Below are positions 1 to 64,000 of a stretch of DNA of 64,000 nt, piece after piece; the stretch's first letter is position 1; each line of letters begins with the position of its first letter. The notes under the pieces were generated by a model, which was not told where the DNA came from, did not search any database, and worked only from the letters and a program-made list of their open reading frames with translations. The stretch covers positions 1 through 64,000 of the forward strand of contig NZ_QTJY01000015.1 of NCBI RefSeq assembly GCF_003703975.1, given 5' to 3'. This stretch comes from Larkinella soli (GTDB taxonomy: Bacteria; Bacteroidota; Bacteroidia; Cytophagales; Spirosomataceae). Position numbers and translations under genes: made by a program.

Positions 1-395
1 TGCAGCAGGAGCAGCCCGAGGACTTCGTCATTGCCACCGGTGTCACTACCACCATTCGGGATTTCATCAGAATGGCTTTCGGCGAGGTGGGGGTAGAACT
101 GGAATTCAAGGGGGAAGGCGCGAAGGAAGTCGGCCTGATCGCCAAATCCACGAATCCGCAATTCCCGCTGGAAGCGGGTAAAGAAGTGGTCTGTATCGAC
201 GAGCGGTATTTCCGGCCGACGGAGGTGGATCTGCTGCTGGGCGACCCCACCAAAGCCATGACCAAACTGGGCTGGCAGCCTAAGTACGATCTGGTTGCGC
301 TGGTGAAGGAGATGGTTTCCGCCGACATCGACCTGTTCCGTCGTGACCAGTTGCTGGAACAGGGCGGTCACCGCGTCATGAATTATTACGAATAA
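1..395 (+). CDS. gmd: GDP-mannose 4,6-dehydratase, C-terminal part (partial)
   Basis: The frame is open from the window edge and ends at 395, so only about the last 130 residues are visible. They begin QQEQPEDFVIATGVTTTIRD, which matches the C-terminal region of GDP-mannose 4,6-dehydratases (short-chain dehydrogenase/reductase fold), where the substrate-binding loop lies. The full enzyme converts GDP-mannose to GDP-4-keto-6-deoxymannose, the precursor of GDP-fucose and related sugars for surface glycans. The ATG at 72 is internal and is not the start. A hairpin terminator follows about 25 bases after the stop. The catalytic Ser/Tyr/Lys lie upstream of the window, so the assignment rests on the C-terminal part alone. 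Confidence 0.85.
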   Translation, partial: QQEQPEDFVIATGVTTTIRDFIRMAFGEVGVELEFKGEGAKEVGLIAKSTNPQFPLEAGKEVVCIDERYFRPTEVDLLLGDPTKAMTKLGWQPKYDLVALVKEMVSADIDLFRRDQLLEQGGHRVMNYYE

Positions 396-420
396 CCCGA
401 CTAACGAATATCAAATAGAA

Positions 421-446
421 AAAGCCCGCCGAACGGCGGGCTTTCT
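421..446. terminator. Bidirectional hairpin terminator
   Basis: Perfect 10-bp stem, AAAGCCCGCC (421-430) and GGCGGGCTTT (435-444), with a GAAC loop. T-rich sequence follows on the plus strand and an A-run precedes it. It lies between the converging gmd and htrA genes and could serve both. Confidence 0.85.
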
Positions 447-485
447 TGTATAGTTTAAAGCGCCCTGGCGCTTACACCTTTCAGC

Positions 486-2012
486 TTAAACAGGAACTGC
501 GTAGTAGTACATCCGGGAACTATTCGGATACATACCGATCAGCATCAGGCCTTCCCCTTCTTTGGTAGTGGTCATGGCAGCCTGAAGGTCTTTCACCGTC
601 TTCACAGCTTTGCCGTTGGCTTTCAGGATAATAAACCCTTCTTCAATGTCGGTTTCAGCCATTTTTCCGTCACCGATCCGTTTTATCCGGACACCTCCGC
701 TGACACCGAGCCGTTTGGCATCGGCCGCAGAAAGGTCTTCAAAATCGGCGCCCAGCGAGCCGAGGCTCGTGGAAGCGGTGGTGACTTCACTGCGTTTGAT
801 GATGTCACGGCCACCGTTCCGATTGCGGAGTTCTACACGGAAGTCGCGCAGTTCACCGTTCCGGTTTACGGTCAGGGCGATCACGTCACCCGGACGACGA
901 CGGCCGATGATTTCACGCATCTGAGCGTCGGAATCCAGAGGCTGACCTTCCATCTTCACGATGACGTCGCCTTTTTTCAGCCCGGCGGTAGCGGAAGCAC
1001 CGCCTTCGACCACTTCGTTGACGTAGATACCGCGACCCACTTTAGCGCCTACTTCCTGAGCACGACGGCTGTCCAGTTCGATGGGGATAATGCCCAGATA
1101 ACCGCGCTGTACGTTGCCGTATTTCAGAAGGTCGGCAGACACTTTCTTCACCAGTGACACCGGCACGGCAAAACCGTAACCGCTGTAATAACCGGTGGCG
1201 GAAGCAATGGCGGAGTTAATACCGATCAGCTCACCGCGGAGGTTGACAAGAGCTCCACCGGAGTTACCGGGGTTGATGGCGGCATCCGTCTGGATAAAGG
1301 CCTCGACCGGAGAATCCGGTTTCGGGTCGTTCTGATTGACGTTCTGGTCCAGAATACCGATCCGGCGACCTTTGGCGCTGACGATACCGGCCGTTACCGT
1401 TGACTCCAGGTCAAGCGGATAACCGACGGCCAGCACCCATTCGCCCAGTTTCAGGGCATCGGAATCACCCAGCGTAATGGCCGGCAGATTCTTGGCATTG
1501 ACCTGAATGACCGCAAGGTCGGTCAGGGGGTCGGTACCGATCACTTTGGCTTTGAAGCTGCGTTTGTCGGTCAGAATCACTTCCACCTCATCGGCATCCT
1601 GCACCACGTGGTTGTTGGTCACGATATAACCGTCCTGGCTGATAACCACACCCGAACCGGATGCCTGCCCGCGCTGACGCTGCGGAGCGCCCCCACGGCC
1701 ACCACGTCCGAATTCCTCACCGAAGAAGTCACGGAAAATATCCGGAATCTGCTGCTGGCGGACCGTACGGGTTACGGTAGTCTTGATGTGAACGACCGCC
1801 GGCGTTGCCGCTTCGGCCGCATAGGTGAAATCACCCGGAGCTGCCTGCGGACCGGTCAGAGCGGCCAGTCGACCCAGGGGCGCCGAAGCGGGTGATCCTG
1901 ATTCGTTAAAAATGACATCCCGCTTATTGAACCCTAAGAAGTTATAGGCGGCAAGGGTGACAAAGCTCGACAAGAGAGCGATGACCGTTAAGATTTTCCA
2001 GTTGCTTTTCAT
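486..2012 (-). CDS. HtrA/DegP-family periplasmic serine protease with PDZ domains
   Basis: About 508 residues. I start at the ATG at 2012, which opens a basic N-terminus and one hydrophobic segment (ILTVIALLSSFVTLAAYNFL), a signal peptide or anchor. The frame continues upstream only to a TTG at 2054. The trypsin-like domain carries the full triad: His135 (TNNHVV), Asp165 (LTDLAV) and Ser251 (GNSGG). Two PDZ-like regions follow (about 290-390 and 410-505), the second more divergent. A Gly/Arg/Gln-rich stretch near residues 100-117 corresponds to the variable LA loop. Family role: degradation and chaperoning of misfolded envelope proteins. It stands alone, facing gmd across a shared terminator. 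Confidence 0.93.
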   Translation of the reverse strand: MKSNWKILTVIALLSSFVTLAAYNFLGFNKRDVIFNESGSPASAPLGRLAALTGPQAAPGDFTYAAEAATPAVVHIKTTVTRTVRQQQIPDIFRDFFGEEFGRGGRGGAPQRQRGQASGSGVVISQDGYIVTNNHVVQDADEVEVILTDKRSFKAKVIGTDPLTDLAVIQVNAKNLPAITLGDSDALKLGEWVLAVGYPLDLESTVTAGIVSAKGRRIGILDQNVNQNDPKPDSPVEAFIQTDAAINPGNSGGALVNLRGELIGINSAIASATGYYSGYGFAVPVSLVKKVSADLLKYGNVQRGYLGIIPIELDSRRAQEVGAKVGRGIYVNEVVEGGASATAGLKKGDVIVKMEGQPLDSDAQMREIIGRRRPGDVIALTVNRNGELRDFRVELRNRNGGRDIIKRSEVTTASTSLGSLGADFEDLSAADAKRLGVSGGVRIKRIGDGKMAETDIEEGFIILKANGKAVKTVKDLQAAMTTTKEGEGLMLIGMYPNSSRMYYYAVPV

Positions 2013-2199
2013 TTGACTTGATTCAGAAATAGGTCGTCTACTGCTTTGTTTCAACTAATGGGATAACGAAATCCGCTCTCCTGAAAATTCGCTGACGTAT
2101 CCCAATTAACAAAATTTAACAGCTGAATGTTAAGGGCCGGAGGCCTTGTTTCTGCGGATTAAATTTAAAGACTTATCCGAATTTTCGGGCATTGAAAGT

Positions 2200-2228
2200 A
2201 AAAAAGCCTGTGGGGATTCACACAGGCT
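2200..2228 (-). terminator. Terminator of hsp20
   Basis: Inverted repeat AGCCTGTG (2205-2212) and CACAGGCT (2221-2228) with an 8-base loop. Read on the minus strand the stem is followed by TTTTTAC, so it terminates the Hsp20 gene that ends at 2251. Confidence 0.8.
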
Positions 2229-2250
2229 ATGTCCGTCGGTCAGGGCCGGC

Positions 2251-2682
2251 TCAGCCGCCGATTTCGATCTGGCGGGCCGGTTTGACCTTTGCCTCTTCCC
2301 GTTTTGGCAACTCGATCTTCAGCACACCGTCATTATAGGAAGCCTGAATCTTCTCGGTGTCGATGGACGTCGGAAGCGTAAAGGTCCTCTGAAATGAGGA
2401 GTAGCTGAACTCACGGCGGGTATACTTCTCTTCCTGTCTGGCTTCACTGGTTTCTCCGGAAGCCGAGATCGTCAGGTTGTTGTGATCGAGGTTCAGTTTG
2501 AAGTCTTCGCGCTTCAGACCGGGCGCGGCCACTTCGATCCGAAAACCGTCCTTATGTTCGGCGACGTTCACGGCCGGCAGATGGTTCACAGTCTGGTTCG
2601 CGGCAAAAAAGCCGTCCAGATCACGGCCGAAGAAGTTCTCGATCAATGAAGGCAGATGGCTGTTTTTTAACATCGGATTCAT
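2251..2682 (-). CDS. Hsp20 / alpha-crystallin small heat-shock protein (copy 1)
   Basis: 143 residues. The alpha-crystallin domain spans about residues 38-130, with the typical VAAPGLKREDF motif and the C-terminal anchor of the I-x-I/V class (LKIELPKRE). Small heat-shock proteins are ATP-independent holdases that form oligomers and keep unfolding proteins soluble. It has its own terminator and an unusually strong Shine-Dalgarno sequence. A second Hsp20 lies at 54097-54534 and shares the internal motifs TRREFSYSSF / TRKEFSYSSF, so the two are paralogues. A TGTCA-type motif lies upstream of both genes, which suggests shared stress control. Confidence 0.95.
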   Translation of the reverse strand: MNPMLKNSHLPSLIENFFGRDLDGFFAANQTVNHLPAVNVAEHKDGFRIEVAAPGLKREDFKLNLDHNNLTISASGETSEARQEEKYTRREFSYSSFQRTFTLPTSIDTEKIQASYNDGVLKIELPKREEAKVKPARQIEIGG

Positions 2683-2690
2683 GGCGTTAT

Positions 2691-2700
2691 CCTCCTTTTA
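2691..2700 (-). promoter_or_regulatory. Strong Shine-Dalgarno of hsp20
   Basis: The minus strand reads TAAAAGGAGG eight bases before the ATG at 2682. Such a close match to the anti-SD is rare in this window, where most starts have little or no SD, as is usual for Bacteroidota. It supports the chosen start and suggests high translation. Confidence 0.75.
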
Positions 2701-2823
2701 ATGGTTTGATTTGTTGTTTTGAGATACAGACACTACCCGTTTTGACAACATTCATACCAATCGAAGGTTGGTCCGGAGACTACGCCAATTTGACTGTTTT
2801 ATGTACGGTTCAGGGAAAAACAC

Positions 2824-2864
2824 AATGTCAGACTGTCAGTTTAGGTCTGCAACGGCCTGACATT
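2824..2864. promoter_or_regulatory. TGTCA/TGACA repeat cluster upstream of hsp20 and rnc
   Basis: Inverted repeat AATGTCAG (2824-2831) and CTGACATT (2857-2864), with a further TGTCAG at 2834-2839 between the arms. It lies about 150 bases upstream of hsp20 in the 2683-2975 gap. Apart from this and the SD I see nothing in that gap. A comparable AAATGTCA ... AACTGACAG arrangement lies upstream of the other Hsp20 gene. Function inferred only. Confidence 0.4.
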
Positions 2865-2975
2865 TAGAGACATACGGAAATGTTCTTCTGCCGCCCTCAG
2901 CAGAGTATGATTTAAAGACAGGCTTTTAAGAGGTAATCCACGGAAAGGAGTTGAAGAGGCAATGGTTCCCGGCGC

Positions 2976-3758
2976 TCAGTTAGCGGCCTGTTTGAGCTGG
3001 AGCTGTTCGCAGGCTTTTTCGGCCGCCGACTGTTCGGCTTTTTTCTTGCTGTAGCCGCTGCCCTGGGCGAACGGTTCGTCGTTGACCGTCACCTGGGCAA
3101 TAAATTCACGGAAGTGATTGTTTCCCCGTTCGGAAACAATGGCAAACTCGACCTTTTTGCCTTCCCGCTGCGCCCATTCGATCAGGCGGCTTTTGTAATT
3201 GGCGTTGTTGTTGATCAGCGCATCGAGGTCATAGTGTCCCAGAAGCTCCTTGAGAATGAACCGGCGCGTGAACCGGAATCCCTTGTCGAGATAAATCGCG
3301 CCGACCAGGGCCTCCAGGGCGTCGCCATACATGGACGTACGGGCAGGCACCATGCCCCGGTTCCGGCTTCCGTCGTATTCGATCAGGTTTTCCAGACCAA
3401 TCTTACGGGCAATGCCGTTCAGCGTCTCGCGGTTGACGATCCGGGAGCGGATTTCGGTCAGGAAGCCTTCATCCTTGTACGGAAATTTCTTGAAGAGAAA
3501 TTCGGCGATCACCATACCGAGCACGGCATCGCCCAGGTATTCCAGACGCTCGTTGGATTCCTTGAAACCCTTGATGGCGGTTTCCTTGGAAGCGGAGGTA
3601 TGGCGGAAGGCCAGCTGGTACAGGCCGACGTTGGAAGGAGCCTCGCCGATGATGTGTTCCACGGCACGCCGAAATTTACGGCGCTCGCTATTACCCGACC
3701 GCGACCGGAAAAAACCCAGGATTGGCCCGAAGACGGTGTTGGTTAAAGCAGCTTGCAC
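2976..3758 (-). CDS. rnc: Ribonuclease III
   Basis: 260 residues with a GTG start at 3758. The RNase III signature NERLEYLGDAVL lies at 69-80, with metal ligands Glu70, Glu73 and Asp77, and the second pair Asp146/Glu149 in YGDALEALVGAIYLD. A double-stranded RNA-binding domain occupies about 180-255. The N-terminus is about 30 residues longer than in E. coli, as often in Bacteroidota. The enzyme cleaves double-stranded RNA in rRNA processing and mRNA decay. It is the third gene of acpP-fabF-rnc, 15 bases after fabF, a widely conserved arrangement. Confidence 0.96.
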   Translation of the reverse strand: MQAALTNTVFGPILGFFRSRSGNSERRKFRRAVEHIIGEAPSNVGLYQLAFRHTSASKETAIKGFKESNERLEYLGDAVLGMVIAEFLFKKFPYKDEGFLTEIRSRIVNRETLNGIARKIGLENLIEYDGSRNRGMVPARTSMYGDALEALVGAIYLDKGFRFTRRFILKELLGHYDLDALINNNANYKSRLIEWAQREGKKVEFAIVSERGNNHFREFIAQVTVNDEPFAQGSGYSKKKAEQSAAEKACEQLQLKQAAN

Positions 3759-3773
3759 GCGGCTGGTTTTGAC

Positions 3774-5021
3774 TCAAAGTTTACGAAATACTACGGAGAA
3801 ATTGTGTCCCCCGAAGCCGAATGTATTGCTCAGGGCCACGTTGACCGCGCGTTCCTGTGCCTTGTTAAACGTAAAGTTCAGCTTGGGATTGAATTGTTCG
3901 TCGTCGGTAAAATGATTGATGGTGGGCGGAACCAGGTTATGCTGCATGGCCATGAGACACGCGATGGACTCGATGGCCCCGGCAGCGCCGAGCAGGTGGC
4001 CCGTCATCGATTTGGTCGAACTGATATTCAGTCGGTACGCATGTTCGCCAAACACTTTCTCGATGGCCGTTGCTTCACTAACATCGCCCAGAGGGGTCGA
4101 AGTTCCGTGAACATTGATGTAATCGATGTCTTCAGGGCCGATTCCGGCGTCGTTGAGGGCATCTTTCATGACGTTCAGGGCGCCGAGTCCTTCGGGGTGC
4201 GGGGCGGTAATGTGGTAGGCGTCGGAAGACATCCCTCCGCCGATGAGTTCGGCGTAAATTTTAGCTCCCCGCGCTTTGGCGTGTTCGTATTCTTCCAGAA
4301 TGATGGCTCCGGCGCCTTCCCCCAGAACGAAGCCGTCGCGGTCTTTGTCGAAAGGCCGGGAAGCGGTTTCGGGGGAGTCGTTCCGTTCGGAGAGCGCCCG
4401 CAGGGCATTGAACCCGCCGACCCCGGCTTCGGTCACGGCGGCTTCGGACCCTCCGCTGATGGCAATGTCCAGACGGCCGAGCCGGATGAAGTTGAACGCA
4501 TCGATCATGGCGTTGGTCGCCGAAGCGCAGGCCGAGACCGTTACGTAGTTGACCCCACGAAATCCATAGCGGATCGACAACAGGCCCGAAGCACTGTCGG
4601 CAATCATTTTCGGTATGAAGAACGGATTGTAGCGGGGGGAGCCGTCGCCGGTGGCATAATTCTTCACTTCGTCCTCGAAGGTCTTCAGGCCCCCGATTCC
4701 GGAGCCCCAGATCACACCGGCTTTGTCCAGATTGATTTGTTCGGGATTCAGCCCGGCATCGGCAACGGCCTCGTCGGCCACGATGAGCGCATACTGGGCG
4801 AAGGGGTCCATTTTACGAGCCTCCTGGCGAGGGATGAACTGGTTGATGTCCAGCCCTTTGACTTCACAGGCAAACTTGGTCCGAAACTTCTCGGCATTGA
4901 ATTTAGTAATCGGGCCGGCGCCACTCACACCGGCAGATAAGCCGTTCCAGAACTCTTGTACTGTATTACCAATCGGCGTAAGCGCGCCAAGACCTGTGAT
5001 TACTACTCGTTTAAAAGGCAT
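3774..5021 (-). CDS. fabF: 3-oxoacyl-[acyl-carrier-protein] synthase II
   Basis: 415 residues, the usual length. The condensing-enzyme triad is complete: Cys165 (VSACASATNAM), His305 (NVHGTSTPLGD) and His342 (TKSMTGHLLGAAG). It elongates acyl-ACP with malonyl-ACP in type II fatty-acid synthesis in the cytoplasm. It lies 24 bases downstream of acpP and 15 bases upstream of rnc, so the three genes very probably share one transcript from the acpP promoter. Confidence 0.97.
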   Translation of the reverse strand: MPFKRVVITGLGALTPIGNTVQEFWNGLSAGVSGAGPITKFNAEKFRTKFACEVKGLDINQFIPRQEARKMDPFAQYALIVADEAVADAGLNPEQINLDKAGVIWGSGIGGLKTFEDEVKNYATGDGSPRYNPFFIPKMIADSASGLLSIRYGFRGVNYVTVSACASATNAMIDAFNFIRLGRLDIAISGGSEAAVTEAGVGGFNALRALSERNDSPETASRPFDKDRDGFVLGEGAGAIILEEYEHAKARGAKIYAELIGGGMSSDAYHITAPHPEGLGALNVMKDALNDAGIGPEDIDYINVHGTSTPLGDVSEATAIEKVFGEHAYRLNISSTKSMTGHLLGAAGAIESIACLMAMQHNLVPPTINHFTDDEQFNPKLNFTFNKAQERAVNVALSNTFGFGGHNFSVVFRKL

Positions 5022-5045
5022 AAAATGAACTGCAAAAAGGAAAGC

Positions 5046-5282
5046 TTATTTCACATTCTCTTCCAGATACGAAATCGCCTGACCCACCGTACCGATGTTC
5101 TCAGCCTGATCGTCCGGAATCGAGATGTTGAATTCTTTTTCAAACTCCATAATCAATTCGACCGTATCGAGCGAGTCAGCGCCCAGGTCGTTGGTGAAGC
5201 TGGCCTCCGGCGTTACCTCCGACTCCTCAACACCCAGTTTCTCAACAATGATAGCCTTTACTTTGTCTGCAATTTCTGACAT
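5046..5282 (-). CDS. acpP: Acyl carrier protein
   Basis: 78 residues, acidic, with the phosphopantetheine attachment site Ser37 in GADSLDT. It carries growing acyl chains as thioesters for FabF and other fatty-acid enzymes. First gene of the acpP-fabF-rnc operon, with a recognisable promoter about 35 bases upstream. Confidence 0.97.
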
Positions 5283-5314
5283 TTCTGTATGCGTTTGGGG
5301 TTAAAAAAACTGTG

Positions 5315-5346
5315 CAAAGAAAGAGATTTAAAATAGTATTGTCAAA
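5315..5346 (-). promoter_or_regulatory. Promoter of acpP-fabF-rnc
   Basis: On the minus strand TTTG (5346-5343), a 20-base spacer and TTTCTTTG (5322-5315) fit the Bacteroidota -33 TTTG / -7 TAnnTTTG pattern with one mismatch. The expected start of transcription leaves about 25 bases of leader before the acpP ATG. Confidence 0.55.
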
Positions 5347-5549
5347 TAATTTTTTCGACCAAAAACCGCTGAAAAAACGCCTGATTTTTAATTAATTATT
5401 CAGATTTACAGGCGATTATAAAATTAAACTCCGTTCGTTTCACCCTGCCTCCCAATTGCTCCCGGCTCCCATCCCGGAGATGAAAGCCTACTATATAAGT
5501 ATACCAAGTTGCTTTTTACACCCCGGAAGACAAAGCCGATCCGATTGTG

Positions 5550-5557
5550 TAGTTTTG
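5550..5557 (+). promoter_or_regulatory. Candidate -7 element of kdsA
   Basis: TAGTTTTG is a perfect TAnnTTTG box 20 bases before the kdsA GTG. No clear -33 TTTG is visible. If it is used, the leader is only about 14 bases. The rest of the 5283-5576 gap is AT-rich divergent promoter DNA with no gene visible. Confidence 0.35.
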
Positions 5558-5576
5558 CATCAAAATCTGAAAAAAC

Positions 5577-6389
5577 GTGGACATCCCCAAGCTGAAGCAT
5601 ACCGATTCCGGCCGCTTTTTCCTTATCGCCGGCCCCTGCGCCATCGAAAGCCGCGACCTCGCCCTGCAAATCGCCGAACGAATCGTGGAGATCACCGACC
5701 GGCTGCGGATTCCCTATATTTTTAAAGGCTCCTACCGGAAAGCCAACCGCACCAAACTCGACTCCTTTACCGGCATCGGCGACCTCCCGGCCCTGGAAAT
5801 CCTGAAGGAAGTGGGCGACACCTTCGACGTACCGACTCTGACCGACTTTCACGAGTCCCATGAAGCCGACATGGCCGCCCCCTACGTGGATGTCCTTCAG
5901 ATTCCGGCTTTTCTCTGCCGCCAGACGGATATGCTCGCGGCAGCCGCCCGAACCGGCAAGGTCGTCAACATCAAGAAGGGACAGTTCATGGCCGGCGATT
6001 CGATGGGATTTGCGGTCGAAAAAGTGAAATCGGTCCGCCCCGACTCCGTCGTTTTCCTGACCGACCGGGGCAACTCCTTCGGCTATGGGGACCTGATCGT
6101 CGACTACCGGAACATTCCGGCCATGCAGGCCCAGGGCGTGCCGGTCGTGATGGACTGCACGCACTCGCTTCAGCAGCCGAACCAGTCGTCGGGCGTGACC
6201 GGCGGAAAACCCGCCCTGATCGCTACCATCGCCAAAGCCGCCATCGCCGTCGGGGCCGACGGTCTGTTCATTGAAACCCACCCCCGGCCCTCCGAGGCCA
6301 AATCGGACGGGGCCAACATGCTGCCGCTGGACCGGCTGGAAGGGCTGCTCGAAAAGCTGGTGCGGATTCGGGAGGCCATCGCCGGATAA
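5577..6389 (+). CDS. kdsA: 3-deoxy-D-manno-octulosonate 8-phosphate synthase
   Basis: 270 residues from a GTG start. The N-terminal FFLIAGPCAIESRDLALQIA and the internal KGSYRKANRTKLDSFTG and TDRGNSFGYGDL motifs are typical of KdsA of the DAHP-synthase superfamily. It condenses phosphoenolpyruvate with D-arabinose 5-phosphate to give KDO-8-phosphate for the lipopolysaccharide core. Family members are either metal-dependent or metal-free, and I did not settle which class this is. kduI follows 75 bases later on the same strand, possibly co-transcribed, although KDO synthesis and uronate catabolism are distinct pathways. Confidence 0.95.
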   Translation: MDIPKLKHTDSGRFFLIAGPCAIESRDLALQIAERIVEITDRLRIPYIFKGSYRKANRTKLDSFTGIGDLPALEILKEVGDTFDVPTLTDFHESHEADMAAPYVDVLQIPAFLCRQTDMLAAAARTGKVVNIKKGQFMAGDSMGFAVEKVKSVRPDSVVFLTDRGNSFGYGDLIVDYRNIPAMQAQGVPVVMDCTHSLQQPNQSSGVTGGKPALIATIAKAAIAVGADGLFIETHPRPSEAKSDGANMLPLDRLEGLLEKLVRIREAIAG

Positions 6390-6464
6390 TCGGAATTTCG
6401 ATGGGTCCGGCAGTAGAATCACTTTCGCCGGCACTCTCTCCCATGAAGCCTGATCCAAGCTCCG

Positions 6465-7295
6465 ATGCAGACCCGTTACACCACCAATCCGACCGATTTC
6501 CGGCAATACGATACCGAGCGCATCCGCCGGGAGTTCCTGATCGAACGTTTGTTCGAACCGGATGCCTTTTCCTTCGTCTATTCGCACTACGACCGCATGA
6601 TCGTCGGAGGAGTGATGCCCGTCACGGACCGGCCGGCGCTGCCGACCTATGACGAACTGAAGGCCGATTTCTTCCTCGAACGCCGGGAAATGGGGGTGAT
6701 CAACATCGGCGGAGCCGGAACGGTGACGGTCGACGGGCGGAGCTTCGATCTGGATAAGAAAGACTGTCTGTATGTCGGCCTGGGCAGCCGCGAGGTGGTT
6801 TTTACCAGCCGCGACGCCGGCCATCCGGCCCGGTTCGCCCTGATCTCGACCCCCGCACACCGCCCGTGTCCTACCGCCCGGCTCACGGCCGCCGAAGCCT
6901 CCCCGGCCGACATGGGCGCCCCGGAAACCGCCAACCAGCGGACCATCTACAAATACATCCATGCCGGTGGGCTGGCCGGCAGCCAGCTGGTGATGGGGCT
7001 CACTACGCTGAAGCCCGGCAACGTCTGGAACACCATGCCGCCCCATACGCACGACCGCCGGATGGAAGCCTACATTTATTTCGACCTTTCGGAAGACCAG
7101 CGGGTGTTTCATTTCATGGGTCACCCTCAGGAAACCCGCCATCTGCCGGTGGCCGACGGGCAGGCCGTGATCTCCCCGCCCTGGTCCATTCACGCGGGGG
7201 CCGGAACCACCGCCTATTCCTTTATCTGGGCGATGGCCGGTGAGAATTATACCTTTACGGATATGGATTTCGTTTCCGTGAAAGACCTTCGGTAG
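6465..7295 (+). CDS. kduI: 5-keto-4-deoxyuronate isomerase
   Basis: 276 residues, full length for KduI (cupin fold). The zinc ligands are all present: His194, His196 and Glu201 in PPHTHDRRMEAYIYF, and His243 in WSIHAGAGT. These correspond to E. coli His196/198, Glu203 and His245 with a constant two-residue offset. The enzyme interconverts 5-keto-4-deoxyuronate (from lyase-cleaved pectin or glycosaminoglycans) and 3-deoxy-D-glycero-2,5-hexodiulosonate. No kduD is next to it. It sits directly before the FecI/SusCD locus, which hints that uronates may be among the products of that system. Confidence 0.95.
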   Translation: MQTRYTTNPTDFRQYDTERIRREFLIERLFEPDAFSFVYSHYDRMIVGGVMPVTDRPALPTYDELKADFFLERREMGVINIGGAGTVTVDGRSFDLDKKDCLYVGLGSREVVFTSRDAGHPARFALISTPAHRPCPTARLTAAEASPADMGAPETANQRTIYKYIHAGGLAGSQLVMGLTTLKPGNVWNTMPPHTHDRRMEAYIYFDLSEDQRVFHFMGHPQETRHLPVADGQAVISPPWSIHAGAGTTAYSFIWAMAGENYTFTDMDFVSVKDLR

Positions 7296-7417
7296 GAGGG
7301 AGTGGCAACAGGCCGGGCACAAAACTTTTTAATAAAACGGAAAGTTTTGTATGCAATCTTTGGCTATTTTTAGATATTGTTGCCTTTTAACAACTCTCAA
7401 CCCGATCAAGCTTCTTC

Positions 7418-8038
7418 ATGCACGTCCGACGATTACAAGCTCGGCCGAGTCAGGACTCTGAGACAGACGTCACCCTGCGGCTCAAGGCGGGGGATGAACA
7501 GGCTTTTGAAGAGGTCTTCTTCCTCTATTATAAGCATCTCCACGCCATCGGAATCAAGTTTCTGAAAGACCCCGAGCGGGCCGAAGACGCCGTGCAGGAC
7601 ATCTTCCTGAAACTGTGGGACCATCGCGACGCCCTGAACGAAACCTGTTCCATCAAGGGCTTTCTGTCGATTTCGATGAAAAATCACGTCCTGAACGTGA
7701 TCCGCGACAGCCACCAGTCCATCTGGGAGTATCTGTCGGCCGAAACCGAGGAGGCTTATGGGGAAGACACCACCGGCAACGCCTTCCAGCTTCAGGAGTA
7801 CGGCGAAATTCTGGAGCAGGGGCTGCGTCAGCTGCCGCCCCAGCGCGCCCGGGTGTTCCGGATGCGGGTGTTCAACGGGCTCGATAACGAACAGGTGGCC
7901 CGGCAGCTTTCCATTTCAGTCAACACCGTCAAGTTTCAATTCTCGCAGGCTTCCAAATTCCTGAAGGAATACCTCGGCAGGCACGCCGACCTCGAAGGCA
8001 TCGTGCCGATGCTGCTCCTCTTTGAACTCTTCTCCTGA
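7418..8038 (+). CDS. ECF RNA polymerase sigma factor (FecI-like, SusCD-associated)
   Basis: 206 residues with sigma-70 region 2 (about 25-95, including YKHLHAIGIKFLKDPERAED and QDIFLKLW) and region 4 (about 135-190, the helix-turn-helix around NEQVARQLSISVNTVKF). No anti-sigma or extra domain is attached. It is followed by a FecR-type anti-sigma factor and SusC/SusD, the standard cell-surface signalling cassette: a substrate-loaded SusC relays a signal through FecR to release this sigma factor. It most likely activates the downstream susCD genes. Confidence 0.93.
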   Translation: MHVRRLQARPSQDSETDVTLRLKAGDEQAFEEVFFLYYKHLHAIGIKFLKDPERAEDAVQDIFLKLWDHRDALNETCSIKGFLSISMKNHVLNVIRDSHQSIWEYLSAETEEAYGEDTTGNAFQLQEYGEILEQGLRQLPPQRARVFRMRVFNGLDNEQVARQLSISVNTVKFQFSQASKFLKEYLGRHADLEGIVPMLLLFELFS

Positions 8039-8133
8039 CCGGTTTACAATTTTTTTTTCTTCCTGATCATACTTCCATCCCGGCTTTGTGTATCTATTAA
8101 GGAATGAATTGAATAATTCCTGAACTCATCCCA

Positions 8134-9126
8134 ATGGATGCACAACTTTTACAGAAATATTTAAAAAACGAGTGTAGCCCCGACGAAGCGCTGGTCGTGC
8201 TGGCCTACCTGTCCGGAACCGATGGACAGCAGCATCTGAAACAGCTTCTGGATGTGGACCTGCAATCGCTGGAGGCTCTGCCCCTCGACGAGGCCGAAAA
8301 CCGCACCGCCCGGCAGCTGTTCAACCGGATGCAGATCCGGAAGCAGGCCACGGCCGGGGTGGTTCGTCCGCTCCGGCGTCCGGAACGCCGGTTTACGTGG
8401 CTGGCTGCGGCTGCGGTCACGCTGCTTCTGCTGGCGACCGGCGGCTGGTGGGCCTACCGGCAATTGACTCCCCCCGAAACCGTCACGCTCCGGACCGATT
8501 ACGGCCAGACCCGGCGGGTCGTTCTCCCGGACCGGTCGGTGGTGACGCTGAACGGCAACACCTCCATTACGTACCCGGAAGAGTGGTCGCCGGAGACGCC
8601 CCGGGAGGTATGGGTCGAGGGCGAAGCGTTCTTCGAAGTAGTTCACACCCTTAACCACCAGCGGTTTACGGTACACCTGCCGTCCAACATGAACGTGGAG
8701 GTTCTCGGCACCCGCTTCAACGTCTACACCCGAAAATCCAGAACCCGCGTGGTGCTGAACGACGGACGCATTCAGATGAAGGTGTCCGACGATCCGAACA
8801 ACCACCTCGTGATGAAGCCCGGCGAGATGTTCTTTGCCGACACCCAGGCCAAAGTTTTTTACAAAAAAGCCGTCAACGCGCAGGCCCAGTCGTCCTGGCG
8901 CACCGAAAAACTGGTGTTCGACGGCACGACCCTGCAGGAAATTGCCCAGTTGCTGGAAGACACCTATGGCCTGGAGGTCGTGATCGCCGACCGCGAACTG
9001 CTGCGCCAGAAGTTTTCCGGAACCATTCCCGGCAAAAACGTAGAAACCATTCTCAACGGTTTATCCCGCCTGTTCGACATGAAAATTACGCGCCAACCTG
9101 ATCGAATCATTATTCAGCAAAACTGA
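8134..9126 (+). CDS. FecR-family transmembrane anti-sigma factor
   Basis: 330 residues. A short cytoplasmic N-terminal segment (1-86) would bind the sigma factor. One membrane helix follows at about 87-107 (FTWLAAAAVTLLLLATGGWW), then a periplasmic FecR domain (about 116-215, LPDRSVVTLNGNTSITYPEE) and a C-terminal DUF4974/STN-like domain (about 258-329). The DUF4974 part is thought to contact the STN domain of the partner SusC. The 95-base gap before it contains GGAAT and ATTCC arms (8101-8105, 8116-8120), a possible operator. Only seven bases separate it from susC. Confidence 0.95.
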   Translation: MDAQLLQKYLKNECSPDEALVVLAYLSGTDGQQHLKQLLDVDLQSLEALPLDEAENRTARQLFNRMQIRKQATAGVVRPLRRPERRFTWLAAAAVTLLLLATGGWWAYRQLTPPETVTLRTDYGQTRRVVLPDRSVVTLNGNTSITYPEEWSPETPREVWVEGEAFFEVVHTLNHQRFTVHLPSNMNVEVLGTRFNVYTRKSRTRVVLNDGRIQMKVSDDPNNHLVMKPGEMFFADTQAKVFYKKAVNAQAQSSWRTEKLVFDGTTLQEIAQLLEDTYGLEVVIADRELLRQKFSGTIPGKNVETILNGLSRLFDMKITRQPDRIIIQQN

Positions 9127-9133
9127 ACCCTCT

Positions 9134-12100
9134 ATGAAAAAAGCAGTATCCTTTCTGATAGGAGTCATTCTGGCCGGAACCTTACCGGCCTATTCCCAGA
9201 TGCTGGTGTCCTACAACCATCGGGGTGCGCCCCAGGCTAAAGAGATCGAAGCGCCGGTGGTTACGCTGAAAGCGGCCCTTTCTGAACTGGAACGGCAATA
9301 CCGGGTTTCCTTCATTTACCGCACCGATCTGGTCGATACGAAAGTCATGATGACCAGCCACCGCGAGCGGAATGTCGAAGACGCCCTGTCGAACCTGCTC
9401 GCCGACAAGGGCCTTACCTACGAAAAAATCCAGAACAACTTTTATATCATTCTGGCCAGCCGGGACCGCAACGCCCGGTTTCTTAGGAAGGTCAGCCAGA
9501 TCGAAAAACGCGGGCTCCCCACCGCCCCCGAAGGGGAAGTCGCGGTTCCGACGGAACTGAACGTGAGCCGGCTGGAGCGGATCGGCTTCTCGATGCTGTC
9601 GGCCGAGCGCCAGGACATTCAGGTGCAGGGCCGGGTGTCGGACCGCAGCGGGCAGGGAATCCCCGGCGTGAGCGTCGTCATCAAGGGAACCACCCGCGGT
9701 ACGACCACCAACGGCCAGGGCGAATACTCGCTCAGCGCCCCGAACAACGCCACCCTGGTATTGAGCTTCGTCGGCTATTCCTCGCAGGAGATTCCGGTCA
9801 ACGGCCGCTCGACGGTCAACGTAACGCTTCAGGAAGACATCCGGGCGCTGAGTGAAGTGGTCGTAGTCGGATACGGTACGCAGAAGCGGGCCGCCGTTAC
9901 GGGCGCCATTTCGTCGGTGACGTCCAAAGAAGTGGCCGAGTTGCCGGTCGTCAACGTGCAGCAGGCCATCCAGGGCCGGGTGCCGGGGGTGTCGGTGGTG
10001 AGCAACGGGGCGCCGGGCGAATCGCCGGTGGTCCGCATCCGGGGCATCGGGTCCATCAACTACGCTTCCAATCCGCTGTATGTCATCGACGGCTTTCCGA
10101 CCGGTGACCTCAATAACTTCGACACGCGGGACATTGAAACCGTCGATGTGCTGAAAGACGCATCGGCCGCGGCCATCTACGGATCACGGGCGGCCAACGG
10201 CGTCATCATCATCACGACCAAGCGGGGCAGCACCGACGGCCGGATGCACGTCAGCTACGACGGCTACGTGGGCACCCAGAGCGCCTGGCGCACCCTCGAC
10301 GTGCTGAATACCGAAGAGTACATCCGGTACGGCACCGCCCTGCGGACCAATGCCGGCCAGGCCCTTCCGGCCCGGTTCAATGCCATGAACGATCCCATTT
10401 ATCCGGGCGCGACCCAGACGTATGCGCAGACGAATACCGACTGGCAGGATCAGCTGTTCCGCTCGGCGCCGATGACCCAGCATAACATATCGCTTTCGGG
10501 CGGAAACGACCGGTCGCGGTTCTATTCGTCGGCCGGGTATTTCAGCCAGGAGGGGATCATGCTCGGAACCAGCTACCGGCGCGGTAACTTCCGGATCAAC
10601 TCCGACCACAAGATCAGCAAGCGGTTCACCTTCGGTCAGTCGCTGACGATTTCCTACGACGATAAGTATAACGAGAACAACAGCGGGGGACGGACGCAGA
10701 TCAAGCACATGCTGCACATGACCCCATATATGCCCGTTGAAGACCCGACCAGAGTGGGCGGCTACCGCGGTCCGGACGGCTCCGACGGCAGTGACCCGCA
10801 GAACCCGGTGCGGATTGCCGTGCAGGACCGGGACAACACGCAGCGGCTGAAGTTCCTGGGGAGCGCCTTCCTGGAGGTCGGCATCACCGACTGGCTGAAA
10901 TACCGTTTCACGGGCGGCATCGATTATGTTCAGGCCCGGCAGTACATCTTCCTGCCGATCTACAACGAGAGCTTCAACGCCCGGAATCCGGCCGTGGTCA
11001 CCGACAACCGGACGACCTACACCTCTCCGCTGTTTACCAACCAGCTCACCTTCGACAGAAACTTCGGCCAGCATCACCTGAACGTGGTGGCGGTCGCCGA
11101 GCGGCAATCGGGAACGTCCATCATCCTGAACACCAGCGGCCAGGCGGCTTCCAATACCATCCGCGAGCTGACCGGTCTGGCCAACCAGACGGCGCAGGGC
11201 AGCCGCGAGAAATACGTGCTGTTCTCCTATCTGGCCCGGGCCAACTACGATTACGCCAACAAATACCTGTTGAGTGCCTCCTTCCGCCGGGACGGTTCGT
11301 CGCGGTTCGCCCCCGGCAAGAAGTGGGGGAACTTTCCCTCGGTTTCAGTGGGCTGGCGGATCAGTGAGGAAGCCTTCATGAAGAACTCGCCCGCCGTATC
11401 CGAACTGAAGGTGCGGGCCAGCTACGGCTCGATGGGCTTTAACGAGATCGGTAACTATCCCTGGCAGGTGGCCGTCAGCCAGACGACCAACGCCGTCCTC
11501 GGCGGTGCCGTGACGCAGGGCACGTACTTCGACCGTCTGGGCAACACCGATCTGCAGTGGGAGGTGACGAAGATGGGCAACATCGGTATAGACCTCGGTC
11601 TGTTCAACAACAGCATCACGCTGTCGGCCGAAGCTTATGACCGCAAAACCGACGGGCTGATTCTGAACCAGCCGGTAGCGCCCTCCATCGGGTATTCCAA
11701 CTCACCGATCGCCAACGTGGGCAGCATGCGCAACCGCGGCTTCGAGCTTCAGCTGGGGTATAATAAAACCTCCGGCGACTTCCGGTTCAATGCGTCGGCC
11801 AACCTCGGCCTGGTTCGGAACAAGGTGCTGAGCCTCGGCCCCGAGATTTCCCCGATCCTGACGGGCAGCAACGCCGACTACGGCGGCTACGACATCACCC
11901 GCACCGAAGCCGGGCAGCCGATCCAGTACTTCTACGGCTGGAAAGTGGCCGGTATTTTCCAGAGCGACGAAGAGGTCAAATCCGCAGCGAAGCAGGATAA
12001 CGCCAAACCCGGCGACATTCGCTTCGTCGACATCGACGGCAACGGGGTGATCGATGCCGGCGACCGGACCAATCTCGGTAACTTCATCCCCGACTTTACC

Positions 12101-12598
12101 TACGGGGCCAACTTCTCGGCCAATTACCTCGGCTTCGACCTGTCGCTGTTCCTGCAGGGGGTGCAGGGGAACAAGATCTTCAACGGAACGAAGGTGCTGC
12201 GTCAGGGTATGCTGCGGCTGTTCAACGCCGGCACGGAAGTGCTGAACGCCTGGACGCCGACCAACACGAATACCGACGTTCCGCGGGCGGTCGACGGCGA
12301 CCCGAACCGCAACAGCCGGACCTCCGACCGGTTCATCGAAGACGGTTCCTACCTGCGTCTGAAAAACCTGAGCATCGGGTATTCCATCCCGGCCGACCGG
12401 CTTCAGTCCTGGACCCGTTCGACGCTCTCCCGCGCCCGGATCTATGTATCAGGACAGAACCTTCTGACGTTTACCAAATATACCGGCTACGACCCGGAAA
12501 TCGGCTCCCGCTACAACCAGACGCTGACCAATGGGATCGACTACGGGCAGTATCCGGTGGCCCGGAGCTTCACGGTCGGGATTCAGATCGGTTTTTAA
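9134..12598 (+). CDS. SusC/RagA-type TonB-dependent outer-membrane transporter with STN domain
   Basis: 1154 residues. Order: signal peptide (1-22), STN signalling domain (about 43-108), carboxypeptidase-regulatory-like beta domain (about 162-233), plug (about 246-365, EVVVVGYGTQKRAAVTGAIS) and a 22-strand-type beta-barrel to the C-terminus (ending in Phe). The STN domain marks it as a transducer, able to signal to the preceding FecR as well as import substrate. SusC barrels take up oligosaccharides or peptides together with a SusD lid using TonB energy. The substrate cannot be read from the sequence. Confidence 0.97.
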   Translation: MKKAVSFLIGVILAGTLPAYSQMLVSYNHRGAPQAKEIEAPVVTLKAALSELERQYRVSFIYRTDLVDTKVMMTSHRERNVEDALSNLLADKGLTYEKIQNNFYIILASRDRNARFLRKVSQIEKRGLPTAPEGEVAVPTELNVSRLERIGFSMLSAERQDIQVQGRVSDRSGQGIPGVSVVIKGTTRGTTTNGQGEYSLSAPNNATLVLSFVGYSSQEIPVNGRSTVNVTLQEDIRALSEVVVVGYGTQKRAAVTGAISSVTSKEVAELPVVNVQQAIQGRVPGVSVVSNGAPGESPVVRIRGIGSINYASNPLYVIDGFPTGDLNNFDTRDIETVDVLKDASAAAIYGSRAANGVIIITTKRGSTDGRMHVSYDGYVGTQSAWRTLDVLNTEEYIRYGTALRTNAGQALPARFNAMNDPIYPGATQTYAQTNTDWQDQLFRSAPMTQHNISLSGGNDRSRFYSSAGYFSQEGIMLGTSYRRGNFRINSDHKISKRFTFGQSLTISYDDKYNENNSGGRTQIKHMLHMTPYMPVEDPTRVGGYRGPDGSDGSDPQNPVRIAVQDRDNTQRLKFLGSAFLEVGITDWLKYRFTGGIDYVQARQYIFLPIYNESFNARNPAVVTDNRTTYTSPLFTNQLTFDRNFGQHHLNVVAVAERQSGTSIILNTSGQAASNTIRELTGLANQTAQGSREKYVLFSYLARANYDYANKYLLSASFRRDGSSRFAPGKKWGNFPSVSVGWRISEEAFMKNSPAVSELKVRASYGSMGFNEIGNYPWQVAVSQTTNAVLGGAVTQGTYFDRLGNTDLQWEVTKMGNIGIDLGLFNNSITLSAEAYDRKTDGLILNQPVAPSIGYSNSPIANVGSMRNRGFELQLGYNKTSGDFRFNASANLGLVRNKVLSLGPEISPILTGSNADYGGYDITRTEAGQPIQYFYGWKVAGIFQSDEEVKSAAKQDNAKPGDIRFVDIDGNGVIDAGDRTNLGNFIPDFTYGANFSANYLGFDLSLFLQGVQGNKIFNGTKVLRQGMLRLFNAGTEVLNAWTPTNTNTDVPRAVDGDPNRNSRTSDRFIEDGSYLRLKNLSIGYSIPADRLQSWTRSTLSRARIYVSGQNLLTFTKYTGYDPEIGSRYNQTLTNGIDYGQYPVARSFTVGIQIGF

Positions 12599-12651
12599 TG
12601 GAGAACTTCACCAACATAATTTGAACGATAGAATTTAAATTGATAAACACC

Positions 12652-14187
12652 ATGAGAAATAAGTTCATAGGAAAGGGAATCCTTCTGGTTGGGCTGCTCC
12701 TGGGATGCAGCGAAAGCGACCTGGATCAGGTGAACCCGAACCAGATTCTCACCGATCAGTATTTCAAGGATTTGTCGGAACTGACCAAGGGCGTCAATTC
12801 CATCTATGCCATCCAGCAGTCGGCTAACCTCCTGGGCCGGGAATACTGGTTCCTGCATGACCTGCGCAGCGACGACGTGGCGACCGGCGGTGGGCAGCTC
12901 GAAACGCCCCGGAACCAGTTGCTTACCGGCGTCCATGACCCGGCCAACGGGGTGATGAACAGCGTCTGGAACGGTCTGTACCGGATGATCCACCGCGCCA
13001 ACGTGGTGATCGACCGGGCCGCCCAGGTGACCGACGGCACCGCCGAACAGCGCAATCAGGTGGTGGGCCAGGCCAAGTTTCTGCGGGCCTGGGCCTACTA
13101 CGAACTCGTCAGCCTGTGGGGCGGGGTGCCGCTCTATAACAGCTACGTCACGTCGGTCGGCGGTTCACAGCCCCGGGCCACCGAGGATCAGGTATACCAG
13201 CAGGTCATCGCCGACCTGAAAGACGCCCAGGCGGCCCTTCCGCTGAAGTTCGAGGGAGCCGACCTCGGCCGGGCCACCCGCGGAGCCGCCAGTACCCTGC
13301 TCGGCCGGGTGTATTTGCAGCGCGGGGAGTACGCCAACGCCAAAACCGAGCTTCAGAAGGTCATCGACTCGAAACAGTATTCCCTGGTCGATAACTACAA
13401 CGACAACTTCCTGGAAGAAACGGAGTATAACCCCGAGTCGATCTACGAAGTGGCTTTCTCCAAAGTCGGGGACTTTAACTGGGATGCGGACGGCAACGGG
13501 AACGGGAACGAAACTACCCCGCGCAGCCAGGAATATGCCGCCATCGGCTGGCGCAACCTGATTCCGTCCAACAAACTGCTGGCCGAGTATGAAAATACGG
13601 CCAAAGGCGACGAGAAAACCGATCCGCGGCTTCTGTACTCGTTCTATTTCATCGGCGACAAGTTCAACGGCGACAAAAACACCCTGACCGACGCCCAGGT
13701 ACAGGGCAACACCTCGGTGCTGGCCGGTAAGGAGCAGAAGATCAGCTGGCGGAAATATTCGGCCATGTATAAAACCGCCGATACCTATTATACTTCCGGG
13801 ATCAACTTCCGGCTCATGCGCTACGCCGACGTGCTGCTGATGATGGCCGAGGCCGAAAACGAAGCCGGGACGCCCCAGGCCGCCATCGGCTACCTGAACC
13901 AGGTCCGCGCCCGCAAGAGCGTGGCCATGCCGCCGTATCCGACCAAAAGCTTCCCGGTGAACTCCAAAGCCGAAATCTTCCGGGCCGTTCAGCACGAGCG
14001 GGAAGTGGAACTGGCCGGCGAACAGTTGCGGAACCGCGACCTCCTGCGGTGGCGGAAACAGAACAAGCTGACCGCCGAACCGCTGACCTACTTTCAGAAA
14101 GGCAAACACGAACTGCTGCCGATTCCGCAGGCCGAAATCGACAACAACGATAAACTGGAGCAGAAAGACCAGAACCCCGGTTATTGA
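12652..14187 (+). CDS. SusD/RagB-family surface lipoprotein
   Basis: 511 residues. I choose the ATG at 12652 rather than the in-frame TTG at 12640 because it gives a clean lipoprotein signal (MRNKF...LVGLLLGC) with the lipidated Cys at 19. The body shows SusD features: the N-terminal QVNPNQILTDQYFKD, TPR-like helices (AKFLRAWAYYELVSLWGG) and the C-terminal ERLELAGE-class motif (HEREVELAGEQLRNRDLLRW). It forms the hinged lid over the SusC barrel on the cell surface and binds substrate. A terminator follows, although the next gene is probably related in function. Confidence 0.96.
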   Translation: MRNKFIGKGILLVGLLLGCSESDLDQVNPNQILTDQYFKDLSELTKGVNSIYAIQQSANLLGREYWFLHDLRSDDVATGGGQLETPRNQLLTGVHDPANGVMNSVWNGLYRMIHRANVVIDRAAQVTDGTAEQRNQVVGQAKFLRAWAYYELVSLWGGVPLYNSYVTSVGGSQPRATEDQVYQQVIADLKDAQAALPLKFEGADLGRATRGAASTLLGRVYLQRGEYANAKTELQKVIDSKQYSLVDNYNDNFLEETEYNPESIYEVAFSKVGDFNWDADGNGNGNETTPRSQEYAAIGWRNLIPSNKLLAEYENTAKGDEKTDPRLLYSFYFIGDKFNGDKNTLTDAQVQGNTSVLAGKEQKISWRKYSAMYKTADTYYTSGINFRLMRYADVLLMMAEAENEAGTPQAAIGYLNQVRARKSVAMPPYPTKSFPVNSKAEIFRAVQHEREVELAGEQLRNRDLLRWRKQNKLTAEPLTYFQKGKHELLPIPQAEIDNNDKLEQKDQNPGY

Positions 14188-14243
14188 TCCTTTATTCCTA
14201 AACCGATATTCCTGAACTGGAATTTACCTAAACCGAAATCCGG

Positions 14244-14274
14244 AAAGCCCTTACCGCCTGGTGGGGGCTTTTTT
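14244..14274 (+). terminator. Terminator after susD
   Basis: AAAGCCC (14244-14250) pairs with GGGCTTT (14265-14271), with an inner ACC/GGT pairing and a TTTTTTG tail. It may attenuate transcription into the downstream FG-GAP gene rather than end the operon. Confidence 0.7.
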
Positions 14275-14322
14275 GTGCAAACTGGATTTTGGTAACTTAC
14301 CGCCGTGTCGCCGAGAAACCCT

Positions 14323-17300
14323 ATGATCCTGAGATTTGCCACGCTGCTGCTCACGCTGCTTTCCCTGACGGCCGGCTGCCGGAAGGAAACCCGCTTCGAA
14401 CTGCTCGACGCCGGTGAGTCAGGCATCGACTTCGCCAATACCATCACCGAATCCGACACGCTGAACGTGCTGGCTTTCGAATATATCTACAACGGCGGGG
14501 GTGTGGGCGTCGGGGATGTCGACGGCGACGGGTTGTCCGACATTTTCTTTGCCGGAAATACCGTGTCCAGCCGGTTATACCTGAACAAAGGCGGCATGAA
14601 GTTTCAGGACGTTACCATCCCCGCCGGTGTATCCACAACCACCTGGTGTACGGGCGTTTCCATGGTCGACCTCAACCAGGACGGACGGCTGGACATCTAC
14701 GTCTCCACGATCCACCCGAAACCAACCGGGTCGGTGCCGAATCTTCTGTTTATCAACCAGGGAAACGGTTCCGACGGGGTTCCGCGCTTTCAGGAGATGG
14801 CCGGCCGGGCCGGGCTGGCCGATTCCAGCTACTCGACCCAGGCGGCTTTTCTGGACTACGACCGCGACGGCGACCTCGACTGCTACCTGCTCACCAACGC
14901 CCTCGAATCCTATAACCGCAACAACGTCACCGGCCCCCGCAACGACGGCAGCGCCCGCAGTCTGGACCGGCTCTACCGCAACGACGGCCCTGCAGCCGGA
15001 AAGGGCAGCCTGCCGGTATTCAGGGACGTCTCGAAGCAGGCCGGGATCGTGCACGAGGGCTGGGGGCTGGGCGTGATCGTCAACGACATCAATCAGGACG
15101 GCTGGCCCGACGTCTACGTCGCCAACGATTTTCAGTCGAACGACGTGATGTATATCAACAACCAGGACGGAACGTTCCGCAACCGCATCGCCGACGCACT
15201 CAAACACCAGAGTCACAACAGCATGGGCGTGGATATGGCCGACATTAACAACGACGGTCTGAACGAGATCGCCGTGGCCGACATGCTGCCCGATGATAAC
15301 CTGCGGCAGAAAACCATGTTCTCGATGGTCAACTACGACCGGTTTCAGATGGCCCGCCGGCTCGGCTATCAGCCCCAGTACATCCGCAACGTGCTTCAGT
15401 TCAACCGGGGGGCCTTGCCGGAGGGTTCGGCCGGAGCCGGAAAGGAAGCCGGCCGCGACGTTCCGCGCTTTTCGGACATCGGGTATCTGGCCGGAGTGGC
15501 CGCCACGGACTGGAGCTGGAGCACGCTGTTCGCCGATTTTGACAACGACGGTTTTCGGGATCTCCTGATTACCAACGGCTACCGAAAGGACGTCACGAAC
15601 CTCGACTTCGCGAATTACAATCAGAATGCCTCCATGTTCGGGACCGACGAGACCCGGCGCAAGCGGATCACCGATCAGTTGAAGGACCTGGAAGGGGTCT
15701 ACAAGCCCAAGTTCATGTACCGTAACGACAACGACGGCCGGACCTCCTCGCTGACCTTCACCGACCAGGCCGCCGCCTGGGGCCTCGACCAGCCCTCCTA
15801 TGCCAACGGCACGGCCTATGCCGACTTCGACAACGACGGCGACCTGGATCTGGTCATGAACAACATCAACGACCGGGCTTTTCTGTACCGGAACCGAACC
15901 ATCGACGGCGCCGGAGAAGAGGCCGGCAAAAAAGCCGGAAATTACCTGCGCATTCAGCTACGGGGCAAACCGGGAAACCTTTCCGGGCTGGGCGCCAGAG
16001 TGAGCCTGTTTTACCATGATGCCGGTCGGACCTCGCTCCGGCAGTATGCCGAGCAGGCGGTGCAGCGGGGTTATGAATCGACCGTCGAGCCGGTGCTGCA
16101 TTTCGGGTTCGGCTCCGTCGCAGCGATCGATTCTCTGAAGATCGTCTGGCCGGACGGAACCGGGCAGCTTCTGGTCCGACCGGGCATCAACCGGATGCTG
16201 ACCCTGGCGCAGGCCCAGGCGAACCCGGTGCCGACTGATTTTCTGACGCGAAGGCCCGGGCCGCGGGCGACGAGACCGCTTTTTGAGGAAGTTTCGAAGA
16301 TTTCCGGTCTGGCCTTCCGGCATGACGAGGACGATTTCGTCGATTACAAGATGCAGCAGACGACGCTCCACCAGAAACACTCGCAGATCGGGCCGGGGGT
16401 CGCCGTGGGCGACGTGGACGGCGACGGGCTGGACGATCTGTATCTGGCGGGAGCCGCCCGCAAACCCGGGACCCTGTTTCTTCAGAAAGCCGACGGCACC
16501 TTCCGCCGGTCCGACCTGCCGGCCAAAACCGAGGAGGAAACCGGCGTGCTGCTGTTCGACGCCGACAACGACGGCGACCTGGATCTGTATGCGGCTTCGG
16601 GCAGTACGGAATTCGGCAAAGATTCGACCCGATACCGCGACCGGCTGTACAAAAACGACGGCAAAGGCCGCTTCCGACCCGACACCCTGGCCCTTCCGCC
16701 CGATGCATCCAGCGGCTCCTGCGTGACGGCCGCCGACTACGACCGCGACGGTGACCTCGACCTGTTCGTGGGCGGCCGCATCATCCCGCGCGAATATCCG
16801 CGCCCGGCCCGCAGCGGCCTGCTCCGCAACGAGGGCGGGCGGTTTACCGACGTCACCGAACAGGTGGCCCCCGGCCTGTCGCGGATCGGGCTCGTCTGCG
16901 CGGCCCTCTGGACCGACACCGACAATGACGACTGGCCCGACCTCCTCCTCGCCGGCGAATGGATGCCGATCACCCTCTTCAAAAATAACCGGGGGCAAAC
17001 ATTCAATCATTCAGCAACTCCATCATTCAATCATTCCACCGGCTGGTGGAACAGCCTCACCGCCGGTGATTTCGACAACGACGGCGACATGGATTACGTG
17101 GCCGGAAACGTCGGGCTGAACGGCCGCTATCGGGCCTCGGAACAGCAGCCGGTATCGCTCTACGCCAATGATTACGACAAAAACGGATCGCTCGATCCCA
17201 TCATGAGCGCCTACAACGGCGGGAAGGAATACCCGGTGCATCCGCGCGAAACCCTGACCGACCAGATGCCCTCGTTCCGGCAGAAGTTTCAGCTTTTCTC

Positions 17301-17958
17301 CGTTTACGGCAGGAGCGGCCTTCAGGAGGTGCTGCCCGAGCCTACCCGCGCGGGGGCCATCGTCCGGCGGGCCACCTGGTTTGCGTCGACCTACATCGAA
17401 AACCAGGGAGCCGGGCGGTTTGCGCTGCGGCCCCTTCCGGTGGAAGCGCAGCTGGCCCCCGGCTTCGGAATGCGGCCCATCGACTTCGACCGCGACGGCC
17501 ACCTCGACCTGCTGATGGTGGGCAACAACTACGCGTCCGAGGTGCTGACGGGCTGGTACGACGCCGGAATCGGCCTGTGCCTGCGGGGCGACGGGAAGGG
17601 CGGTTTTGTGCCGCTGCCGCTTTCCCGAACCGGCTTTCTGGCCGACGGTGATGCAAAGGGGCTGGCCGAGGTCGCCCTGAAGGACGGCCGTTCGTTGCTG
17701 GTGGTGACCCAGAATCAGGACAGCCTGCGGGCGTTCCGGCACACCGGCCACCCGCCCGGGCAGCGGGTGACCCTGCGCCCGGATGACCGGTATGCGCTGG
17801 TTTCCCTGAAAAATGGCCGCCGGCGGAAAGTAGAATTTTCGTGGGGTTCGACTTATCTGTCACAATCCACCCGATTGTTTGCCGTGCCGCCGGGAGCCGT
17901 CTCTCTGATGATTGTTGCGCGGAACGGGGCAAAACGCCGGGTGGCAGCCGTGCCTTAA
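14323..17958 (+). CDS. FG-GAP/VCBS-repeat lipoprotein with ASPIC/UnbV (CRTAC1-like) domain
   Basis: 1211 residues from the ATG at 14323, which gives a lipobox ending at Cys19 (LLTLLSLTAGC). I count 14 calcium-loop motifs of the DxDxDGxxD type (DVDGDGLSD, DYDRDGDLD, DFDNDGDMD and others) in two sets, the larger before and the other after an ASPIC/UnbV domain at about 545-625. These repeats build beta-propellers. Related proteins follow many susCD pairs in Bacteroidota and are thought to bind or process glycans at the surface; no reaction is established. A low-GC stretch at 17001-17037 encodes FNHSATPSFNHS and looks like an intergenic repeat that has entered the gene. Confidence 0.9.
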   Translation: MILRFATLLLTLLSLTAGCRKETRFELLDAGESGIDFANTITESDTLNVLAFEYIYNGGGVGVGDVDGDGLSDIFFAGNTVSSRLYLNKGGMKFQDVTIPAGVSTTTWCTGVSMVDLNQDGRLDIYVSTIHPKPTGSVPNLLFINQGNGSDGVPRFQEMAGRAGLADSSYSTQAAFLDYDRDGDLDCYLLTNALESYNRNNVTGPRNDGSARSLDRLYRNDGPAAGKGSLPVFRDVSKQAGIVHEGWGLGVIVNDINQDGWPDVYVANDFQSNDVMYINNQDGTFRNRIADALKHQSHNSMGVDMADINNDGLNEIAVADMLPDDNLRQKTMFSMVNYDRFQMARRLGYQPQYIRNVLQFNRGALPEGSAGAGKEAGRDVPRFSDIGYLAGVAATDWSWSTLFADFDNDGFRDLLITNGYRKDVTNLDFANYNQNASMFGTDETRRKRITDQLKDLEGVYKPKFMYRNDNDGRTSSLTFTDQAAAWGLDQPSYANGTAYADFDNDGDLDLVMNNINDRAFLYRNRTIDGAGEEAGKKAGNYLRIQLRGKPGNLSGLGARVSLFYHDAGRTSLRQYAEQAVQRGYESTVEPVLHFGFGSVAAIDSLKIVWPDGTGQLLVRPGINRMLTLAQAQANPVPTDFLTRRPGPRATRPLFEEVSKISGLAFRHDEDDFVDYKMQQTTLHQKHSQIGPGVAVGDVDGDGLDDLYLAGAARKPGTLFLQKADGTFRRSDLPAKTEEETGVLLFDADNDGDLDLYAASGSTEFGKDSTRYRDRLYKNDGKGRFRPDTLALPPDASSGSCVTAADYDRDGDLDLFVGGRIIPREYPRPARSGLLRNEGGRFTDVTEQVAPGLSRIGLVCAALWTDTDNDDWPDLLLAGEWMPITLFKNNRGQTFNHSATPSFNHSTGWWNSLTAGDFDNDGDMDYVAGNVGLNGRYRASEQQPVSLYANDYDKNGSLDPIMSAYNGGKEYPVHPRETLTDQMPSFRQKFQLFSVYGRSGLQEVLPEPTRAGAIVRRATWFASTYIENQGAGRFALRPLPVEAQLAPGFGMRPIDFDRDGHLDLLMVGNNYASEVLTGWYDAGIGLCLRGDGKGGFVPLPLSRTGFLADGDAKGLAEVALKDGRSLLVVTQNQDSLRAFRHTGHPPGQRVTLRPDDRYALVSLKNGRRRKVEFSWGSTYLSQSTRLFAVPPGAVSLMIVARNGAKRRVAAVP
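17001..17037 (+). repeat. ATTCAATCATTC repeat inside the FG-GAP gene
   Basis: Two copies of ATTCAATCATTC (17001-17012 and 17025-17036) separated by AGCAACTCCATC. The unit matches the right arm of the intergenic palindrome at 51429-51441 over TCAATCATTC. Composition is far more AT-rich than the flanking coding DNA, and the reading frame stays open. Confidence 0.6.
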
Positions 17959-17961
17959 ACC

Positions 17962-17980
17962 GGCGGGCAGACCGCCCGCC
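17962..17980. other. Stem-loop between the FG-GAP and DUF2264 genes
   Basis: GGCGGGC (17962-17968) and GCCCGCC (17974-17980) with an AGACC loop lie 10 bases before the DUF2264 start. No T-run follows, so it is not a standard terminator. It may stabilise the upstream message end or modulate translation. Confidence 0.4.
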
Positions 17981-17990
17981 AAACCACCGC

Positions 17991-19238
17991 ATGAACCGTC
18001 GTCATTTTACCCGAACCTTATCCGTACTTCCCCTTTCTCCGGCCGTCAGTCAGGCAGCGGCCCGGAATGAACTTTTGGCCGGGCCGCCGTCGGGCGCGGA
18101 GGACCGCGCCTACTGGCTGCGCACTCTGCTGAAAGTGGCCGAACCCGTTCTGAATGCCATGGCGCAGGGCCGTTTGAAGGCGACCATGCCGGTCGAGTCG
18201 GCACCGAATCAGCAGGAGGGCCGCCGGAAAGTGACGCACCTCGAAGCCCTGGGCCGCACGCTGGCCGGTCTGGCGCCCTGGCTCGGGCAGCCCCAGGTCG
18301 GGGCCGAGAAGACCCGGCAGCAGCAGGTGGCCGAACTGGCCCGGAAAGCCATCGGTCACGCCGTCAATCCAAAATCGCCTGACTTTCTTAATTTTACGCA
18401 GGGGGGGCAGCCGCTGGTCGATGCGGCTTTTCTGGCCCACGGCCTGCTGCGGGCGCCCGCCCAGCTTTGGGAGCCGCTGGCTTCCGACACCCGACAGCAG
18501 CTGACCGAGGCCCTGAAGGCAAGCCGGGTGATCAAACCGGGTTACAACAACTGGCTCCTGTTCAGCGCGATGGTGGAAGCCGCCCTGCTGAAGTTTACCG
18601 GCTGGGGTGACGAGATGCGGATGGACTACGCCATTCGTCAGCATCTGAACTGGTATAAAGGCGACGGTGTTTACGGCGACGGGCCGGATTTCCACTGGGA
18701 TTATTACAACAGCTATGTGATCCAGCCCATGCTGCTCGATGTGGTCGGGACGCTGCGGGAAGCCAAAAAAGCGGACGATACCCTGTACCAGACCGTACTG
18801 GCCCGGGCGCAGCGGTATGCGATCGTGCAGGAGCGGCTGATCGGGCCGGACGGTTCCTTTGCGGCCTTCGGGCGGTCGCTGGCCTACCGCTGCGGGGCTT
18901 TTCAACTGCTGGCCCAGATGGCTCTGATGAAGCAGTTGCCTGCTGAAATTTCACCGGCCCAGGCCCGCGCGGCCCTGACGGCCGTGATCCGCCGGACGAT
19001 GGATGCCCCCGGCACGTTCGATGCGAACGGCTGGCTGCAGATCGGTCTGTGCGGCCATCAGCCTTCGATCGGGGAAACCTATATTTCAACCGGCAGTCTG
19101 TACCTCTGTTCGGTGGCCTTTCTGCCCCTCGGGCTGCCCGCCGACGACCCGTTCTGGCAGGCTCCGGCCGAGGACTGGACCGCAAAAAAGATATGGTCGG
19201 GGCAGGACGTAAAGGCCGATCATGCCGTCAAAGGCTGA
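17991..19238 (+). CDS. DUF2264-domain protein, putative secreted glycoside hydrolase
   Basis: 415 residues from the ATG at 17991. The frame is open further upstream but lies inside the previous gene. The N-terminus MNRRHFTRTLSVLPLSPAVS resembles a twin-arginine-like signal peptide. The rest matches DUF2264 in character: an (alpha/alpha)-barrel-like, Trp-rich protein with NNWLLFSAMVEAALLKFTG, GDGPDFHWDYYNSYVIQPML and the C-terminal GLCGHQPSIGETYISTGSLY. From memory, DUF2264 proteins are linked to CAZy family GH154 beta-glucuronidases; I cannot test that here. Position behind susCD and near kduI agrees with a role in uronate-containing glycans. Confidence 0.8.
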   Translation: MNRRHFTRTLSVLPLSPAVSQAAARNELLAGPPSGAEDRAYWLRTLLKVAEPVLNAMAQGRLKATMPVESAPNQQEGRRKVTHLEALGRTLAGLAPWLGQPQVGAEKTRQQQVAELARKAIGHAVNPKSPDFLNFTQGGQPLVDAAFLAHGLLRAPAQLWEPLASDTRQQLTEALKASRVIKPGYNNWLLFSAMVEAALLKFTGWGDEMRMDYAIRQHLNWYKGDGVYGDGPDFHWDYYNSYVIQPMLLDVVGTLREAKKADDTLYQTVLARAQRYAIVQERLIGPDGSFAAFGRSLAYRCGAFQLLAQMALMKQLPAEISPAQARAALTAVIRRTMDAPGTFDANGWLQIGLCGHQPSIGETYISTGSLYLCSVAFLPLGLPADDPFWQAPAEDWTAKKIWSGQDVKADHAVKG

Positions 19239-19438
19239 CGAAAAACAGGACGGATCATAGGTTCAGAAGGGGGCTTCTGGATAGAAATATGAAAAAAATG
19301 AAAGATTGATTCAATGGTAATCTCTGATTATCAGAGCCTTGTGTTGGAAGATTGATGGATTGAACCCATGATACTTTGTGCGGATTATAGTTATTAACCT
19401 GTGAATGAGATATTTTTGATTATACCACTTCACGAATC
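19239..19438. promoter_or_regulatory. AT-rich promoter region of the PhyH gene
   Basis: Contains, in order, a hairpin CAGAAG/CTTCTG with a GGGG loop (19264-19279, no T-run), a 15-base palindrome CTCTGATTATCAGAG (19322-19336), and a perfect -7 box TATTTTTG (19411-19418) about 20 bases before the start codon. No convincing -33 box. The palindrome is a plausible regulator site. Confidence 0.4.
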
Positions 19439-20515
19439 ATGTCAATTTTCAAGAGAAGTATTGCTAAAGCTCAAAAGGTTTACGGCAAAATTTTCCCTGC
19501 ACCTGTCCTAACCGACTTCCACTACCAGACAATGCCGTGGATCGACAAAAAAGACCCGGATATTGACGGTTTTGTCAGAAGTTTTCCGAAAGCCCCTCAT
19601 TTGCCCTACGACCTTGCGGAAAAACTGAAGTCGTGGCGGAACGACGGTTTTGTCATTCTGGAGAACGTCATCTCGCAGGAACTGCTGGACGCTTACCTGG
19701 CCGACGTTCAGGAACTCATCGAACGACACAAGGAGTTCGACATCAGCATTCGGATCGACCGGCCCGAATACCAGCGTCATCCGGTCATGAAGATCAAAGA
19801 GGTACCCCGTGAGATCATCGAAGGTCAGTACATCAAGATCATGGACTTCCACAATGCGTCGGTGGCCGGCAAGAAGCTGATGCTGCACAATGCGATCGTG
19901 AGCTTTCTGCAGGCCGTTTTTCAGGAAAAAGTGGTCGCTATGCAGAGTCTGACCTTTCTGTACGGCTCCCAGCAGGAAACCCACCAGGACTTCCCGTATG
20001 TGGTTCCGCAGGTGCCGAGCCATCTGGCGGCCGCCTGGATTGCCCTGGAAGACGTTCGGCCGGGATCGGGAGAACTGCACTATTACGTCGGTTCACACAA
20101 GATCCGGAAGTTCAACTGGGGGAACGGTATTTTCTTCAATGGCGAATCCACGAAGAACCCGACGGATTTCGGCCGGTATCTGGTGGCCGAATGCGAGCGG
20201 ATGGGTCTGGAGAAAAAAACGCTGCTGATCAATAAGGGAGATGTGCTGATCTGGCATGCCGCCCTCGCCCACGGCGGAGAACCCATCCTCGACGGCGAAC
20301 TGACCCGGAAATCATACGTGTGTCACTATTCTTCCGCGCAGGGCTACTATCGGCACCGGCACGATCTGGTCAACGAACCCGTTCGTCACAGCTACAACAA
20401 TGCGGACGTGTTCGCCGATCCGAACCTGCCGCAGTATGAAAATAGCTTCAAACGGGGCGAAGCCGTCGAAGAGAGCGCGCCGACCGTTCCGGCAGGACAA
20501 AAAAATGCGCTCTGA
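19439..20515 (+). CDS. Phytanoyl-CoA dioxygenase (PhyH)-family Fe(II)/2-oxoglutarate oxygenase
   Basis: 358 residues. The iron triad is visible: His182 and Asp184 (THQDFPY) and His278 (ALAHGG), with Arg290 placed to bind 2-oxoglutarate. The fold is a double-stranded beta-helix of the PhyH family, whose members hydroxylate very different small molecules, so the substrate is unknown. It has its own AT-rich promoter and a terminator overlapping its stop codon, so it is probably monocistronic and not part of the SusCD operon. No nearby acyl-CoA gene supports a true phytanoyl-CoA role. Confidence 0.85.
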   Translation: MSIFKRSIAKAQKVYGKIFPAPVLTDFHYQTMPWIDKKDPDIDGFVRSFPKAPHLPYDLAEKLKSWRNDGFVILENVISQELLDAYLADVQELIERHKEFDISIRIDRPEYQRHPVMKIKEVPREIIEGQYIKIMDFHNASVAGKKLMLHNAIVSFLQAVFQEKVVAMQSLTFLYGSQQETHQDFPYVVPQVPSHLAAAWIALEDVRPGSGELHYYVGSHKIRKFNWGNGIFFNGESTKNPTDFGRYLVAECERMGLEKKTLLINKGDVLIWHAALAHGGEPILDGELTRKSYVCHYSSAQGYYRHRHDLVNEPVRHSYNNADVFADPNLPQYENSFKRGEAVEESAPTVPAGQKNAL

Positions 20516-20533
20516 AGACCGAGCGCATTTTCT
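20502..20533. terminator. Bidirectional terminator overlapping the PhyH stop codon
   Basis: AAAATGCGCTC (20502-20512) pairs with GAGCGCATTTT (20521-20531) around an 8-base loop containing the TGA stop. A- and T-runs on both sides let it serve the converging DUF2807 gene as well. Confidence 0.85.
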
Positions 20534-20569
20534 ACTTACCAATCTCTATGTTCAAATAAAAAAGTTGAT

Positions 20570-21325
20570 TCAGCGGTCTGAACTCCGGACCGAACTGGCC
20601 CCGGACGTATTGGCCCGGATGGAAGCGGAGCCGCGGTAGGTCACACTGCTGGCTCCGCTGGCCTGGGCTTCCAAGCGGTCGCTGACGGTCAGGCGGGCGT
20701 TGCTCGCCCCGGATACGTCCACGGCCGCACTGGCCAGTTTCAGATCGTAAGCCCGCAGCGAGGTGGCACCCGACACCTCGCCTTCAAGCCGTTTGGCCTG
20801 CCCGTTGAGGTTGATGGTCGACGCGCCCGACAGATCGACCAGGACCCGTTCGGCATCCACCTCGATGGTGGAACTGGAGGCTCCCGAAATCTCGATCGCC
20901 AGTTCTTTCAGGTTCCGGAAGCCGGTGACCGTCGAGCGGGAGGCTCCGCCGAAATCGATGGCGCTCACCGTCGGCATCGTGATGTCGATCGTCACGCGCT
21001 GGCGGTTGCGGTTCCAGGTTTTGTCTTTGTAGCGGATAGACAGTTTCCCGCCGGTGACCCGCGACTCCAGGTCGTCGAGGTCGGCCGGGCGGCCGGACGC
21101 AACGACCTTGTAGCCGCTGCCCTGCCGGACGTTGATGACGAAGGCACTGCCTAAATCCAGTTTATCGAAGTTGCTGACGGAGAAGGTGCGGCTTTCGTCC
21201 TGCATGGGCAGGTTGCTGACGATTTCGACCAGCGGGCTGCCGGAGGGGTCGACGGCCGCCATCGTTTTCGTCTCCGTCGGGATCATGAGGGAAGTAAGCG
21301 CGATCAGGGCAAGGGCGGTTTTCAT
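20570..21325 (-). CDS. Secreted DUF2807 (GIN-type head domain) protein
   Basis: 251 residues with a signal peptide (MKTALALIALTSLM). Nearly all of the mature part is a DUF2807 beta-helix with repeated Ser-Gly-Ala-Ser-Ser steps (FGGASRSTV, ISGASSSTIEV, VSGATSLRA, ASGASSVTY). Such proteins are exported and have been called putative adhesin heads; their function is not established. It is the last gene of padR-pspC-DUF2807, 67 bases after the PspC gene, whose C-terminus carries a related domain. Confidence 0.88.
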   Translation of the reverse strand: MKTALALIALTSLMIPTETKTMAAVDPSGSPLVEIVSNLPMQDESRTFSVSNFDKLDLGSAFVINVRQGSGYKVVASGRPADLDDLESRVTGGKLSIRYKDKTWNRNRQRVTIDITMPTVSAIDFGGASRSTVTGFRNLKELAIEISGASSSTIEVDAERVLVDLSGASTINLNGQAKRLEGEVSGATSLRAYDLKLASAAVDVSGASNARLTVSDRLEAQASGASSVTYRGSASIRANTSGASSVRSSDR

Positions 21326-21392
21326 ACGGATAGTGTTTTGAGATGTTCGGGTAAAAGATGCAGGTCAGGCGGTAAATGTTGCACCCGACCCT

Positions 21393-23909
21393 TTATTGTT
21401 CCGATTTATTTGGTCCGTTGACGCTGCTGGCCCCGGACGTTTCCGAATTCAGGTCCTGAACGGTGCCGAAATCGGCCGAACTGGCTCCGGTGGCGTTGAT
21501 GTCGGCCCGGCCCACCTGCATGGCGGTGGCATCGAGCTTGCAGGCGCCCGCCAGCCGCGCCGACAGACGGCCCGAACGGCCCCGCAGCGTCGCCTTCGAC
21601 GCGCCGGTCAGTTCAAGGTCCAGATTGTCTGCCTTCACGTCGAGCAGCGACCGGCAGGCGCCCGTCAGACCGACCCGCAGTTTGTCGAGGTTATCGAAGT
21701 CGGTGATGATGGCCTGGGTGGCGCCCGAGAACTGGAGCGCATCCACGTCCGGCATCGTGATCGTCAGCCCGACCCGCCGGCGGTCTTTCAACTGGAAAAG
21801 GCCCTCGTTCCGGTAGTCGACGTGCAGTTCTCCGCCTTCCACCCGCACCCGCAGATCGTCGACGTCTTCCTCGCGGCCGTCGGCCACCACCTTGAAGGCG
21901 GTCCCGCGTTTTACCCGGACGGCGAAGGCCCCGCCGATGTCGACCCGGCTGAAGTTGTTCACGTCGAATTGCCGGGTATATTCCCCTTTCTGGAAAAAGT
22001 CGTCGCCCAGTTCGTTCCGCAGCACCTCGTCGATGGCGTCATTGGTGGTCAGGTCGTCGTCGTAGCGATCGTCGTTCAGCTCGCGGGGGTAGTTGATCGA
22101 CACCAGTCCGTCGGTTTTGGTAAGCTTCCAGAGGGTGGCTTTCATGCGTTCAAACTCCTTGCCGCCGAACTCGTTGCGGATATGACGCGCAAACTGCTCG
22201 GTCATCCGGAACGGCCGCTCGTAGGGAACGTAGATGATCAGGTCGATGTCCTGGCCCCTGTACCGGCTGTCGGCCTTCAGCTCGAAGCTGTTGTCGAACA
22301 CCAGGATGGAGTCTTTGACCGCCCATTTGTAGGCGATGGTCCGGGCGTTTCGCTGCGCCTGCTGACGCGACGGCCCCTGGGCGCTCAGGCGTTTGAACAG
22401 CTTCCAGTCCTGGCCGTCGATGCCTTCCAGTTCGATGGAGGTATGCAGTTCGTTGTTGTCGTTATAATCGTTCACATCCAGCGTCGGGATCGGAACAGGC
22501 GGCCGAACGATCTCCGTTTCTTCCACGACGCCCCGTTTGCTGAACTGGTTCACCAGTTGCGGAACCGTAGCCGCCAGACCGATGATGCCCAGAAACCAGA
22601 TGCTCAGGAGCGCCAGCGAAACGCGGGTCGTTACCAGGGCCCGCTGCGAGATCAGCATGACGCCGATGATGGCCAGGGCCAGACCCGGAATGAAGATCGT
22701 CACGAAAGCCGCCAGCAGCATCGGCGGGTTAACTTCCTGCTGAAGCATCGTAAACGGCAGGCTGTCGCCGTCGAAATTGATGCCCCTCAGACCGAAAGCC
22801 GTGCCCAGCACCGCCAGCGAACCCATCATGATCCCAAAACCGACCAGGATCAGAAACACCCCGGCCAGCACCCGGACGATGGCGAAAATCCCGCGTGCCA
22901 GCGGCCCTACGGCGCTCGCCAGACCGTTGAAGATGGTGGCGATCAGCCGAAAGGGAAAGAGCAGAACCTTGGCGACGGTGCTCTCTTCGGCGGCTTCGTT
23001 CAGGTTGAGGCTGCGCTTGATGTTGCTCTCAATGTTGGAGAGCGTAATCGGCTCCCCCTGCATTTCCATTTTTTCGGTGAGCGTATTGGCCTGCGGGGAG
23101 ATGATCCAAAGGATGATATAGGCCAGCAGACCCGTACCGAACAGGAAGATGAAGAGCACGAACAGGAGCCGCACTACGCCCGAGTCGATGCCGAAGTAGG
23201 CGCCGATGCCCGAAGCCACCCCGCCCAGTACCTTGTCGTCGGGGTTGCGGTAAAACTTCTTCACGCTCTTGTCGTCTTCGAGCGTCGTCGAACCCGGAAA
23301 AGCGATCCACATGGCGATGTACAGCACGACGGCGAAGCCTGAAATGCCGGCCAGAAAATCCTGTCCGAACGGCGGCAGGGCGAAAATCAGCGTGACGAAG
23401 ATCAGCCGCACCCAGACCGGGTCGATGTTGAAGTAGTTGGCGATCCCGGCCGCCACCCCGCCGACCACCTTCCGGCGCAGGTCGCGGTAAAGTTTGCGCG
23501 GAGGCTGCTGCGTCGTGGAGGAAGCCGAAGCGGTCGTGGCCGAAGCACCCGCGGACGGGCCGCCCGCCGAACCGGTCGATTCATAGGCCGACTGCGAACG
23601 TGCCGAACCGGCGGAAGCCGCACCGATAATATCCTCTTCTTCGATGGCTTCAAAGTCGGCAACCGTGCCCATCGACTGAATCAGTTCCTGAACGTCCTCG
23701 TCGGTTACCGCCTGTTTTTCGCCCGTTTTGAGCTTTTTCAGAAGTTTTTCGGCAATCCGGTTTTCTATATCGGTAATAATTTCCTGGCTGTCCTCGTAAG
23801 TCGAAAAATAATGCTGGATCGACGTCAGATAGCTTTTCAGTTTATCGTAGCCGTCTTCCTCAATATGAAAGATAACTCCGCTGATATTGATACTGATGGT
23901 CTTTTTCAT
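21393..23909 (-). CDS. PspC-domain membrane protein fused to a DUF2807-like domain
   Basis: About 838 residues from the ATG at 23909. Order: N-terminal domain common to Bacteroidota PspC proteins (1-90), Ser/Ala/Gly linker, two PspC domains in tandem (about 139-205 and 218-272), further membrane helices to about 440, a soluble region, and a C-terminal DUF2807-like beta-helix (about 650-838) with GASKATLRG / GASSADFG steps. PspC relatives respond to membrane stress. The tandem PspC plus the beta-helix in one chain suggests a sensor linking the membrane to the periplasm, but this is inference. Downstream of padR by 37 bases. Confidence 0.9.
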   Translation of the reverse strand: MKKTISINISGVIFHIEEDGYDKLKSYLTSIQHYFSTYEDSQEIITDIENRIAEKLLKKLKTGEKQAVTDEDVQELIQSMGTVADFEAIEEEDIIGAASAGSARSQSAYESTGSAGGPSAGASATTASASSTTQQPPRKLYRDLRRKVVGGVAAGIANYFNIDPVWVRLIFVTLIFALPPFGQDFLAGISGFAVVLYIAMWIAFPGSTTLEDDKSVKKFYRNPDDKVLGGVASGIGAYFGIDSGVVRLLFVLFIFLFGTGLLAYIILWIISPQANTLTEKMEMQGEPITLSNIESNIKRSLNLNEAAEESTVAKVLLFPFRLIATIFNGLASAVGPLARGIFAIVRVLAGVFLILVGFGIMMGSLAVLGTAFGLRGINFDGDSLPFTMLQQEVNPPMLLAAFVTIFIPGLALAIIGVMLISQRALVTTRVSLALLSIWFLGIIGLAATVPQLVNQFSKRGVVEETEIVRPPVPIPTLDVNDYNDNNELHTSIELEGIDGQDWKLFKRLSAQGPSRQQAQRNARTIAYKWAVKDSILVFDNSFELKADSRYRGQDIDLIIYVPYERPFRMTEQFARHIRNEFGGKEFERMKATLWKLTKTDGLVSINYPRELNDDRYDDDLTTNDAIDEVLRNELGDDFFQKGEYTRQFDVNNFSRVDIGGAFAVRVKRGTAFKVVADGREEDVDDLRVRVEGGELHVDYRNEGLFQLKDRRRVGLTITMPDVDALQFSGATQAIITDFDNLDKLRVGLTGACRSLLDVKADNLDLELTGASKATLRGRSGRLSARLAGACKLDATAMQVGRADINATGASSADFGTVQDLNSETSGASSVNGPNKSEQ

Positions 23910-23946
23910 GACAAAAACGTGTGAAAGAGTCAAAAGGGAGTTTAGG

Positions 23947-24354
23947 TCAGCTATCGGTCGTTGGAGACTCCGGGTTGGTTCCTGTCGGAACGGGGGTATG
24001 GCCGTTGACGGCGCTGCGGTGCTGTTCGGTCTTGCTGACGATCAGATTGACCGACTCGGCCAGCTCCAGCCAGGTCTCGTTCAGAGCCCTCAGGGAAGAC
24101 TGTCCCAGATCGGTCAGAACGTAATATTTGCGGGGCGGGCCGGAAGTCGACTCAACCCATTTGTAATCGAGCAGTCCGGCATTCTTGAGCCGGGTGAGCA
24201 GGGGATAGAGCGTGCCTTCCACCACCATGATCCGGGCCGAGGTCAGCTCGTCCAGCATATCGGACGCATAAACCTCTCCCCGTGAGATGATGTGTAGAAT
24301 GCAGAACTCCAGGATCCCCTTTCGCATCTGCACCTGAGCGTTTTCAATATTCAT
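23947..24354 (-). CDS. PadR-family transcriptional regulator
   Basis: 135 residues from the ATG at 24354; the frame is open further upstream but without PadR similarity. Winged-helix PadR motifs are clear: MRKGILEFCILHIISRGEVY, DMLDELTSARIMVVEGTLYPLL and SGPPRKYYVLTDLG. PadR proteins are dimeric repressors, often autoregulated. It heads an operon with the PspC and DUF2807 genes, and repeated AAGGTACT sequences overlap its promoter, which fits autorepression. The ligand or stress signal is unknown. Confidence 0.94.
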   Translation of the reverse strand: MNIENAQVQMRKGILEFCILHIISRGEVYASDMLDELTSARIMVVEGTLYPLLTRLKNAGLLDYKWVESTSGPPRKYYVLTDLGQSSLRALNETWLELAESVNLIVSKTEQHRSAVNGHTPVPTGTNPESPTTDS

Positions 24355-24442
24355 AGCTGTATGTCGAAATAGGAATGACGAATTGCCGCCGATCGGCCGG
24401 TCGGATTCAGGAAGACCATCCGGCAATTCGATTTTAACGATT

Positions 24443-24480
24443 CAAAGGTAAACAAAGGTACTATGTATCGCAAGGTACTT
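24443..24480 (-). promoter_or_regulatory. Promoter and repeat operator of padR-pspC
   Basis: Minus strand: TTG (24473-24471), 20-base spacer, perfect -7 TACCTTTG (24450-24443). AAGGTACT occurs at 24455-24462 and 24472-24479, with a partial AAGGTA at 24445, so the repeats straddle the promoter. This is the expected place for a PadR repressor to bind. Confidence 0.55.
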
Positions 24481-24595
24481 TAGAATTTTCTTGACGCCCA
24501 AATGACGAACGGAAAAAAGAACCGGTTGAGTGGCATTTGGTCGGGGCCGGAAAGTTTCCGTATTTTTGGGCCTCCCATCCGCTTCGTAAAGACGC

Positions 24596-27500
24596 ATGAA
24601 ATTCCCCGGTCTGACGGTCGTTCTGTTTGGTTTATTTCAAACATTGTTTGCGCAACCAATAACAAGATTCGAAAATGAATGGATTCAGTACGATCAGACG
24701 TATCTGCGTCTTTCGGTAACGGCCCGGGCCACTTTCCGGTTGACGACCGGTGACCTGGAAAAAGCCGGTTTTCCGACAGCCGGCATCGACCCGCGGACCC
24801 TGCAACTCTTCCGGCGGGGGGTGGAACAGGCCGTTTATGTGGCCGGGGAAGCGGACGGACGGTTTGATCCTTCCGATTATATCGAATTTGTCGGGGAGGG
24901 CAACGACGGCCGGCAGGATTCGCTGCTGTACCGCCCGGCAGGCACCCAGCCGCATCGCCATTACAGCATGTATTCGGATACGGCGGTGTATTTCCTGACC
25001 TGGCGCCCGGCCGGAAAGCCGGGGCTGCGAATGCGGGAAATTGGCCCGTCCGATCCAATCGGTCTGCGGCCCGAACCGTATCATCTGGCCGAACAACTGA
25101 TCCTGCTGACCGACGAGCCGTCCTGGAACCCGGCCACCGGCCCGGCCCCGTATCCGTCGGCCAACGAAGTGTTTTTTGCGGAAGGCGCGGGCTGGACGGG
25201 ACCGATGCTTCGGAAAGACAGTCTCGTCAGCCGGACGTTCCGGCTGGAAAACCGGGTACCGGTCGCGGGCCGACCACCAGAGGTAGAACTGCTGCTGAAC
25301 GGTCGCGACAACAGCAGCCATGTCGTGGAGGTTTTTGCCGGAATCCGGCCCGAAAGCCGCCGGCCGCTCGGGACGGCCCGGTTCGATCTGTTCCAGGCCC
25401 ATACACTGACCGTTCCGCTCGATCCCGCCGACCTGTCGGCGGAAGGAGAGGTGACGCTCTCCACCCGCTCATCCGGCCCGTTCCTGACCGACCGGTATTC
25501 CGTCGGCTATTACCACCTGCGGTATCCCGGGTCGTTCAGCCTCCGGAACAGGCCGGAATGCCGGTTCCAGCTGCTTCCGAACCCGGCCGGTCGTTCTTAT
25601 GTCGAATGGACCGACGCGCCCGACTCCCTCCGGCTGTACGACCTGACCGACCCGAACCGGCCGCGTCGTCTGCTGCCTGCCCGCAGCGGTTCTCTGGCGC
25701 GGCTGGTGGTGCCGGATACCCGGAATCCGCGGAAGTTGTGGGCCACGACGGCGGTACGAAAGCCGGACCGAATCGAGCGGGTGAGGTTCCGGAAGATCGA
25801 CCCGGGTTCGTCTGACTACGTGTTCATCAGTCACGAAAGGCTCATGAGGCCCGTCGGGGCGGTGGCCGATCCCGTCCGGGCTTATGCGGCTTACCGGGCT
25901 TCGGCGGCCGGGGGCGGTTTTGATACGCTGGTGGTGACGGTCCGGGAAGTGTTCGACCAGTTCAGTTTCGGGGAGCGGACACCCCTGGCCCTCCGCCGGT
26001 TTGCCGATTACCTGCTGTCCAACGGCGGCAAACCCGGCTTTCTGCTGCTGGTCGGGCGGGCTAATGTCTACTACCCGATCCGGAAAAGCCCGAACCGGGA
26101 TGCGCTCGATCTCGTGCCGACGATCGGGGTCGTTCCGGGTTCCGACGTGCTGCTGACGGCCGGCCTGGGCGGTTTTCCCGAGCATGTGCCGGCCATCCCG
26201 ACTGGCCGCATCAATACCCTCGATCCGAAAGACGTTCTGAATTATCTGAATAAGGTGAAGGAATATGAAGCCCTTCCGCCGGCCGAACCCTGGCGGAAGG
26301 AGGTGCTGCACCTGAGCGGAGGCCGGTCCGTCTACGAACTGGAGGCTTTCCGGGCCATCCTCGATGCGGTCGGACCGACGGCGCAGGGCCAGTATACCGG
26401 CGCTCACGTCAGCCTGCGTTCCAAAAAAACCGACGAACCCGTCGAGCGCATCGACATCAGCGACCGGGTCAACGAGGGAGTGGCCCTCATTACGTTCTTC
26501 GGGCATTCGTCGCCCGTCGTTACCGATCTGGACATCGGGTATGCCTCCCGGCCGGCTTCGGGTTTTCGCAACAAAGGGCGGTATCCGCTCATGTTCTTCA
26601 ACGGCTGTGGGGTCGGCAACATTTTTTTCGGGGCTACCAATAACCTCAGCACCGACTGGCTGCTGACGCCCGACCGGGGGGCCATCGCCGTATTAGCCCA
26701 CGGTTATTCGGGCTATACCGGCCCGCTGGAATCGTTCACCACCCGGTTTTATCAGCTGCTGTTTGCCGACAGCGTCCTGCACCACCGCCCGATCGGCGTC
26801 ATTCATCAGGAAACCACCCGCCGGACGCTGGAGCAGTACCATACCGCCTACGATATCTCGAATGCCCACGAAATGGTGTTGCAGGGCGACCCGGCGCTGC
26901 GGCCGTTTCCGGCCACCCGGGCGGATTTCCGGATTTCAGCGGAAGACGTCGTGGCAGTTTCCGGCCGGAAAGACTCGGTGGCGCTGAACGTGGCGGTGTT
27001 CAATGCCGGCCGCTTCGACCGCCGGGAGCGCGTGGGACTGAGCGTGCGGGAGCGGCTTCCGGGCGGGGGCGTCCGGTCGTTCGGAACCCGGATGCATGGG
27101 GCGGTGGCTTACCGCGATACCCTCTATTATGCCTTCCGGCCCGATACCGCCCGACCGGCGGAAACGAAGTACGAGCTGATGGTAGATCCCGGGAACGAAG
27201 TAACGGAAACCGACGAAGGAAATAACCGGGTGGTTTTTTCGATCCGGTTTGAAGAAGGAAGGGCAAGGGTGGTGCTGCCGGACTCGGGGCAGCGCTTTCC
27301 GCCCGACCACTTCAACCCGCTGCTGGACGTTACCTTCGACGGGGTGCGGATTCCGGACGGCGCGCTGGTTTCGGCCAGTCCGCTCATTCAGGTGGTGTTG
27401 CAGGACGAAGACCCGTACCGCATCCGCCAGGATACCGTCGGTATCGATTTGTACCTGAAGAAACCGTGTGATGCCTGCGGGGCGGAACGGGTGCCGCTGG

Positions 27501-27961
27501 GTTCAGCGGAGGTACGCCGGCAGCCTGCCGGCCCCGATAACCGCTTCGTCCTGACGTATCAGCCCCGGAACCTGACCGACGGGACGTATACTTTTCAGGT
27601 GCAGGCCACGGACGCAGGCGGCAACCGGGCCGGGACGCTGCCCTATGAAATCCGGTTCCGGGTTCGGCGGGAAAACAGCCTATCGGCGGTGCGGCCGGCC
27701 CCCAACCCACTGACGAGCGGGACCGGGTTCACGTTCACCCTGGCGGGCCGGGAAGCGCCGGGGTGGGGCACCATCACCATCTGGAACCTGAGCGGGCAGG
27801 TGGTCCGGACGCTGCACCGGCCGGTGCGGATCGGCGAGAACCGGTTTTTCTGGGACGGCGGAGACCAGGGCGGGGTGCCGCTGCCGAACGGCCTGTACCG
27901 GTTTCGGCTCCGGCTGGACGACGGGCGGGAAAAAACCGGAAAAGTAGTAATCGGTCGGTGA
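24596..27961 (+). CDS. C25-family cysteine peptidase, PorU-like, with type IX sorting tail
   Basis: 1121 residues with an N-terminal signal peptide. The gingipain-type Peptidase_C25 domain covers about 400-800. The catalytic dyad fits His637 (TFFGHSS) and Cys671 (FFNGCGVGN). A beta-sandwich region follows, and the last 80 residues (about 1033-1121: APNPLTSG, TIWNLSGQVVRTL, LPNGLYRFRLRLDD) look like a FlgD-like / type A C-terminal sorting domain. PorU is the sortase that removes such tails after type IX secretion and attaches cargo to the surface. This protein could be a PorU2-type paralogue or a secreted protease. No other T9SS gene is in the window. Confidence 0.85.
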   Translation: MKFPGLTVVLFGLFQTLFAQPITRFENEWIQYDQTYLRLSVTARATFRLTTGDLEKAGFPTAGIDPRTLQLFRRGVEQAVYVAGEADGRFDPSDYIEFVGEGNDGRQDSLLYRPAGTQPHRHYSMYSDTAVYFLTWRPAGKPGLRMREIGPSDPIGLRPEPYHLAEQLILLTDEPSWNPATGPAPYPSANEVFFAEGAGWTGPMLRKDSLVSRTFRLENRVPVAGRPPEVELLLNGRDNSSHVVEVFAGIRPESRRPLGTARFDLFQAHTLTVPLDPADLSAEGEVTLSTRSSGPFLTDRYSVGYYHLRYPGSFSLRNRPECRFQLLPNPAGRSYVEWTDAPDSLRLYDLTDPNRPRRLLPARSGSLARLVVPDTRNPRKLWATTAVRKPDRIERVRFRKIDPGSSDYVFISHERLMRPVGAVADPVRAYAAYRASAAGGGFDTLVVTVREVFDQFSFGERTPLALRRFADYLLSNGGKPGFLLLVGRANVYYPIRKSPNRDALDLVPTIGVVPGSDVLLTAGLGGFPEHVPAIPTGRINTLDPKDVLNYLNKVKEYEALPPAEPWRKEVLHLSGGRSVYELEAFRAILDAVGPTAQGQYTGAHVSLRSKKTDEPVERIDISDRVNEGVALITFFGHSSPVVTDLDIGYASRPASGFRNKGRYPLMFFNGCGVGNIFFGATNNLSTDWLLTPDRGAIAVLAHGYSGYTGPLESFTTRFYQLLFADSVLHHRPIGVIHQETTRRTLEQYHTAYDISNAHEMVLQGDPALRPFPATRADFRISAEDVVAVSGRKDSVALNVAVFNAGRFDRRERVGLSVRERLPGGGVRSFGTRMHGAVAYRDTLYYAFRPDTARPAETKYELMVDPGNEVTETDEGNNRVVFSIRFEEGRARVVLPDSGQRFPPDHFNPLLDVTFDGVRIPDGALVSASPLIQVVLQDEDPYRIRQDTVGIDLYLKKPCDACGAERVPLGSAEVRRQPAGPDNRFVLTYQPRNLTDGTYTFQVQATDAGGNRAGTLPYEIRFRVRRENSLSAVRPAPNPLTSGTGFTFTLAGREAPGWGTITIWNLSGQVVRTLHRPVRIGENRFFWDGGDQGGVPLPNGLYRFRLRLDDGREKTGKVVIGR

Positions 27962-28021
27962 CATTCCGGGAAAGTGTTCTATTTTTACACCTGATCCTAT
28001 CCGGAACACCGTAAGAACCAA

Positions 28022-28846
28022 ATGAGTAAACGTTTACCGCATCTCCTGCTGACGGCACTCCTGCTGACGGTCGGCTGGGCTATGGTGGCCCATCGGCTTC
28101 GGTCGGCCGCCCCGGCCCGGCACCCGCTGAAGCATCCCGGCTTCGCGCTGTCCTTCGACGACCGGTCGGTGGAGGAATGGTACGGCCTCCGGCCGATTTT
28201 TCTCCGCTATCACGGAAAAGCCACCTTCTACGTAACCCAGCCCGACAGTTTGAAGCCGGAAGAAATCGACCAGCTGCGGCAACTGCAGCTCGACGGCAAC
28301 GAAATCGGCAGTCATGGCCTGATGCACCTCCACGCCAATTCCTACGCCATGATTCACCCGGCGAAGGTGTATATGGAGGAAGAAATCCATCCTTCGGTGA
28401 AAAAACTGGAGGATTTCGGCTTTCAGATCGATACGTTTGCCTATCCCTACGGGGCCAATAACCACTGGGTAGACCGGAAACTGGAGGAGCATTTCGTGCT
28501 GATGCGCGACATCTACGCCCTTCGACGGAGCTTTTTCGGGATTCCCCTCAACCGGTCGATCACCGACCTCGACGCCATCTACTGCGGGCCGGAATCCCGG
28601 AAGCGGGTGGAAGCCCTGTCCATCGACCACGAAAGCCGGATTACGAAGGAGGAACTGACCCAGGCACTGAAACGGGCCAGGGCGCGGGGTGAAATCGTCC
28701 TGTTTTACGGTCACCGGCCGATAACCGCCGGAGAGCCGGCCGGCGCCAATACGGTGGACGTGGCACTGATCGAACACCTGTATAAAACCGCCCGGGAACT
28801 GGGCCTGCGGTCTTATACGATGGAGGAGGTGGCCCGGCGTAAATAA
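28022..28846 (+). CDS. Polysaccharide deacetylase (NodB-like) family protein
   Basis: 274 residues with an N-terminal hydrophobic signal (LLLTALLLTVGWAMVAHRL). NodB motifs: Asp46/Asp47 in LSFDD, and His98/His102 in SHGLMH, the Asp-His-His metal site. TFAYPYGANN supplies motif 3. These enzymes remove N- or O-acetyl groups from chitin-like polymers, peptidoglycan or exopolysaccharide. The substrate is not evident. It follows the C25 peptidase by 60 bases and converges on the thiamine pyrophosphokinase gene with only nine bases between stops. Confidence 0.87.
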   Translation: MSKRLPHLLLTALLLTVGWAMVAHRLRSAAPARHPLKHPGFALSFDDRSVEEWYGLRPIFLRYHGKATFYVTQPDSLKPEEIDQLRQLQLDGNEIGSHGLMHLHANSYAMIHPAKVYMEEEIHPSVKKLEDFGFQIDTFAYPYGANNHWVDRKLEEHFVLMRDIYALRRSFFGIPLNRSITDLDAIYCGPESRKRVEALSIDHESRITKEELTQALKRARARGEIVLFYGHRPITAGEPAGANTVDVALIEHLYKTARELGLRSYTMEEVARRK

Positions 28847-28855
28847 GCGGGGCGC

Positions 28856-29518
28856 TCAGTCCCAGCATTCCATCAGCAGCAGATCCCCGGTGCGGTAGCG
28901 AATCTTCACGAACCCGTCTTCCGCAGCCTCGTTGCTGCTGCCGGTTCGGTAGCCCAGCGTCAGGCTTTCATTCCGGAGGTTGTATTTCAACCCCTCCGTT
29001 TCCAGACCGTCCACCGTCCCGACCGGAATCAGGGAAATGGGCGTGCCCCGCGTATACCACTTTTCAAACGTTTTGCCGAGCGGAATGATCTTCGAATGGT
29101 CGTCGAGCAGCACGATCCGGATGCGATCCCGGTATCGGACGACGTCCGTCATGTTCGTGATGGCGTGATCGGCGCGCCGACCCGTGGCCCAGACGATGTT
29201 CACGGCCGGAAAACCGCGCCCGATCAGGAACTCGATGCCTTTGTCGAGGTCGGTTTTGTTCTGATCGGGCGTGTGGATGATTTCGATGGGATACTGCCGC
29301 TGCCGGATCAGGTCGAAATCATGAGGCTGATCGAAGTCGCCCAGCAGGACGTCTACCTTGATTCCCAGGTCCAGCACCCGCCGGATGGCATTATCCAGAA
29401 CGACGACGAACGGGTTCCATTCCAGCAGTTGACCCAGCAGTTCGGGGTCGCAGCTTTCGCCGTTGGCGATGAGCAGCGCCGGTTCCTGTTTGTCGCGGAC
29501 GATATGATGAGAAGACAT
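28856..29518 (-). CDS. Thiamine pyrophosphokinase
   Basis: 220 residues from the ATG at 29518 (an in-frame TTG at 29530 overlaps the previous stop). The typical motifs are visible: LLIANGESCD at the N-terminus, DVLLGDFDQ (metal/thiamine-binding GDFD), and TPDQNKTDLDKGIEFLI. The enzyme transfers pyrophosphate from ATP to thiamine, giving thiamine diphosphate. It is the last gene of a tight minus-strand set (maf, moaC, mobA, guanine deaminase, this gene) and starts 9 bases beyond the deaminase stop. Confidence 0.92.
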   Translation of the reverse strand: MSSHHIVRDKQEPALLIANGESCDPELLGQLLEWNPFVVVLDNAIRRVLDLGIKVDVLLGDFDQPHDFDLIRQRQYPIEIIHTPDQNKTDLDKGIEFLIGRGFPAVNIVWATGRRADHAITNMTDVVRYRDRIRIVLLDDHSKIIPLGKTFEKWYTRGTPISLIPVGTVDGLETEGLKYNLRNESLTLGYRTGSSNEAAEDGFVKIRYRTGDLLLMECWD

Positions 29519-29526
29519 AAGGGGCG

Positions 29527-29997
29527 TCAATACCGAATTTTATCCTGTTTCTCCAGCCATTGCCCGAATACCGTCCAGGCCTCGTCGGGCAGGAGCTGCT
29601 GCATCGGGATACTGCGGGATTCCCGCGATTTGTCGAGTTCCCGGTAGATGAACTGATCGTCGAAGCCTGCCCGGGCCGCGTCCGAGTGCAGACAGCCGTA
29701 CACGATGCGCTCCGGGCGAGCCCAGTAAATGGCACCGAGGCACATGGGGCATGGTTCGCAGGAAGTATAAAGGGTGCAGCCCGTCAGCTGAAAGCTGTTC
29801 AGACGGCGACAGGCGTCGCGGATCGCGACCACCTCGGCATGGGCGGTGGGGTCGTTGGTGGAGGTCACCTGATTGAAGCCTTTCCCGACAATCTGGCCGT
29901 CCTTCGCGATCACCGCGCCGAACGGACCGCCCTGCCCGGCGTCCATGCCCTCCTTCGCCAGTCGGAAGGCTTCCCGCAAAAAAATCTCGTCTTGCAT
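29527..29997 (-). CDS. guaD: Guanine deaminase / nucleoside deaminase
   Basis: 156 residues from the ATG at 29997, the same length as Bacillus GuaD. Cytidine-deaminase-fold zinc site: His53-Ala-Glu55 (TAHAEV) and Cys83/Cys86 (SCEPCPMCLGAIYWA). The ends NDPTAHAEV and AGFDDQFIYREL are close to GuaD from Gram-positive bacteria, which converts guanine to xanthine. A broader nucleoside specificity cannot be excluded. Its placement beside moaC and mobA is suggestive, because the next step in purine catabolism (xanthine oxidation) uses a molybdenum enzyme; none is in this window. Confidence 0.88.
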   Translation of the reverse strand: MQDEIFLREAFRLAKEGMDAGQGGPFGAVIAKDGQIVGKGFNQVTSTNDPTAHAEVVAIRDACRRLNSFQLTGCTLYTSCEPCPMCLGAIYWARPERIVYGCLHSDAARAGFDDQFIYRELDKSRESRSIPMQQLLPDEAWTVFGQWLEKQDKIRY

Positions 29998-30034
29998 AAA
30001 AAAGCGCCGGTCGATACTGCCGGCATTTATCGGT

Positions 30035-30658
30035 TTATACCGTATCCGGATTCCATGGTTTGCCAAATCGTTGAACGGCCACCGGATCATTAAAGTTGCT
30101 CAATTCCCGAACATCGTCGATCTCTACCAGTTGAACAGGACCGTTCATCAGCACCCGGCGCGGGTAGGGCGTCCGGTCTTCGATCGCTTTCAGGAGGGCC
30201 GGGTAGGCGGCCGGCTCCCAGATGCAGACCGAAGGCTCCGGAAAACGGTGGTCGCTGTCCCAGAAGGCCGTGGCGATTTTGTCGGTTCGACGGTGTTCGA
30301 TCAGTTTCCGGATCGACCCTTCCGAAAGCAGGGGCAGGTCGCAGGCCACCACCAGCCAGGCCGGGGCGCTCCGTTCGGAAGCCGACGGCCGCTGAAAGGC
30401 CGACAGGATGCCCGCCATCGGCCCCTCCACGGGTGCCTGGTCGAGGATCAGCCGGAACCGGCTTCCGGCCAGGTCGGCGGCCTGCTCCGGGTTGACGGAC
30501 AGATACACTTCACGGCAATACGCCGACAACCGGTCGTAGAGGTACTCCCGCTGCGGCCGGCCGTGGTAATCGATGGTGCTTTTATCGAAACCCATGCGGC
30601 TGCTGCGGCCTCCCGTCAGCACCAGCCCGAACAGGGCAGGAGCGGGGTCAGGGAACAT
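30035..30658 (-). CDS. mobA: Molybdenum cofactor guanylyltransferase
   Basis: 207 residues from the ATG at 30658, which overlaps the moaC end by 11 bases (translational coupling). The nucleotidyltransferase motif LVLTGGRSSRMGFDKS replaces the usual LAGGxSxRMGxDK with a Thr in place of Ala, and the VACDLPLLS metal motif follows. MobA links GMP to molybdopterin to make the bis-MGD or MGD cofactor of DMSO-reductase-family enzymes. No other Moco gene except moaC is present. Confidence 0.88.
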   Translation of the reverse strand: MFPDPAPALFGLVLTGGRSSRMGFDKSTIDYHGRPQREYLYDRLSAYCREVYLSVNPEQAADLAGSRFRLILDQAPVEGPMAGILSAFQRPSASERSAPAWLVVACDLPLLSEGSIRKLIEHRRTDKIATAFWDSDHRFPEPSVCIWEPAAYPALLKAIEDRTPYPRRVLMNGPVQLVEIDDVRELSNFNDPVAVQRFGKPWNPDTV

Positions 30659-31124
30659 GGTGGAATTCGCTTTTTCCGCCGGTTTTATCCAGCAGGCGGG
30701 TTTCCCGGATGACGATGTCGTGCGAGAAAGCCTTGCACATGTCATATACGGTCAGGGCGGCCACCGACGCGCCCACCAGCGCTTCCATCTCCACCCCGGT
30801 CCGGGCTTCGACGGAGGTGATGCAGTCGATGATGACTTCGTTGCCTTCCGTGGTGACGGAGAATTTGCAGCCGTCCATGCCCAGGGGGTGACAGAGCGGA
30901 ATCAGGTCGGAGGTTCGTTTGGCGGCCATGGTCCCGGCGATAATGGCGGTCTGAAAAACCGGGCCTTTCTTCGTCTGGATGTCCTGACCGCTGAACTGCG
31001 CCATGATGTCGCTGTTCAGCACCACGATGCTCCGGGCGCGGGCGGTCCGCCGGGTGACTGCCTTGTCGCCGACGTCGACCATCGACGGGTTGCCCTGCGG
31101 ATCGATATGGGAGAATTCTTTCAT
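30648..31124 (-). CDS. moaC: Cyclic pyranopterin monophosphate synthase
   Basis: 158 residues, standard length. Clear MoaC motifs: KKGPVFQTAIIAGTMAAKRT, LIPLCHPLGMDG and VEARTGVEMEALVGASVAAL. With MoaA it converts GTP to cyclic pyranopterin monophosphate, the first intermediate of molybdenum cofactor. moaA is not in the window. The gene overlaps mobA at its 3' end and is separated from maf by a short AATAACGAAT repeat tract. Confidence 0.97.
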   Translation of the reverse strand: MKEFSHIDPQGNPSMVDVGDKAVTRRTARARSIVVLNSDIMAQFSGQDIQTKKGPVFQTAIIAGTMAAKRTSDLIPLCHPLGMDGCKFSVTTEGNEVIIDCITSVEARTGVEMEALVGASVAALTVYDMCKAFSHDIVIRETRLLDKTGGKSEFHHVP

Positions 31125-31133
31125 TGCTTTTCA

Positions 31134-31191
31134 AATAACGAATGATGGATAGCGAATCCTGAATAATGAATAACGAATATCGAATAACGAA
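31134..31191. repeat. AATAACGAAT short repeat tract
   Basis: AATAACGAAT at 31134-31143 and 31169-31178 and AATAACGAA at 31183-31191, with degenerate AATAATGAAT-type units between. It fills the maf-moaC gap. Low complexity, no secondary structure of note, units too short and irregular for CRISPR. Confidence 0.6.
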
Positions 31192-31192
31192 G

Positions 31193-31792
31193 TTATGAAC
31201 GGAGGGCGGGGCCGGCTGCGGGAAGGGCGTATCTCCGCAGGGCTTCATACACCCGGTGAACCGGCAGACCCATGATGGTGTAGAATGAACCTTCGATGCG
31301 TTCGATGCCGATCATGCCGATCCATTCCTGCACGCCGTAGGCACCGGCCTTGTCGAACGGGCGGTACTGGTCGATGTAATACCGGATTTCTTCCGCATCG
31401 AGCGGCTTGAAAACCACCTCGGCCGTGTCCGTAAACGATTCCGTGGCCTCGGCCGACAGCAGGCATACGCCCGTCATGACCTGGTGGGCGCGGCCCGACA
31501 GCCGGCGCAGCATGTCGGCGGCTTCGACGGCATCGGCGGGTTTGTTCAGAATGCGGTCGTCGACCACCACGATGGTATCGGCGCAGAGCACCAGCCGGTC
31601 GGCCAGATCGGGGCGAAAGCGGTCGGCTTTCTGGCGGGCGAGAAACGAAGGAACTTCCGCCACGGGAAGACTTTCGGGGAAGGTTTCCTCGGTGGGCCGG
31701 ACTTCCGTGCGGAAGCTGAAGCCCAGTTCGTTGAGAAGCTGGCGACGTCGGGGCGAGTGGGAGGCCAGAACCAGCGGCCGGGTCAATTGCAT
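31193..31792 (-). CDS. maf: Maf family nucleotide pyrophosphatase
   Basis: 199 residues, standard. Begins LVLASHSPRRRQLLNELGFSF, the Maf signature, followed by TEETFPES, LCADTIVVVD and KAGAYGVQEWIGM. Maf proteins hydrolyse non-canonical or canonical nucleoside triphosphates (dTTP/UTP or methylated forms) and act as housecleaning enzymes; an older name is septum formation inhibitor. First gene of the minus-strand set leading to moaC. Confidence 0.95.
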   Translation of the reverse strand: MQLTRPLVLASHSPRRRQLLNELGFSFRTEVRPTEETFPESLPVAEVPSFLARQKADRFRPDLADRLVLCADTIVVVDDRILNKPADAVEAADMLRRLSGRAHQVMTGVCLLSAEATESFTDTAEVVFKPLDAEEIRYYIDQYRPFDKAGAYGVQEWIGMIGIERIEGSFYTIMGLPVHRVYEALRRYALPAAGPALRS

Positions 31793-31878
31793 GGTTTATT
31801 CAAAAAAATTACGTAAACTTTAACCTGCTTTCTAACTGAAAACCGTCTTTTCAGTACAAACATAATAGCTAAACCGTC

Positions 31879-32406
31879 TTGGAAACACCCTTTCAGATCC
31901 GATCCGCTACACCGGCCGACGTCAAGGAACTGACGGCCCTGGCGATCCGGACGATGCGCGATGCCTTCGGTCCCCCGCTCAATCCCGCCGAATACGTGGA
32001 AGACTACATCCGGAAGGCCTTTTCGGTGGAGCAGTCGCGACAGGAACTGGCTGATCCTGAGGCATCGTTTCTGGTGGTCTGCGGGCCGGAGCAGGAACTG
32101 ATCGGGTATGCAAAACTGCGCCGAAACCGCCCCCCGCGACAATTAAAAGGCCAACACGCCATCGAGATTCAACGGTTTTACCTTCAGGAGGGTCGTATCG
32201 GGAAAGGGCTGGGCCGCCGGCTAATGGAAGTCTGCCTGGACCGGGCCCGGAACGAGGGGTTTGGGGCGGTCTGGCTGGGCGTCTGGGAACGAAACCACCG
32301 GGCCATCGGCTTCTACGAGCGCATGGGATTCGTCCGCTGCGGCTGGCACTACTTCCAGTTTGGCCCGGAACGGCAGCGGGATTACTGGATGAAAAAAGAA
32401 TTGTAA
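31879..32406 (+). CDS. GNAT-family N-acetyltransferase
   Basis: 175 residues. The start is a TTG at 31879: the GNAT fold begins at FQIRSATPADVKEL, immediately after it, and no upstream ATG is available. The acetyl-CoA loop reads EGRIGKGLGRRLME (the Q/RxxGxG/A signature), and AIGFYERMGFVRCG closes the fold. It acetylates a primary amine from acetyl-CoA; the substrate cannot be told. The stop is 4 bases before the next gene, so the two are probably co-translated. Confidence 0.9.
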   Translation: METPFQIRSATPADVKELTALAIRTMRDAFGPPLNPAEYVEDYIRKAFSVEQSRQELADPEASFLVVCGPEQELIGYAKLRRNRPPRQLKGQHAIEIQRFYLQEGRIGKGLGRRLMEVCLDRARNEGFGAVWLGVWERNHRAIGFYERMGFVRCGWHYFQFGPERQRDYWMKKEL

Positions 32407-32410
32407 CGGA

Positions 32411-34369
32411 GTGAGATCATCAAAACGTCGGCAGATACTGGCAGTGCTTTTGGCCCCCGGCAGGTGGGTGCGGGGGCTGTTCTGTCTTCTGCTGACGGTT
32501 TCGACGGTTTTCGCCCAGGATATTAAAATACCGGTTCCGGAACCGGAGGTGGATTCCCTCTCCCGGGCCGACTCCCTTTCCCGGGCCGACCGGGACAGCG
32601 CCCAGGCCATCCGCGACAGCGTTTTCTACTCCCAGCTGAAAATCCGGATGTACAAGCGGAAGCTTACCCGCCAGGTTTACGACCTGCTGTTCCACGATAT
32701 GTACAACAGCCGGCTGAAAACCGGGGAGGTCAACGAGATCGAGGCCAACCCGTTTGCGCGGTACGAAGGACGGGTCATCAGCAAAATCTACATCCGGCGG
32801 CTCGACGTGTTCGGGCAGAGCGTGTACGATACCCTGCGGAGGTCGCGGAGCTGGCTCGAACGCTTCGGCAACCGGCTCCACGCCGACACCCGCGAGGGCG
32901 TCATCCGGCGGTCGTTTCTGCTGTTTGAGGAGGGCGACCGCGTTAGCCCCGATACCCTGCGCGACAATGAGCGGCTGCTGCGGAACTCCAACGTCTTTCA
33001 CGACGCCCGGATCATCGTGGTGCCGCACCCCGGCAGCCGGGGCTTCGTCGACGTCTACGTGATCACGCAGGACGTGTGGTCGCTGCTGCCCTCAGGAAGC
33101 ATCGGCAGCCTGAACCGCTTCAACCTTCAGCTCGAACAGCGCAACTTCCGGGGGCTGACCCATACCGTCATCGGGGCCGTCGCCTACAACGGAGCCGATC
33201 CGTTCCAGAAGGTCGAATACCGGGGGCGGTATATCGTGCCGTACATCGGAAAACGAACCTTTCTGACCGGTCAGGCCGACCTGATCAACCAGCGCGACCT
33301 GAAGCAGTATTCGGTGCGGGTGTTCCGGCCGTTCCTGACGCCGGATACCCGCTGGGCCGGGTCGATGGAACTGAGCCACGTCCGGCTGCCGCGCTATCCG
33401 CTGTTTTCGGAAGACACCGCCCGGCTGATCAAGCTGCACTACAACTACAACGATGCCTGGGTCGGGTATGCGTTCCGGCCGTTCTTCAGCTTCCTGGGCG
33501 AGGGCGACGACCGGACGCGGCTCGTGGTGGCGGCCCGGTTCACCCGGCTGACGTTCACCAACCGCCCGGAGGTGCGGAGCGATACCAACCAGTTGTTCCA
33601 GAACACGAACGCCACCCTGTTCAGCATCGGTCTGTCCCGACGGCGGTACGTGCGCGACGTATTGATTTATGGTTTCGGCCGAACGGAGGACGTACCGTAC
33701 GGAAGCCTGTTTTCGATCATTTCCGGGTTCGACAACGCCGAACTCGGGCAACGGGTGTACGTGGGTTTCAAATACTCCAGGGCCCACTACATCAATCGAT
33801 TCGGGTATCTTTCCGGGGCGCTGAACGTCGGCAGCTACCTCCGTAGTCACCGCGGCATCGAACAGGGCGTGATGACGCTGGAAACGAACTATTTCAGCCG
33901 GCTCCGTACGACGAGCTGGGGCAACTGGCGGCATTTCATCGACCTGCGGTATACGATGGGGTCGCAGCGGTTCAGCAACGAGTACATCACCCTGAGTGGC
34001 CGGGACCTGATCGGCGTCAACAACAACGCCCTGCGCGGGACCAAGCTGCTGCTGACCAACATCGAGAACATTCTGTTCTCCAAGCTGAATATCATCGGCT
34101 TCCGGGTCGCCATCGTCACCTTCGCCAATCTCGGGCTGGTCACCTACCGAACCAGAAACTTCCTGCGGGGGCCGCTGTATCAGGGTTACGGCATCGGGTT
34201 CCGGCTCCGTAATGAAAACCTGACGTTCAACAGCTTCCAGATTCAGCTGGCCTGGTATCCCAACCTGCCCAACAACCCGCAGCCCCTCCGGTTTGCGTTC
34301 GAGGGCGTCCCGACGGCCCGGTTCCGCGATTTTGCCATTTCCGCCCCCGAAATTATTCCCTACCGCTGA
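32411..34369 (+). CDS. Omp85-superfamily (BamA/TamA-like) outer-membrane protein
   Basis: 652 residues from a GTG with a good purine-rich SD (aacggag). Signal peptide ends near TVFAQ. A charged linker repeats SLSRAD twice. POTRA-like segment at about 115-220 (GRVISKIYIRRLDVFGQSVYD, RVSPDTLRDNERLLRNSNVF, DVYVITQD), then a 16-strand-type beta-barrel to the C-terminus. With only about one POTRA domain it is shorter than BamA, so it is more likely a surface-protein assembly factor or a separate Omp85 class than the essential BamA. Confidence 0.8.
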   Translation: MRSSKRRQILAVLLAPGRWVRGLFCLLLTVSTVFAQDIKIPVPEPEVDSLSRADSLSRADRDSAQAIRDSVFYSQLKIRMYKRKLTRQVYDLLFHDMYNSRLKTGEVNEIEANPFARYEGRVISKIYIRRLDVFGQSVYDTLRRSRSWLERFGNRLHADTREGVIRRSFLLFEEGDRVSPDTLRDNERLLRNSNVFHDARIIVVPHPGSRGFVDVYVITQDVWSLLPSGSIGSLNRFNLQLEQRNFRGLTHTVIGAVAYNGADPFQKVEYRGRYIVPYIGKRTFLTGQADLINQRDLKQYSVRVFRPFLTPDTRWAGSMELSHVRLPRYPLFSEDTARLIKLHYNYNDAWVGYAFRPFFSFLGEGDDRTRLVVAARFTRLTFTNRPEVRSDTNQLFQNTNATLFSIGLSRRRYVRDVLIYGFGRTEDVPYGSLFSIISGFDNAELGQRVYVGFKYSRAHYINRFGYLSGALNVGSYLRSHRGIEQGVMTLETNYFSRLRTTSWGNWRHFIDLRYTMGSQRFSNEYITLSGRDLIGVNNNALRGTKLLLTNIENILFSKLNIIGFRVAIVTFANLGLVTYRTRNFLRGPLYQGYGIGFRLRNENLTFNSFQIQLAWYPNLPNNPQPLRFAFEGVPTARFRDFAISAPEIIPYR

Positions 34370-34487
34370 CCACCCCCCGGCCCCCTCCTAAAACAGGAGG
34401 GGGTGGCTTCGCAGGGTTTGAATCAGGCAGCGCTCTCCCCCTCCTTACCAAGGAGGGGTCGGACCGGCGCTCCGGCTGGGGGTGGTG
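34370..34487. repeat. GC-rich palindromic repeat, copy A
   Basis: Begins CCACCCCCC and ends GGGGGTGGT. Inside are two hairpins, CCCCCTCCT/AGGAGGGGG and CCCCCTCCTT/AAGGAGGGG, separated by a conserved GCAGGGTTTGAATCAGGCAG spacer. Similar to copies at 44859-44962 (inverted) and 52316-52421. It begins at the base after the Omp85-like stop and could act as a terminator. Confidence 0.8.
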
Positions 34488-34525
34488 AAAATTTTCCGGA
34501 GCAGGAAACTTTTTTGTATATAATG

Positions 34526-34557
34526 TTGTTACATTAATTGTAAAGACACTATATTTG
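34526..34557 (+). promoter_or_regulatory. Promoter and palindromic operator of marR-yceI
   Basis: TTG (34526-34528), 21-base spacer and perfect -7 TATATTTG (34550-34557). Between the two boxes lies TTACATTAATTGTAA (34529-34543), arms TTACA/TGTAA, the size and place expected of a MarR operator and suited to autorepression. Confidence 0.6.
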
Positions 34558-34666
34558 CAACGTTAAACGACGGAATGCAGATTACCGGCTAAATCGCTAA
34601 TTTGCGGACCGGCTGATTCAGAGGCCGTTTCCCACTTCGGTGAACCGTCAATAACACCAATGACCA

Positions 34667-35122
34667 ATGTCCATAGAGAATGACATTAAGCAAGCTTCTT
34701 TCAGAACGGCGCATCACCGCATGATCGTCAATCTGATGTACACCAATAACTGGGCCTGCGACGAGCAGATGCGGTTACTAAAACCCTTCGGGCTGACGTT
34801 GCAGCAGTATAATGTACTTCGGATTCTGCGGGGTCAGTTTCCCAGCCCGATCAAGGTAGCCGAGATTACGGAGCGGATGCTGGATAAAATGTCCAATGCG
34901 TCGCGTCTGGTCGATAAGTTGCTGGCGAAAGAACTGGCCCAGCGTACGGAATGTCCGAACGACCGGCGGGCCGTCGATGTGGTGATTACGGAAAAAGGGC
35001 TGGACCTCCTCCAGAAAATCGATCAGTACCAGCTTCAGTGGGAGAAACGGTTTCACACTCTGAGTGAAGAGGAAGCCGCCGAACTGAGCCAGCTGCTGGA
35101 TAAACTGCGCGGATCGGAATAA
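34667..35122 (+). CDS. MarR-family transcriptional regulator
   Basis: 151 residues. Winged-helix MarR domain at about 35-140: FGLTLQQYNVLRILRG, SPIKVAEITERMLDKMSNASRLVDKL (recognition helix) and the wing RTECPNDRRAVDVVITEKG. MarR dimers repress until a ligand or oxidant relieves them. It precedes yceI by 54 bases and has a palindrome inside its promoter. In Bacteroidota MarR-YceI pairs are common, with YceI the usual target. Confidence 0.93.
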   Translation: MSIENDIKQASFRTAHHRMIVNLMYTNNWACDEQMRLLKPFGLTLQQYNVLRILRGQFPSPIKVAEITERMLDKMSNASRLVDKLLAKELAQRTECPNDRRAVDVVITEKGLDLLQKIDQYQLQWEKRFHTLSEEEAAELSQLLDKLRGSE

Positions 35123-35176
35123 TGCCTGAATAGTTGAATTTTAACAACCAATCAATAACCTAACGTAAAACCGAGT

Positions 35177-35842
35177 ATGTTGACCAAACAATTATTTGCC
35201 GGATTCCTGGCTGCCGCTCTGCTGGCCGGAAGCCCTGCTCTGGCGGGCGGACCTGACAAAAACGCCAAAAAAACCGTCGCCAAAACGACGACCTACACCG
35301 TTGATGCCGAAAGAAGTACGCTGACCTGGAACGGTAAGAAAGTAACGGGCGAACACCACGGCCCGGTCAAAGTGGAAAAAGGAACGCTGACCGCCAACGG
35401 TAGCCAGCTGACCGGCGGAACGGTGACCGTCGACCTGCGCACCATCGCCAGCACCGACCTGAAAGACAACAAGGAATACCACGACAAACTGATCAATCAC
35501 CTCAAGTCGGACGATTTCTTCTCGGTGGAAAAATACCCCGTCGCCACCTTCAAAATCACGAAAGTAAGCCCGAAAGGCGGTAATGTGGCCGACGTGACCG
35601 GTGACCTGACCATCAAGAACATCACCAATCCGGTGACCTTCCCCGTCACGCTCAAAGTGACCGGCAATACGCTGGAAGCCAAAGGTAAAGCAACCATCGA
35701 CCGGGCCAAGTACGACATGCGTTTCCGTTCGAAGTCGTTCTTTGAAAACCTGGGCGACAAGATGATCGAAGACGAATTCACGCTCGACCTGAACATCGTC
35801 GCCAACGCCGGTGCCGCCACCAGCTCCGCCAAAGCGAAATAA
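35177..35842 (+). CDS. YceI-family periplasmic lipid-binding protein
   Basis: 221 residues with signal peptide (MLTKQLFAGFLAAALLAGSPALA). The mature part shows the YceI lipocalin-like pattern: YTVDAERSTLTWNGKK, GGTVTVDLRTI, DDFFSVEKYPVATFKIT, DLTIKNITNPVTFPV and the C-terminal FTLDLNIVA. YceI proteins bind polyisoprenoids in a long hydrophobic barrel; their cellular role is not settled. The gene ends at a strong hairpin terminator. Confidence 0.93.
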   Translation: MLTKQLFAGFLAAALLAGSPALAGGPDKNAKKTVAKTTTYTVDAERSTLTWNGKKVTGEHHGPVKVEKGTLTANGSQLTGGTVTVDLRTIASTDLKDNKEYHDKLINHLKSDDFFSVEKYPVATFKITKVSPKGGNVADVTGDLTIKNITNPVTFPVTLKVTGNTLEAKGKATIDRAKYDMRFRSKSFFENLGDKMIEDEFTLDLNIVANAGAATSSAKAK

Positions 35843-35867
35843 GGTTTCAATACCGTACGCCGTAACG

Positions 35868-35899
35868 AACCGCGCCCTCTCCGGAAGGCGCGGTTTTTT
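35868..35899 (+). terminator. Terminator after yceI
   Basis: AACCGCGCC (35868-35876) pairs with GGCGCGGTT (35887-35895), followed by TTTT. It stands just ahead of the converging response-regulator stop at 35901. Confidence 0.8.
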
Positions 35900-35900
35900 A

Positions 35901-36944
35901 TTACCAGTTTTTACGGCGAAGCCCTTCCGGGTTCAGTACCCGAATCTGGCCCTCGGTCGTTTCGATGAGCTTGTCCTGCCGGAATTCGCTGAGCGTCCGG
36001 ATGAGCGACTCGGTGGCCGTGCCGACCATCGAGGCCAGGTCGTCGCGGGAGTACTGGATGGTTTGGCCGTGGTGCTGCTGGTGGAGCCGCAGCAGGGTGT
36101 CGGCCACCCGCCGGCGCAGGGAGTTGTAGGCCATGCCCAGGAGCTGCTGCTCCCGCTCGCTGACCCGGTTCGCCAGCAGCCGGATAAACTGCCCGGCCAC
36201 CTCCTGATTGCGATTCAGCAGATCCATGAACTCCTCCTTCGGAATGTAGATCAGCTCGGAATCTTCCATCGCCACTGCCGAGTCGGTCTGGTCGGTATCT
36301 TCGAGCAGGCTGACGTAGCCGAAAAACTGGCCCGGCTGAAAAAGGCCGGTAATCAGCTCCTTGCCGTCGGGCGTGCTTTTGAAGGTTTTGACCTTGCCGG
36401 ATTTCAGAAAGAAAAGCCGCGTCGGCTCATCCCCTTCACTATATACGTATTGTTTTTTCCGGACCTGATACACCTTCCGGTCGGCGGAGAGCGACTCGAG
36501 TCCGGCCACGGTCCGGGCGTCGTGCAGAAAGGGACTCAGGCCCTCCTTCGCGGGGTCGTAGTCGCCCCGCATCTGCGTAAACCGCCTGAACCGGCCCTCG
36601 ACGGCGCTGAGCAGTTCGCTTTCGTCGAACGGTTTGGTGAGGTAGTCGTCGGCGCCCAGTTCCATGCCGCGCCGGAAGTCGCTCCGCTCGGTTTTGGCCG
36701 TCAGGAAGATGAACGGGATGGTCGACAGCTCGGGGTTCTTGTTGAAAATGTGCAGCACGCCGTATCCGTCCAGCACCGGCATCATGATGTCGCAGATGAC
36801 CAGATCGGGCCGGGTTTCGAGCGCCTTTTCCACGCCGATTTTGCCGTTTTCGGCGGTGATGACCTTATAATTGGCCAGTTCGAGGATTTCGGCCGTATTC
36901 TCGCGAATATCGTCGTTATCCTCAATGAGCAGAATGGTTTTCAT
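35901..36944 (-). CDS. Response regulator: receiver domain fused to a CRP/FNR-type regulator
   Basis: 347 residues from the ATG at 36944. REC domain 1-120 with acidic Asp9-Asp11-Asp12 region, phospho-acceptor Asp52 (CDIMMP) and Lys104. Then a cNMP-binding-like beta-roll (about 150-260) and a CRP-type helix-turn-helix (about 295-345). The recognition helix keeps Glu312 and Arg316, the positions that read the TGA half-site in FNR and CRP. It has only one Cys (51), so no FNR iron-sulfur cluster, and the phosphate cassette has Asp-Ser in place of Arg-Ser, so cAMP binding is unlikely. Phosphorylation is therefore the probable input. Overlaps the kinase gene by 23 bases. Functionally it resembles FixJ and FixK in one chain. 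Confidence 0.9.
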   Translation of the reverse strand: MKTILLIEDNDDIRENTAEILELANYKVITAENGKIGVEKALETRPDLVICDIMMPVLDGYGVLHIFNKNPELSTIPFIFLTAKTERSDFRRGMELGADDYLTKPFDESELLSAVEGRFRRFTQMRGDYDPAKEGLSPFLHDARTVAGLESLSADRKVYQVRKKQYVYSEGDEPTRLFFLKSGKVKTFKSTPDGKELITGLFQPGQFFGYVSLLEDTDQTDSAVAMEDSELIYIPKEEFMDLLNRNQEVAGQFIRLLANRVSEREQQLLGMAYNSLRRRVADTLLRLHQQHHGQTIQYSRDDLASMVGTATESLIRTLSEFRQDKLIETTEGQIRVLNPEGLRRKNW

Positions 36945-38139
36945 TGGGGAAGGTAAAGGTGACTGTGGTGCCCTGATGGAGCTGACTTTCAAGATCGATG
37001 GTGCCGTTGAGCAGTTCGATGTATTTGGCGACGATGTGCAGGCCGAGGCCCGTTCCCTGAATGTTGGTGGCGTTTTTGGCCCGGTAAAACCGTTCGAACA
37101 GGTGTTTCTGGTCTTCCTCGGAAATCCCGATGCCCTGATCCCGGATGGAGATGCGCGTCATTTCTTCGTCGCAGTGCCCCGACAGAAGAATCTCCCTGTC
37201 GTCACTGGAATATTTGATGGCGTTGGACAGCAGGTTGACCAGAATCTTCCGGATCAGCGACTTGTCCGACCATACCTGGCTCCGGCAGTCAAACTCGACC
37301 CGGATGGTCTGGCCGGCTTTCCGCATGCCCTGCACGTCGGCGACGACATCGCTGATCAGGTCGCCGAGGTCGAAAACCGCGCAGGAGGCCTTTACCCGGC
37401 CCTCTTCCAGCCGGCCGACCGACAGAAACTCTTCCAGGATGTCGTTGAGGTGGTTCACCGACGACTTGATACGCTGGATATGCTTCTGACGCTTGTCCTG
37501 CTCCTCCGAGGTTTTGTATTTTTCGAGCAGGGCCGCCGAGGTCAGCACGGCCGCGAGGGGCGTCCGGAACTCGTGCGAGGCCATCGAGACGAAGCGGGAT
37601 TTCAATTCGCCCAGTTCGCGCTCGGCCGCCAGCGCCTTCGACAGTTCATCGCGGGATTCTTCGAGCTGGTGGAGGGTGGTCATGAGCGCGTGCGTCCGGT
37701 CGGCCACTTTCTGCTCCAGCTGTGCGTTGAGCTGCTCGATGCTGTTCTTCTGCTCGATCAGCGTGCGCTCGGCTTCTTTTTTATAGCTAATGTCGATGAT
37801 GTAGGCAACGACATACAGCTTTTCGTCCTGGTAAAAATAGCTGAGACTGATTTCGGCCGGAAACACCGAACCGCCTTTTCGTTTGGCGTAGAGGTCGCGG
37901 CCGTGGCCCATTGCCCGCACCTGCGGGTCGGCATTGAACGACTCCCGGAGCCGTTCGTGGCGGCCCGAAATGGAATCGGGCACCAGAATTTCGATGGGCT
38001 GGCCCACCATTTCGGCCTCGGTATAGCCAAACAGGTTCAGGGCAAACTGGCTGACCGAAAGCATGCGCCCGCTGCTGTCGGAAAGGATAATTCCAATGGT
38101 GGCATTGGCAAAAACCGCGGAAAAAAGATCACTCACCAT
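36922..38139 (-). CDS. Cytosolic PAS-domain sensor histidine kinase (FixL-like)
   Basis: 405 residues with no membrane helix. PAS domain 3-122, coiled coil about 122-180, HisKA with His189 (SMASHEFRTPLAA), and HATPase_c (NLLSNAIKYSS, DQGIGISEED, GTGLGLHIV). In the PAS domain, His61 and Arg81 fall at the positions of the FixL haem ligand His and the oxygen-contacting Arg (VPDSISGRH aligned with MPEPYRSEH; MGHGRD with IGIGRE). The same residues occur in many PAS domains not known to bind haem, so oxygen sensing is a hypothesis. Overlaps the response-regulator gene, its obvious partner, and lies beside the cbb3 cluster. Confidence 0.92.
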   Translation of the reverse strand: MVSDLFSAVFANATIGIILSDSSGRMLSVSQFALNLFGYTEAEMVGQPIEILVPDSISGRHERLRESFNADPQVRAMGHGRDLYAKRKGGSVFPAEISLSYFYQDEKLYVVAYIIDISYKKEAERTLIEQKNSIEQLNAQLEQKVADRTHALMTTLHQLEESRDELSKALAAERELGELKSRFVSMASHEFRTPLAAVLTSAALLEKYKTSEEQDKRQKHIQRIKSSVNHLNDILEEFLSVGRLEEGRVKASCAVFDLGDLISDVVADVQGMRKAGQTIRVEFDCRSQVWSDKSLIRKILVNLLSNAIKYSSDDREILLSGHCDEEMTRISIRDQGIGISEEDQKHLFERFYRAKNATNIQGTGLGLHIVAKYIELLNGTIDLESQLHQGTTVTFTFPNENHSAH

Positions 38140-38237
38140 ATCATCCGGTTCGAGGGTATATACATCAGTAAACGCCGGAACCTACCGCAAGTTACTGAAC
38201 GCATGGCAATATAATGTGCCGTAAAAAAAGGAGGGTT

Positions 38238-38251
38238 CTGATTTTTATCAG
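38238..38251. promoter_or_regulatory. FNR/FixK-like box 1 (kinase / thioredoxin-fold divergent gap)
   Basis: CTGATTTTTATCAG is a perfect palindrome TGAT-N4-ATCA, one base from the FNR consensus at each end. It lies about 80 bases before the thioredoxin-fold gene and 100 bases before the kinase gene. Matching boxes lie in the other two promoter gaps of the cco cluster. Confidence 0.55.
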
Positions 38252-38330
38252 CCTTCCGGCTAAGGCCCCTCATGTCGGCTACCCGATAAAACCCGCAATT
38301 TTACGTCATTGGATAGTTACCGGAGTTATT

Positions 38331-38651
38331 ATGGAAACGCCCGCATATCAACCCATTTTTGTCCCGACCAAAACGGCAGTGCTGCTGGTTTTTATGCCGG
38401 GGCAGCCGCCCGACCGACGATCGACCGAGGGGCTGCTGCAGCGTGTGCAGGGGATCCTCGGAAATGCCGTGCGTATTACGAAAGTGGAGACGGGTCTGCA
38501 TCCGGATGTCGTCAGTACCTTTGGCGTCCAGTCGTTTCCCTCGTTCGTCCTGGTGAAGCGGGGCGTGGAGGTCTGGCGGCACAGCGGCCTGATCGACCGG
38601 GACGAACTGATCCTACTGCTTTCAGGACATTTAGGCATGGCCGGAATCTGA
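38331..38651 (+). CDS. Thioredoxin-fold protein lacking cysteines
   Basis: 106 residues from the ATG at 38331. Thioredoxin-like pattern: a strand (TAVLLVFMPG), VRITKVETGLHPDVVSTFGVQSFPSFVLVKRG with the cis-Pro (SFP), and a C-terminal helix. The CxxC site is replaced by PGQP and the protein has no Cys at all, so it cannot be a disulfide reductase. It might be a scaffold or a holdase. Divergent from the PAS kinase across an FNR-like box, in the position where rhizobial clusters often carry accessory genes. Confidence 0.75.
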   Translation: METPAYQPIFVPTKTAVLLVFMPGQPPDRRSTEGLLQRVQGILGNAVRITKVETGLHPDVVSTFGVQSFPSFVLVKRGVEVWRHSGLIDRDELILLLSGHLGMAGI

Positions 38652-38679
38652 TGAACCCCGAGCACCTCAAATGGTAATG

Positions 38680-38706
38680 AACGCCGGCGCAAGCCGGCGT
38701 TTTTCG
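38680..38706 (+). terminator. Terminator between the thioredoxin-fold and SafE genes
   Basis: AACGCCGGC (38680-38688) and GCCGGCGTT (38693-38701) with a GCAA tetraloop, then TTTCGTTTTT. Separates two converging genes. Confidence 0.85.
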
Positions 38707-38733
38707 TTTTTATGTCCGGTAACACCCGGTCGG

Positions 38734-39423
38734 TCAGACGCCGTGGCATATCGGGACTTCCGGCCGTTCCGTATCGTGCCGGTGGCCGGCCGAATATCCG
38801 ATCAGCCCCCGCCCGATGAGCAGGAGCGCCAGCACAATCGTCATCACCGGCAGGGCGGCCTGAAACCGCTGCCGCACCTTCAGCGGGAAAGCCGACGGAA
38901 TCAGCCGCACCCCGAGCAGCGCGGGAAGCGTTCCCATCCCGAACAGGGCCATGTACAGCGCCCCGTCCAAGGCCGTCGAATGGGCCAGCGCCCCGGTCAT
39001 CGCCACATAGACGAAACCGCAGGGAAGCAGGCCGTTGAAAAAGCCGACCGCCAGGAAATTGCCCGGAGTCGGGTGGGCCAGACTCCGGGCGATCGGGGCC
39101 GTCAGCCGCCGGCCGAGGGCCGAGTTGCGCAGGGCCTGCGGATACGTCCGGCTGGTGATGGTCCAGATCAGGAGCAGCACCCCGGCCCCGATCGATACCG
39201 GCCGCTGCAAACCCGTCAGCAGCAGCGCCTGTCCCGTCAGCCCCATCATCAGCCCCAGCAGGGCGTAGGCGCCGATGCGCCCGCCGTGATACAGCAGCAG
39301 GGCGGGCACCCGCTGATACCGGGGCAGCCGCCCGACCGGCAGGGCCATCGCCAGCGGCCCGCACATGCCGACGCAGTGCAGGCTCCCGGCCAGACCGGTG
39401 AAGAGGGCCGTCAGGTGCCACAT
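38734..39423 (-). CDS. TauE/SafE-family (cytochrome biogenesis-type) membrane protein
   Basis: 229 residues from the ATG at 39423, about six membrane helices. The first helix has GSLHCVGMCGPLAMAL and a later one LLPCGFVYVAMTGAL, the paired Cys motifs seen in the SafE/CcdA-like branch often annotated sulfite exporter. Members in cbb3 clusters are suspected of moving copper or reductant for oxidase assembly. Starts 4 bases after ccoH, so it is the last gene of the cco operon. Exact substrate unknown. Confidence 0.82.
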   Translation of the reverse strand: MWHLTALFTGLAGSLHCVGMCGPLAMALPVGRLPRYQRVPALLLYHGGRIGAYALLGLMMGLTGQALLLTGLQRPVSIGAGVLLLIWTITSRTYPQALRNSALGRRLTAPIARSLAHPTPGNFLAVGFFNGLLPCGFVYVAMTGALAHSTALDGALYMALFGMGTLPALLGVRLIPSAFPLKVRQRFQAALPVMTIVLALLLIGRGLIGYSAGHRHDTERPEVPICHGV

Positions 39424-39427
39424 GGTC

Positions 39428-39880
39428 TTATCGGATAAACAGTTCTTCTTCGCTGAAATAATCGACCTGCCCGTCGGACCAGACCACCTGAATTTTCCAG
39501 TAGCCTCCGGCAAGCCGGGCGGTGGAAACGATCTGCCGGGCGTCCCGCACCGGGATGCGGACGTCCTGCCGCCGGTCGGAAGGCCGGTAGAGGGTGATTT
39601 CCCCCCGGCTGACCGGGCCGGGCAGAGAGACCAGAATCTGCTTCCGTCCGGGTTCGTAGGCGAACAGGCCGGCCGTGTTCAGCATCGCCGTTCGCGCGGC
39701 CCGGTCGATCTGGTGCTGATAAGCCATCTCGGTCTGGTAGTAGTCGTCGCGGACCAGATCGACCCGCTGGCGGCACATCCAGTAGACCATGCCGCCGATG
39801 AACGAGGCAAAGAGAACGAACGTCAGCGTGATGGCACCGCCCCAGTTCATCCGGCGGTTGGGAGTGTGTGTCGTATTCAT
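39428..39880 (-). CDS. ccoH: CcoH/FixH-family protein
   Basis: 150 residues from the ATG at 39880, which follows the ccoG stop by two bases. One N-terminal membrane helix (AITLTFVLFASFIGGMVYWM), the FixH-type segment DDYYQTEMAYQHQIDRA and a beta-rich periplasmic domain (YWKIQVVWSDGQVDYFSEEE). CcoH is an assembly factor that stays bound to cbb3 oxidase. Context (ccoG before it) supports the name strongly. Confidence 0.9.
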   Translation of the reverse strand: MNTTHTPNRRMNWGGAITLTFVLFASFIGGMVYWMCRQRVDLVRDDYYQTEMAYQHQIDRAARTAMLNTAGLFAYEPGRKQILVSLPGPVSRGEITLYRPSDRRQDVRIPVRDARQIVSTARLAGGYWKIQVVWSDGQVDYFSEEELFIR

Positions 39881-39882
39881 AA

Positions 39883-41289
39883 TCAATGGGTTGGTCCGAG
39901 GAAGCTGGTCTGGATCCGGTCGATCACTTTGCCGTTCGATACCACTTCCACCTCCAGTTTGGTGTTGCTGTCCCGGAGGTTCTTCTCCGGAATCAGGATG
40001 AAAAAGACGCCTTTGGTCAGGGCATCGGGTGCGGCCTGCCCGACGGGCTGAACCAGCCGGATGCGGGCGCCCGGATACGAAACACGGAACGATACCGGCA
40101 GGCTGCGGGTCGTTTTATTGACGAATTCAATGGTATACAGATTCGAGACATAGCTCCCGGCTTCGCGCTGGAACAGCTGCCCCGGCGCCCGCAAAACCGT
40201 GGTTTCCAGATCCGAACGGCTCACCAGCAGGTAGGTCAGCAGACCAACGAGTGCCAGCAGGACGGCCGTGTAGGCTTTCATCCGGCCGGTAAATCGCAGC
40301 GGCACTTTTTTCTCGATGCCTTCGAGCGAATCAAACCGGATCAGGCCCTTCGGGCGGTTGACCTTTGCCATCACGTTGTCGCAGGCGTCGATGCAGGCCG
40401 TGCAGTTGATGCATTCGAGCTGCGTGCCGTTCCGAATGTCGATCCCGGTTGGGCAAACCTGCACGCAGAGGGCGCAGTCGATGCAGTCGCCGGTTTTCAG
40501 GGTCTCACCTTTGCGGATCTTCCCGCGCGGCTCCCCCCGGACGTGGTCGTAGGCCACGACCACCGAGCTTTTGTCGAGCAGAACCCCCTGTAGCCGTCCG
40601 TACGGGCAGATGGTGATGCAGACGATTTCCCGAAGCCGGGCGAACACCAGGTAAAAGACCCCGGTAAATACCACAATGGAAGCAAAGCCGCCGAGGTGGT
40701 TGCGCACGTCGTCGGTCATGATGGCGAACAGTTCGTCCTTCCCGATGAGGTAGGCCAGGAACGTATTGCTGATGAGGAACGAGATCAGCAGAAAGAGGAA
40801 GTGTTTGCTGACCTTCTTCGTGATCTTCGAATTGGTCCAGGGGGCGGCATCGAGCCGCTTGCGGGCGTTATGATCACCTTCGATCCAGATTTCGATTTTC
40901 CGGAACACCATCTCCATGAAAATCGTCTGCGGACAGGCCCACCCGCACCAGACACGGCCGTAGACCACCGTAAAAAGCGAGATGAACAGGATGAACGTGA
41001 TCAGCCCGATGGCGACCAGGTGAAAGTCCTGCGGCCAGAACGGAACGCCGAAGAAGATGAACCGTCGTTCGATCACATTGAACAGGAACAGCGGATGTCC
41101 GTCGACGCTCAGGAACGGCCCCCCGAAAAGGGCCGCCAGCAACACCACGGCGACCACCGTCCGCCGGCGAAGCAGCGGGCCGTTCTCGACCCGGGGGTAC
41201 AGCCAGCGCCGTCCGCCGTGGTCGTTCTCGAAAGACAGGTGATCGCGGAAGCGGTCGTTTTCGGAGGGGTTCTGAACGGAGGTTTCCAT
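39883..41289 (-). CDS. ccoG: Cytochrome c oxidase accessory protein CcoG (FixG), iron-sulfur membrane protein
   Basis: 468 residues. Several membrane helices in the N-terminal half, with WCGWACPQTIFMEMVFRKIE and the KRLD segment typical of CcoG. Two 4Fe-4S motifs: CIDCALCVQVCP and CINCTACIDACD. A C-terminal Ig-like periplasmic domain follows one more helix. CcoG is thought to reduce copper for insertion into the CcoN active site. Four bases after ccoP. Confidence 0.95.
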   Translation of the reverse strand: METSVQNPSENDRFRDHLSFENDHGGRRWLYPRVENGPLLRRRTVVAVVLLAALFGGPFLSVDGHPLFLFNVIERRFIFFGVPFWPQDFHLVAIGLITFILFISLFTVVYGRVWCGWACPQTIFMEMVFRKIEIWIEGDHNARKRLDAAPWTNSKITKKVSKHFLFLLISFLISNTFLAYLIGKDELFAIMTDDVRNHLGGFASIVVFTGVFYLVFARLREIVCITICPYGRLQGVLLDKSSVVVAYDHVRGEPRGKIRKGETLKTGDCIDCALCVQVCPTGIDIRNGTQLECINCTACIDACDNVMAKVNRPKGLIRFDSLEGIEKKVPLRFTGRMKAYTAVLLALVGLLTYLLVSRSDLETTVLRAPGQLFQREAGSYVSNLYTIEFVNKTTRSLPVSFRVSYPGARIRLVQPVGQAAPDALTKGVFFILIPEKNLRDSNTKLEVEVVSNGKVIDRIQTSFLGPTH

Positions 41290-41293
41290 GGTT

Positions 41294-42136
41294 TCAGCGG
41301 GCGGCTACCGCTTCCCCGTTTTTTTCGCCCTGCGGTTCTTTGGCGTTCGGCGGGTTGGTGCCTTTTAGGTTCAGGATGTAGCTGGCCACTTGCTGAATCT
41401 GAAGGGGATTCAGCTGTTTTTTCCAGGGAACCATTCCTTTTTCGGGAACGCCTTCGGCAATCGTGTGAAACACGGCCTTGATGTTACCGCCGTGGAGCCA
41501 GTACTCGTCGGTCAGGTTCGGGCCGACTTTCCCTTCGGCGCTCTCGCCGTGGCAGGCCGTGCAGTATTGATTGAACAGCGCCTTGCCGGATTCGATGGCC
41601 GGTGCGTCTTTCACCACCGTAACGGTGTTTTCGTTGATCGAGCCGGCTACCTTCTTCAGGTAGATTTCCCGCTGCCGTTCGGCAATGGCCACTTCCTGCG
41701 TGTATTCCTGCACCATCACGTCGCCGTCCCCGATGACGTGGTAGACGACCAGATAGACCAGGCCGATGGCAATCGTACCGTAAAAGAGCAGCATGAACCA
41801 GGGGGGCGTCGGGTTGTCGAGTTCCTGAATGCCGTCGTAGCTGTGTTCCATCATCAGCTCGTTCTCGCGTTTCAGGGGGACAAGACCTGCAAACCGCTGC
41901 CAGAGCGTCAGCGGCTCTACGGCCGGTTTGGCCTCCCCGGCGGGTTTGATCCACTCGCGAACCGAAAAGTAGAGGCCCAGGGTGACCACCAGCAGCAGGC
42001 CGGCCGCCATGGCGAGCAGCCCCAGAATGACCGCCAGCACTAAATCTTCGGTGGTTTTGATCTGAATCAGCGGACTTTCCGCGCCCGGTGCGGCAAAACC
42101 GGGCAGATTCGTAAATAAGGTCGTTGACAGATTCAT
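41294..42136 (-). CDS. ccoP: cbb3 oxidase subunit CcoP, single-haem form
   Basis: 280 residues. Two helices (about 32-56 and 113-133), with an N-terminal CcoP_N domain ending NPTPPWFMLLFYGTI, and one c-type haem site Cys192-Cys195-His196 (CTACHGESAEGKVGPNLTD) with the distal Met in GMVPWKKQLN. Proteobacterial CcoP normally has two haem sites; the single site here is the Bacteroidota arrangement. Delivers electrons to the fused CcoNO. Confidence 0.93.
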   Translation of the reverse strand: MNLSTTLFTNLPGFAAPGAESPLIQIKTTEDLVLAVILGLLAMAAGLLLVVTLGLYFSVREWIKPAGEAKPAVEPLTLWQRFAGLVPLKRENELMMEHSYDGIQELDNPTPPWFMLLFYGTIAIGLVYLVVYHVIGDGDVMVQEYTQEVAIAERQREIYLKKVAGSINENTVTVVKDAPAIESGKALFNQYCTACHGESAEGKVGPNLTDEYWLHGGNIKAVFHTIAEGVPEKGMVPWKKQLNPLQIQQVASYILNLKGTNPPNAKEPQGEKNGEAVAAR

Positions 42137-42150
42137 GAGGATCGTTACGG

Positions 42151-42318
42151 TTAGGAATGAGAATCGTCCAGCGGCAGCTGGCGGCTGTGTTGCAGGTAGT
42201 TTTTATCGACCACCAGCAGGTAGATACCCACCAGCACAAAGAAGACCATGAACGTCAGGAAGGAAGTCACCATGTAGACGTCGGCTCCCGGGATTTTATC
42301 GATGAATTGCTTGAACAT
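42151..42318 (-). CDS. ccoQ: Small CcoQ-like membrane subunit
   Basis: 55 residues, begins MFKQFIDKIPGADVYMV and has one membrane helix (TSFLTFMVFFVLVGIYLLVV) followed by a basic-to-acidic tail ending DDSHS. It fills the gap between the oxidase gene and ccoP, the usual place of ccoQ/fixQ. CcoQ stabilises the cbb3 complex. It lies 51 bases after ccoNO and 14 before ccoP. The helix and placement support the call; similarity in this short family is weak. Confidence 0.85.
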   Translation of the reverse strand: MFKQFIDKIPGADVYMVTSFLTFMVFFVLVGIYLLVVDKNYLQHSRQLPLDDSHS

Positions 42319-42369
42319 GTCGGTCGGATGGTTTTGGGAGAGGGCCGGACGTCCGGCCCTCCCGGATGC

Positions 42370-44547
42370 TTATTTTCGGATGTCGGTACCCAGCCGCTGG
42401 AGGTAGGCGATGAGCGCAATGATCTCGCGGTCGGAGGCTACCTTAACGCCTTCTTTTTCCAGCCGGGCGCTGATATCCTTCGCCTGGTTCTGGGCTTCGG
42501 CTTCGGCATTGTCGATGTCGATGTTGTCATACGGCACCCCGACGGCTTTCAGCGCCTTCAGCTTGGCCCCGGTGGTCGAAACGTCCAGTTTCTGATCCAG
42601 CAGCCAGGGGTAGGCGGGCATGATCGAACCGGGCGACATGGACGAGGGGTCGCGCATGTGGTGGTAGTGCCAGGAGTCGGGGTACTTGCCGCCTTCGCGG
42701 TGCAGGTCCGGCCCGGTCCGCTTCGATCCCCACAGGAACGGGTGGTCGTAGACGAATTCACCGGCCTTCGAGTATTCGCCGTAGCGCTCGGTTTCGCTCC
42801 GGAACGGCCGGACAAGCTGGCTGTGGCAGCCGACGCAGCCCTCGCGGATGTAGAGGTCGCGGCCCTCCACTTCGAGAGCGGTGTACGGCTGAACGGAAGC
42901 GATCGTCGGCACGTTGGACTCGACCATGAAGGTTGGGATCAGTTCGATCAGGGAGCCGATCAGGATCATCACCAGCGAACCGACCAGCAGCGGGAACGGC
43001 CTGCGCTCGAACCAGCGGTGCCAGTAGGTATCCTGGCCGGTCGGCACGTAGGCTTTTTCCAGGGCCGGGGCCTCGGCCGGCTCGTCGGCGACCAGCGAGC
43101 CGGCGGCCATCGTTTTGAACAGGTTGTAGGCCATCAGGATTGCCCCGGTCAGGTAGAACAGCCCGCCGAAGGCCCGCATCATGTGCAGGGGCAGAATCTG
43201 GATGGTGGTTTCGAGGAAGCTCGGGTATTTCAGGACCCCTTCCGGCGTAAACTCCTTCCACATCATGCCCTGAATGAAACCGGAGATGTACATCGGAACC
43301 GCGTAGAACAGAATGCCGAGGGTGCCGATCCAGAAGTGGGCGTTCAGCAGCTTTTTGGAATACAGCGGGGTGCGGTACAGGCGCGGGATCAGCCAGTACA
43401 GGACGGCGAAGGTCAGGAAGCCGTTCCAGCCCAGCGCCCCGACGTGAACGTGCGACACGACCCAGTCGGTAAAGTGGGCGATGGCGTTGACGTTTTTCAG
43501 TGACAGCAGCGGGCCTTCGAAGGTGGCCATCCCGTAGGCGGTGACGCCCACGACCATGAATTTCAGAATGGCATCTTCCCGAACCTTATCCCAGGCGCCC
43601 CGCAGCGTCAGCAGACCGTTGAGCATCCCGCCCCAGGACGGCGCGATCAGCATCACGGAGAATACGACCCCCAGCGACTGCGCCCAGTCGGGCAGCGAGC
43701 TGTAGAGCAGGTGATGCGGTCCGGCCCAGATATAGATGAAAATGAGCGCCCAGAAGTGCAGGATCGAAAGCCGGTAGGAGTAGATGGGCCGGTTGGCCAT
43801 TTTGGGCAGAAAGTAATACATCAGCCCCAGGAACGGCGTCGTCAGGAAGAAGGCCACGGCGTTATGACCGTACCACCACTGCACGAGGGCATCCTGTACC
43901 CCGGCATAGAGCGAATAGCTTTTCAGGGCGCTGACCGGCATTTCCATCGAGTTGACCAGGTGCAGCACGGCCACCGTGATGAACGTGGCGATGTAGAACC
44001 AGATGGCCACATACAGGTGGCGCTCCCGGCGTTTGATGATCGTGCCGAACATATTGATCCCGAACACGACCCAGATCAGCGTGATGGCGATGTCGATGGG
44101 CCATTCCAGTTCGGCGTATTCTTTCGAGGTCGTATACCCGAGCGGCAGCGTCAGGGCGGCTGCCACGATGATGGCCTGCCAGCCCCAGAAGTGGATTTTG
44201 CTCAGCAGGTCGGAGAACATCCGGGCTTTGCAGAGCCGCTGCAGGGAATAATAGACGCCCATGAAGATGGCGTTGCCGACGAAGGCGAAAATTACCGCGT
44301 TGGTGTGCAGCGGCCGGATGCGTCCGAAGGTCGTGTACTGGTTGCCGAGGTTCATCGAGGGCGAGAACAGCTGCGAAGCGATCAGTACCCCGACGAGCAT
44401 CCCGACGACCCCCCAGATGATGGTGGCGACGGCGAAGTTCCGAACGATCGCGTTGTCGTAGGCGAATCGCTCGATGACCGGCGCTCCCTCGACCGGATTC
44501 CGGCGCCCGGGCCTTTCGGCGGTGGTTGGTTGAGAAGTTACGTTCAT
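42370..44547 (-). CDS. ccoNO: Fused cbb3 cytochrome oxidase subunits CcoN and CcoO
   Basis: 725 residues. The first about 480 are the haem-copper oxidase subunit I (12 helices expected; HTNAVIFAFVGNAIF, WWYGHNAVAFFLTTPFLG with the active-site His, VVSHVHVGALGWNG with haem His pair). The C-terminal about 225 are CcoO: one helix (FPLLVGSLVMILIGSLIELI), then YIREGCVGCHSQLVRPFRSE with haem c at Cys571-Cys574-His575. The fusion of N and O is known from Bacteroidota. It is a high-affinity proton-pumping terminal oxidase for low oxygen. Confidence 0.96.
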   Translation of the reverse strand: MNVTSQPTTAERPGRRNPVEGAPVIERFAYDNAIVRNFAVATIIWGVVGMLVGVLIASQLFSPSMNLGNQYTTFGRIRPLHTNAVIFAFVGNAIFMGVYYSLQRLCKARMFSDLLSKIHFWGWQAIIVAAALTLPLGYTTSKEYAELEWPIDIAITLIWVVFGINMFGTIIKRRERHLYVAIWFYIATFITVAVLHLVNSMEMPVSALKSYSLYAGVQDALVQWWYGHNAVAFFLTTPFLGLMYYFLPKMANRPIYSYRLSILHFWALIFIYIWAGPHHLLYSSLPDWAQSLGVVFSVMLIAPSWGGMLNGLLTLRGAWDKVREDAILKFMVVGVTAYGMATFEGPLLSLKNVNAIAHFTDWVVSHVHVGALGWNGFLTFAVLYWLIPRLYRTPLYSKKLLNAHFWIGTLGILFYAVPMYISGFIQGMMWKEFTPEGVLKYPSFLETTIQILPLHMMRAFGGLFYLTGAILMAYNLFKTMAAGSLVADEPAEAPALEKAYVPTGQDTYWHRWFERRPFPLLVGSLVMILIGSLIELIPTFMVESNVPTIASVQPYTALEVEGRDLYIREGCVGCHSQLVRPFRSETERYGEYSKAGEFVYDHPFLWGSKRTGPDLHREGGKYPDSWHYHHMRDPSSMSPGSIMPAYPWLLDQKLDVSTTGAKLKALKAVGVPYDNIDIDNAEAEAQNQAKDISARLEKEGVKVASDREIIALIAYLQRLGTDIRK

Positions 44548-44560
44548 ATACTCTGATTGA

Positions 44561-44767
44561 TTACGGGATGAAAGTTTGGGCGTTTCGGGGTTTGGGCGTC
44601 GGCGAATCCGGGGGCGGCTCGGCCGGGTCGGTGTCGTCGAGCAGCATCCGGATCGACGGGGTATAGAGGTCGTCGTTCTGGCCGTGTCGCATGGCCCAGA
44701 AAAACGCGCTGAGAAAACCCAGCGCCAGCACCAGACTAATCCCGATCATGAAGAAGATTACCTGCAT
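44561..44767 (-). CDS. ccoS: cbb3 oxidase assembly protein CcoS
   Basis: 68 residues: one helix (VIFFMIGISLVLALGFLSAFFWAM) then GQNDDLYTPSIRMLLDD, the conserved CcoS tail (normally GQFDDLxxPAxRML). Required for cofactor insertion into cbb3 oxidase. First gene of the ccoS-NO-Q-P-G-H-safE run, 13 bases before ccoNO. Two palindromic sequences lie in its upstream region. Confidence 0.93.
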   Translation of the reverse strand: MQVIFFMIGISLVLALGFLSAFFWAMRHGQNDDLYTPSIRMLLDDTDPAEPPPDSPTPKPRNAQTFIP

Positions 44768-44775
44768 CGTTGTAA

Positions 44776-44795
44776 TGGTATCTTTTGCGATACCA
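44776..44795. promoter_or_regulatory. Palindrome directly upstream of ccoS
   Basis: TGGTATCTTTTGCGATACCA: 7-base arms TGGTATC/GATACCA with a 6-base centre, 9 bases before the ccoS ATG. Spacing suits a dimeric regulator; position so close to the start would suit repression or an mRNA hairpin. Confidence 0.4.
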
Positions 44796-44845
44796 AAATT
44801 GCAGAATCGGGAAGGGGGGAAATATGAGGGAAATCAGGAGCGGGG

Positions 44846-44859
44846 GTGATTTGGGTCAG
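44846..44859. promoter_or_regulatory. FNR/FixK-like box 2 (upstream of the ccoS operon)
   Basis: GTGATTTGGGTCAG contains TGAT-N4-GTCA, i.e. TGA-N6-TCA, one mismatch from a perfect dyad. It lies about 80 bases before ccoS, abutting the repeat copy B. Compare boxes at 38238 and 48398. Confidence 0.45.
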
Positions 44860-44962
44860 ACCACCCCCAGCCCCTCCTTGATAAGGAGGGGAGTACTCTG
44901 CCTTTTTTTAAACTCTGCGAAGCCACCCCCTCCTTGCTAAGGAGGGGGTTGGGGGGTGGTTC
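44859..44962. repeat. GC-rich palindromic repeat, copy B (inverted)
   Basis: Begins GACCACCCCC and ends GGGGGGTGGTTC, with hairpins CCCCTCCTT/AAGGAGGGG and CCCCCTCCTT/AAGGAGGGGG. The spacer CTGCGAAGCC is the reverse complement of the GGCTTCGCAG part of copy A, so the element is in opposite orientation. It touches the stop codon of the SAM-hydrolase-family gene and separates it from ccoS. Confidence 0.8.
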
Positions 44963-45860
44963 ACCGGCTCACTTCCACGACCCATTCCGGGCCGCTGTAA
45001 ACCTTATGGTGTTCCGAGAAATTGCCCATGTTGACGGCGAAGGAGAGGTTCAGCAGGCTGTTGAGGTAGGCGAGGTTGCTGCCTTCCGGCACGGAAGCGA
45101 AGGTGGAGACGAAGGGCATTTTTCCGTCGAATACCGTCTGGGCACCCTTCCGGATGCGGACGTTCAGCACGTCGCCGTGTTTGATGGAAAGCTTCCGGAA
45201 GGTGTCTTCGCCGATGTTGGTCCAGATGTTGCCGTACTGGATGTCGAGGACCGGAATGGAGCCTTTGATGAGCCCTTTTTCGAAAACCGGCGGCTGGTGC
45301 GGAATCCGGACGACCTCCTTCGCCAGCTCCGGCCCCACCTGTTCGAACGTGATGGTGCCGGCCGCCAGCCGGGCCGCCGTATAGGCATACACGTCCCGGC
45401 CGTGAAAGGTGTAGGATTTGCCCGAATCCCTCCGGCGGTTGACGGCCTCGTCGATCTCCCGGACGCTTTCGATGCCCAGCAGCGGGGCGACGAGCGTGAG
45501 CGTTCCGTTGTCGGGCGTAACGAAGTAGTGACCGCTCCGGGTCTTCAGTACCACCGACTTCCGTGCCGAACCGACGCCCGGATCGACCACCGAAACGAAC
45601 ACCGTGCCTGCCGGCCAGTAGGGGGCCGTCTGCTGAAGCCGGTAGGCGGCCTCCCAGATGTTATAGGCCGGAATTTCGTGGGTGAGGTCGAACAGCCGGA
45701 GGTCCGGGGAGACGCCGAAAGCCACCCCCTTCATGGCCGAGACGGCCCCGTCTTTCAGACCGAAGTCCGACTGAAAGACGACGGCTTTGTTCTGCGCGAG
45801 GCAGAGGTTGACGGCGAGGACCCAGCCGATCAGGCTGGACAGCAGGCGGTTTCGTTTCAT
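44961..45860 (-). CDS. Secreted SAM hydroxide adenosyltransferase family (DUF62) protein
   Basis: 299 residues from the ATG at 45860 (a TTG at 45911 is also in frame). Signal peptide (SLIGWVLAVNLCLAQ). Family motifs: FQSDFGLKDGAVSAMKGV, DLTHEIPAYNIWEAAYRLQQ, VFVSVVDPGVGS, TPDNGTLTL and YTFHGRDVYAYTAARLA. Cytosolic relatives split S-adenosylmethionine to adenosine and methionine using water. An exported form is odd, because SAM is cytosolic; it may act on scavenged SAM or on another nucleoside. It lies between ccoI and ccoS but has its own promoter. Confidence 0.87.
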   Translation of the reverse strand: MKRNRLLSSLIGWVLAVNLCLAQNKAVVFQSDFGLKDGAVSAMKGVAFGVSPDLRLFDLTHEIPAYNIWEAAYRLQQTAPYWPAGTVFVSVVDPGVGSARKSVVLKTRSGHYFVTPDNGTLTLVAPLLGIESVREIDEAVNRRRDSGKSYTFHGRDVYAYTAARLAAGTITFEQVGPELAKEVVRIPHQPPVFEKGLIKGSIPVLDIQYGNIWTNIGEDTFRKLSIKHGDVLNVRIRKGAQTVFDGKMPFVSTFASVPEGSNLAYLNSLLNLSFAVNMGNFSEHHKVYSGPEWVVEVSR

Positions 45861-45871
45861 GGCAGTCGGCG

Positions 45872-45909
45872 GGAAAAAGCAGGCAGTCGGAGAACATTTT
45901 CCGACTGCC
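45872..45909 (-). terminator. Terminator hairpin after ccoI / in the leader of the SAM-hydrolase-family gene
   Basis: Minus strand: GGCAGTCGGA (45909-45900 with the neighbouring base) pairs with TCCGACTGCC (45891-45882) around AAATGTTC, then TGCTTTTTCC. A second CCGACTGCC (45869-45861) abuts the start codon and could pair with the same left arm instead, so the structure could switch. Confidence 0.6.
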
Positions 45910-45940
45910 AAAAATACGCATTTCCCCGATTCTCCGTCAA
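45909..45940 (-). promoter_or_regulatory. Promoter of the SAM-hydrolase-family gene
   Basis: Minus strand TTG (45940-45938, overlapping the ccoI stop), 21-base spacer and perfect -7 TATTTTTG (45916-45909). The start of transcription would fall inside the left arm of the hairpin, so transcripts from here would escape the terminator that stops ccoI read-through. Confidence 0.6.
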
Positions 45941-48351
45941 TCCCGGTTTTCCGGAAACAGTTTCCGGCCTTTCCAGCGCATCCCGAGCGTGGCGATCAGT
46001 ACCATCGTGGTCGAGCTGAGCGGCATCAGGATGGCGGCCACGATGGGCGAGAGGTTGCCGGTGATGGCGTAGGAGACACCGACGAAGTTGTAAATCAGAG
46101 AAATACAGAAACTAAATCGGATCAGCTTCATCCCGAACCGGCTGTAGCGGAGCATATCCGGCAGGCGGCTCAGGCTCCCGGCTTCCAGAATACCGTCACT
46201 GGCGGGCGTAAACTGAATGGTGTCGTCGGTAACGGCGATGCCTGCGTCGGCCTGTCTGAGCGCCCCGGCGTCGTTCAGGCCGTCGCCCACCATCAGCACC
46301 CGCCGGCCGTTGGCCTGGAGCGACCGGACGAAATCCAGCTTTTCCTGCGGGTGACACTCGAACACCATCTGCCCGTCGTTCGGGAACCAACGCTTCAGGT
46401 CGGCCCGGGCGGCTTCGTTGTCACCTGACAGCAGGTACAGGGAATGGCTTTTCTTCAGGCTGCTCAGCACCCCGGTAATGCCGGCCCGGTACTGGTTCGG
46501 GAAGCGGAAACAGCCCCGGTAGACGTGGTCGATACTCACATGGACCGCCGACCCCTCCGTATCGAGTGTTTTCCCCGGGGAGGGATGCACGAATTCCCGC
46601 GAACCGATCTTGACGAACTGGTCGTACACCAGCCCTTTGATGCCCTGCCCCGGCACTTCGGTAAAGTTGTCGACCGGCAGAATCATCGCGTCGTACAGGT
46701 AGCCGGCCACTTTCCGGCTCAGCGGGTGGGCCGAGTGCCGCACCAGCGAGGCCACGAGCGAGAGTTCCATCTCGTTGAGCGGTACGGCAAACGTCTCGAC
46801 AGGCTGGGCGGTCGCGCTGGACGTCAGCGTCCCGGTTTTGTCGAACACGATCGTGTCGCAGGCCGCCATCTTCTCGATCACGTCGGCATTTTTCAGATAC
46901 AGTTTCAACCGGCTGAGCAGCCGCATCCCGTTGCCCAGCGCAAACGGGTAGGAAAGCGACAGTACGCAGGGGCAGGCGACGATCAGAATGGCCGTGAAGA
47001 CGTTGACGGCCTTCGACGGCTCGGTCACGTACCAGTAGGTGCCGGCGACAAGAGCCAGCGCCAGCACGCTGAGGGTGAAGTACTTCCCGACGACATCGGC
47101 GAATGTCCGGATGCGGTCCGACCACTTGCGCCCGCCCTCGTCCTTCCGGAAGGCGTCGTTGTTCCAGAGCTGGGAGAGGTAGCTGTGCGATACCGACCGG
47201 ACCACCTCCAGTTCGATGGCTTCGCCGACCTGCTTGCCGCCCGCATAGAGCAGCGCCCCCGGTTTGCGGCTTTCCGGCTCCGATTCGCCCGTTACGAAGC
47301 TGTAGTCGATCAGCCCCTGGCCTTTATACAGAATCCCGTCGGCCGGGATGAGTTCCTGGTTGCGGATGCGGATGCGGTCGCCTTTTTTGAGTGAGGCAAT
47401 CGGAACGGGAGTTTCGGTTTTTCCCCCGATCAGCGTAGCCGCCAGCGGAAAATAGGACTTGTAATCCCGCTCGAAGGAAAGAAAATCGTAGGTACGCTGC
47501 TGAAACCATTTGCCGATCAGCAGAAAGAAAATCAGGCCCGTGACCGAGTCGAAGTAGCCGGCGCCGGTGTCTGTAACCACTTCATACATCCCCCGGAAAT
47601 AGGCCGTCAGGATGCCGAGCAGAATAGGCAGGTCGATGTTGATCATCTTCCGGCGCAGGGCCGCCCAGACCGATTCGAAATACCCCCAGCCGGAATAAAA
47701 CACGACCGGTGTCGCCAGCATGAGGTTGAGATACAGGAAAAGCCGCCGGAACGAAGGGTCGTCGAGCCCGAGGTATTCCGGAAAACTGAACAGCATGATG
47801 TTGCCCGCGCAGAAACCCGCCACCGCCAGCTTATACAGCAGCGGTTTGTAGGTCGGCCGGTTCTGCTCCTCCACCACGTCGTTCAGGCTGATGAGCGGTT
47901 CATAGCCCAGCGAAGTCATCAGTTCGGCCACCTGGCGCAGGGAGATGTCTGTCTGCCGGAAGCGGATATGGACGTTCTTCTTCAGGAAATCGACCCGCGA
48001 CTGGAGGATGGACGGGGCGATCCGGTACAGGTGTTCGAGCAGGTACAGGCAGGAACTGCAATGGATGGCCGGCACATAAAAAGTAACGTGGGTCTGCGTA
48101 TCGTCCGAAAACCCGGTCAGTTGGCTGATGATGTCGGGATGGTCCAGAAATTCCAGCCGGGCCAACCGGGGCGTCTGGCCCGGGTTGGGCGTTATTTCGT
48201 AATACCGGCAAAGCCGGCTGTCGTTCAGCACTTCGTAGACGGTCTTGCATCCGTCGCAGCAGAACGCCTTGTCATTGAGGAGGATCGGGTGTGGCGGGCA
48301 ATCGCTGCCGCAGTGATAGCAGGTAAGTTTCGTAACCGTTGCCGTATTCAT
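45937..48351 (-). CDS. ccoI: Copper-translocating P-type ATPase (CcoI/FixI)
   Basis: 804 residues from the ATG at 48351. N-terminal Cys-rich segment (Cys11, 14, 18, 31, 32, 35; CYHCGSDCPP, FCCDGC) then an HMA-like domain with Cys98/Cys101. P1B ATPase core: TGES, CPC at 460-462, phosphorylation Asp504 (DKTGT) and GDGLNDAG. Eight helices are expected. CcoI supplies copper for cbb3 oxidase assembly. Divergent from hemN across an FNR-like box and ended by a hairpin. Confidence 0.94.
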   Translation of the reverse strand: MNTATVTKLTCYHCGSDCPPHPILLNDKAFCCDGCKTVYEVLNDSRLCRYYEITPNPGQTPRLARLEFLDHPDIISQLTGFSDDTQTHVTFYVPAIHCSSCLYLLEHLYRIAPSILQSRVDFLKKNVHIRFRQTDISLRQVAELMTSLGYEPLISLNDVVEEQNRPTYKPLLYKLAVAGFCAGNIMLFSFPEYLGLDDPSFRRLFLYLNLMLATPVVFYSGWGYFESVWAALRRKMINIDLPILLGILTAYFRGMYEVVTDTGAGYFDSVTGLIFFLLIGKWFQQRTYDFLSFERDYKSYFPLAATLIGGKTETPVPIASLKKGDRIRIRNQELIPADGILYKGQGLIDYSFVTGESEPESRKPGALLYAGGKQVGEAIELEVVRSVSHSYLSQLWNNDAFRKDEGGRKWSDRIRTFADVVGKYFTLSVLALALVAGTYWYVTEPSKAVNVFTAILIVACPCVLSLSYPFALGNGMRLLSRLKLYLKNADVIEKMAACDTIVFDKTGTLTSSATAQPVETFAVPLNEMELSLVASLVRHSAHPLSRKVAGYLYDAMILPVDNFTEVPGQGIKGLVYDQFVKIGSREFVHPSPGKTLDTEGSAVHVSIDHVYRGCFRFPNQYRAGITGVLSSLKKSHSLYLLSGDNEAARADLKRWFPNDGQMVFECHPQEKLDFVRSLQANGRRVLMVGDGLNDAGALRQADAGIAVTDDTIQFTPASDGILEAGSLSRLPDMLRYSRFGMKLIRFSFCISLIYNFVGVSYAITGNLSPIVAAILMPLSSTTMVLIATLGMRWKGRKLFPENRD

Positions 48352-48397
48352 ATTCTCAAAATTTTCATAAAACTCGCGTTTTGCCGGCCGGAAATGC

Positions 48398-48411
48398 ATG
48401 ACAACAATCAG
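48398..48411. promoter_or_regulatory. FNR/FixK-like box 3 (ccoI / hemN divergent gap)
   Basis: ATGACAACAATCAG contains TGA-N6-TCA (48399-48410; TGAC-N4-ATCA, one dyad mismatch). It lies about 47 bases from the ccoI start and 65 bases from the hemN start, well placed for control of both. Confidence 0.45.
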
Positions 48412-48475
48412 CAGGAGGGGTGAGAATGGTTAGGTGCGGTCTGCCGGGGTTGGGAGAGATTTGTAAAAAAAGACG

Positions 48476-49843
48476 ATGAACAGCGCCGAACTCAGCCGAA
48501 AATACAACGTTCCCGGACCCCGCTACACCTCCTATCCGACCGTACCGTTCTGGGAAGCCGGCACCTTCAGCGAAGCCGTCTGGATCGGGCGGCTGCAAAC
48601 CGCCTTCATCGAAAGCAACCGGCGGCAGGGCATCAGCCTGTACATCCACCTGCCGTACTGCGAAAGCCTCTGCACGTTCTGCGGCTGCAACAAGCGAATT
48701 ACCCGAAACCACACCGTCGAACGGCCCTACATCGATGCGGTGCTGAAGGAATGGAAACTGTATACCGACCTGTTGCCGGGGCGGCCCCGGATCGCGGAGC
48801 TGCACCTCGGCGGGGGCACGCCCAGTTTCTTCAGCCCCGCCGAACTCCGGCGCCTGCTGGAAGGTATTTTCAGGCTGGCCGACCCGGCCGACGAAACCGA
48901 ATACGGCTGGGAGGGGCATCCCAACAATACCACCCGGGAACACTTGCAGACGCTTTACGACTTCGGTTTCCGGCGCGTCAGCTTCGGCGTACAGGATTAT
49001 GACCCGGCCGTCCAGAAAGCCATCCACCGCATCCAGCCGTTTGAAAACGTCCGGAAGGTAACCGAATGGGCGCGGGAGATCTGCTACACCTCCATCAGCC
49101 ACGATCTGGTGTACGGCCTGCCGTTTCAGCGGCCGGAAAGCGTCGAACAGACTGTCCGTCAGACGCTCCGGCTCCGGCCCGACCGCATCGCCTTCTATTC
49201 CTACGCCCACGTGCCCTGGCTGAAAGGCACCGGCCAGCGCGGTTTCCGCGATGAGGATCTGCCCGCCGGGGAGGCCAAACGGCTTCTTTACGAAACCGGC
49301 CGGGCGCTGTTCGAAGCGGGCGGCTATTCCGAAATCGGTATGGACCACTTCGCCCTGCCCGCCGACGCCCTGAGTAAAGCCGCCGGGCAAGGTACGCTGC
49401 ACCGGAATTTCATGGGGTATACAACCACCCGGACGCAGGTGCTTCTGGGGCTCGGCGTGTCGTCGATCGGCGACATCTGGACGGCTTTCGCCCAGAACGA
49501 AAAGGACATCGACCGGTATCTGGAAAGGGTCGATGCCGGGATGCTTCCTTTAGTGAAAGGCCACGCCCTCGATGCCGAAGACTTGTTTTTACGAAAACAA
49601 ATCCTGAATATCATGTGCCGCTTCGAAACCCGCTGGAACGGGAACGACTGGACCGGTGAAGAATGGTCCGGGCTTCAGGAAAGCCTGGAAGAGCTGCGCC
49701 GGGACGGCCTGATCGACTTCAGCGAAACCGGGTTACGGGTGCGGCCCGCCGGACGGCCTTTTCTGCGGAACGTCTGCATGGCGTTCGACCAGCGCATGAT
49801 CCGCAGCCGGTCGGCGCAGCGGTTATTTTCCACGACCTTGTAA
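48476..49843 (+). CDS. hemN: Oxygen-independent coproporphyrinogen III oxidase
   Basis: 455 residues, typical HemN length. Radical-SAM motif Cys62-x3-Cys66-x2-Cys69 followed by Cys71 (YCESLCTFCGC), the GGGTPSFF SAM-binding motif and the C-terminal HemN_C domain. It decarboxylates coproporphyrinogen III without oxygen, sustaining haem synthesis under the same low-oxygen conditions in which the cbb3 oxidase works. Its divergence from ccoI with a shared FNR-like box is a familiar arrangement in FNR regulons. Confidence 0.95.
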   Translation: MNSAELSRKYNVPGPRYTSYPTVPFWEAGTFSEAVWIGRLQTAFIESNRRQGISLYIHLPYCESLCTFCGCNKRITRNHTVERPYIDAVLKEWKLYTDLLPGRPRIAELHLGGGTPSFFSPAELRRLLEGIFRLADPADETEYGWEGHPNNTTREHLQTLYDFGFRRVSFGVQDYDPAVQKAIHRIQPFENVRKVTEWAREICYTSISHDLVYGLPFQRPESVEQTVRQTLRLRPDRIAFYSYAHVPWLKGTGQRGFRDEDLPAGEAKRLLYETGRALFEAGGYSEIGMDHFALPADALSKAAGQGTLHRNFMGYTTTRTQVLLGLGVSSIGDIWTAFAQNEKDIDRYLERVDAGMLPLVKGHALDAEDLFLRKQILNIMCRFETRWNGNDWTGEEWSGLQESLEELRRDGLIDFSETGLRVRPAGRPFLRNVCMAFDQRMIRSRSAQRLFSTTL

Positions 49844-49862
49844 CCACCTCTCTCCACGACGC

Positions 49863-50855
49863 ATGAAAGTGGCTCTTTTCAGCTGCCGGAATTACGACCG
49901 GCAGTTCTTCGAGCGGATGAATACCGCCCACCAGATCACCTATATCGAAAACCCGCTAAACCCACAGACGGTGCCGCTGGCCGCCGGTTCGGAAGCCGTC
50001 TGCGTCTTCGTCAACGACCATCTCGACCGCCCCACGCTCGAAGCGCTGGCCGGGTTGGGCGTGCGGCTGGTAGCCCTGCGGTGTGCGGGTTTTAACAACG
50101 TCGATCTGGCCGCGGCTACTGAACTGAATATGAGAGTAGTGCGGGTGCCGGCTTATTCTCCGCACGCGGTGGCCGAACACGCCGTGGCGCTCCTGCTGAC
50201 TCTGAACCGCAAGATTCACCGGGCCTATAACCGTATCCGGGAAAATAACTTTTCGCTGGAGGGACTGCTGGGTTTCGACCTCTACGGCAAAACGATCGGG
50301 GTGATCGGCACCGGGAAGATTGGGGCGGTATTTGCGCAGATTATGCTCGGCTTCGGCTGCCGGGTCATCGCCTTCGACCAGTACGAAAATGAAGACCTGA
50401 AAACAGCCGGCGTCGGCTACACCGACCTGCCGACCCTGCTGCGGTCGTCGGACGTCATTTCCCTCCATTGCCCCCTGACGCCGGAAACCCATCACCTCAT
50501 CGACGCCGAAGCGCTGGCGCAGACCAAACCGGGCGTCATGCTGCTCAACACCAGCCGCGGGGCGCTGGTCGATACGAAAGCCGTCATCCGGGCGCTAAAA
50601 ACCGGGCATCTGGGCGCGCTGGCGCTGGACGTGTATGAACTGGAGGAGAATGTGTTCTTCCACGACCTCTCCGGGCAGGCCCTCGAAGACGACCTGCTGG
50701 CCCGGCTGATGACCTTCCCGAACGTGCTAATTACCTCCCACCAGGGATTTTTTACCCACGAAGCCCTCGAACAGATTACCCGCACCACCCTCAACAGCAT
50801 CACGGCCTTTGAACGAGAGCATTCCGCCATCCCGGCGGAGTGTGTCGTGGTGTAA
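49863..50855 (+). CDS. D-lactate dehydrogenase-like 2-hydroxyacid dehydrogenase
   Basis: 330 residues, about the length of fermentative LdhA. NAD-binding GVIGTGKIGAVFAQ, RCAGFNNVD, the Arg of NTSRGALVDT, and the catalytic His of SHQGFFTHEA. LdhA-type enzymes reduce pyruvate to D-lactate; other 2-keto acids are possible. It is 19 bases after hemN and probably co-transcribed, so it may belong to a low-oxygen module of haem synthesis, oxidase and fermentation. Confidence 0.88.
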   Translation: MKVALFSCRNYDRQFFERMNTAHQITYIENPLNPQTVPLAAGSEAVCVFVNDHLDRPTLEALAGLGVRLVALRCAGFNNVDLAAATELNMRVVRVPAYSPHAVAEHAVALLLTLNRKIHRAYNRIRENNFSLEGLLGFDLYGKTIGVIGTGKIGAVFAQIMLGFGCRVIAFDQYENEDLKTAGVGYTDLPTLLRSSDVISLHCPLTPETHHLIDAEALAQTKPGVMLLNTSRGALVDTKAVIRALKTGHLGALALDVYELEENVFFHDLSGQALEDDLLARLMTFPNVLITSHQGFFTHEALEQITRTTLNSITAFEREHSAIPAECVVV

Positions 50856-50861
50856 AACCGC

Positions 50862-51311
50862 CTACTCATCCTGAAACCGGGGCAGATCCTGCAAAAAACG
50901 GACGGTGCCTTCGGCATGATCGACGCAGCAGCAGAAGTGGACCAGGCCGTTGGTAACGACCAGATAGGGCGCCTGATGAACGTGGTTGTAGCGGGCGACC
51001 TGGTCGAACACCTGCTGCGTCAGGGCCACGGTCGGCGCCTTGCATTCGACGAGCAGATACGGTTTGCCCGACCGGTCGTAAACCAGCAGGTCGGTGCGTT
51101 TCTGAAGCTGATTCAGCGTCATTCCTCCTTCCCCCCGGATCAGGGCTTTCGGGTATTCATACTGGTTGATCAGCAGATGCACCACGTGCTGGCGGACCCA
51201 CTCCTCCGGCGTCATGCGGACATACTTCTTCCGCAGCACGTCGAAAATGTAGGGTTTTCCTTCGACCTGTTTGATTTTATAATCAAAAACCGGCAGATTA
51301 AGGGAGGTCAA
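50862..51311 (-). CDS. Solitary HsdR N-terminal-like (PD-(D/E)XK fold) protein
   Basis: 149 residues. KRTDLLVYDRSGKPYLLVECKAP supplies the Asp ... Glu-x-Lys nuclease motif, as in the N-terminal domain of type I restriction HsdR subunits. There is no helicase domain and no hsdM or hsdS nearby, so it is not a restriction system. Such short proteins are common in Bacteroidota and have no known role. Converges on the dehydrogenase gene with six bases between stops. Confidence 0.82.
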   Translation of the reverse strand: MTSLNLPVFDYKIKQVEGKPYIFDVLRKKYVRMTPEEWVRQHVVHLLINQYEYPKALIRGEGGMTLNQLQKRTDLLVYDRSGKPYLLVECKAPTVALTQQVFDQVARYNHVHQAPYLVVTNGLVHFCCCVDHAEGTVRFLQDLPRFQDE

Positions 51312-51312
51312 A

Positions 51313-51462
51313 TGGTTGAATGATTGAGTTGTTGAATAATTGAATGACGGTTCGCCGTAGCGATTGAATAAGGCTCCGCCGGGGGGCCATAGACAAATTT
51401 ATTCAATTCGGTTAAAACCGCGAAGCCCACTCAATCATTCAGTTATTCATTCATTCTGTAAT
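51313..51462. repeat. ATTCAATCATTCA-type palindromic repeat
   Basis: Outer arms TGAATGATTGAGT (51317-51329) and ACTCAATCATTCA (51429-51441) are perfect inverted copies about 100 bases apart. Inside are GCGATTGAATAAGG and TTTATTCAATTCGG, a second imperfect pairing, plus several TTGAATAATTGAATGA and ATTCATTCATTC units. No ORF. It occupies almost the whole gap before AMP nucleosidase. Confidence 0.75.
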
Positions 51463-51465
51463 TGT

Positions 51466-52236
51466 ATGAAAACCAAGGAGGAAATCGTCGAGAACTGGCT
51501 GCCCCGTTACACCGGGACACCCATCGAGCAGTTCGGAGAATATATTTTGCTGACCAATTTCATCAACTACGTTGAGCTGTTCGCCCGGAAGTTCAATACC
51601 GAGATTCACGGTCTTGGGCGGGCCATGCAGACGGCGACGGCCGAAAACATCACGATCATCAACTTTGGCATGGGCAGTGCCATGGCGGCCACGGTCATGG
51701 ACCTGCTGACGGCCATTCATCCGAAGGCGGTGCTGTTCCTGGGCAAATGCGGGGGGCTGAAGAAAACGCAGATCGGCGACCTTATTCTGCCGATCGCGGC
51801 CATCCGGGGCGACGGAACCAGCGACGACTATATGCGCCCGGAAATCCCGGCCCTGCCCTCCTTCCGGCTCCAGCGGTCGGTTTCGTCCATGATCAAAAAG
51901 CACGAACTCGACTACTGGACCGGCACCGTCTATACCACGAACCGGCGCATCTGGGAGCACGACAAAGCCTTCAAGGAATACCTCCGCGAAATCCGGGCAC
52001 TGGCCATCGACATGGAAACCGCCACCATTTTCATCGTCGGATTTGCCAACTCCATCCCGCACGGCGCCCTCCTGCTGGTTTCCGACAACCCGATGGTTCC
52101 CGAAGGGGTCAAGACCGAGGAAAGCGACCGGAAGGTAACCGGCCTTTTCGTCGAAAAACACCTCCAGATCGGCATCGACGCCCTGCTGGAACTGGCCTAC
52201 TCCGGCGAGTCGGTAAAACACCTGCGGTTTGAATAG
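51466..52236 (+). CDS. amn: AMP nucleosidase
   Basis: 256 residues from the ATG at 51466; the frame is open upstream through the repeat but without protein character. Nucleoside phosphorylase fold, short type: NFGMGSAMAATVMDLL, VLFLGKCGGLKKTQIGDLILP, AIDMETATIF and LLLVSDNPMVPEGVKTEESD. Lacks the long N-terminal domain of E. coli Amn, as in other Bacteroidota. Cleaves AMP to adenine and ribose 5-phosphate. Confidence 0.92.
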   Translation: MKTKEEIVENWLPRYTGTPIEQFGEYILLTNFINYVELFARKFNTEIHGLGRAMQTATAENITIINFGMGSAMAATVMDLLTAIHPKAVLFLGKCGGLKKTQIGDLILPIAAIRGDGTSDDYMRPEIPALPSFRLQRSVSSMIKKHELDYWTGTVYTTNRRIWEHDKAFKEYLREIRALAIDMETATIFIVGFANSIPHGALLLVSDNPMVPEGVKTEESDRKVTGLFVEKHLQIGIDALLELAYSGESVKHLRFE

Positions 52237-52267
52237 TTTGGGGGTTTGGGGTTAGGGAGTTTAGGGG
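52236..52267. repeat. G-rich arm left of repeat copy C
   Basis: Four or more G-runs (GGGGG, GGGG, GGG, GGGG) spaced by T/A-rich links directly after the AMP nucleosidase stop. Its reverse complement resembles 52428-52460, so it forms an outer inverted repeat. A G-quadruplex could form. Confidence 0.6.
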
Positions 52268-52315
52268 TCGGGAGTTCTCGGTTCCGGGCGTTGCTGTCGG
52301 CCTCTTTTTTCCGCC

Positions 52316-52421
52316 GGACCACCCCCCAGCCCCCTCCTAAAACAGGAGGGGTGGCTCCGCAGGGTTTGAGTCGGGCAGCGCACTCCCCCTCCTTGCTAAG
52401 GAGGGGGCCGGGGGGTGGTCC
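52316..52421. repeat. GC-rich palindromic repeat, copy C
   Basis: GGACCACCCCCC ... GGGGGGTGGTCC with the inner hairpins CCCCCTCCT/AGGAGGGG and CCCCCTCCTT/AAGGAGGGGG and the spacer GCAGGGTTTGAGTCGGGCAG, nearly the same as copy A. Flanked by a second inverted repeat (52236-52267 and 52428-52460). Confidence 0.85.
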
Positions 52422-52427
52422 ATAGCA

Positions 52428-52460
52428 CCCAACCCCTCAACCCCCAAACTCCTCAACTCA
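52428..52460. repeat. C-rich arm right of repeat copy C
   Basis: CCCAACCCCTCAACCCCC and following bases, the inverted counterpart of 52236-52267. Its end touches the stop codon of the TPR gene (52458). Confidence 0.6.
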
Positions 52461-53792
52461 ATTACAATAATCACTGATCACCTTATACGCCGGGGTATAG
52501 CCCAGTTCGCCGGATTTGCTCAGGTCGAGGCAGCCCCCATTCTCGTCGCCGAGGCTGTGGCGGATGATGCCGCGGACGTAGTACACCTCCGGGTATTTCG
52601 GATTCAGCCGGATGGCGCTGTTGCAGTCGAGGAGGGCGCCTTTCTGTTCGCCCTGCTGCGAGCGGATCAGCCCCCGGGTGAAATAAGCTTCGGCGTAGGT
52701 CGGGTTTAGTTCGATGGCTTTGCTGAGGTCGGCGATGGCGCCTTTGATCTCGTTCACCTTGCCCTTGCTGACGGCCCGGCCGAAGTAGGCTTCCGAACGG
52801 TCGGCCGACAGCAGGTCGATCCGATTTTTCTGCTGGACCGCATTCCGCAGCCCGTCGAGGACCGGCCGGGAGATTTTTCCATTATATACGATTTTGGCAT
52901 CGACGTCGGCATTGTTGGTTTCGATGGCCGCGTCGAAGTCCTGAATGGCTCCGCGCTGGTCGCCCAGTTTACCCCGGCAGAAGCCCCGGCCGTAGTAGGC
53001 CCGGAAGTTGGCCCCGTTGAGGGCGATGGCCCGGTCGTAGTCGGCGAAAGCCCCTTTATAATCCTCCAGTTTACTTTTTGCAAAACCCCGGAAATAGAAC
53101 GATTCGCCGTCTTCGGGAGCCAGTTCGATGGCTTTGTTGAGGTCTTCGACGGCCTTCTGGTAATTGCCCAGACGAACCTGCGATTCGCCCCGGCCGGCGT
53201 AGGCCTGCGCCCGTTTGGGATTCAGGTCGATGACTTTCGAGAAGTCGGTCAGGCTGCCGGCGTAATCCTCCAGTTTCTGACGGATGACGCCCCGGGCCGA
53301 CAGAGTCTGGATGTTGTTGGGGTCCAGTTCGATGGCTTTGGAAAAGTCCTGCAACGAACCGCGGTATTGTTCGAGACGGCTGCGGCTGACGCCCCGGTTA
53401 TAATACGCCTGCGGATCGTCGGGGGCCAGTTCGATGGCCCGGCTGAAATCCATCTGCGCCGAACGGTGGTCGTCCTGCTTGCTTTTGCTGACGCCCCGGC
53501 CCAGGTAGGCCATGGCGTCTTTGGGATTTAGCTCGATGGCGCGGTCGTAATCGAGGATGGCACCCCGGTGGTCTTTCAGATTGGCCTTGGCAAGGCCCCG
53601 GTTGTAATAACTGGCCGCATTCTCCGGATTGATACCGATGGCCAGACTGAAGGCCTGGAGGGCGCCGGTGAAATCGCCCGACTTACTTTTGGTGAGGCCC
53701 GATTCGAAAAAATCGGAAGCGGTTTGCTGGGCGTGCGCATAGCTGAAAAAGAGAGAAAGCAGGAACGCCGGAAGGAGGTAAAGTTTTTTCAT
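52458..53792 (-). CDS. Secreted tetratricopeptide-repeat protein
   Basis: 444 residues from the ATG at 53792, with signal peptide (MKKLYLLPAFLLSLFFSYAHAQ). About 11 regular 34-residue TPRs (for example AIELNPKDAMAYLGRGVSKS), broken once near residues 290-330 by an irregular piece around NADVDAKIVYNGKISRPVLD. TPR arrays bind other proteins; in a periplasmic Bacteroidota protein they often scaffold envelope complexes. No partner is indicated by the neighbours. Confidence 0.87.
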   Translation of the reverse strand: MKKLYLLPAFLLSLFFSYAHAQQTASDFFESGLTKSKSGDFTGALQAFSLAIGINPENAASYYNRGLAKANLKDHRGAILDYDRAIELNPKDAMAYLGRGVSKSKQDDHRSAQMDFSRAIELAPDDPQAYYNRGVSRSRLEQYRGSLQDFSKAIELDPNNIQTLSARGVIRQKLEDYAGSLTDFSKVIDLNPKRAQAYAGRGESQVRLGNYQKAVEDLNKAIELAPEDGESFYFRGFAKSKLEDYKGAFADYDRAIALNGANFRAYYGRGFCRGKLGDQRGAIQDFDAAIETNNADVDAKIVYNGKISRPVLDGLRNAVQQKNRIDLLSADRSEAYFGRAVSKGKVNEIKGAIADLSKAIELNPTYAEAYFTRGLIRSQQGEQKGALLDCNSAIRLNPKYPEVYYVRGIIRHSLGDENGGCLDLSKSGELGYTPAYKVISDYCN

Positions 53793-53829
53793 AGACAACC
53801 CGTACGGTAGGAATTTTTATTCGAGGGCC

Positions 53830-53860
53830 TAAAAATAGAAGATGCCCGTCGATGCGTCAA
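53830..53860 (-). promoter_or_regulatory. Promoter of the TPR gene
   Basis: Minus strand TTG (53860-53858), 20-base spacer and TATTTTTA (53837-53830), one base from TAnnTTTG. About 38 bases upstream of the ATG. Confidence 0.45.
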
Positions 53861-53992
53861 CAGGTAATGATCATAAAATTTTTGTATCGGACTGATAATT
53901 AAGGGAAAGCGCATGAAGGATAACAGGCGGCCCAGACCAGTGATTTGATGACGTAGATTGTATTCAGACAAAATGTCTTACGAAAAAGCCGG

Positions 53993-54013
53993 AAATGTCA
54001 AGTTAACTGACAG
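53993..54013 (+). promoter_or_regulatory. TGTCA-N7-TGACA dyad upstream of hsp20 copy 2
   Basis: AAATGTCA (53993-54000) followed by AGTTAACTGACAG (54001-54013); the dyad is TGTCA and TGACA with a 7-base centre, 84 bases before the Hsp20 start. Shares the AAATGTCA and AACTGACAG units with the region upstream of hsp20 copy 1. No other gene or signal is evident in 53861-54096. Confidence 0.4.
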
Positions 54014-54096
54014 GATGGCCGGTTTTTCCAGGATTTCGGGGCTGGTACACCATTTGAGTAAGAAGTATCGAAGTCAATCAATAACGAAAAGAAACC

Positions 54097-54534
54097 ATGA
54101 CAACCTTAGTTCGATACAATCGCCTGCCGTCGCTCTTCGACCGGATGGTGGCTCGTGAATTCAACCGATATTTCAGCGCTCCGGCCGTTTCGGCTAAAAC
54201 CAATACCGTCGTTCCTGCCGTCAACGTGAAGGAAGACGACAAGGCGTATCACATTGAAGTAGCCGTTCCGGGCCTGAAGAAGGAAGACTTTACCGTCAAC
54301 CTGGAAAACAACTACCTGACCATCGCTTCCCGTCAGGAGCAGAGCAACGAAGAGAAAGCGGAAAACTTTACCCGGAAAGAATTCAGCTACAGCTCTTTCC
54401 AGCGCAGCTTCCGGTTACCGAAAAACGTAAACAACGAACAGATTCAGGCCGCCTACACCGACGGTATTCTGAAAATCGAACTGCCCAAGGCCGAGCCGAA
54501 GGCCGTTGAACCGAAACAGATTGCAGTAGCATAA
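54097..54534 (+). CDS. Hsp20 / alpha-crystallin small heat-shock protein (copy 2)
   Basis: 145 residues. Alpha-crystallin domain about 38-130 with VAVPGLKKEDFTVNLENNYL, TRKEFSYSSFQRSFRLPKN and the C-terminal LKIELPK. Holdase chaperone paralogous to 2251-2682. Followed by an efficient terminator. Copy 1 and copy 2 keep the same segment order but differ over about half of the residues, so the duplication is not recent. Confidence 0.95.
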   Translation: MTTLVRYNRLPSLFDRMVAREFNRYFSAPAVSAKTNTVVPAVNVKEDDKAYHIEVAVPGLKKEDFTVNLENNYLTIASRQEQSNEEKAENFTRKEFSYSSFQRSFRLPKNVNNEQIQAAYTDGILKIELPKAEPKAVEPKQIAVA

Positions 54535-54567
54535 CCGGCGTGTGACGAAAGGTCAGCGTATAGAAGG

Positions 54568-54596
54568 AAAGACCCGGCCGTGGCCGGGTCTTTTTA
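54568..54596. terminator. Terminator between hsp20 copy 2 and trpF
   Basis: AAAGACCCGGCC (54568-54579) and GGCCGGGTCTTT (54582-54593) with a GT loop and a T-run into 54595. The trpF stop at 54594 overlaps the tail, so it may serve both converging genes. Confidence 0.85.
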
Positions 54597-55238
54597 GTTT
54601 AGTGCCTGTCTGAAAAACCGCTCCAGCTTCTCGGGATCGAGCTTTCCGTCGGTCCTGACCCCGCTGCAGATGTCGAGGCCGTAGGGCTGAACGGTGTCGA
54701 TCGCTTCCCGCACGTTCTCCGGCCGTAGCCCGCCGGCCAGAAAAACCGGCACCCGGCTCTGCTCGACGATCCTCCGGCTGATGCTCCAGTCGTGCCGGCG
54801 GCCGGTCCCGCCCAGTTCCTTCACGGCCAGTTTGGGATTGCCCGAGTCCAGCAGCAGGGCGTCTACCTGTTCGGCAGCCGCCAGCGCTTCGTCCAGACTG
54901 ACCTCGTCGAGAACATGAATGACCTGAACGAGTTTTATACCCGGCAGGGCGGCCCGCAGCACGCGGTAACTGCCCTCCGGCATCGCATCGACCAACTGTA
55001 GCGTATTGGTATGCACCCGGCGGTGGTGCTCGATGACGGCTTCGGCGGTCGGTTCGCTGGTCAGCAGGAAGGTCGCGACCGGCGGAGGAACCGACCAGGC
55101 GATGGTCCGGATCAGTTCGTCGCCGATGACGCCCGGCCCGCTCGGCATCCGCCCGACGAGGCCCAGCGCCGACGCCCCGGCCCCAACGGCCGTGCGGGCC
55201 TCTTCCACGCTGCTGATGCAGCAGACTTTAATACGCAT
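54594..55238 (-). CDS. Phosphoribosylanthranilate isomerase (TrpF)-family protein
   Basis: 214 residues, TIM-barrel length. The N-terminal catalytic Cys motif reads KVCCISS instead of the usual KICGIT; Cys is kept. The catalytic Asp is in LLLDSGN, and the C-terminal phosphate site VFLAGGLRPENVREAI ... GLDICSGVRTDGKLD is canonical. TrpF isomerises phosphoribosylanthranilate in tryptophan synthesis. It is alone, without other trp genes, so it may be the sole TrpF placed away from the operon, or a paralogue with another substrate. Confidence 0.83.
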   Translation of the reverse strand: MRIKVCCISSVEEARTAVGAGASALGLVGRMPSGPGVIGDELIRTIAWSVPPPVATFLLTSEPTAEAVIEHHRRVHTNTLQLVDAMPEGSYRVLRAALPGIKLVQVIHVLDEVSLDEALAAAEQVDALLLDSGNPKLAVKELGGTGRRHDWSISRRIVEQSRVPVFLAGGLRPENVREAIDTVQPYGLDICSGVRTDGKLDPEKLERFFRQALN

Positions 55239-55351
55239 AACTTAATACCTATCGATTAAATAAATTGATTGCTGCGGTGAAACTGCCTGCAAAGAAATCA
55301 CTGTTACTCAATTAATCGGCAGATTCCCTTTTCAAAGTTTACTTTTGACGT

Positions 55352-56602
55352 ATGATTGCAGCCAGTCCGACGGATACCTACGCTTCCCTTCGCTACCCGG
55401 AATTCCGATTTTTTATCGCCAACAGCTTTCTGTTCACGGCTACGCTGCTGATTCAGGAAGTGATTCTGGGGTACGAGCTTTATAAAATGACGCATGATCC
55501 GCTGGCGCTGGGCTTCGTGGGTCTGGCCGAAGCGCTGCCCTTTATCGGTCTGTCGCTCTTCGGCGGTCACCTGGCTGACCGGCGGGAGAAGCGCGGCATT
55601 CTCCAGATCAGCCTGACGGTTATTATTCTGGGTTCCATTATCCTTTATCTGGTTTTCCAGCCCGCCGTGGTCGAGCACCTGTCCCGAACCGCTCAGCTGG
55701 CGGTAATTTACGGGGTGCTGATGCTGATCGGAACGGCCAAAGCCTTCTACTCCCCGACCAGTTCGTCGCTGAAGCCGTTTCTCGTTCCGCGCGAGCTGTA
55801 CACCAATTCCTCCACCTGGAGCAGTTCTGCCTGGCAGGCCGGAGCCATCGCCGGGCCGGGCATCGCCGGTTTTCTGTACGTCTGGCTGGGCTTCGACAAT
55901 ACCCTGCTGGTGGTGATCGGGCTGCTGGTCGTCTGTCTGGGGCTGCTCTCCCGGCTTCGGAAACGGCCCGCCGTGAAGATGGAAGGCCATCAGGACGGTA
56001 TCTGGACGAGCCTGAAGGAAGGCATCCGGTTCGTGTTCCGGACCAAGATTATTCTGTATTCCATCTCCCTCGACCTGTTTTCGGTGCTGTTCGGCGGGGT
56101 GGTGGCCATTCTGCCGGTTTTCGCCGAAGACATTCTGAGGGTCGGCGCCGAGGGGCTGGGTATCCTGCGGGCCGCGCCTTCGGTCGGGGCCATCGGAACG
56201 ATGCTGCTGCTGGCCCGCTATCCGCCTACCCGCCACGCCTGGCGAAACATGCTGATCGCGGCCCTGGGTTTCGGGATTTTCACGCTGGTATTTGCCGCAT
56301 CGACCCACTTCTGGCTTTCGGTGGTGGCGCTGTTCCTGACGGGCGCGTTCGACAGTATCAGCGTGGTGATCCGCAACACCATTCTTCAGGTTTTCCCGCC
56401 CGACCACATGCGGGGCCGGGTGGCCGCCGTGAACGGAATTTTCGTTTCTTCCTCGAATGAGATCGGGGCTTTCGAATCCGGAGTGGCCGCACGGCTGTTC
56501 GGGGCCGCTCCCTCGGTGATGGCCGGTGGCGTCGTGACGATTCTGGTGGTGGCCTACGTTTATTCCCGGTCCAGGGAACTGTTCGCCGTCCGGTTAAGCT
56601 GA
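55352..56602 (+). CDS. MFS transporter (EntS/YbdA-like exporter family)
   Basis: 416 residues, about 12 helices. GLAEALPFIGLSLFGGHLADRREKRG is the loop 2-3 MFS signature, and GILRAAPSVGAIGTMLLLA and FLTGAFDSISVVIRNTILQ match the EntS / MFS_3 branch, which exports siderophores or drugs. No siderophore genes nearby, so the substrate is unknown. Divergent from trpF across about 110 bases. Confidence 0.88.
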   Translation: MIAASPTDTYASLRYPEFRFFIANSFLFTATLLIQEVILGYELYKMTHDPLALGFVGLAEALPFIGLSLFGGHLADRREKRGILQISLTVIILGSIILYLVFQPAVVEHLSRTAQLAVIYGVLMLIGTAKAFYSPTSSSLKPFLVPRELYTNSSTWSSSAWQAGAIAGPGIAGFLYVWLGFDNTLLVVIGLLVVCLGLLSRLRKRPAVKMEGHQDGIWTSLKEGIRFVFRTKIILYSISLDLFSVLFGGVVAILPVFAEDILRVGAEGLGILRAAPSVGAIGTMLLLARYPPTRHAWRNMLIAALGFGIFTLVFAASTHFWLSVVALFLTGAFDSISVVIRNTILQVFPPDHMRGRVAAVNGIFVSSSNEIGAFESGVAARLFGAAPSVMAGGVVTILVVAYVYSRSRELFAVRLS

Positions 56603-56690
56603 TCGGAGCCAATCCAGCCAGTGGTTTGCAGGAATGCCGGGCGTGTCGTTATTTCAGCGCCGGAACAAAGAACCATTTTCGATCTGAACC

Positions 56691-57554
56691 ATGCGCATTC
56701 TTACCCTCGCCCTCGGCGTCGGCCTGCTTCTGAGCGCCACCCTGACGGCATTTTACAAACCTCCGAAAGAGAAGAAACTGGTAAAGGTCTGGGAAACCGA
56801 CTCGACGCTGCGGATCCCGGAATCGGTTCTGTTTGATCCGGGCGGGCAGATGCTGTATGTCGCCAACATCGACGGCAAGTCCGACTCGCTGGACGGCAAC
56901 GGTTTTATTTCCCGCGTCTCGCTCGACGGCAAGATCGAAAACCTGAAATGGACCATCGGCCTGAACGCTCCGAAGGGCATGGGCATCCATAAAAACCGGC
57001 TGTATGTCACCGATGTCTACCGGCTGGTTGCCCTCAACCTGTCGAACGGACAGGCCGAGCAGACCTGGGACGCCGTCGATAAAAAAGCGTTTCTGAACGA
57101 CGTGACCATCGATAAGCAGGGCACGGTGTACGTTTCGGACAACCGCAACAACAAGATTTACCGGCTGAAGGACGACAAGTGGGAGGTCTGGATCGACGGC
57201 GGGGGCATCAACAACCCCAACGGGCTGCTGGCCGTCGGCACGAAGAAGCTCATGGTCGGCAGCACGAAGATCGGTGCGCTGCAGGTTCTCGACGTGGAAA
57301 CCAAAAAGCTGACGAAACTGGCCGACGGCATGGGCAACACCGACGGCATCGTGGCTGAGGGCAAAAAGAACTTTATCGTCTCGGACTGGAACGGCCAGAT
57401 TTTTCACATCACCGCCGACGGGCAGAAGCGGCAACTGCTCGATGCCCGGGCGCAGAAGATGAATACCGCCGACCTTGAATACATTCCTGGCCGCAGGCTG
57501 CTCATCGTCCCGACATTTCTGAAAAACCGGCTGGTGGCATACCGGCTGGAGTAG
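56691..57554 (+). CDS. SMP-30/gluconolactonase-like beta-propeller protein, secreted
   Basis: 287 residues with signal peptide (LTLALGVGLLLSATLTAF). Propeller blades show LRIPESVLFDPGGQMLYVAN, LNDVTIDKQGTVYVSDNRNN and NPNGLLAVG ... IVSDWNGQIFHI, as in SMP-30-type lactonases and NHL-like propellers. The metal-site residues cannot be assigned reliably, so an enzyme activity is not claimed. Downstream of the MFS gene by 88 bases; ends at a very long hairpin. Confidence 0.78.
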   Translation: MRILTLALGVGLLLSATLTAFYKPPKEKKLVKVWETDSTLRIPESVLFDPGGQMLYVANIDGKSDSLDGNGFISRVSLDGKIENLKWTIGLNAPKGMGIHKNRLYVTDVYRLVALNLSNGQAEQTWDAVDKKAFLNDVTIDKQGTVYVSDNRNNKIYRLKDDKWEVWIDGGGINNPNGLLAVGTKKLMVGSTKIGALQVLDVETKKLTKLADGMGNTDGIVAEGKKNFIVSDWNGQIFHITADGQKRQLLDARAQKMNTADLEYIPGRRLLIVPTFLKNRLVAYRLE

Positions 57555-57560
57555 GGTTCA

Positions 57561-57610
57561 AAAACGGAAGGGCGGTGATTGAAATCAATCACCGCCCTTC
57601 CGTTTTTTTT
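57561..57610. terminator. Exceptionally long hairpin terminator
   Basis: Perfect 21-bp stem (57561-57581 with 57586-57606) and an AAAT loop, core GGAAGGGCGGTGATTG, then TTTT. It separates two converging genes. Confidence 0.9.
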
Positions 57611-57619
57611 GGATCGGAT

Positions 57620-57949
57620 TCATGATAGCGTGTTGATCAGGATCATCGCAACATGCGCGATCAGGCTGATATAGAAGCCGCCGAAGATGTATTTCAGTTT
57701 CTGGGCCGACAGAATTGGAATGATCACCAGCAGGAAGCAAAGCATCGAGGTCAGAAACTGCCAGTCGCCCCCGCCGTAGTACGCCATCGTCAGCAGCACG
57801 GCCGGCGACAGGATACATCCCTGAATCATCAGGGCGGTGGCGGCCCAGCCGATCCGGGTGAATTCGGATTTTTCCACAAACTGGTTGTATTGGTCCAGCC
57901 AGTTGTTCGTATGTACTTGAGATCGGGTCGGATGCAGGACGGTTGCCAT
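57620..57949 (-). CDS. Small integral membrane protein of unknown function
   Basis: 109 residues from the ATG at 57949 (the frame is open to 57982). Hydrophilic N-terminus rich in Gln and Asn (NNWLDQYNQFVEKSEF), then three helices: WAATALMIQGCILSPAVLLT, FLTSMLCFLLVIIPILS and FYISLIAHVAMILINTL. I do not recognise the family. It lies 89 bases after argH on the same strand and could share its transcript. Confidence 0.75.
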   Translation of the reverse strand: MATVLHPTRSQVHTNNWLDQYNQFVEKSEFTRIGWAATALMIQGCILSPAVLLTMAYYGGGDWQFLTSMLCFLLVIIPILSAQKLKYIFGGFYISLIAHVAMILINTLS

Positions 57950-58038
57950 GATTGTGTTCGTTTTCGTTTCGATTGGATACACAAAACTACGCCGTCCGCA
58001 CCCCGCCCGGGATGACCGCCGTCAGCGGTTCAGGTGAT

Positions 58039-59373
58039 TTACCTCAACAGCCGCTCCACAGCCTCCGATACCTTTTCCGCACCGAAGCCGTTCAGCGTTT
58101 CGTCCATGTAGGCCGTGATCCGGTCGTTGCCGAGGTTGCCGATGCTGCCTTCGTGGGTGTGATGCAGGCTGCGCGGGGGGGGATAGGTGCCGTCGCCGAT
58201 CTCCTTCCCGACGATCCGGTAGGCTTCCCGGAACGGCACGCCCTGCAGGACCAGTTCGTTCACCCGCTCGACGCTGAACAGCAGATCGTATTTCGGGTCA
58301 TCGAGCAGGCCGGGTTTGACCTGGAGGTGTTCCAGCATGAAGTCCGTGATGTCGAGGCAGTCCAGGATTTCCTCGAAGGCCGGCATCAGCACCTCCTTCA
58401 GAATCTGCATGTCGCGGTGGTAGCCGGAGGGCAGGTTGCTCAGGACGAGCGTGACCTCCATCGGCAGGGCCTTCAGGCGGTTGGTTTTGGCGCGGAGCAG
58501 CTCGGCCACGTCCGGGTTTTTCTTGTGGGGCATGATGCTCGACCCGGTCGTCAGCGCGTCGGGGAGCGTCAGGAAAGCAAAGTTCTGGCTGTTATACAGG
58601 CAGATATCCATCGCCATGCGGGAGAGCGTCGCGGCAACGGCCGCCAGCGCGGTGAGGGCGGTCTGCTCGGTTTTTCCCCGGCTCATCTGGGCGTAGACCA
58701 CGTTGACGTGCATGCCCTCGAAACCCAGCAGTTCGGTGGTGAGCGTGCGGTTCAGCGGGAACGACGATCCGTAGCCGGCCCCCGAGCCGAGCGGGTTTCG
58801 GTTGGCCAGGCGGTAGGCGGTCTGAAGCGTCAGCATATCGTCGGCCAGGGCTTCGGCGTAAGCCCCGAACCACAGCCCGAACGACGACGGCATGGCAATC
58901 TGGAGGTGCGTATAACCCGGCAGCAGGTCGTTTTTATGCTGCTCCGATCGGGCGATCAGTCGGTCGAACACGCGCCGGACGGCTTCGGCCACGCGCCAGA
59001 GCCGGTCGCGGGTGAACAATTTCAGGTCCACCAGCACCTGGTCGTTGCGCGACCGTCCGCTGTGAATCTTCTTGCCGGTATCGCCCAGCTGCCGGGTCAG
59101 CATCAGTTCCACCTGGGAATGAACGTCTTCCACGCCGTCTTCGATCACGAAATCGCCTTCGGCGATTCGGCCGTAGATGGTTTTCAGTTCCGTCCGCAGG
59201 GCTTCCAGCTCGGTGGTTTCCAGCAGCCCGATGGTTGCGAGCATGGTGGCATGGGCGAGGTTGCCGAGGACGTCGAACGGGGCCAGGTAGAGGTCCATCT
59301 CACGGTCGCGCCCGACGGTAAACCGCTCGATCTGTTCGGCGGTCGAGGTATTTTCTTTCTGCCAGAGTTTCAA
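58039..59373 (-). CDS. argH: Argininosuccinate lyase
   Basis: 444 residues from a TTG at 59373, because the typical N-terminus KLWQKENTS follows at once and no ATG is nearby upstream. Signatures: SGRSRNDQV, GSSIMPHKKNPD (fumarase superfamily loop with catalytic Ser), and YTHLQIAMP. Splits argininosuccinate into arginine and fumarate, the last step of arginine synthesis. It lies in a minus-strand run whose first gene is an M20 hydrolase of the ArgE class, so these may serve one pathway. Confidence 0.95.
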   Translation of the reverse strand: MKLWQKENTSTAEQIERFTVGRDREMDLYLAPFDVLGNLAHATMLATIGLLETTELEALRTELKTIYGRIAEGDFVIEDGVEDVHSQVELMLTRQLGDTGKKIHSGRSRNDQVLVDLKLFTRDRLWRVAEAVRRVFDRLIARSEQHKNDLLPGYTHLQIAMPSSFGLWFGAYAEALADDMLTLQTAYRLANRNPLGSGAGYGSSFPLNRTLTTELLGFEGMHVNVVYAQMSRGKTEQTALTALAAVAATLSRMAMDICLYNSQNFAFLTLPDALTTGSSIMPHKKNPDVAELLRAKTNRLKALPMEVTLVLSNLPSGYHRDMQILKEVLMPAFEEILDCLDITDFMLEHLQVKPGLLDDPKYDLLFSVERVNELVLQGVPFREAYRIVGKEIGDGTYPPPRSLHHTHEGSIGNLGNDRITAYMDETLNGFGAEKVSEAVERLLR

Positions 59374-59431
59374 GGCAACGGGGGATAATGGGTGATTTCG
59401 GGGGCCAAAGTTCGGAAGGAATCCGTTGTAA

Positions 59432-60676
59432 TCACGACGGTGTGGCAATTTTGTTAAAGCCTGTTTCTACTTTCACCCGGCCCGCCAGCCACCACAACAG
59501 GCCGGCGGAAATCGTACAGAGGACCGTGGCCCCGTACCAGAGCGCCGGGTAGCCCGACGACTGCACCACCTGCGAACCCACCGCCGGGGCGGCAATCTGG
59601 GCGATGGCATAGGCCATGCCGTGCAGCGCCAGGTACTGGCCCCGGTTATGGTCCCGGGCCCTCTCCACGGTAAACGATTGCATGAAAGGCATCGACAGCA
59701 TCTCACCTACGGTGTTGACCAGCGTCCAGACCACCGCCAGACTGGGCCATGGCCCCACGTTCAGCAACAGAAACGACAGCCCGACGAGCAGCACCCCGAC
59801 CGCGATCACCGCGCTTTTCCGGTGCGCAAACCGCTTTTCGATGCCGTACACCAGCGCCATCTCTACAAAGGCGATCATCAGCCCGTTGAGGGTCATCAGC
59901 ATCCCGATCTGAGCCACGGTCAGGTTCATTACCTCCTTAAAATACAGGGGAATCATGCTGAAGAACTGCATAAAGCTGACGGCGAACAGGATGGTGCAGA
60001 CTGTAAAGACCAGATACACGCGGTCCCGGTAAGGTGACCCGACCGCTGCCGGCTCCGGGCCCGTCGGCGTCTCTGCCGGTTGCGAACGCTCCGGCGGGCG
60101 GAGGTACAGGCGCAGCACCCCGGCCGCCAGGATGCACGTCAGCCCGTCGACCCAGAACAGCAGGCCGTAGTCGATGGCCGCCAGATAGCCGCCCAATCCC
60201 CCGCCGACCGACCAGCCGAGGTTGATCGCCAGCCGGTTGAGCGAATAGGCACGGGTGCGGGTGGCCGGGGTGCTGTAGTGGGCGACGGCCGAGGAAACGG
60301 CCGGCCGGAACCCTTCGCCCAGCAGGGTATAGCAGAACACCACCGTACACATGGCCTGAAACCCCTGAACGAACTGGAGCGCAATCAGGAAGCCGCCCGA
60401 GATGAGCAGCGTAAACAGCTGAACCGGATAAAAGCCGATCCGGTCGGTCAGCCGCCCGCCGAGGAACGTGCCGGCCAGCGCACCGAAGCCGTAGACGGCC
60501 ATCACGATCCCGGCGTCCGTTACGCTGTAGTGCAGCCGCTGCGTCAGGTACAGCGACAGATACGGCAGCACCATCGTCCCGCTGCGGTTGATCAGCATCA
60601 CCGCGGCCAGCAGCCAGATCGAGGGCGACAGGCCCCGGTAGGCATCCCGATAAAGACGTAGACTTCGGCCAATCAT
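59432..60676 (-). CDS. MFS transporter, 12-helix
   Basis: 414 residues. VYGFGALAGTFLGGRLTDRIGFYPV is the loop 2-3 MFS signature; helices alternate regularly to the C-terminus. Similar to drug-exporter-like MFS proteins (for example MdtH/YceL class), but the substrate cannot be read. 61 bases after the DUF1080 gene, 58 bases before argH. Confidence 0.87.
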   Translation of the reverse strand: MIGRSLRLYRDAYRGLSPSIWLLAAVMLINRSGTMVLPYLSLYLTQRLHYSVTDAGIVMAVYGFGALAGTFLGGRLTDRIGFYPVQLFTLLISGGFLIALQFVQGFQAMCTVVFCYTLLGEGFRPAVSSAVAHYSTPATRTRAYSLNRLAINLGWSVGGGLGGYLAAIDYGLLFWVDGLTCILAAGVLRLYLRPPERSQPAETPTGPEPAAVGSPYRDRVYLVFTVCTILFAVSFMQFFSMIPLYFKEVMNLTVAQIGMLMTLNGLMIAFVEMALVYGIEKRFAHRKSAVIAVGVLLVGLSFLLLNVGPWPSLAVVWTLVNTVGEMLSMPFMQSFTVERARDHNRGQYLALHGMAYAIAQIAAPAVGSQVVQSSGYPALWYGATVLCTISAGLLWWLAGRVKVETGFNKIATPS

Positions 60677-60737
60677 ACCGCAAAGGTCGGCGGACGGCGC
60701 TCAGCAACCAAGCAGAATTGCGGCAACGGTTTTCCGC

Positions 60738-61376
60738 TTACTGCCGGCTGAGGTCCTGAAGCCGGATGTTGCGCCAGCGCACCTCCATCGGCCGCTGCAC
60801 TTTGGTACCGTGTACCTGCAGGGCGATGAATCCGTCGGTGGCGAGGGTGTCGGTATAGTCGGTGGTTTTGACGCCGTTCAGGAAGATGCGGACGGTTTTG
60901 CCGACGGCTTCGATCCGGTACTGGTTCCAGTCGAACTTTCGGAAGGCTTTCTGGCCTTCGGGATTGGCTTTGAGGTCGACCAGCCAGCCGCGCCGGGCTT
61001 CGTCGTACAGACCGCCACTCCAGGCCCGGGCTGAGGGGTCGATTTCGGCCTGATAACCGTGCACACGCCCGTTTTTGTAGTCCGGCAGGCTCTGGCTGCG
61101 GAACTGAATGCCGGAGTTCATGCCGGTATCGACCTTCACTTCCAGTTCGAGAATGAAATCCCGGTAGTTTTTATCCGTACAAAGGAAGGTGTTCTGCGAA
61201 CCCGGCTTCGAAATGCCGACCACTTCGCCGTTCTCGATCCGGTAGTCGTTCTTGACCTGCTCTCCGCGGATGGTCCAGCCCGAAAAGTCGCGGCCGTTGA
61301 AGAGTTTGATCCATTTTTCTCTGCCGAAAGCAGTCAGAAGGGTAACCAGAAGGGCGAGGGCGAGGACTTTCTTCAT
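60738..61376 (-). CDS. DUF1080 (3-keto-disaccharide hydrolase family) secreted protein
   Basis: 212 residues with signal peptide (KKVLALALLVTLLTAFG). DUF1080 jelly-roll motifs: KLFNGRDFSGWTIRG, NYRDFILELEVKVDTGMNSGIQFRS, GYQAEIDPSARAWSGGLYDEARRGW, and DWNQYRIEAVGKTVRIFLNGVKTTDY. Some members hydrolyse 3-keto-glycosides. The window lacks a partner 3-dehydrogenase, so the substrate is open. Confidence 0.9.
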   Translation of the reverse strand: MKKVLALALLVTLLTAFGREKWIKLFNGRDFSGWTIRGEQVKNDYRIENGEVVGISKPGSQNTFLCTDKNYRDFILELEVKVDTGMNSGIQFRSQSLPDYKNGRVHGYQAEIDPSARAWSGGLYDEARRGWLVDLKANPEGQKAFRKFDWNQYRIEAVGKTVRIFLNGVKTTDYTDTLATDGFIALQVHGTKVQRPMEVRWRNIRLQDLSRQ

Positions 61377-61444
61377 GGCGGAAAGGCGGTTTTGGAGCGG
61401 ATGCGGTTTGGGTTTATTCCGGTAAGGGCATCCGAATCACCGGT

Positions 61445-62029
61445 TTACTCATGTTCGGCCGCAAAAATCTTCCGGTCCGTGATCAGTTCGCGGTGTTCTT
61501 CCAGAAACTGTTTGAAAAGCCGGATTTCCTCCAGCTGCCTGTCGATGGGGTGCGTCAGCGAATAGCTTTCCACATAGACGTCCTTAAAATCCGTGATGAG
61601 GTATTCCATCAGCCGGATGCCCCGTTTTTTCAGGGCGTGGAGGTACAGGTTCTGGTGGTTGAACGTGTAGCGCGGGTGCTGATAGGAGGAGGTGGTTTTG
61701 ATGTCCACGGCCTTGAACTTGCCGATCAGATCGACGTACCCGTAAAACAGCACGTCGTCGATTTCGTAGGCGCAGTACACCTGCGTTTCGACGATGGGGC
61801 GGGGGAGGTGCCGCCGGAATTTTTCCAGGATCTCAGGGCTGAAACGGTCTTCGTGTTCGCCCTTGACGACGGCGTCCTCAAACCGGGAGCCGCGTTCCTG
61901 GGCCTCCGAGGTGGGACCCGGAACGCGGTTGATGGTGTCGACCAGCTCCTGCATCGAAACGTACCCGCTGTTCAGATACCGGGAAAAGACGTTCAGCAGG
62001 GTCGGATAGAATTTATAGCGGATCGGCAT
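61445..62029 (-). CDS. PD-(D/E)XK nuclease-superfamily protein
   Basis: 194 residues. ERGSRFEDAVVKGEH supplies the RecB-type acidic helix; FYGYVDLIGKFKAVDIKTTSSY gives the Asp ... Asp-Ile-Lys metal site followed by the QNLYLHAL helix of RecB/Cas4-like nucleases. There is only one Cys, so no Cas4 iron-sulfur cluster, and no cas genes exist here. Placed between manA (15 bases away) and the DUF1080 gene. Function unknown. Confidence 0.82.
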   Translation of the reverse strand: MPIRYKFYPTLLNVFSRYLNSGYVSMQELVDTINRVPGPTSEAQERGSRFEDAVVKGEHEDRFSPEILEKFRRHLPRPIVETQVYCAYEIDDVLFYGYVDLIGKFKAVDIKTTSSYQHPRYTFNHQNLYLHALKKRGIRLMEYLITDFKDVYVESYSLTHPIDRQLEEIRLFKQFLEEHRELITDRKIFAAEHE

Positions 62030-62044
62030 GGCGAAAAAGAATCA

Positions 62045-63022
62045 TTAGGGAACGTATGATTCCAGCACGGTCATATCGCCGTCGGGGAGCAGCGTGACCT
62101 GCCGGGCGGAAGCCGGAATCAGGGCGCACTGGCCCATTTTCAGCGGAATCCGGTAGCCGCCCTCGGCTTCGATGGTCAGCGAACCCCCCACACACACCAG
62201 AATCACGAACGAATCCAGATGCGTGTAGTCGTGCATCACCTCCTGATCGAAATTCAGGACGTTGGTGACGAAATATTCACTCGTGACGACGTTGACGCTC
62301 TGGTTCCGTTTCGGTTCATACTGCGTCTTGTAATGGTCGTAGTGCGTATAGTCGATGGCGTCGACGGCCAGATCGGTGTGCAGCTCGCGCTTCCGGCCCT
62401 TGTCGTCGACCCGGTCGAAGTCGTAGATGCGGTACGTAATGTCGGAGGTCTGCTGGATTTCGGCCAGCAGGATGCCTTTTCCGATGTAGTGCACGCGCCC
62501 GGCGGGCAGAAAGAATACGTCGCCGGCCCGGACGTCCTCGATATTCAGAATGTCGTTCAGGGTGTTGTTCTCAACGGCTTTGACGTATTCGTCCTTCGTC
62601 ACGGAGCGGTTGAAGCCCGAGTTGAGTGTGGCGGTTTCGTCAGCTTCGAGGATGTACCACATCTCGGTTTTGCCGAAGCTGTTGTGCCGCTCCTTCGCCA
62701 GCCGGTCGTTGGGATGCACCTGAATAGACAGGTCGTCGTTGGCGTCGATGAACTTGACCAGCAGCGGAAACTCGTTGCCGTAGCGTTCATAAACGTGTTT
62801 CCCGACCAGTTCCTCGCCGTATTTTTCGAGCAGTTCCTGTAGGCTCTGGCCCTTCAGCGCCCCCTCCTTCACGACGGAGACGTTGCCCTGGACGCCGGAG
62901 ATTTCCCAGGTTTCCCCACAGTTGGGCAGGGGTGAAAAATCTTTGCCCAGAACGGTCCGGATTTTCTGGCCTCCCCAGATTTTGTCTTTGAAAATGGTTT
63001 CGAAAGTGAGCGGATAGAGCAT
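62045..63022 (-). CDS. manA: Type I mannose-6-phosphate isomerase
   Basis: 325 residues from the ATG at 63022. Class I PMI/cupin motifs: FKDKIWGGQKI, WEISGVQGNVSVV, LVKFIDANDDLSIQVHPND (zinc ligands Gln/His), AGDVFFLPAGRVHYIG and a C-terminal cupin half. Interconverts mannose and fructose 6-phosphates, feeding GDP-mannose synthesis; a gmd gene lies at the other end of the window. Downstream of the M20 gene by 21 bases. Confidence 0.94.
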   Translation of the reverse strand: MLYPLTFETIFKDKIWGGQKIRTVLGKDFSPLPNCGETWEISGVQGNVSVVKEGALKGQSLQELLEKYGEELVGKHVYERYGNEFPLLVKFIDANDDLSIQVHPNDRLAKERHNSFGKTEMWYILEADETATLNSGFNRSVTKDEYVKAVENNTLNDILNIEDVRAGDVFFLPAGRVHYIGKGILLAEIQQTSDITYRIYDFDRVDDKGRKRELHTDLAVDAIDYTHYDHYKTQYEPKRNQSVNVVTSEYFVTNVLNFDQEVMHDYTHLDSFVILVCVGGSLTIEAEGGYRIPLKMGQCALIPASARQVTLLPDGDMTVLESYVP

Positions 63023-63043
63023 AGTCGTTGAGGTCGTTCCCAA

Positions 63044-64000
63044 TTATAAAATTTGTTCGAGCATTCGGATATACAACTCGACCCCCTGTTCGATTTCCCG
63101 CAGGTAAATAAATTCGTCGGCGGTATGCGAGCGTTCGGAGTGGCCGGGGCCGCATTTGAGCGAGGGGCAGTTGAGCAGGGCCTGGTCGGAGGTGGTCGGC
63201 GAGCCGTAGGTCTCCCGGCCCAGGGCGATGCCGGCCTGCACGATCGGGTGGTCGATCGGGATGCTCGACGGCTTCAGCCGGATCGAGCGCGGCTGCACCT
63301 CGGAGCGGATGTTCTTCCGGATCGTGTCGATGACTTCCTCCAGGGTATACTGCTCCGTCACGCGTACATCCAGCGTAAAGGCGCAGGCATCGGGCACGAC
63401 GTTATGCTGTGAACCGGCATTGATGATCGTCACCGACACCTTGACCGGGCCGAGCGTCGGCGAAACCTTCGGGAAGGGGTTGTTTGTCAGCCATTCGATG
63501 TCTTTGATGGCCCGATAAATGGCGTTGTCGCCCTCGTTGCGGGCCGCGTGGCCGGACTTGCCGCGGGCGGTGCAGTCCAGCACGAGCAGGCCCTTTTCGG
63601 CCACCGCCAGCTGCATCTGCGTCGGCTCGCCCACGATGGCGAAGCTGATCGGCGGCAGGTCGGGCAGGATCATCTCCAGCCCTTCCCGGCCCGAAATCTC
63701 TTCTTCGGCCGTGGCCGCCAGCAGGAGGTTGTAGGCCAGGTCTTTCTTGCTGTAAAAGTGGCAGAAGGCGGCCATGAGCGACACCAGGGAGCCGCCCGCG
63801 TCGTTGCTGCCCAGCCCGAACAGCTTTCCTTCGCGTTCGACGGGTTTGAAGGGGTCGAGCGTCCAGGACGAATTCGGTTTGACGGTATCGTGGTGCGAAT
63901 TGAGCAGAACGGTCGGTTTGGCCGGGTCGAAATGCCGGTTCTGCGTCCAGATATTGTTTTTGACGCGCCGGTAGGGAATGGCCCGGTGCTGAAAGAATTC
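63044..64000 (-). CDS. M20-family metallohydrolase (ArgE/DapE class), partial
   Basis: Open to the window end, so the N-terminus is missing. Visible metal motifs: LLNSHHDTVKP (His-x-Asp), GLGSNDAGGSL and TAEEEISGREG (Glu-Glu), then the dimerisation insert and CGPGHSERSHTADEFI near the C-terminus. M20 enzymes deacetylate or desuccinylate amino acids. Placed upstream of argH in the same run, it may be the acetylornithine/acetylcitrulline deacetylase of arginine synthesis. Substrate not proven by the sequence. Confidence 0.87.
   Translation of the reverse strand, partial: EFFQHRAIPYRRVKNNIWTQNRHFDPAKPTVLLNSHHDTVKPNSSWTLDPFKPVEREGKLFGLGSNDAGGSLVSLMAAFCHFYSKKDLAYNLLLAATAEEEISGREGLEMILPDLPPISFAIVGEPTQMQLAVAEKGLLVLDCTARGKSGHAARNEGDNAIYRAIKDIEWLTNNPFPKVSPTLGPVKVSVTIINAGSQHNVVPDACAFTLDVRVTEQYTLEEVIDTIRKNIRSEVQPRSIRLKPSSIPIDHPIVQAGIALGRETYGSPTTSDQALLNCPSLKCGPGHSERSHTADEFIYLREIEQGVELYIRMLEQIL

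Follow-up and report, generated by a model that had tools for sequence, protein, structure and literature searches.

The closest described counterpart of the locus analysed here is the FixL-FixJ-FixK cascade of rhizobia, of which hFixL-FxkR-FixK is a related variant (PMC7888657). Common to both are a PAS kinase, a receiver protein, a CRP/FNR-family regulator and a cbb3 oxidase as target (predicted in our case), and a FixL-type PAS is also shared by 14 of 83 paired relatives of our kinase. FixK, however, is a solitary CRP/FNR protein transcribed under FixJ, whereas in the window (the whole stretch of 64,000 nucleotides of Larkinella soli DNA analysed) receiver and CRP/FNR output belong to a single chain, and there would be one transcriptional step fewer. 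FNR, as known from E. coli and from solitary Bacteroidota proteins encoded beside ccoN, has the same HTH type, E-x-x-x-R helix, TGA-N6-TCA boxes and cbb3 target, but the window's regulator differs in lacking the cysteine ligands, carrying an N-terminal receiver and presumably being activated by phosphotransfer. The OmpR/PhoB-type response regulators provide the closest receiver families (among the best 25 of 107) and differ in output, an OmpR winged helix instead of the CRP/FNR type. The T. thermophilus CRP-family protein 4ev0, which has no receiver domain, is the best match of the CRP half by sequence as well as by structure (TM 0.77 relative to the target), and none of the 50 fold matches listed (197-234 residues) spans both regulator halves.

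Within Bacteroidota, the cbb3 oxidase of F. psychrophilum is reported to be strongly up-regulated under oxygen limitation, in a paper whose main text, as far as it is accessible, does not contain the word 'Crp' (PMC9723704). A full-text literature search, within the portions of text that it returned, gave no description of the switch to high-affinity respiration in Bacteroidota that lack FNR. In the window, the kinase and the fusion probably switch on the adjacent high-affinity cbb3 oxidase. We consider it likely (probability about 0.7) that the pair is a two-component system for microaerobic respiration, in which an FNR-type activator without an Fe-S sensor would be controlled by a PAS kinase via phosphotransfer and would act at boxes before ccoS-NOP, FixI/HemN and its own operon. 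New here are a spacing-specific box, a link with CcoN, FNRs with the same helix and box, and the FixL-type PAS domains mentioned above. With regulator, kinase, DNA box and three promoter regions named, the question of the switch becomes directly testable, and the locus offers a natural case of one DNA-binding module with two input devices, an Fe-S cluster or a receiver.

The receiver-CRP/FNR fusion and its PAS kinase

The regulator gene (35901..36944, complement strand) runs from an ATG at 36944 to a stop at 35901, the mechanical ORF beginning at TTG 36992, and encodes a 347-aa protein in which, by Pfam matches, a receiver (Response_reg, residues 4-116, 1.7e-27) is followed by a CRP-type beta-roll (cNMP_binding, 160-246, 2.4e-24), a long helix (247-290) and a winged HTH (HTH_Crp_2, 279-344, 1.5e-17). 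Asp9 (of the Asp pocket), Asp52 (the phospho-acceptor), Thr82 (the switch Thr) and Lys104, the phosphotransfer residues of the receiver, are all invariant in 33 aligned fusions. The cNMP-type beta-roll, the long helix and an HTH_Crp_2 domain with E-x-x-x-R are the features by which the CRP/FNR family is recognized, and all are present here. Glu312 and Arg316, within the recognition motif TATESLIR, fall on the Glu-Arg pair of 'RETVGR' in E. coli CRP and of 'VETISR' in E. coli FNR, and the CRP half is expected to recognize TGA half-sites. Tyr and Asp stand in the regulator where CRP has its cAMP-site Glu and Arg, and the N-terminal cysteines of FNR have no counterpart in the same alignments, Cys51 being the regulator's sole cysteine. 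In CRP and FNR, the positions compared serve TGA half-site reading, cAMP binding and Fe-S ligation. The first-pass annotation had described such a fusion, with Asp52, Glu312 and Arg316 and without Fe-S cysteines or a cAMP-site Arg, and these features were all recovered.

Its description as a 'FixJ-FixK-like fusion' stands as a functional likeness and is not supported as a statement of descent. No FixJ model appeared among the best 25 of 107 families scored against the receiver, where OmpR/PhoB-type families ranked at the top, and the output domain is HTH_Crp_2, not a LuxR/NarL-type HTH as in FixJ. Because the receiver scores best against the OmpR/PhoB type and the helix of the CRP half recurs in cysteine-bearing FNRs of Bacteroidota, the best reading is a functional equivalent, a FixLJ-K in one step, and not a FixJ-FixK fusion by descent.

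According to domain search, the kinase gene (36922..38139, complement strand) encodes a 405-aa PAS-HisKA-HATPase_c histidine kinase with the phospho-acceptor His189 in its H-box and with N and G boxes. It overlaps the regulator gene by 23 bp (36922-36944), an overlap of equal length in 24 of 85 paired relatives. The hydropathy maximum (19-residue window) is 1.72, slightly above the cut-off of 1.6 applied to relatives for membrane segments; since this peak (residues 1-19) coincides with the beginning of the PAS domain, modelled as a helix (2-11) and a strand (16-20), there is no convincing membrane segment, in agreement with the soluble, overlapping kinase proposed in the first pass.

When PDB sequences were searched with the PAS domain at 0.01, 14 matches were obtained, of which seven were FixL, including the best, and six DosP/Dos haem sensors. 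His61, on a modelled helix (55-70), occupies the haem-His column of FixL, and Arg81 a pocket-Arg column. This histidine is found in 76 of 83 paired kinases, including all 14 with a FixL-type PAS and all 57 with a window-type PAS; among 95 unpaired PAS domains it occurs in 4, and three of these are truncated copies of paired kinases. Most FixL pocket residues are nevertheless missing from the window PAS: Ala76 and Met77 stand where the 14 FixL-type domains have Ile-Ile, His79 stands where 9 of the 14 have Ile, and Arg75, present in 57/57 window-type domains, is not a FixL residue. The rhizobial FixL NCBIfam model gave 105 bits (cut-off 850), with its best stretch in the kinase part and not in the PAS, while four FixL-type relatives reached 161-173 bits, the PAS being the best stretch in three of them. 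No FixL-labelled entry was among the 50 Foldseek matches listed for the modelled kinase, which were headed by WalK, LOV-kinase chimeras and HK853. We give slightly under an even chance to FixL-like oxygen sensing by the window kinase through haem in its PAS; given the differences in the rest of the pocket and the presence of Arg75, which is foreign to FixL, a different ligand is possible.

Neighbouring cbb3 genes and the TGAY-N4-RTCA box

Divergent from the kinase lies a gene for a thioredoxin-fold protein without cysteines (38331..38651, forward strand; mechanical ORF from 38214, likely start 38331), a relative of which is found at the corresponding position in many loci of the family. Beyond it, on the complement strand like the kinase-regulator pair, domain search identified the cco cluster, with a DsbD_2-type membrane protein (38734..39513), FixH/CcoH (39428..39886), CcoG (FixG/RdxA; 39883..41289), CcoP (41294..42136) and a CcoN-CcoO fusion of cbb3 oxidase subunits I/II (42370..44547; PRK14485, 1319 bits). 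The ccoS-NOP unit begins with a gene for a small membrane protein (44561..44767, complement strand, by translation), which we take to be CcoS from its position and sequence. The cbb3 cluster annotated as lying next door is indeed there, with the thioredoxin-like gene intervening; because that gene is on the opposite strand and separates the pair from the cluster, the kinase and regulator apparently form their own transcription unit. A FixI/CcoI-type copper ATPase (45937..48351, complement strand; mechanical ORF from 48399, likely start 48351) is divergent from a HemN-like radical SAM protein (48476..49843, forward strand), presumably of oxygen-independent haem synthesis as its name implies.

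The box TGAY-N4-RTCA occurs 14 times in the window against 2.66 in shuffles, and three of these boxes lie in the kinase, ccoS and FixI/HemN intergenic regions. Box 1 (CTGATTTTTATCAG with flanks, 38239..38250) is situated between the divergent genes for the kinase and the thioredoxin-like protein, about 105 bp from the start of the former and about 86 bp from the latter, in an intergenic region that also carries boxes in relatives. Box 2 (CTGACCCAAATCAC on the operon strand, 44847..44858) lies about 85 bp upstream of ccoS and recurs with 14 identical letters at the equivalent place in a relative (L174), and box 3 (TGACAACAATCA, 48399..48410) lies in the divergent FixI/HemN region. Among relatives, a box was found within 200 bp upstream of the kinase in 37/85 loci (4.0 expected), of FixI in 4/10 (0.5) and of the HemN-like gene in 12/23 (1.1), and within 400 bp upstream of CcoNO in 19/22 (1.8, coding matches in ccoS masked), these lengths being our choice (200 bp; for ccoN 300, 350 or 400 bp). 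The exact box is absent from the 200 bp upstream of 48 of the 85 paired kinases.

Because the box was first recognized in palindromes preceding cco genes and its later counting used overlapping data, these first counts are not independent of its discovery; controls with altered spacing and the FNR-less loci are the better tests. Altered spacings and scrambled half-sites remained mostly near expectation, with exceptions; YTGAS-N4-STCAR, intended as a scrambled control, was enriched too (8/40) because TGA-N6-TCA is still within it. In the FNR-less set, made up of 34 family loci whose genomes yielded no Fe-S FNR, boxes were found upstream of 14/31 kinases (1.3 expected), 11/12 HemN-like genes (0.5), 9/12 CcoNO genes (0.8, ccoS masked) and 0/3 FixI genes. 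The ccoS mask is a rule of thumb, a ccoS-like ORF having been found in 9/22 loci, with the one in L092 looking false. The CcoNO matches in L179 and L183 were coding matches inside ccoS (Met-Ile-Gly-Ile/Val-Ser codons) and were removed; unmasked ccoN counts of 18/22 (all) and 11/12 (FNR-less), which included such matches, are superseded by the masked ones.

A perfect palindrome near ccoS, GGTATC-N6-GATACC (44777-44794), was first considered as the operator and then dropped: with up to three mismatches it showed no excess in the window (21 versus 19 in shuffles), and it was not seen in the ccoN upstream regions of relatives displayed. We also discarded TTGAT-N4-ATCAA, the classical FNR box, as the consensus (10 matches, one upstream), and TTGA-N6-TCAA with one mismatch was in excess in the window (32 versus 17.8) but scattered. 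A scan of the whole genome gave 51 CTGAY-N4-RTCAG sites versus 9 for the backward control. Seven further genome sites (L263-L269) lie between kept ORFs (L263 and L269) or else within an ORF or at its start (the other five); no respiratory target is evident at them, and we therefore claim no wider regulon.

Relatives, CcoN and solitary FNRs

Full-length REC-CRP fusions were found across the window's class, and a kinase ORF with an H-box lies directly upstream of the fusion in 85 of 93 loci, which supports the first-pass pairing of the two as one two-component system. The cco genes are present on 34 of the 93 fusion-bearing stretches, most of which are about 20 kb long, and they occur there in several different orders and in more than one orientation. 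The co-occurrence check suggested with the annotation gave CcoN in 162/180 family genomes with a CRP-half match versus 1/20 without (Fisher 1.8e-15, the genomes not being independent); this link, together with the boxes at the cbb3 operon and in the pair's own promoter region, favours the oxidase as the predicted target. The CRP half and CcoN are jointly missing in members of genera g5, g13, g26, g32 and g36, other members of which have both. A CRP-half match without CcoN occurs in 18/180 family genomes and a fusion without CcoN in 4/42 fusion-bearing genomes of the phylum sample, so other targets of the regulator must exist in CcoN-less genomes.

Other genomes of the phylum encode an Fe-S-type FNR with a similar helix 2.0-4.3 kb from ccoN. 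Solitary relatives of the regulator have CxxC within their first 50 residues (19/20), and the cysteine-bearing ones beside ccoN share the recognition helix and the box of the fusion's CRP half, with a box at ccoN in 9/10. The wide spread of the fusion, the FixL-type PAS in some kinases and these FNRs are observations beyond the scope of the first-pass annotation.

Proposed circuit and its alternatives

In the circuit that we infer, the PAS domain, perhaps with haem bound, would report a signal, with low oxygen or a redox proxy as the likeliest candidate, upon which the kinase would autophosphorylate at His189 and pass the phosphoryl group to Asp52 of REC-CRP. Phosphorylation, and not cAMP or an Fe-S cluster, would set the DNA-binding state of the CRP/FNR-type dimer, which at low oxygen would bind TGAY-N4-RTCA boxes and activate ccoS-NOP and FixI/HemN, as well as its own operon together with the divergent thioredoxin-like gene. 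The sequence support for this circuit is the architecture, the phosphotransfer residues, the lack of cAMP and Fe-S determinants, the promoter boxes, the CcoN link and the cysteine-bearing FNRs with the same helix and box.

It is unlikely, in our estimate, that kinase and regulator have a more general two-component function (for redox, nitric oxide or energy state) and merely adjoin cco, with the boxes serving another CRP/FNR regulator. Such an arrangement would fit the retention of the fusion without CcoN in some genomes, and elsewhere an Fe-S-type FNR with a similar helix near ccoN would read the same box. The window's own genome, however, has one protein clearly above the HTH_Crp_2 cut-off, and an FNR-profile search gave one match at 1e-45, the REC-CRP regulator itself; neither search found an Fe-S FNR there. 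The genome does encode further CRP-like proteins, about 190 aa long, of which one lies right at the HTH_Crp_2 cut-off. Of the three examined (L267, L271 and L272), the HTH was read in L271 and L272, where it is C-terminal and without E-x-x-x-R. FNR-less loci, moreover, are still boxed at ccoN and the HemN-like gene, and the presence of the regulator tracks CcoN in the family.

Some response regulators act as repressors or bind DNA when unphosphorylated. The sequence is compatible with phosphorylation being repressive here, or with the unphosphorylated form binding DNA and the kinase being mainly a phosphatase at high oxygen, but box centres about 53-105 bp before the start codons (measured from these and not from transcription starts) fit activation of the CRP/FNR type, and we regard both variants as quite improbable.

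A more far-reaching history is one that we would sooner doubt than accept: the oxygen sensor of the cbb3 activator may have passed from one molecule to another in Bacteroidota, in that an FNR-type regulator may have lost its Fe-S cluster and gained a receiver once, and may now be switched by a haem-PAS oxygen-sensing kinase, with a FixL-type PAS in some lineages and, in the window's lineage, a different His-bearing PAS (His61, Arg75, Met77) that would represent an undescribed class of haem or redox sensor. In the tree, a supported branch splits the fusions from the solitary cysteine-bearing FNRs.

The receiver–CRP/FNR regulator and its kinase

The 347-residue regulator (35901–36944, minus strand) joins a receiver domain (residues 4–116, by Pfam-type match) to a CRP-type beta-roll (residues 160–246) and an HTH_Crp_2 domain (residues 279–344), and the reading frames assigned to it and to its kinase (36922–38139, minus strand) in the first-pass annotation are borne out. 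The phosphotransfer residues of the receiver are all present. In alignments with E. coli CRP and FNR, Glu312 and Arg316 occupy the positions of the base-reading Glu and Arg, the cAMP-site Glu/Arg of E. coli CRP are replaced by Tyr/Asp, and the Fe-S cysteines of E. coli FNR are absent; the regulator is not an Fe-S FNR. Asp52, Lys104, Glu312 and Arg316 are invariant in all 33 fusions of an alignment comprising the window protein and 32 of 58 relatives translated from the family and phylum searches (L028–L085), every one of the 58 being a full-length fusion. Cys51 (codon at 36792–36794), the sole cysteine of the regulator, adjoins the phospho-acceptor Asp52 and is likewise invariant across these 33; a redox role for it is conceivable, but an equivalent cysteine is also found in two other receivers of the same genome. 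In the AlphaFold model (mean pLDDT 81.5, pTM 0.43) confidence is high in the receiver core and weak in the linker, falling to its minimum at residues 126–135 and 146–155; the CRP half contains a 44-residue helix (247–290). The best 50 PDB fold matches listed are CRP/FNR-family proteins of 197–234 residues, so none of these covers both halves. Elsewhere in the genome (contig C21, locus L025), the receivers encoded by two facing response-regulator genes, at 5198–6292 (plus) and 6308–7060 (minus), share 52% identity with the fusion's receiver; the first type of partner is a kinase-like ATPase half, carried by one of them, and the other has a LytTR-like half (both judged by eye).

The kinase is a PAS–HisKA–HATPase_c protein without a convincing membrane segment, its one 19-residue stretch over 1.6 hydropathy lying inside the PAS domain, and its 3′ end overlaps the regulator gene by 23 bp. 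Classified by their domains, the two proteins make up a two-component system in which the output of the response regulator is of the CRP/FNR family. The earlier proposal of a FixJ–FixK-like fusion, with a soluble PAS kinase replacing the two-step cascade, holds in part: the regulator belongs to neither the FixJ nor the FixK family, and the arrangement would, judging from sequence, function like FixL–FixJ–FixK with one step fewer. Response-regulator censuses may include REC-CRP outputs. Full-text searches covering mainly open-access papers, most of them at the level of the abstract and PMC8510549, PMC9723704 and PMC7888657 by passages of their text, turned up no description of this system.

Gene neighbourhoods and the PAS sensor

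The expected cbb3 cluster (CcoS, CcoNO, CcoP, CcoG, FixH, a DsbD_2-type protein and FixI) does adjoin the pair on the same strand, separated from it by a divergent gene (38331–38651, plus strand) for a thioredoxin-fold protein without any cysteine, relatives of which adjoin the pair in many loci of the family Spirosomataceae. Neighbourhoods were examined at 93 loci, namely 80 places hand-picked from family and phylum searches (22 of 36 family genera and 40 phylum-sample places outside the family, paralogues included; up to 20 kb fetched each) and 13 named loci. A kinase-length H-box reading frame ends −400 to +100 bp from the fusion start in 85 of them, and the 23-bp overlap recurs in 24 of these 85. 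Two of the paired kinases are short (213 and 269 aa); all 83 of at least 380 aa contain a PAS domain, and 74/85 have no 19-residue window above hydropathy 1.6. Three paired kinases (L215, L216 and L232) have three or four hydrophobic segments, unlike the soluble majority. At three other loci (L225, L230 and L236) the same output is combined with a much larger sensor: the kinase upstream of the fusion is 1,076–1,105 aa long, and that of L230 contains a GAF domain as well as several PAS domains. The cco cluster spans about 10 kb, and the genomes measure several megabases; cco genes occur on 34 of the 93 stretches, on either side of the pair and in either orientation.

Against PDB sequences, the window PAS domain gave 14 matches, of which seven are FixL and six DosP/Dos. 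His61 aligns with the FixL haem-His and Arg81 with a pocket Arg. His61 is kept in 76/83 paired kinases (14/14 FixL-type PAS, 57/57 window-type and 5/12 others). The sorting patterns include residues 76–82, so the constancy of Ile77, Gly78 and Arg81 in the FixL type and of Met77 in the window type is partly built in, while that of His61 and Arg75 is independent of them. Of 95 PAS domains on the fetched loci that do not belong to a paired kinase, 4 have His at this position in a rough alignment of these distant domains; three (L033, L054 and L055) represent paired kinases in truncated copy and one lies in L101. Some relatives, Arcticibacter (L092) for example, have a FixL-type PAS next to cbb3 genes, which makes oxygen a likely signal of the family. 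The same reading is weaker for the window's own PAS, because other pocket residues differ and the rhizobial FixL model fits the kinase part best.

Distribution, ancestry and co-occurrence with the oxidase

With the CRP half as query, 180/200 family genomes have a match at 1e-20, and every family match listed lies in an open frame of at least 317 aa, which leaves room for a receiver. In the phylum sample, 75/296 genomes match at 1e-25; 42 of these, all from the window's class, have a frame of at least 340 aa. The named loci (L086–L098) come from Chitinophaga, Jiulongibacter, Arcticibacter, Flavobacterium, Aquimarina, Salinimicrobium and Sphingobacterium, and from assemblies labelled Chitinophagaceae, Crocinitomix, Flavobacteriaceae or simply Bacteroidetes; the other 67 of 80 loci in that search were left out, their matches ending at or before query residue 188. 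A quick tree was built from the CRP halves of 94 fusions, together with 20 solitary relatives and the FNR and CRP of E. coli; all FNRs fall on one side of a branch with SH-aLRT 99. The tree requires two changes of the fusion label, which we ascribe to the E. coli CRP row (the branches of both E. coli sequences are very long), and this branch does not contradict a putative single origin of the fusion.

CcoN is present in 162 of the 180 matching family genomes (absent from 18) and in one of the 20 others (G033, 87% complete; absent from 19). Three of the 180 (G060, G083 and G092) have a weak match only (about 1e-35) and each has a 237-aa FNR, which may be that match. Four genera (g5, g26, g32 and g36) each include an at least 95%-complete genome lacking both match and CcoN, with relatives that have both. 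Across the phylum sample, CcoN occurs in 38/42 fusion genomes versus 163 of the other 254. The fusion is tied to cbb3 genomes but not confined to them, and it is missing from many of the phylum's genomes that have cbb3.

A candidate DNA box and the cysteine-bearing FNRs

Palindromes upstream of ccoN in relatives yielded the box TGAY-N4-RTCA. It occurs in the 400 bp upstream of ccoN on 19/22 stretches (expected 1.8; ccoS-internal matches masked), compared with 1, 3, 0, 1, 0 and 0 for control spacings 1, 2, 3, 5, 6 and 7, and within 200 bp upstream of 37/85 kinases (expected 4.0), 4/10 FixI (0.5) and 12/23 HemN-like genes (1.1); P-values for box counts assume independent loci, which these are not. 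Controls in the analysis that gave the kinase, FixI and HemN-like counts (spacings 2, 3, 5 and 6; five scrambled half-sites) were near expectation with two exceptions, spacing 2 at CcoNO (3/22) and AGTY at HemN (2/23).

The 20 solitary relatives (225–270 aa), picked from the phylum sample, have CxxC in the first 50 residues in all cases except L318, and four cysteines are invariant in the 12 aligned. The solitary FNR lies 2.0–4.3 kb from CcoN on all ten stretches that include CcoN, and the box is present in 9/10 of the ccoN upstream regions. With cysteine-bearing FNRs near ccoN and the box at ccoN, the phylum seems to have two switches for one box, either an FNR of the Fe-S type or an FNR-like protein that can be phosphorylated. 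As the box would also be read by Fe-S FNRs, we recounted it in 34 family loci from genomes without such an FNR among the matches listed: it precedes 14/31 kinases (expected 1.3), 11/12 HemN-like genes (0.5) and 9/12 ccoN (0.8), and none of three FixI. Controls there were somewhat raised at spacing 1 for kinases (3/31, expected 0.7) and spacing 2 for ccoN (2/12), the others being near expectation.

The window has 14 boxes versus 2.66 in shuffles. Three, at 38239 (kinase/thioredoxin), 44847 (ccoS) and 48399 (FixI/HemN), fall within the 527 bp of these intergenic stretches (p about 2e-4, the regions having been picked after the fact). Relatives also have boxes between the kinase and thioredoxin genes, and L174 has identical letters at the ccoS site. 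Absent from the relatives' ccoN upstream regions that were displayed, a perfect inverted repeat, GGTATC-N6-GATACC, lies immediately upstream of ccoS (44777–44794).

Within the family, at least 14/200 genomes have an N-terminally complete FNR-length match, such matches ranking first with a clear gap down to the fusions; among the matches listed, none comes from the nine genomes of the window's genus. In the window's own genome, no second CRP/FNR scores clearly above the Pfam cut-off; a 193-aa protein barely reaches that of HTH_Crp_2 (27.4 versus 27). One genus (g2; genome G001, contig C6, 1432756–1436066) has both regulators in a single locus, the gene for the FNR-type protein being about 2 kb away from that for the fusion.
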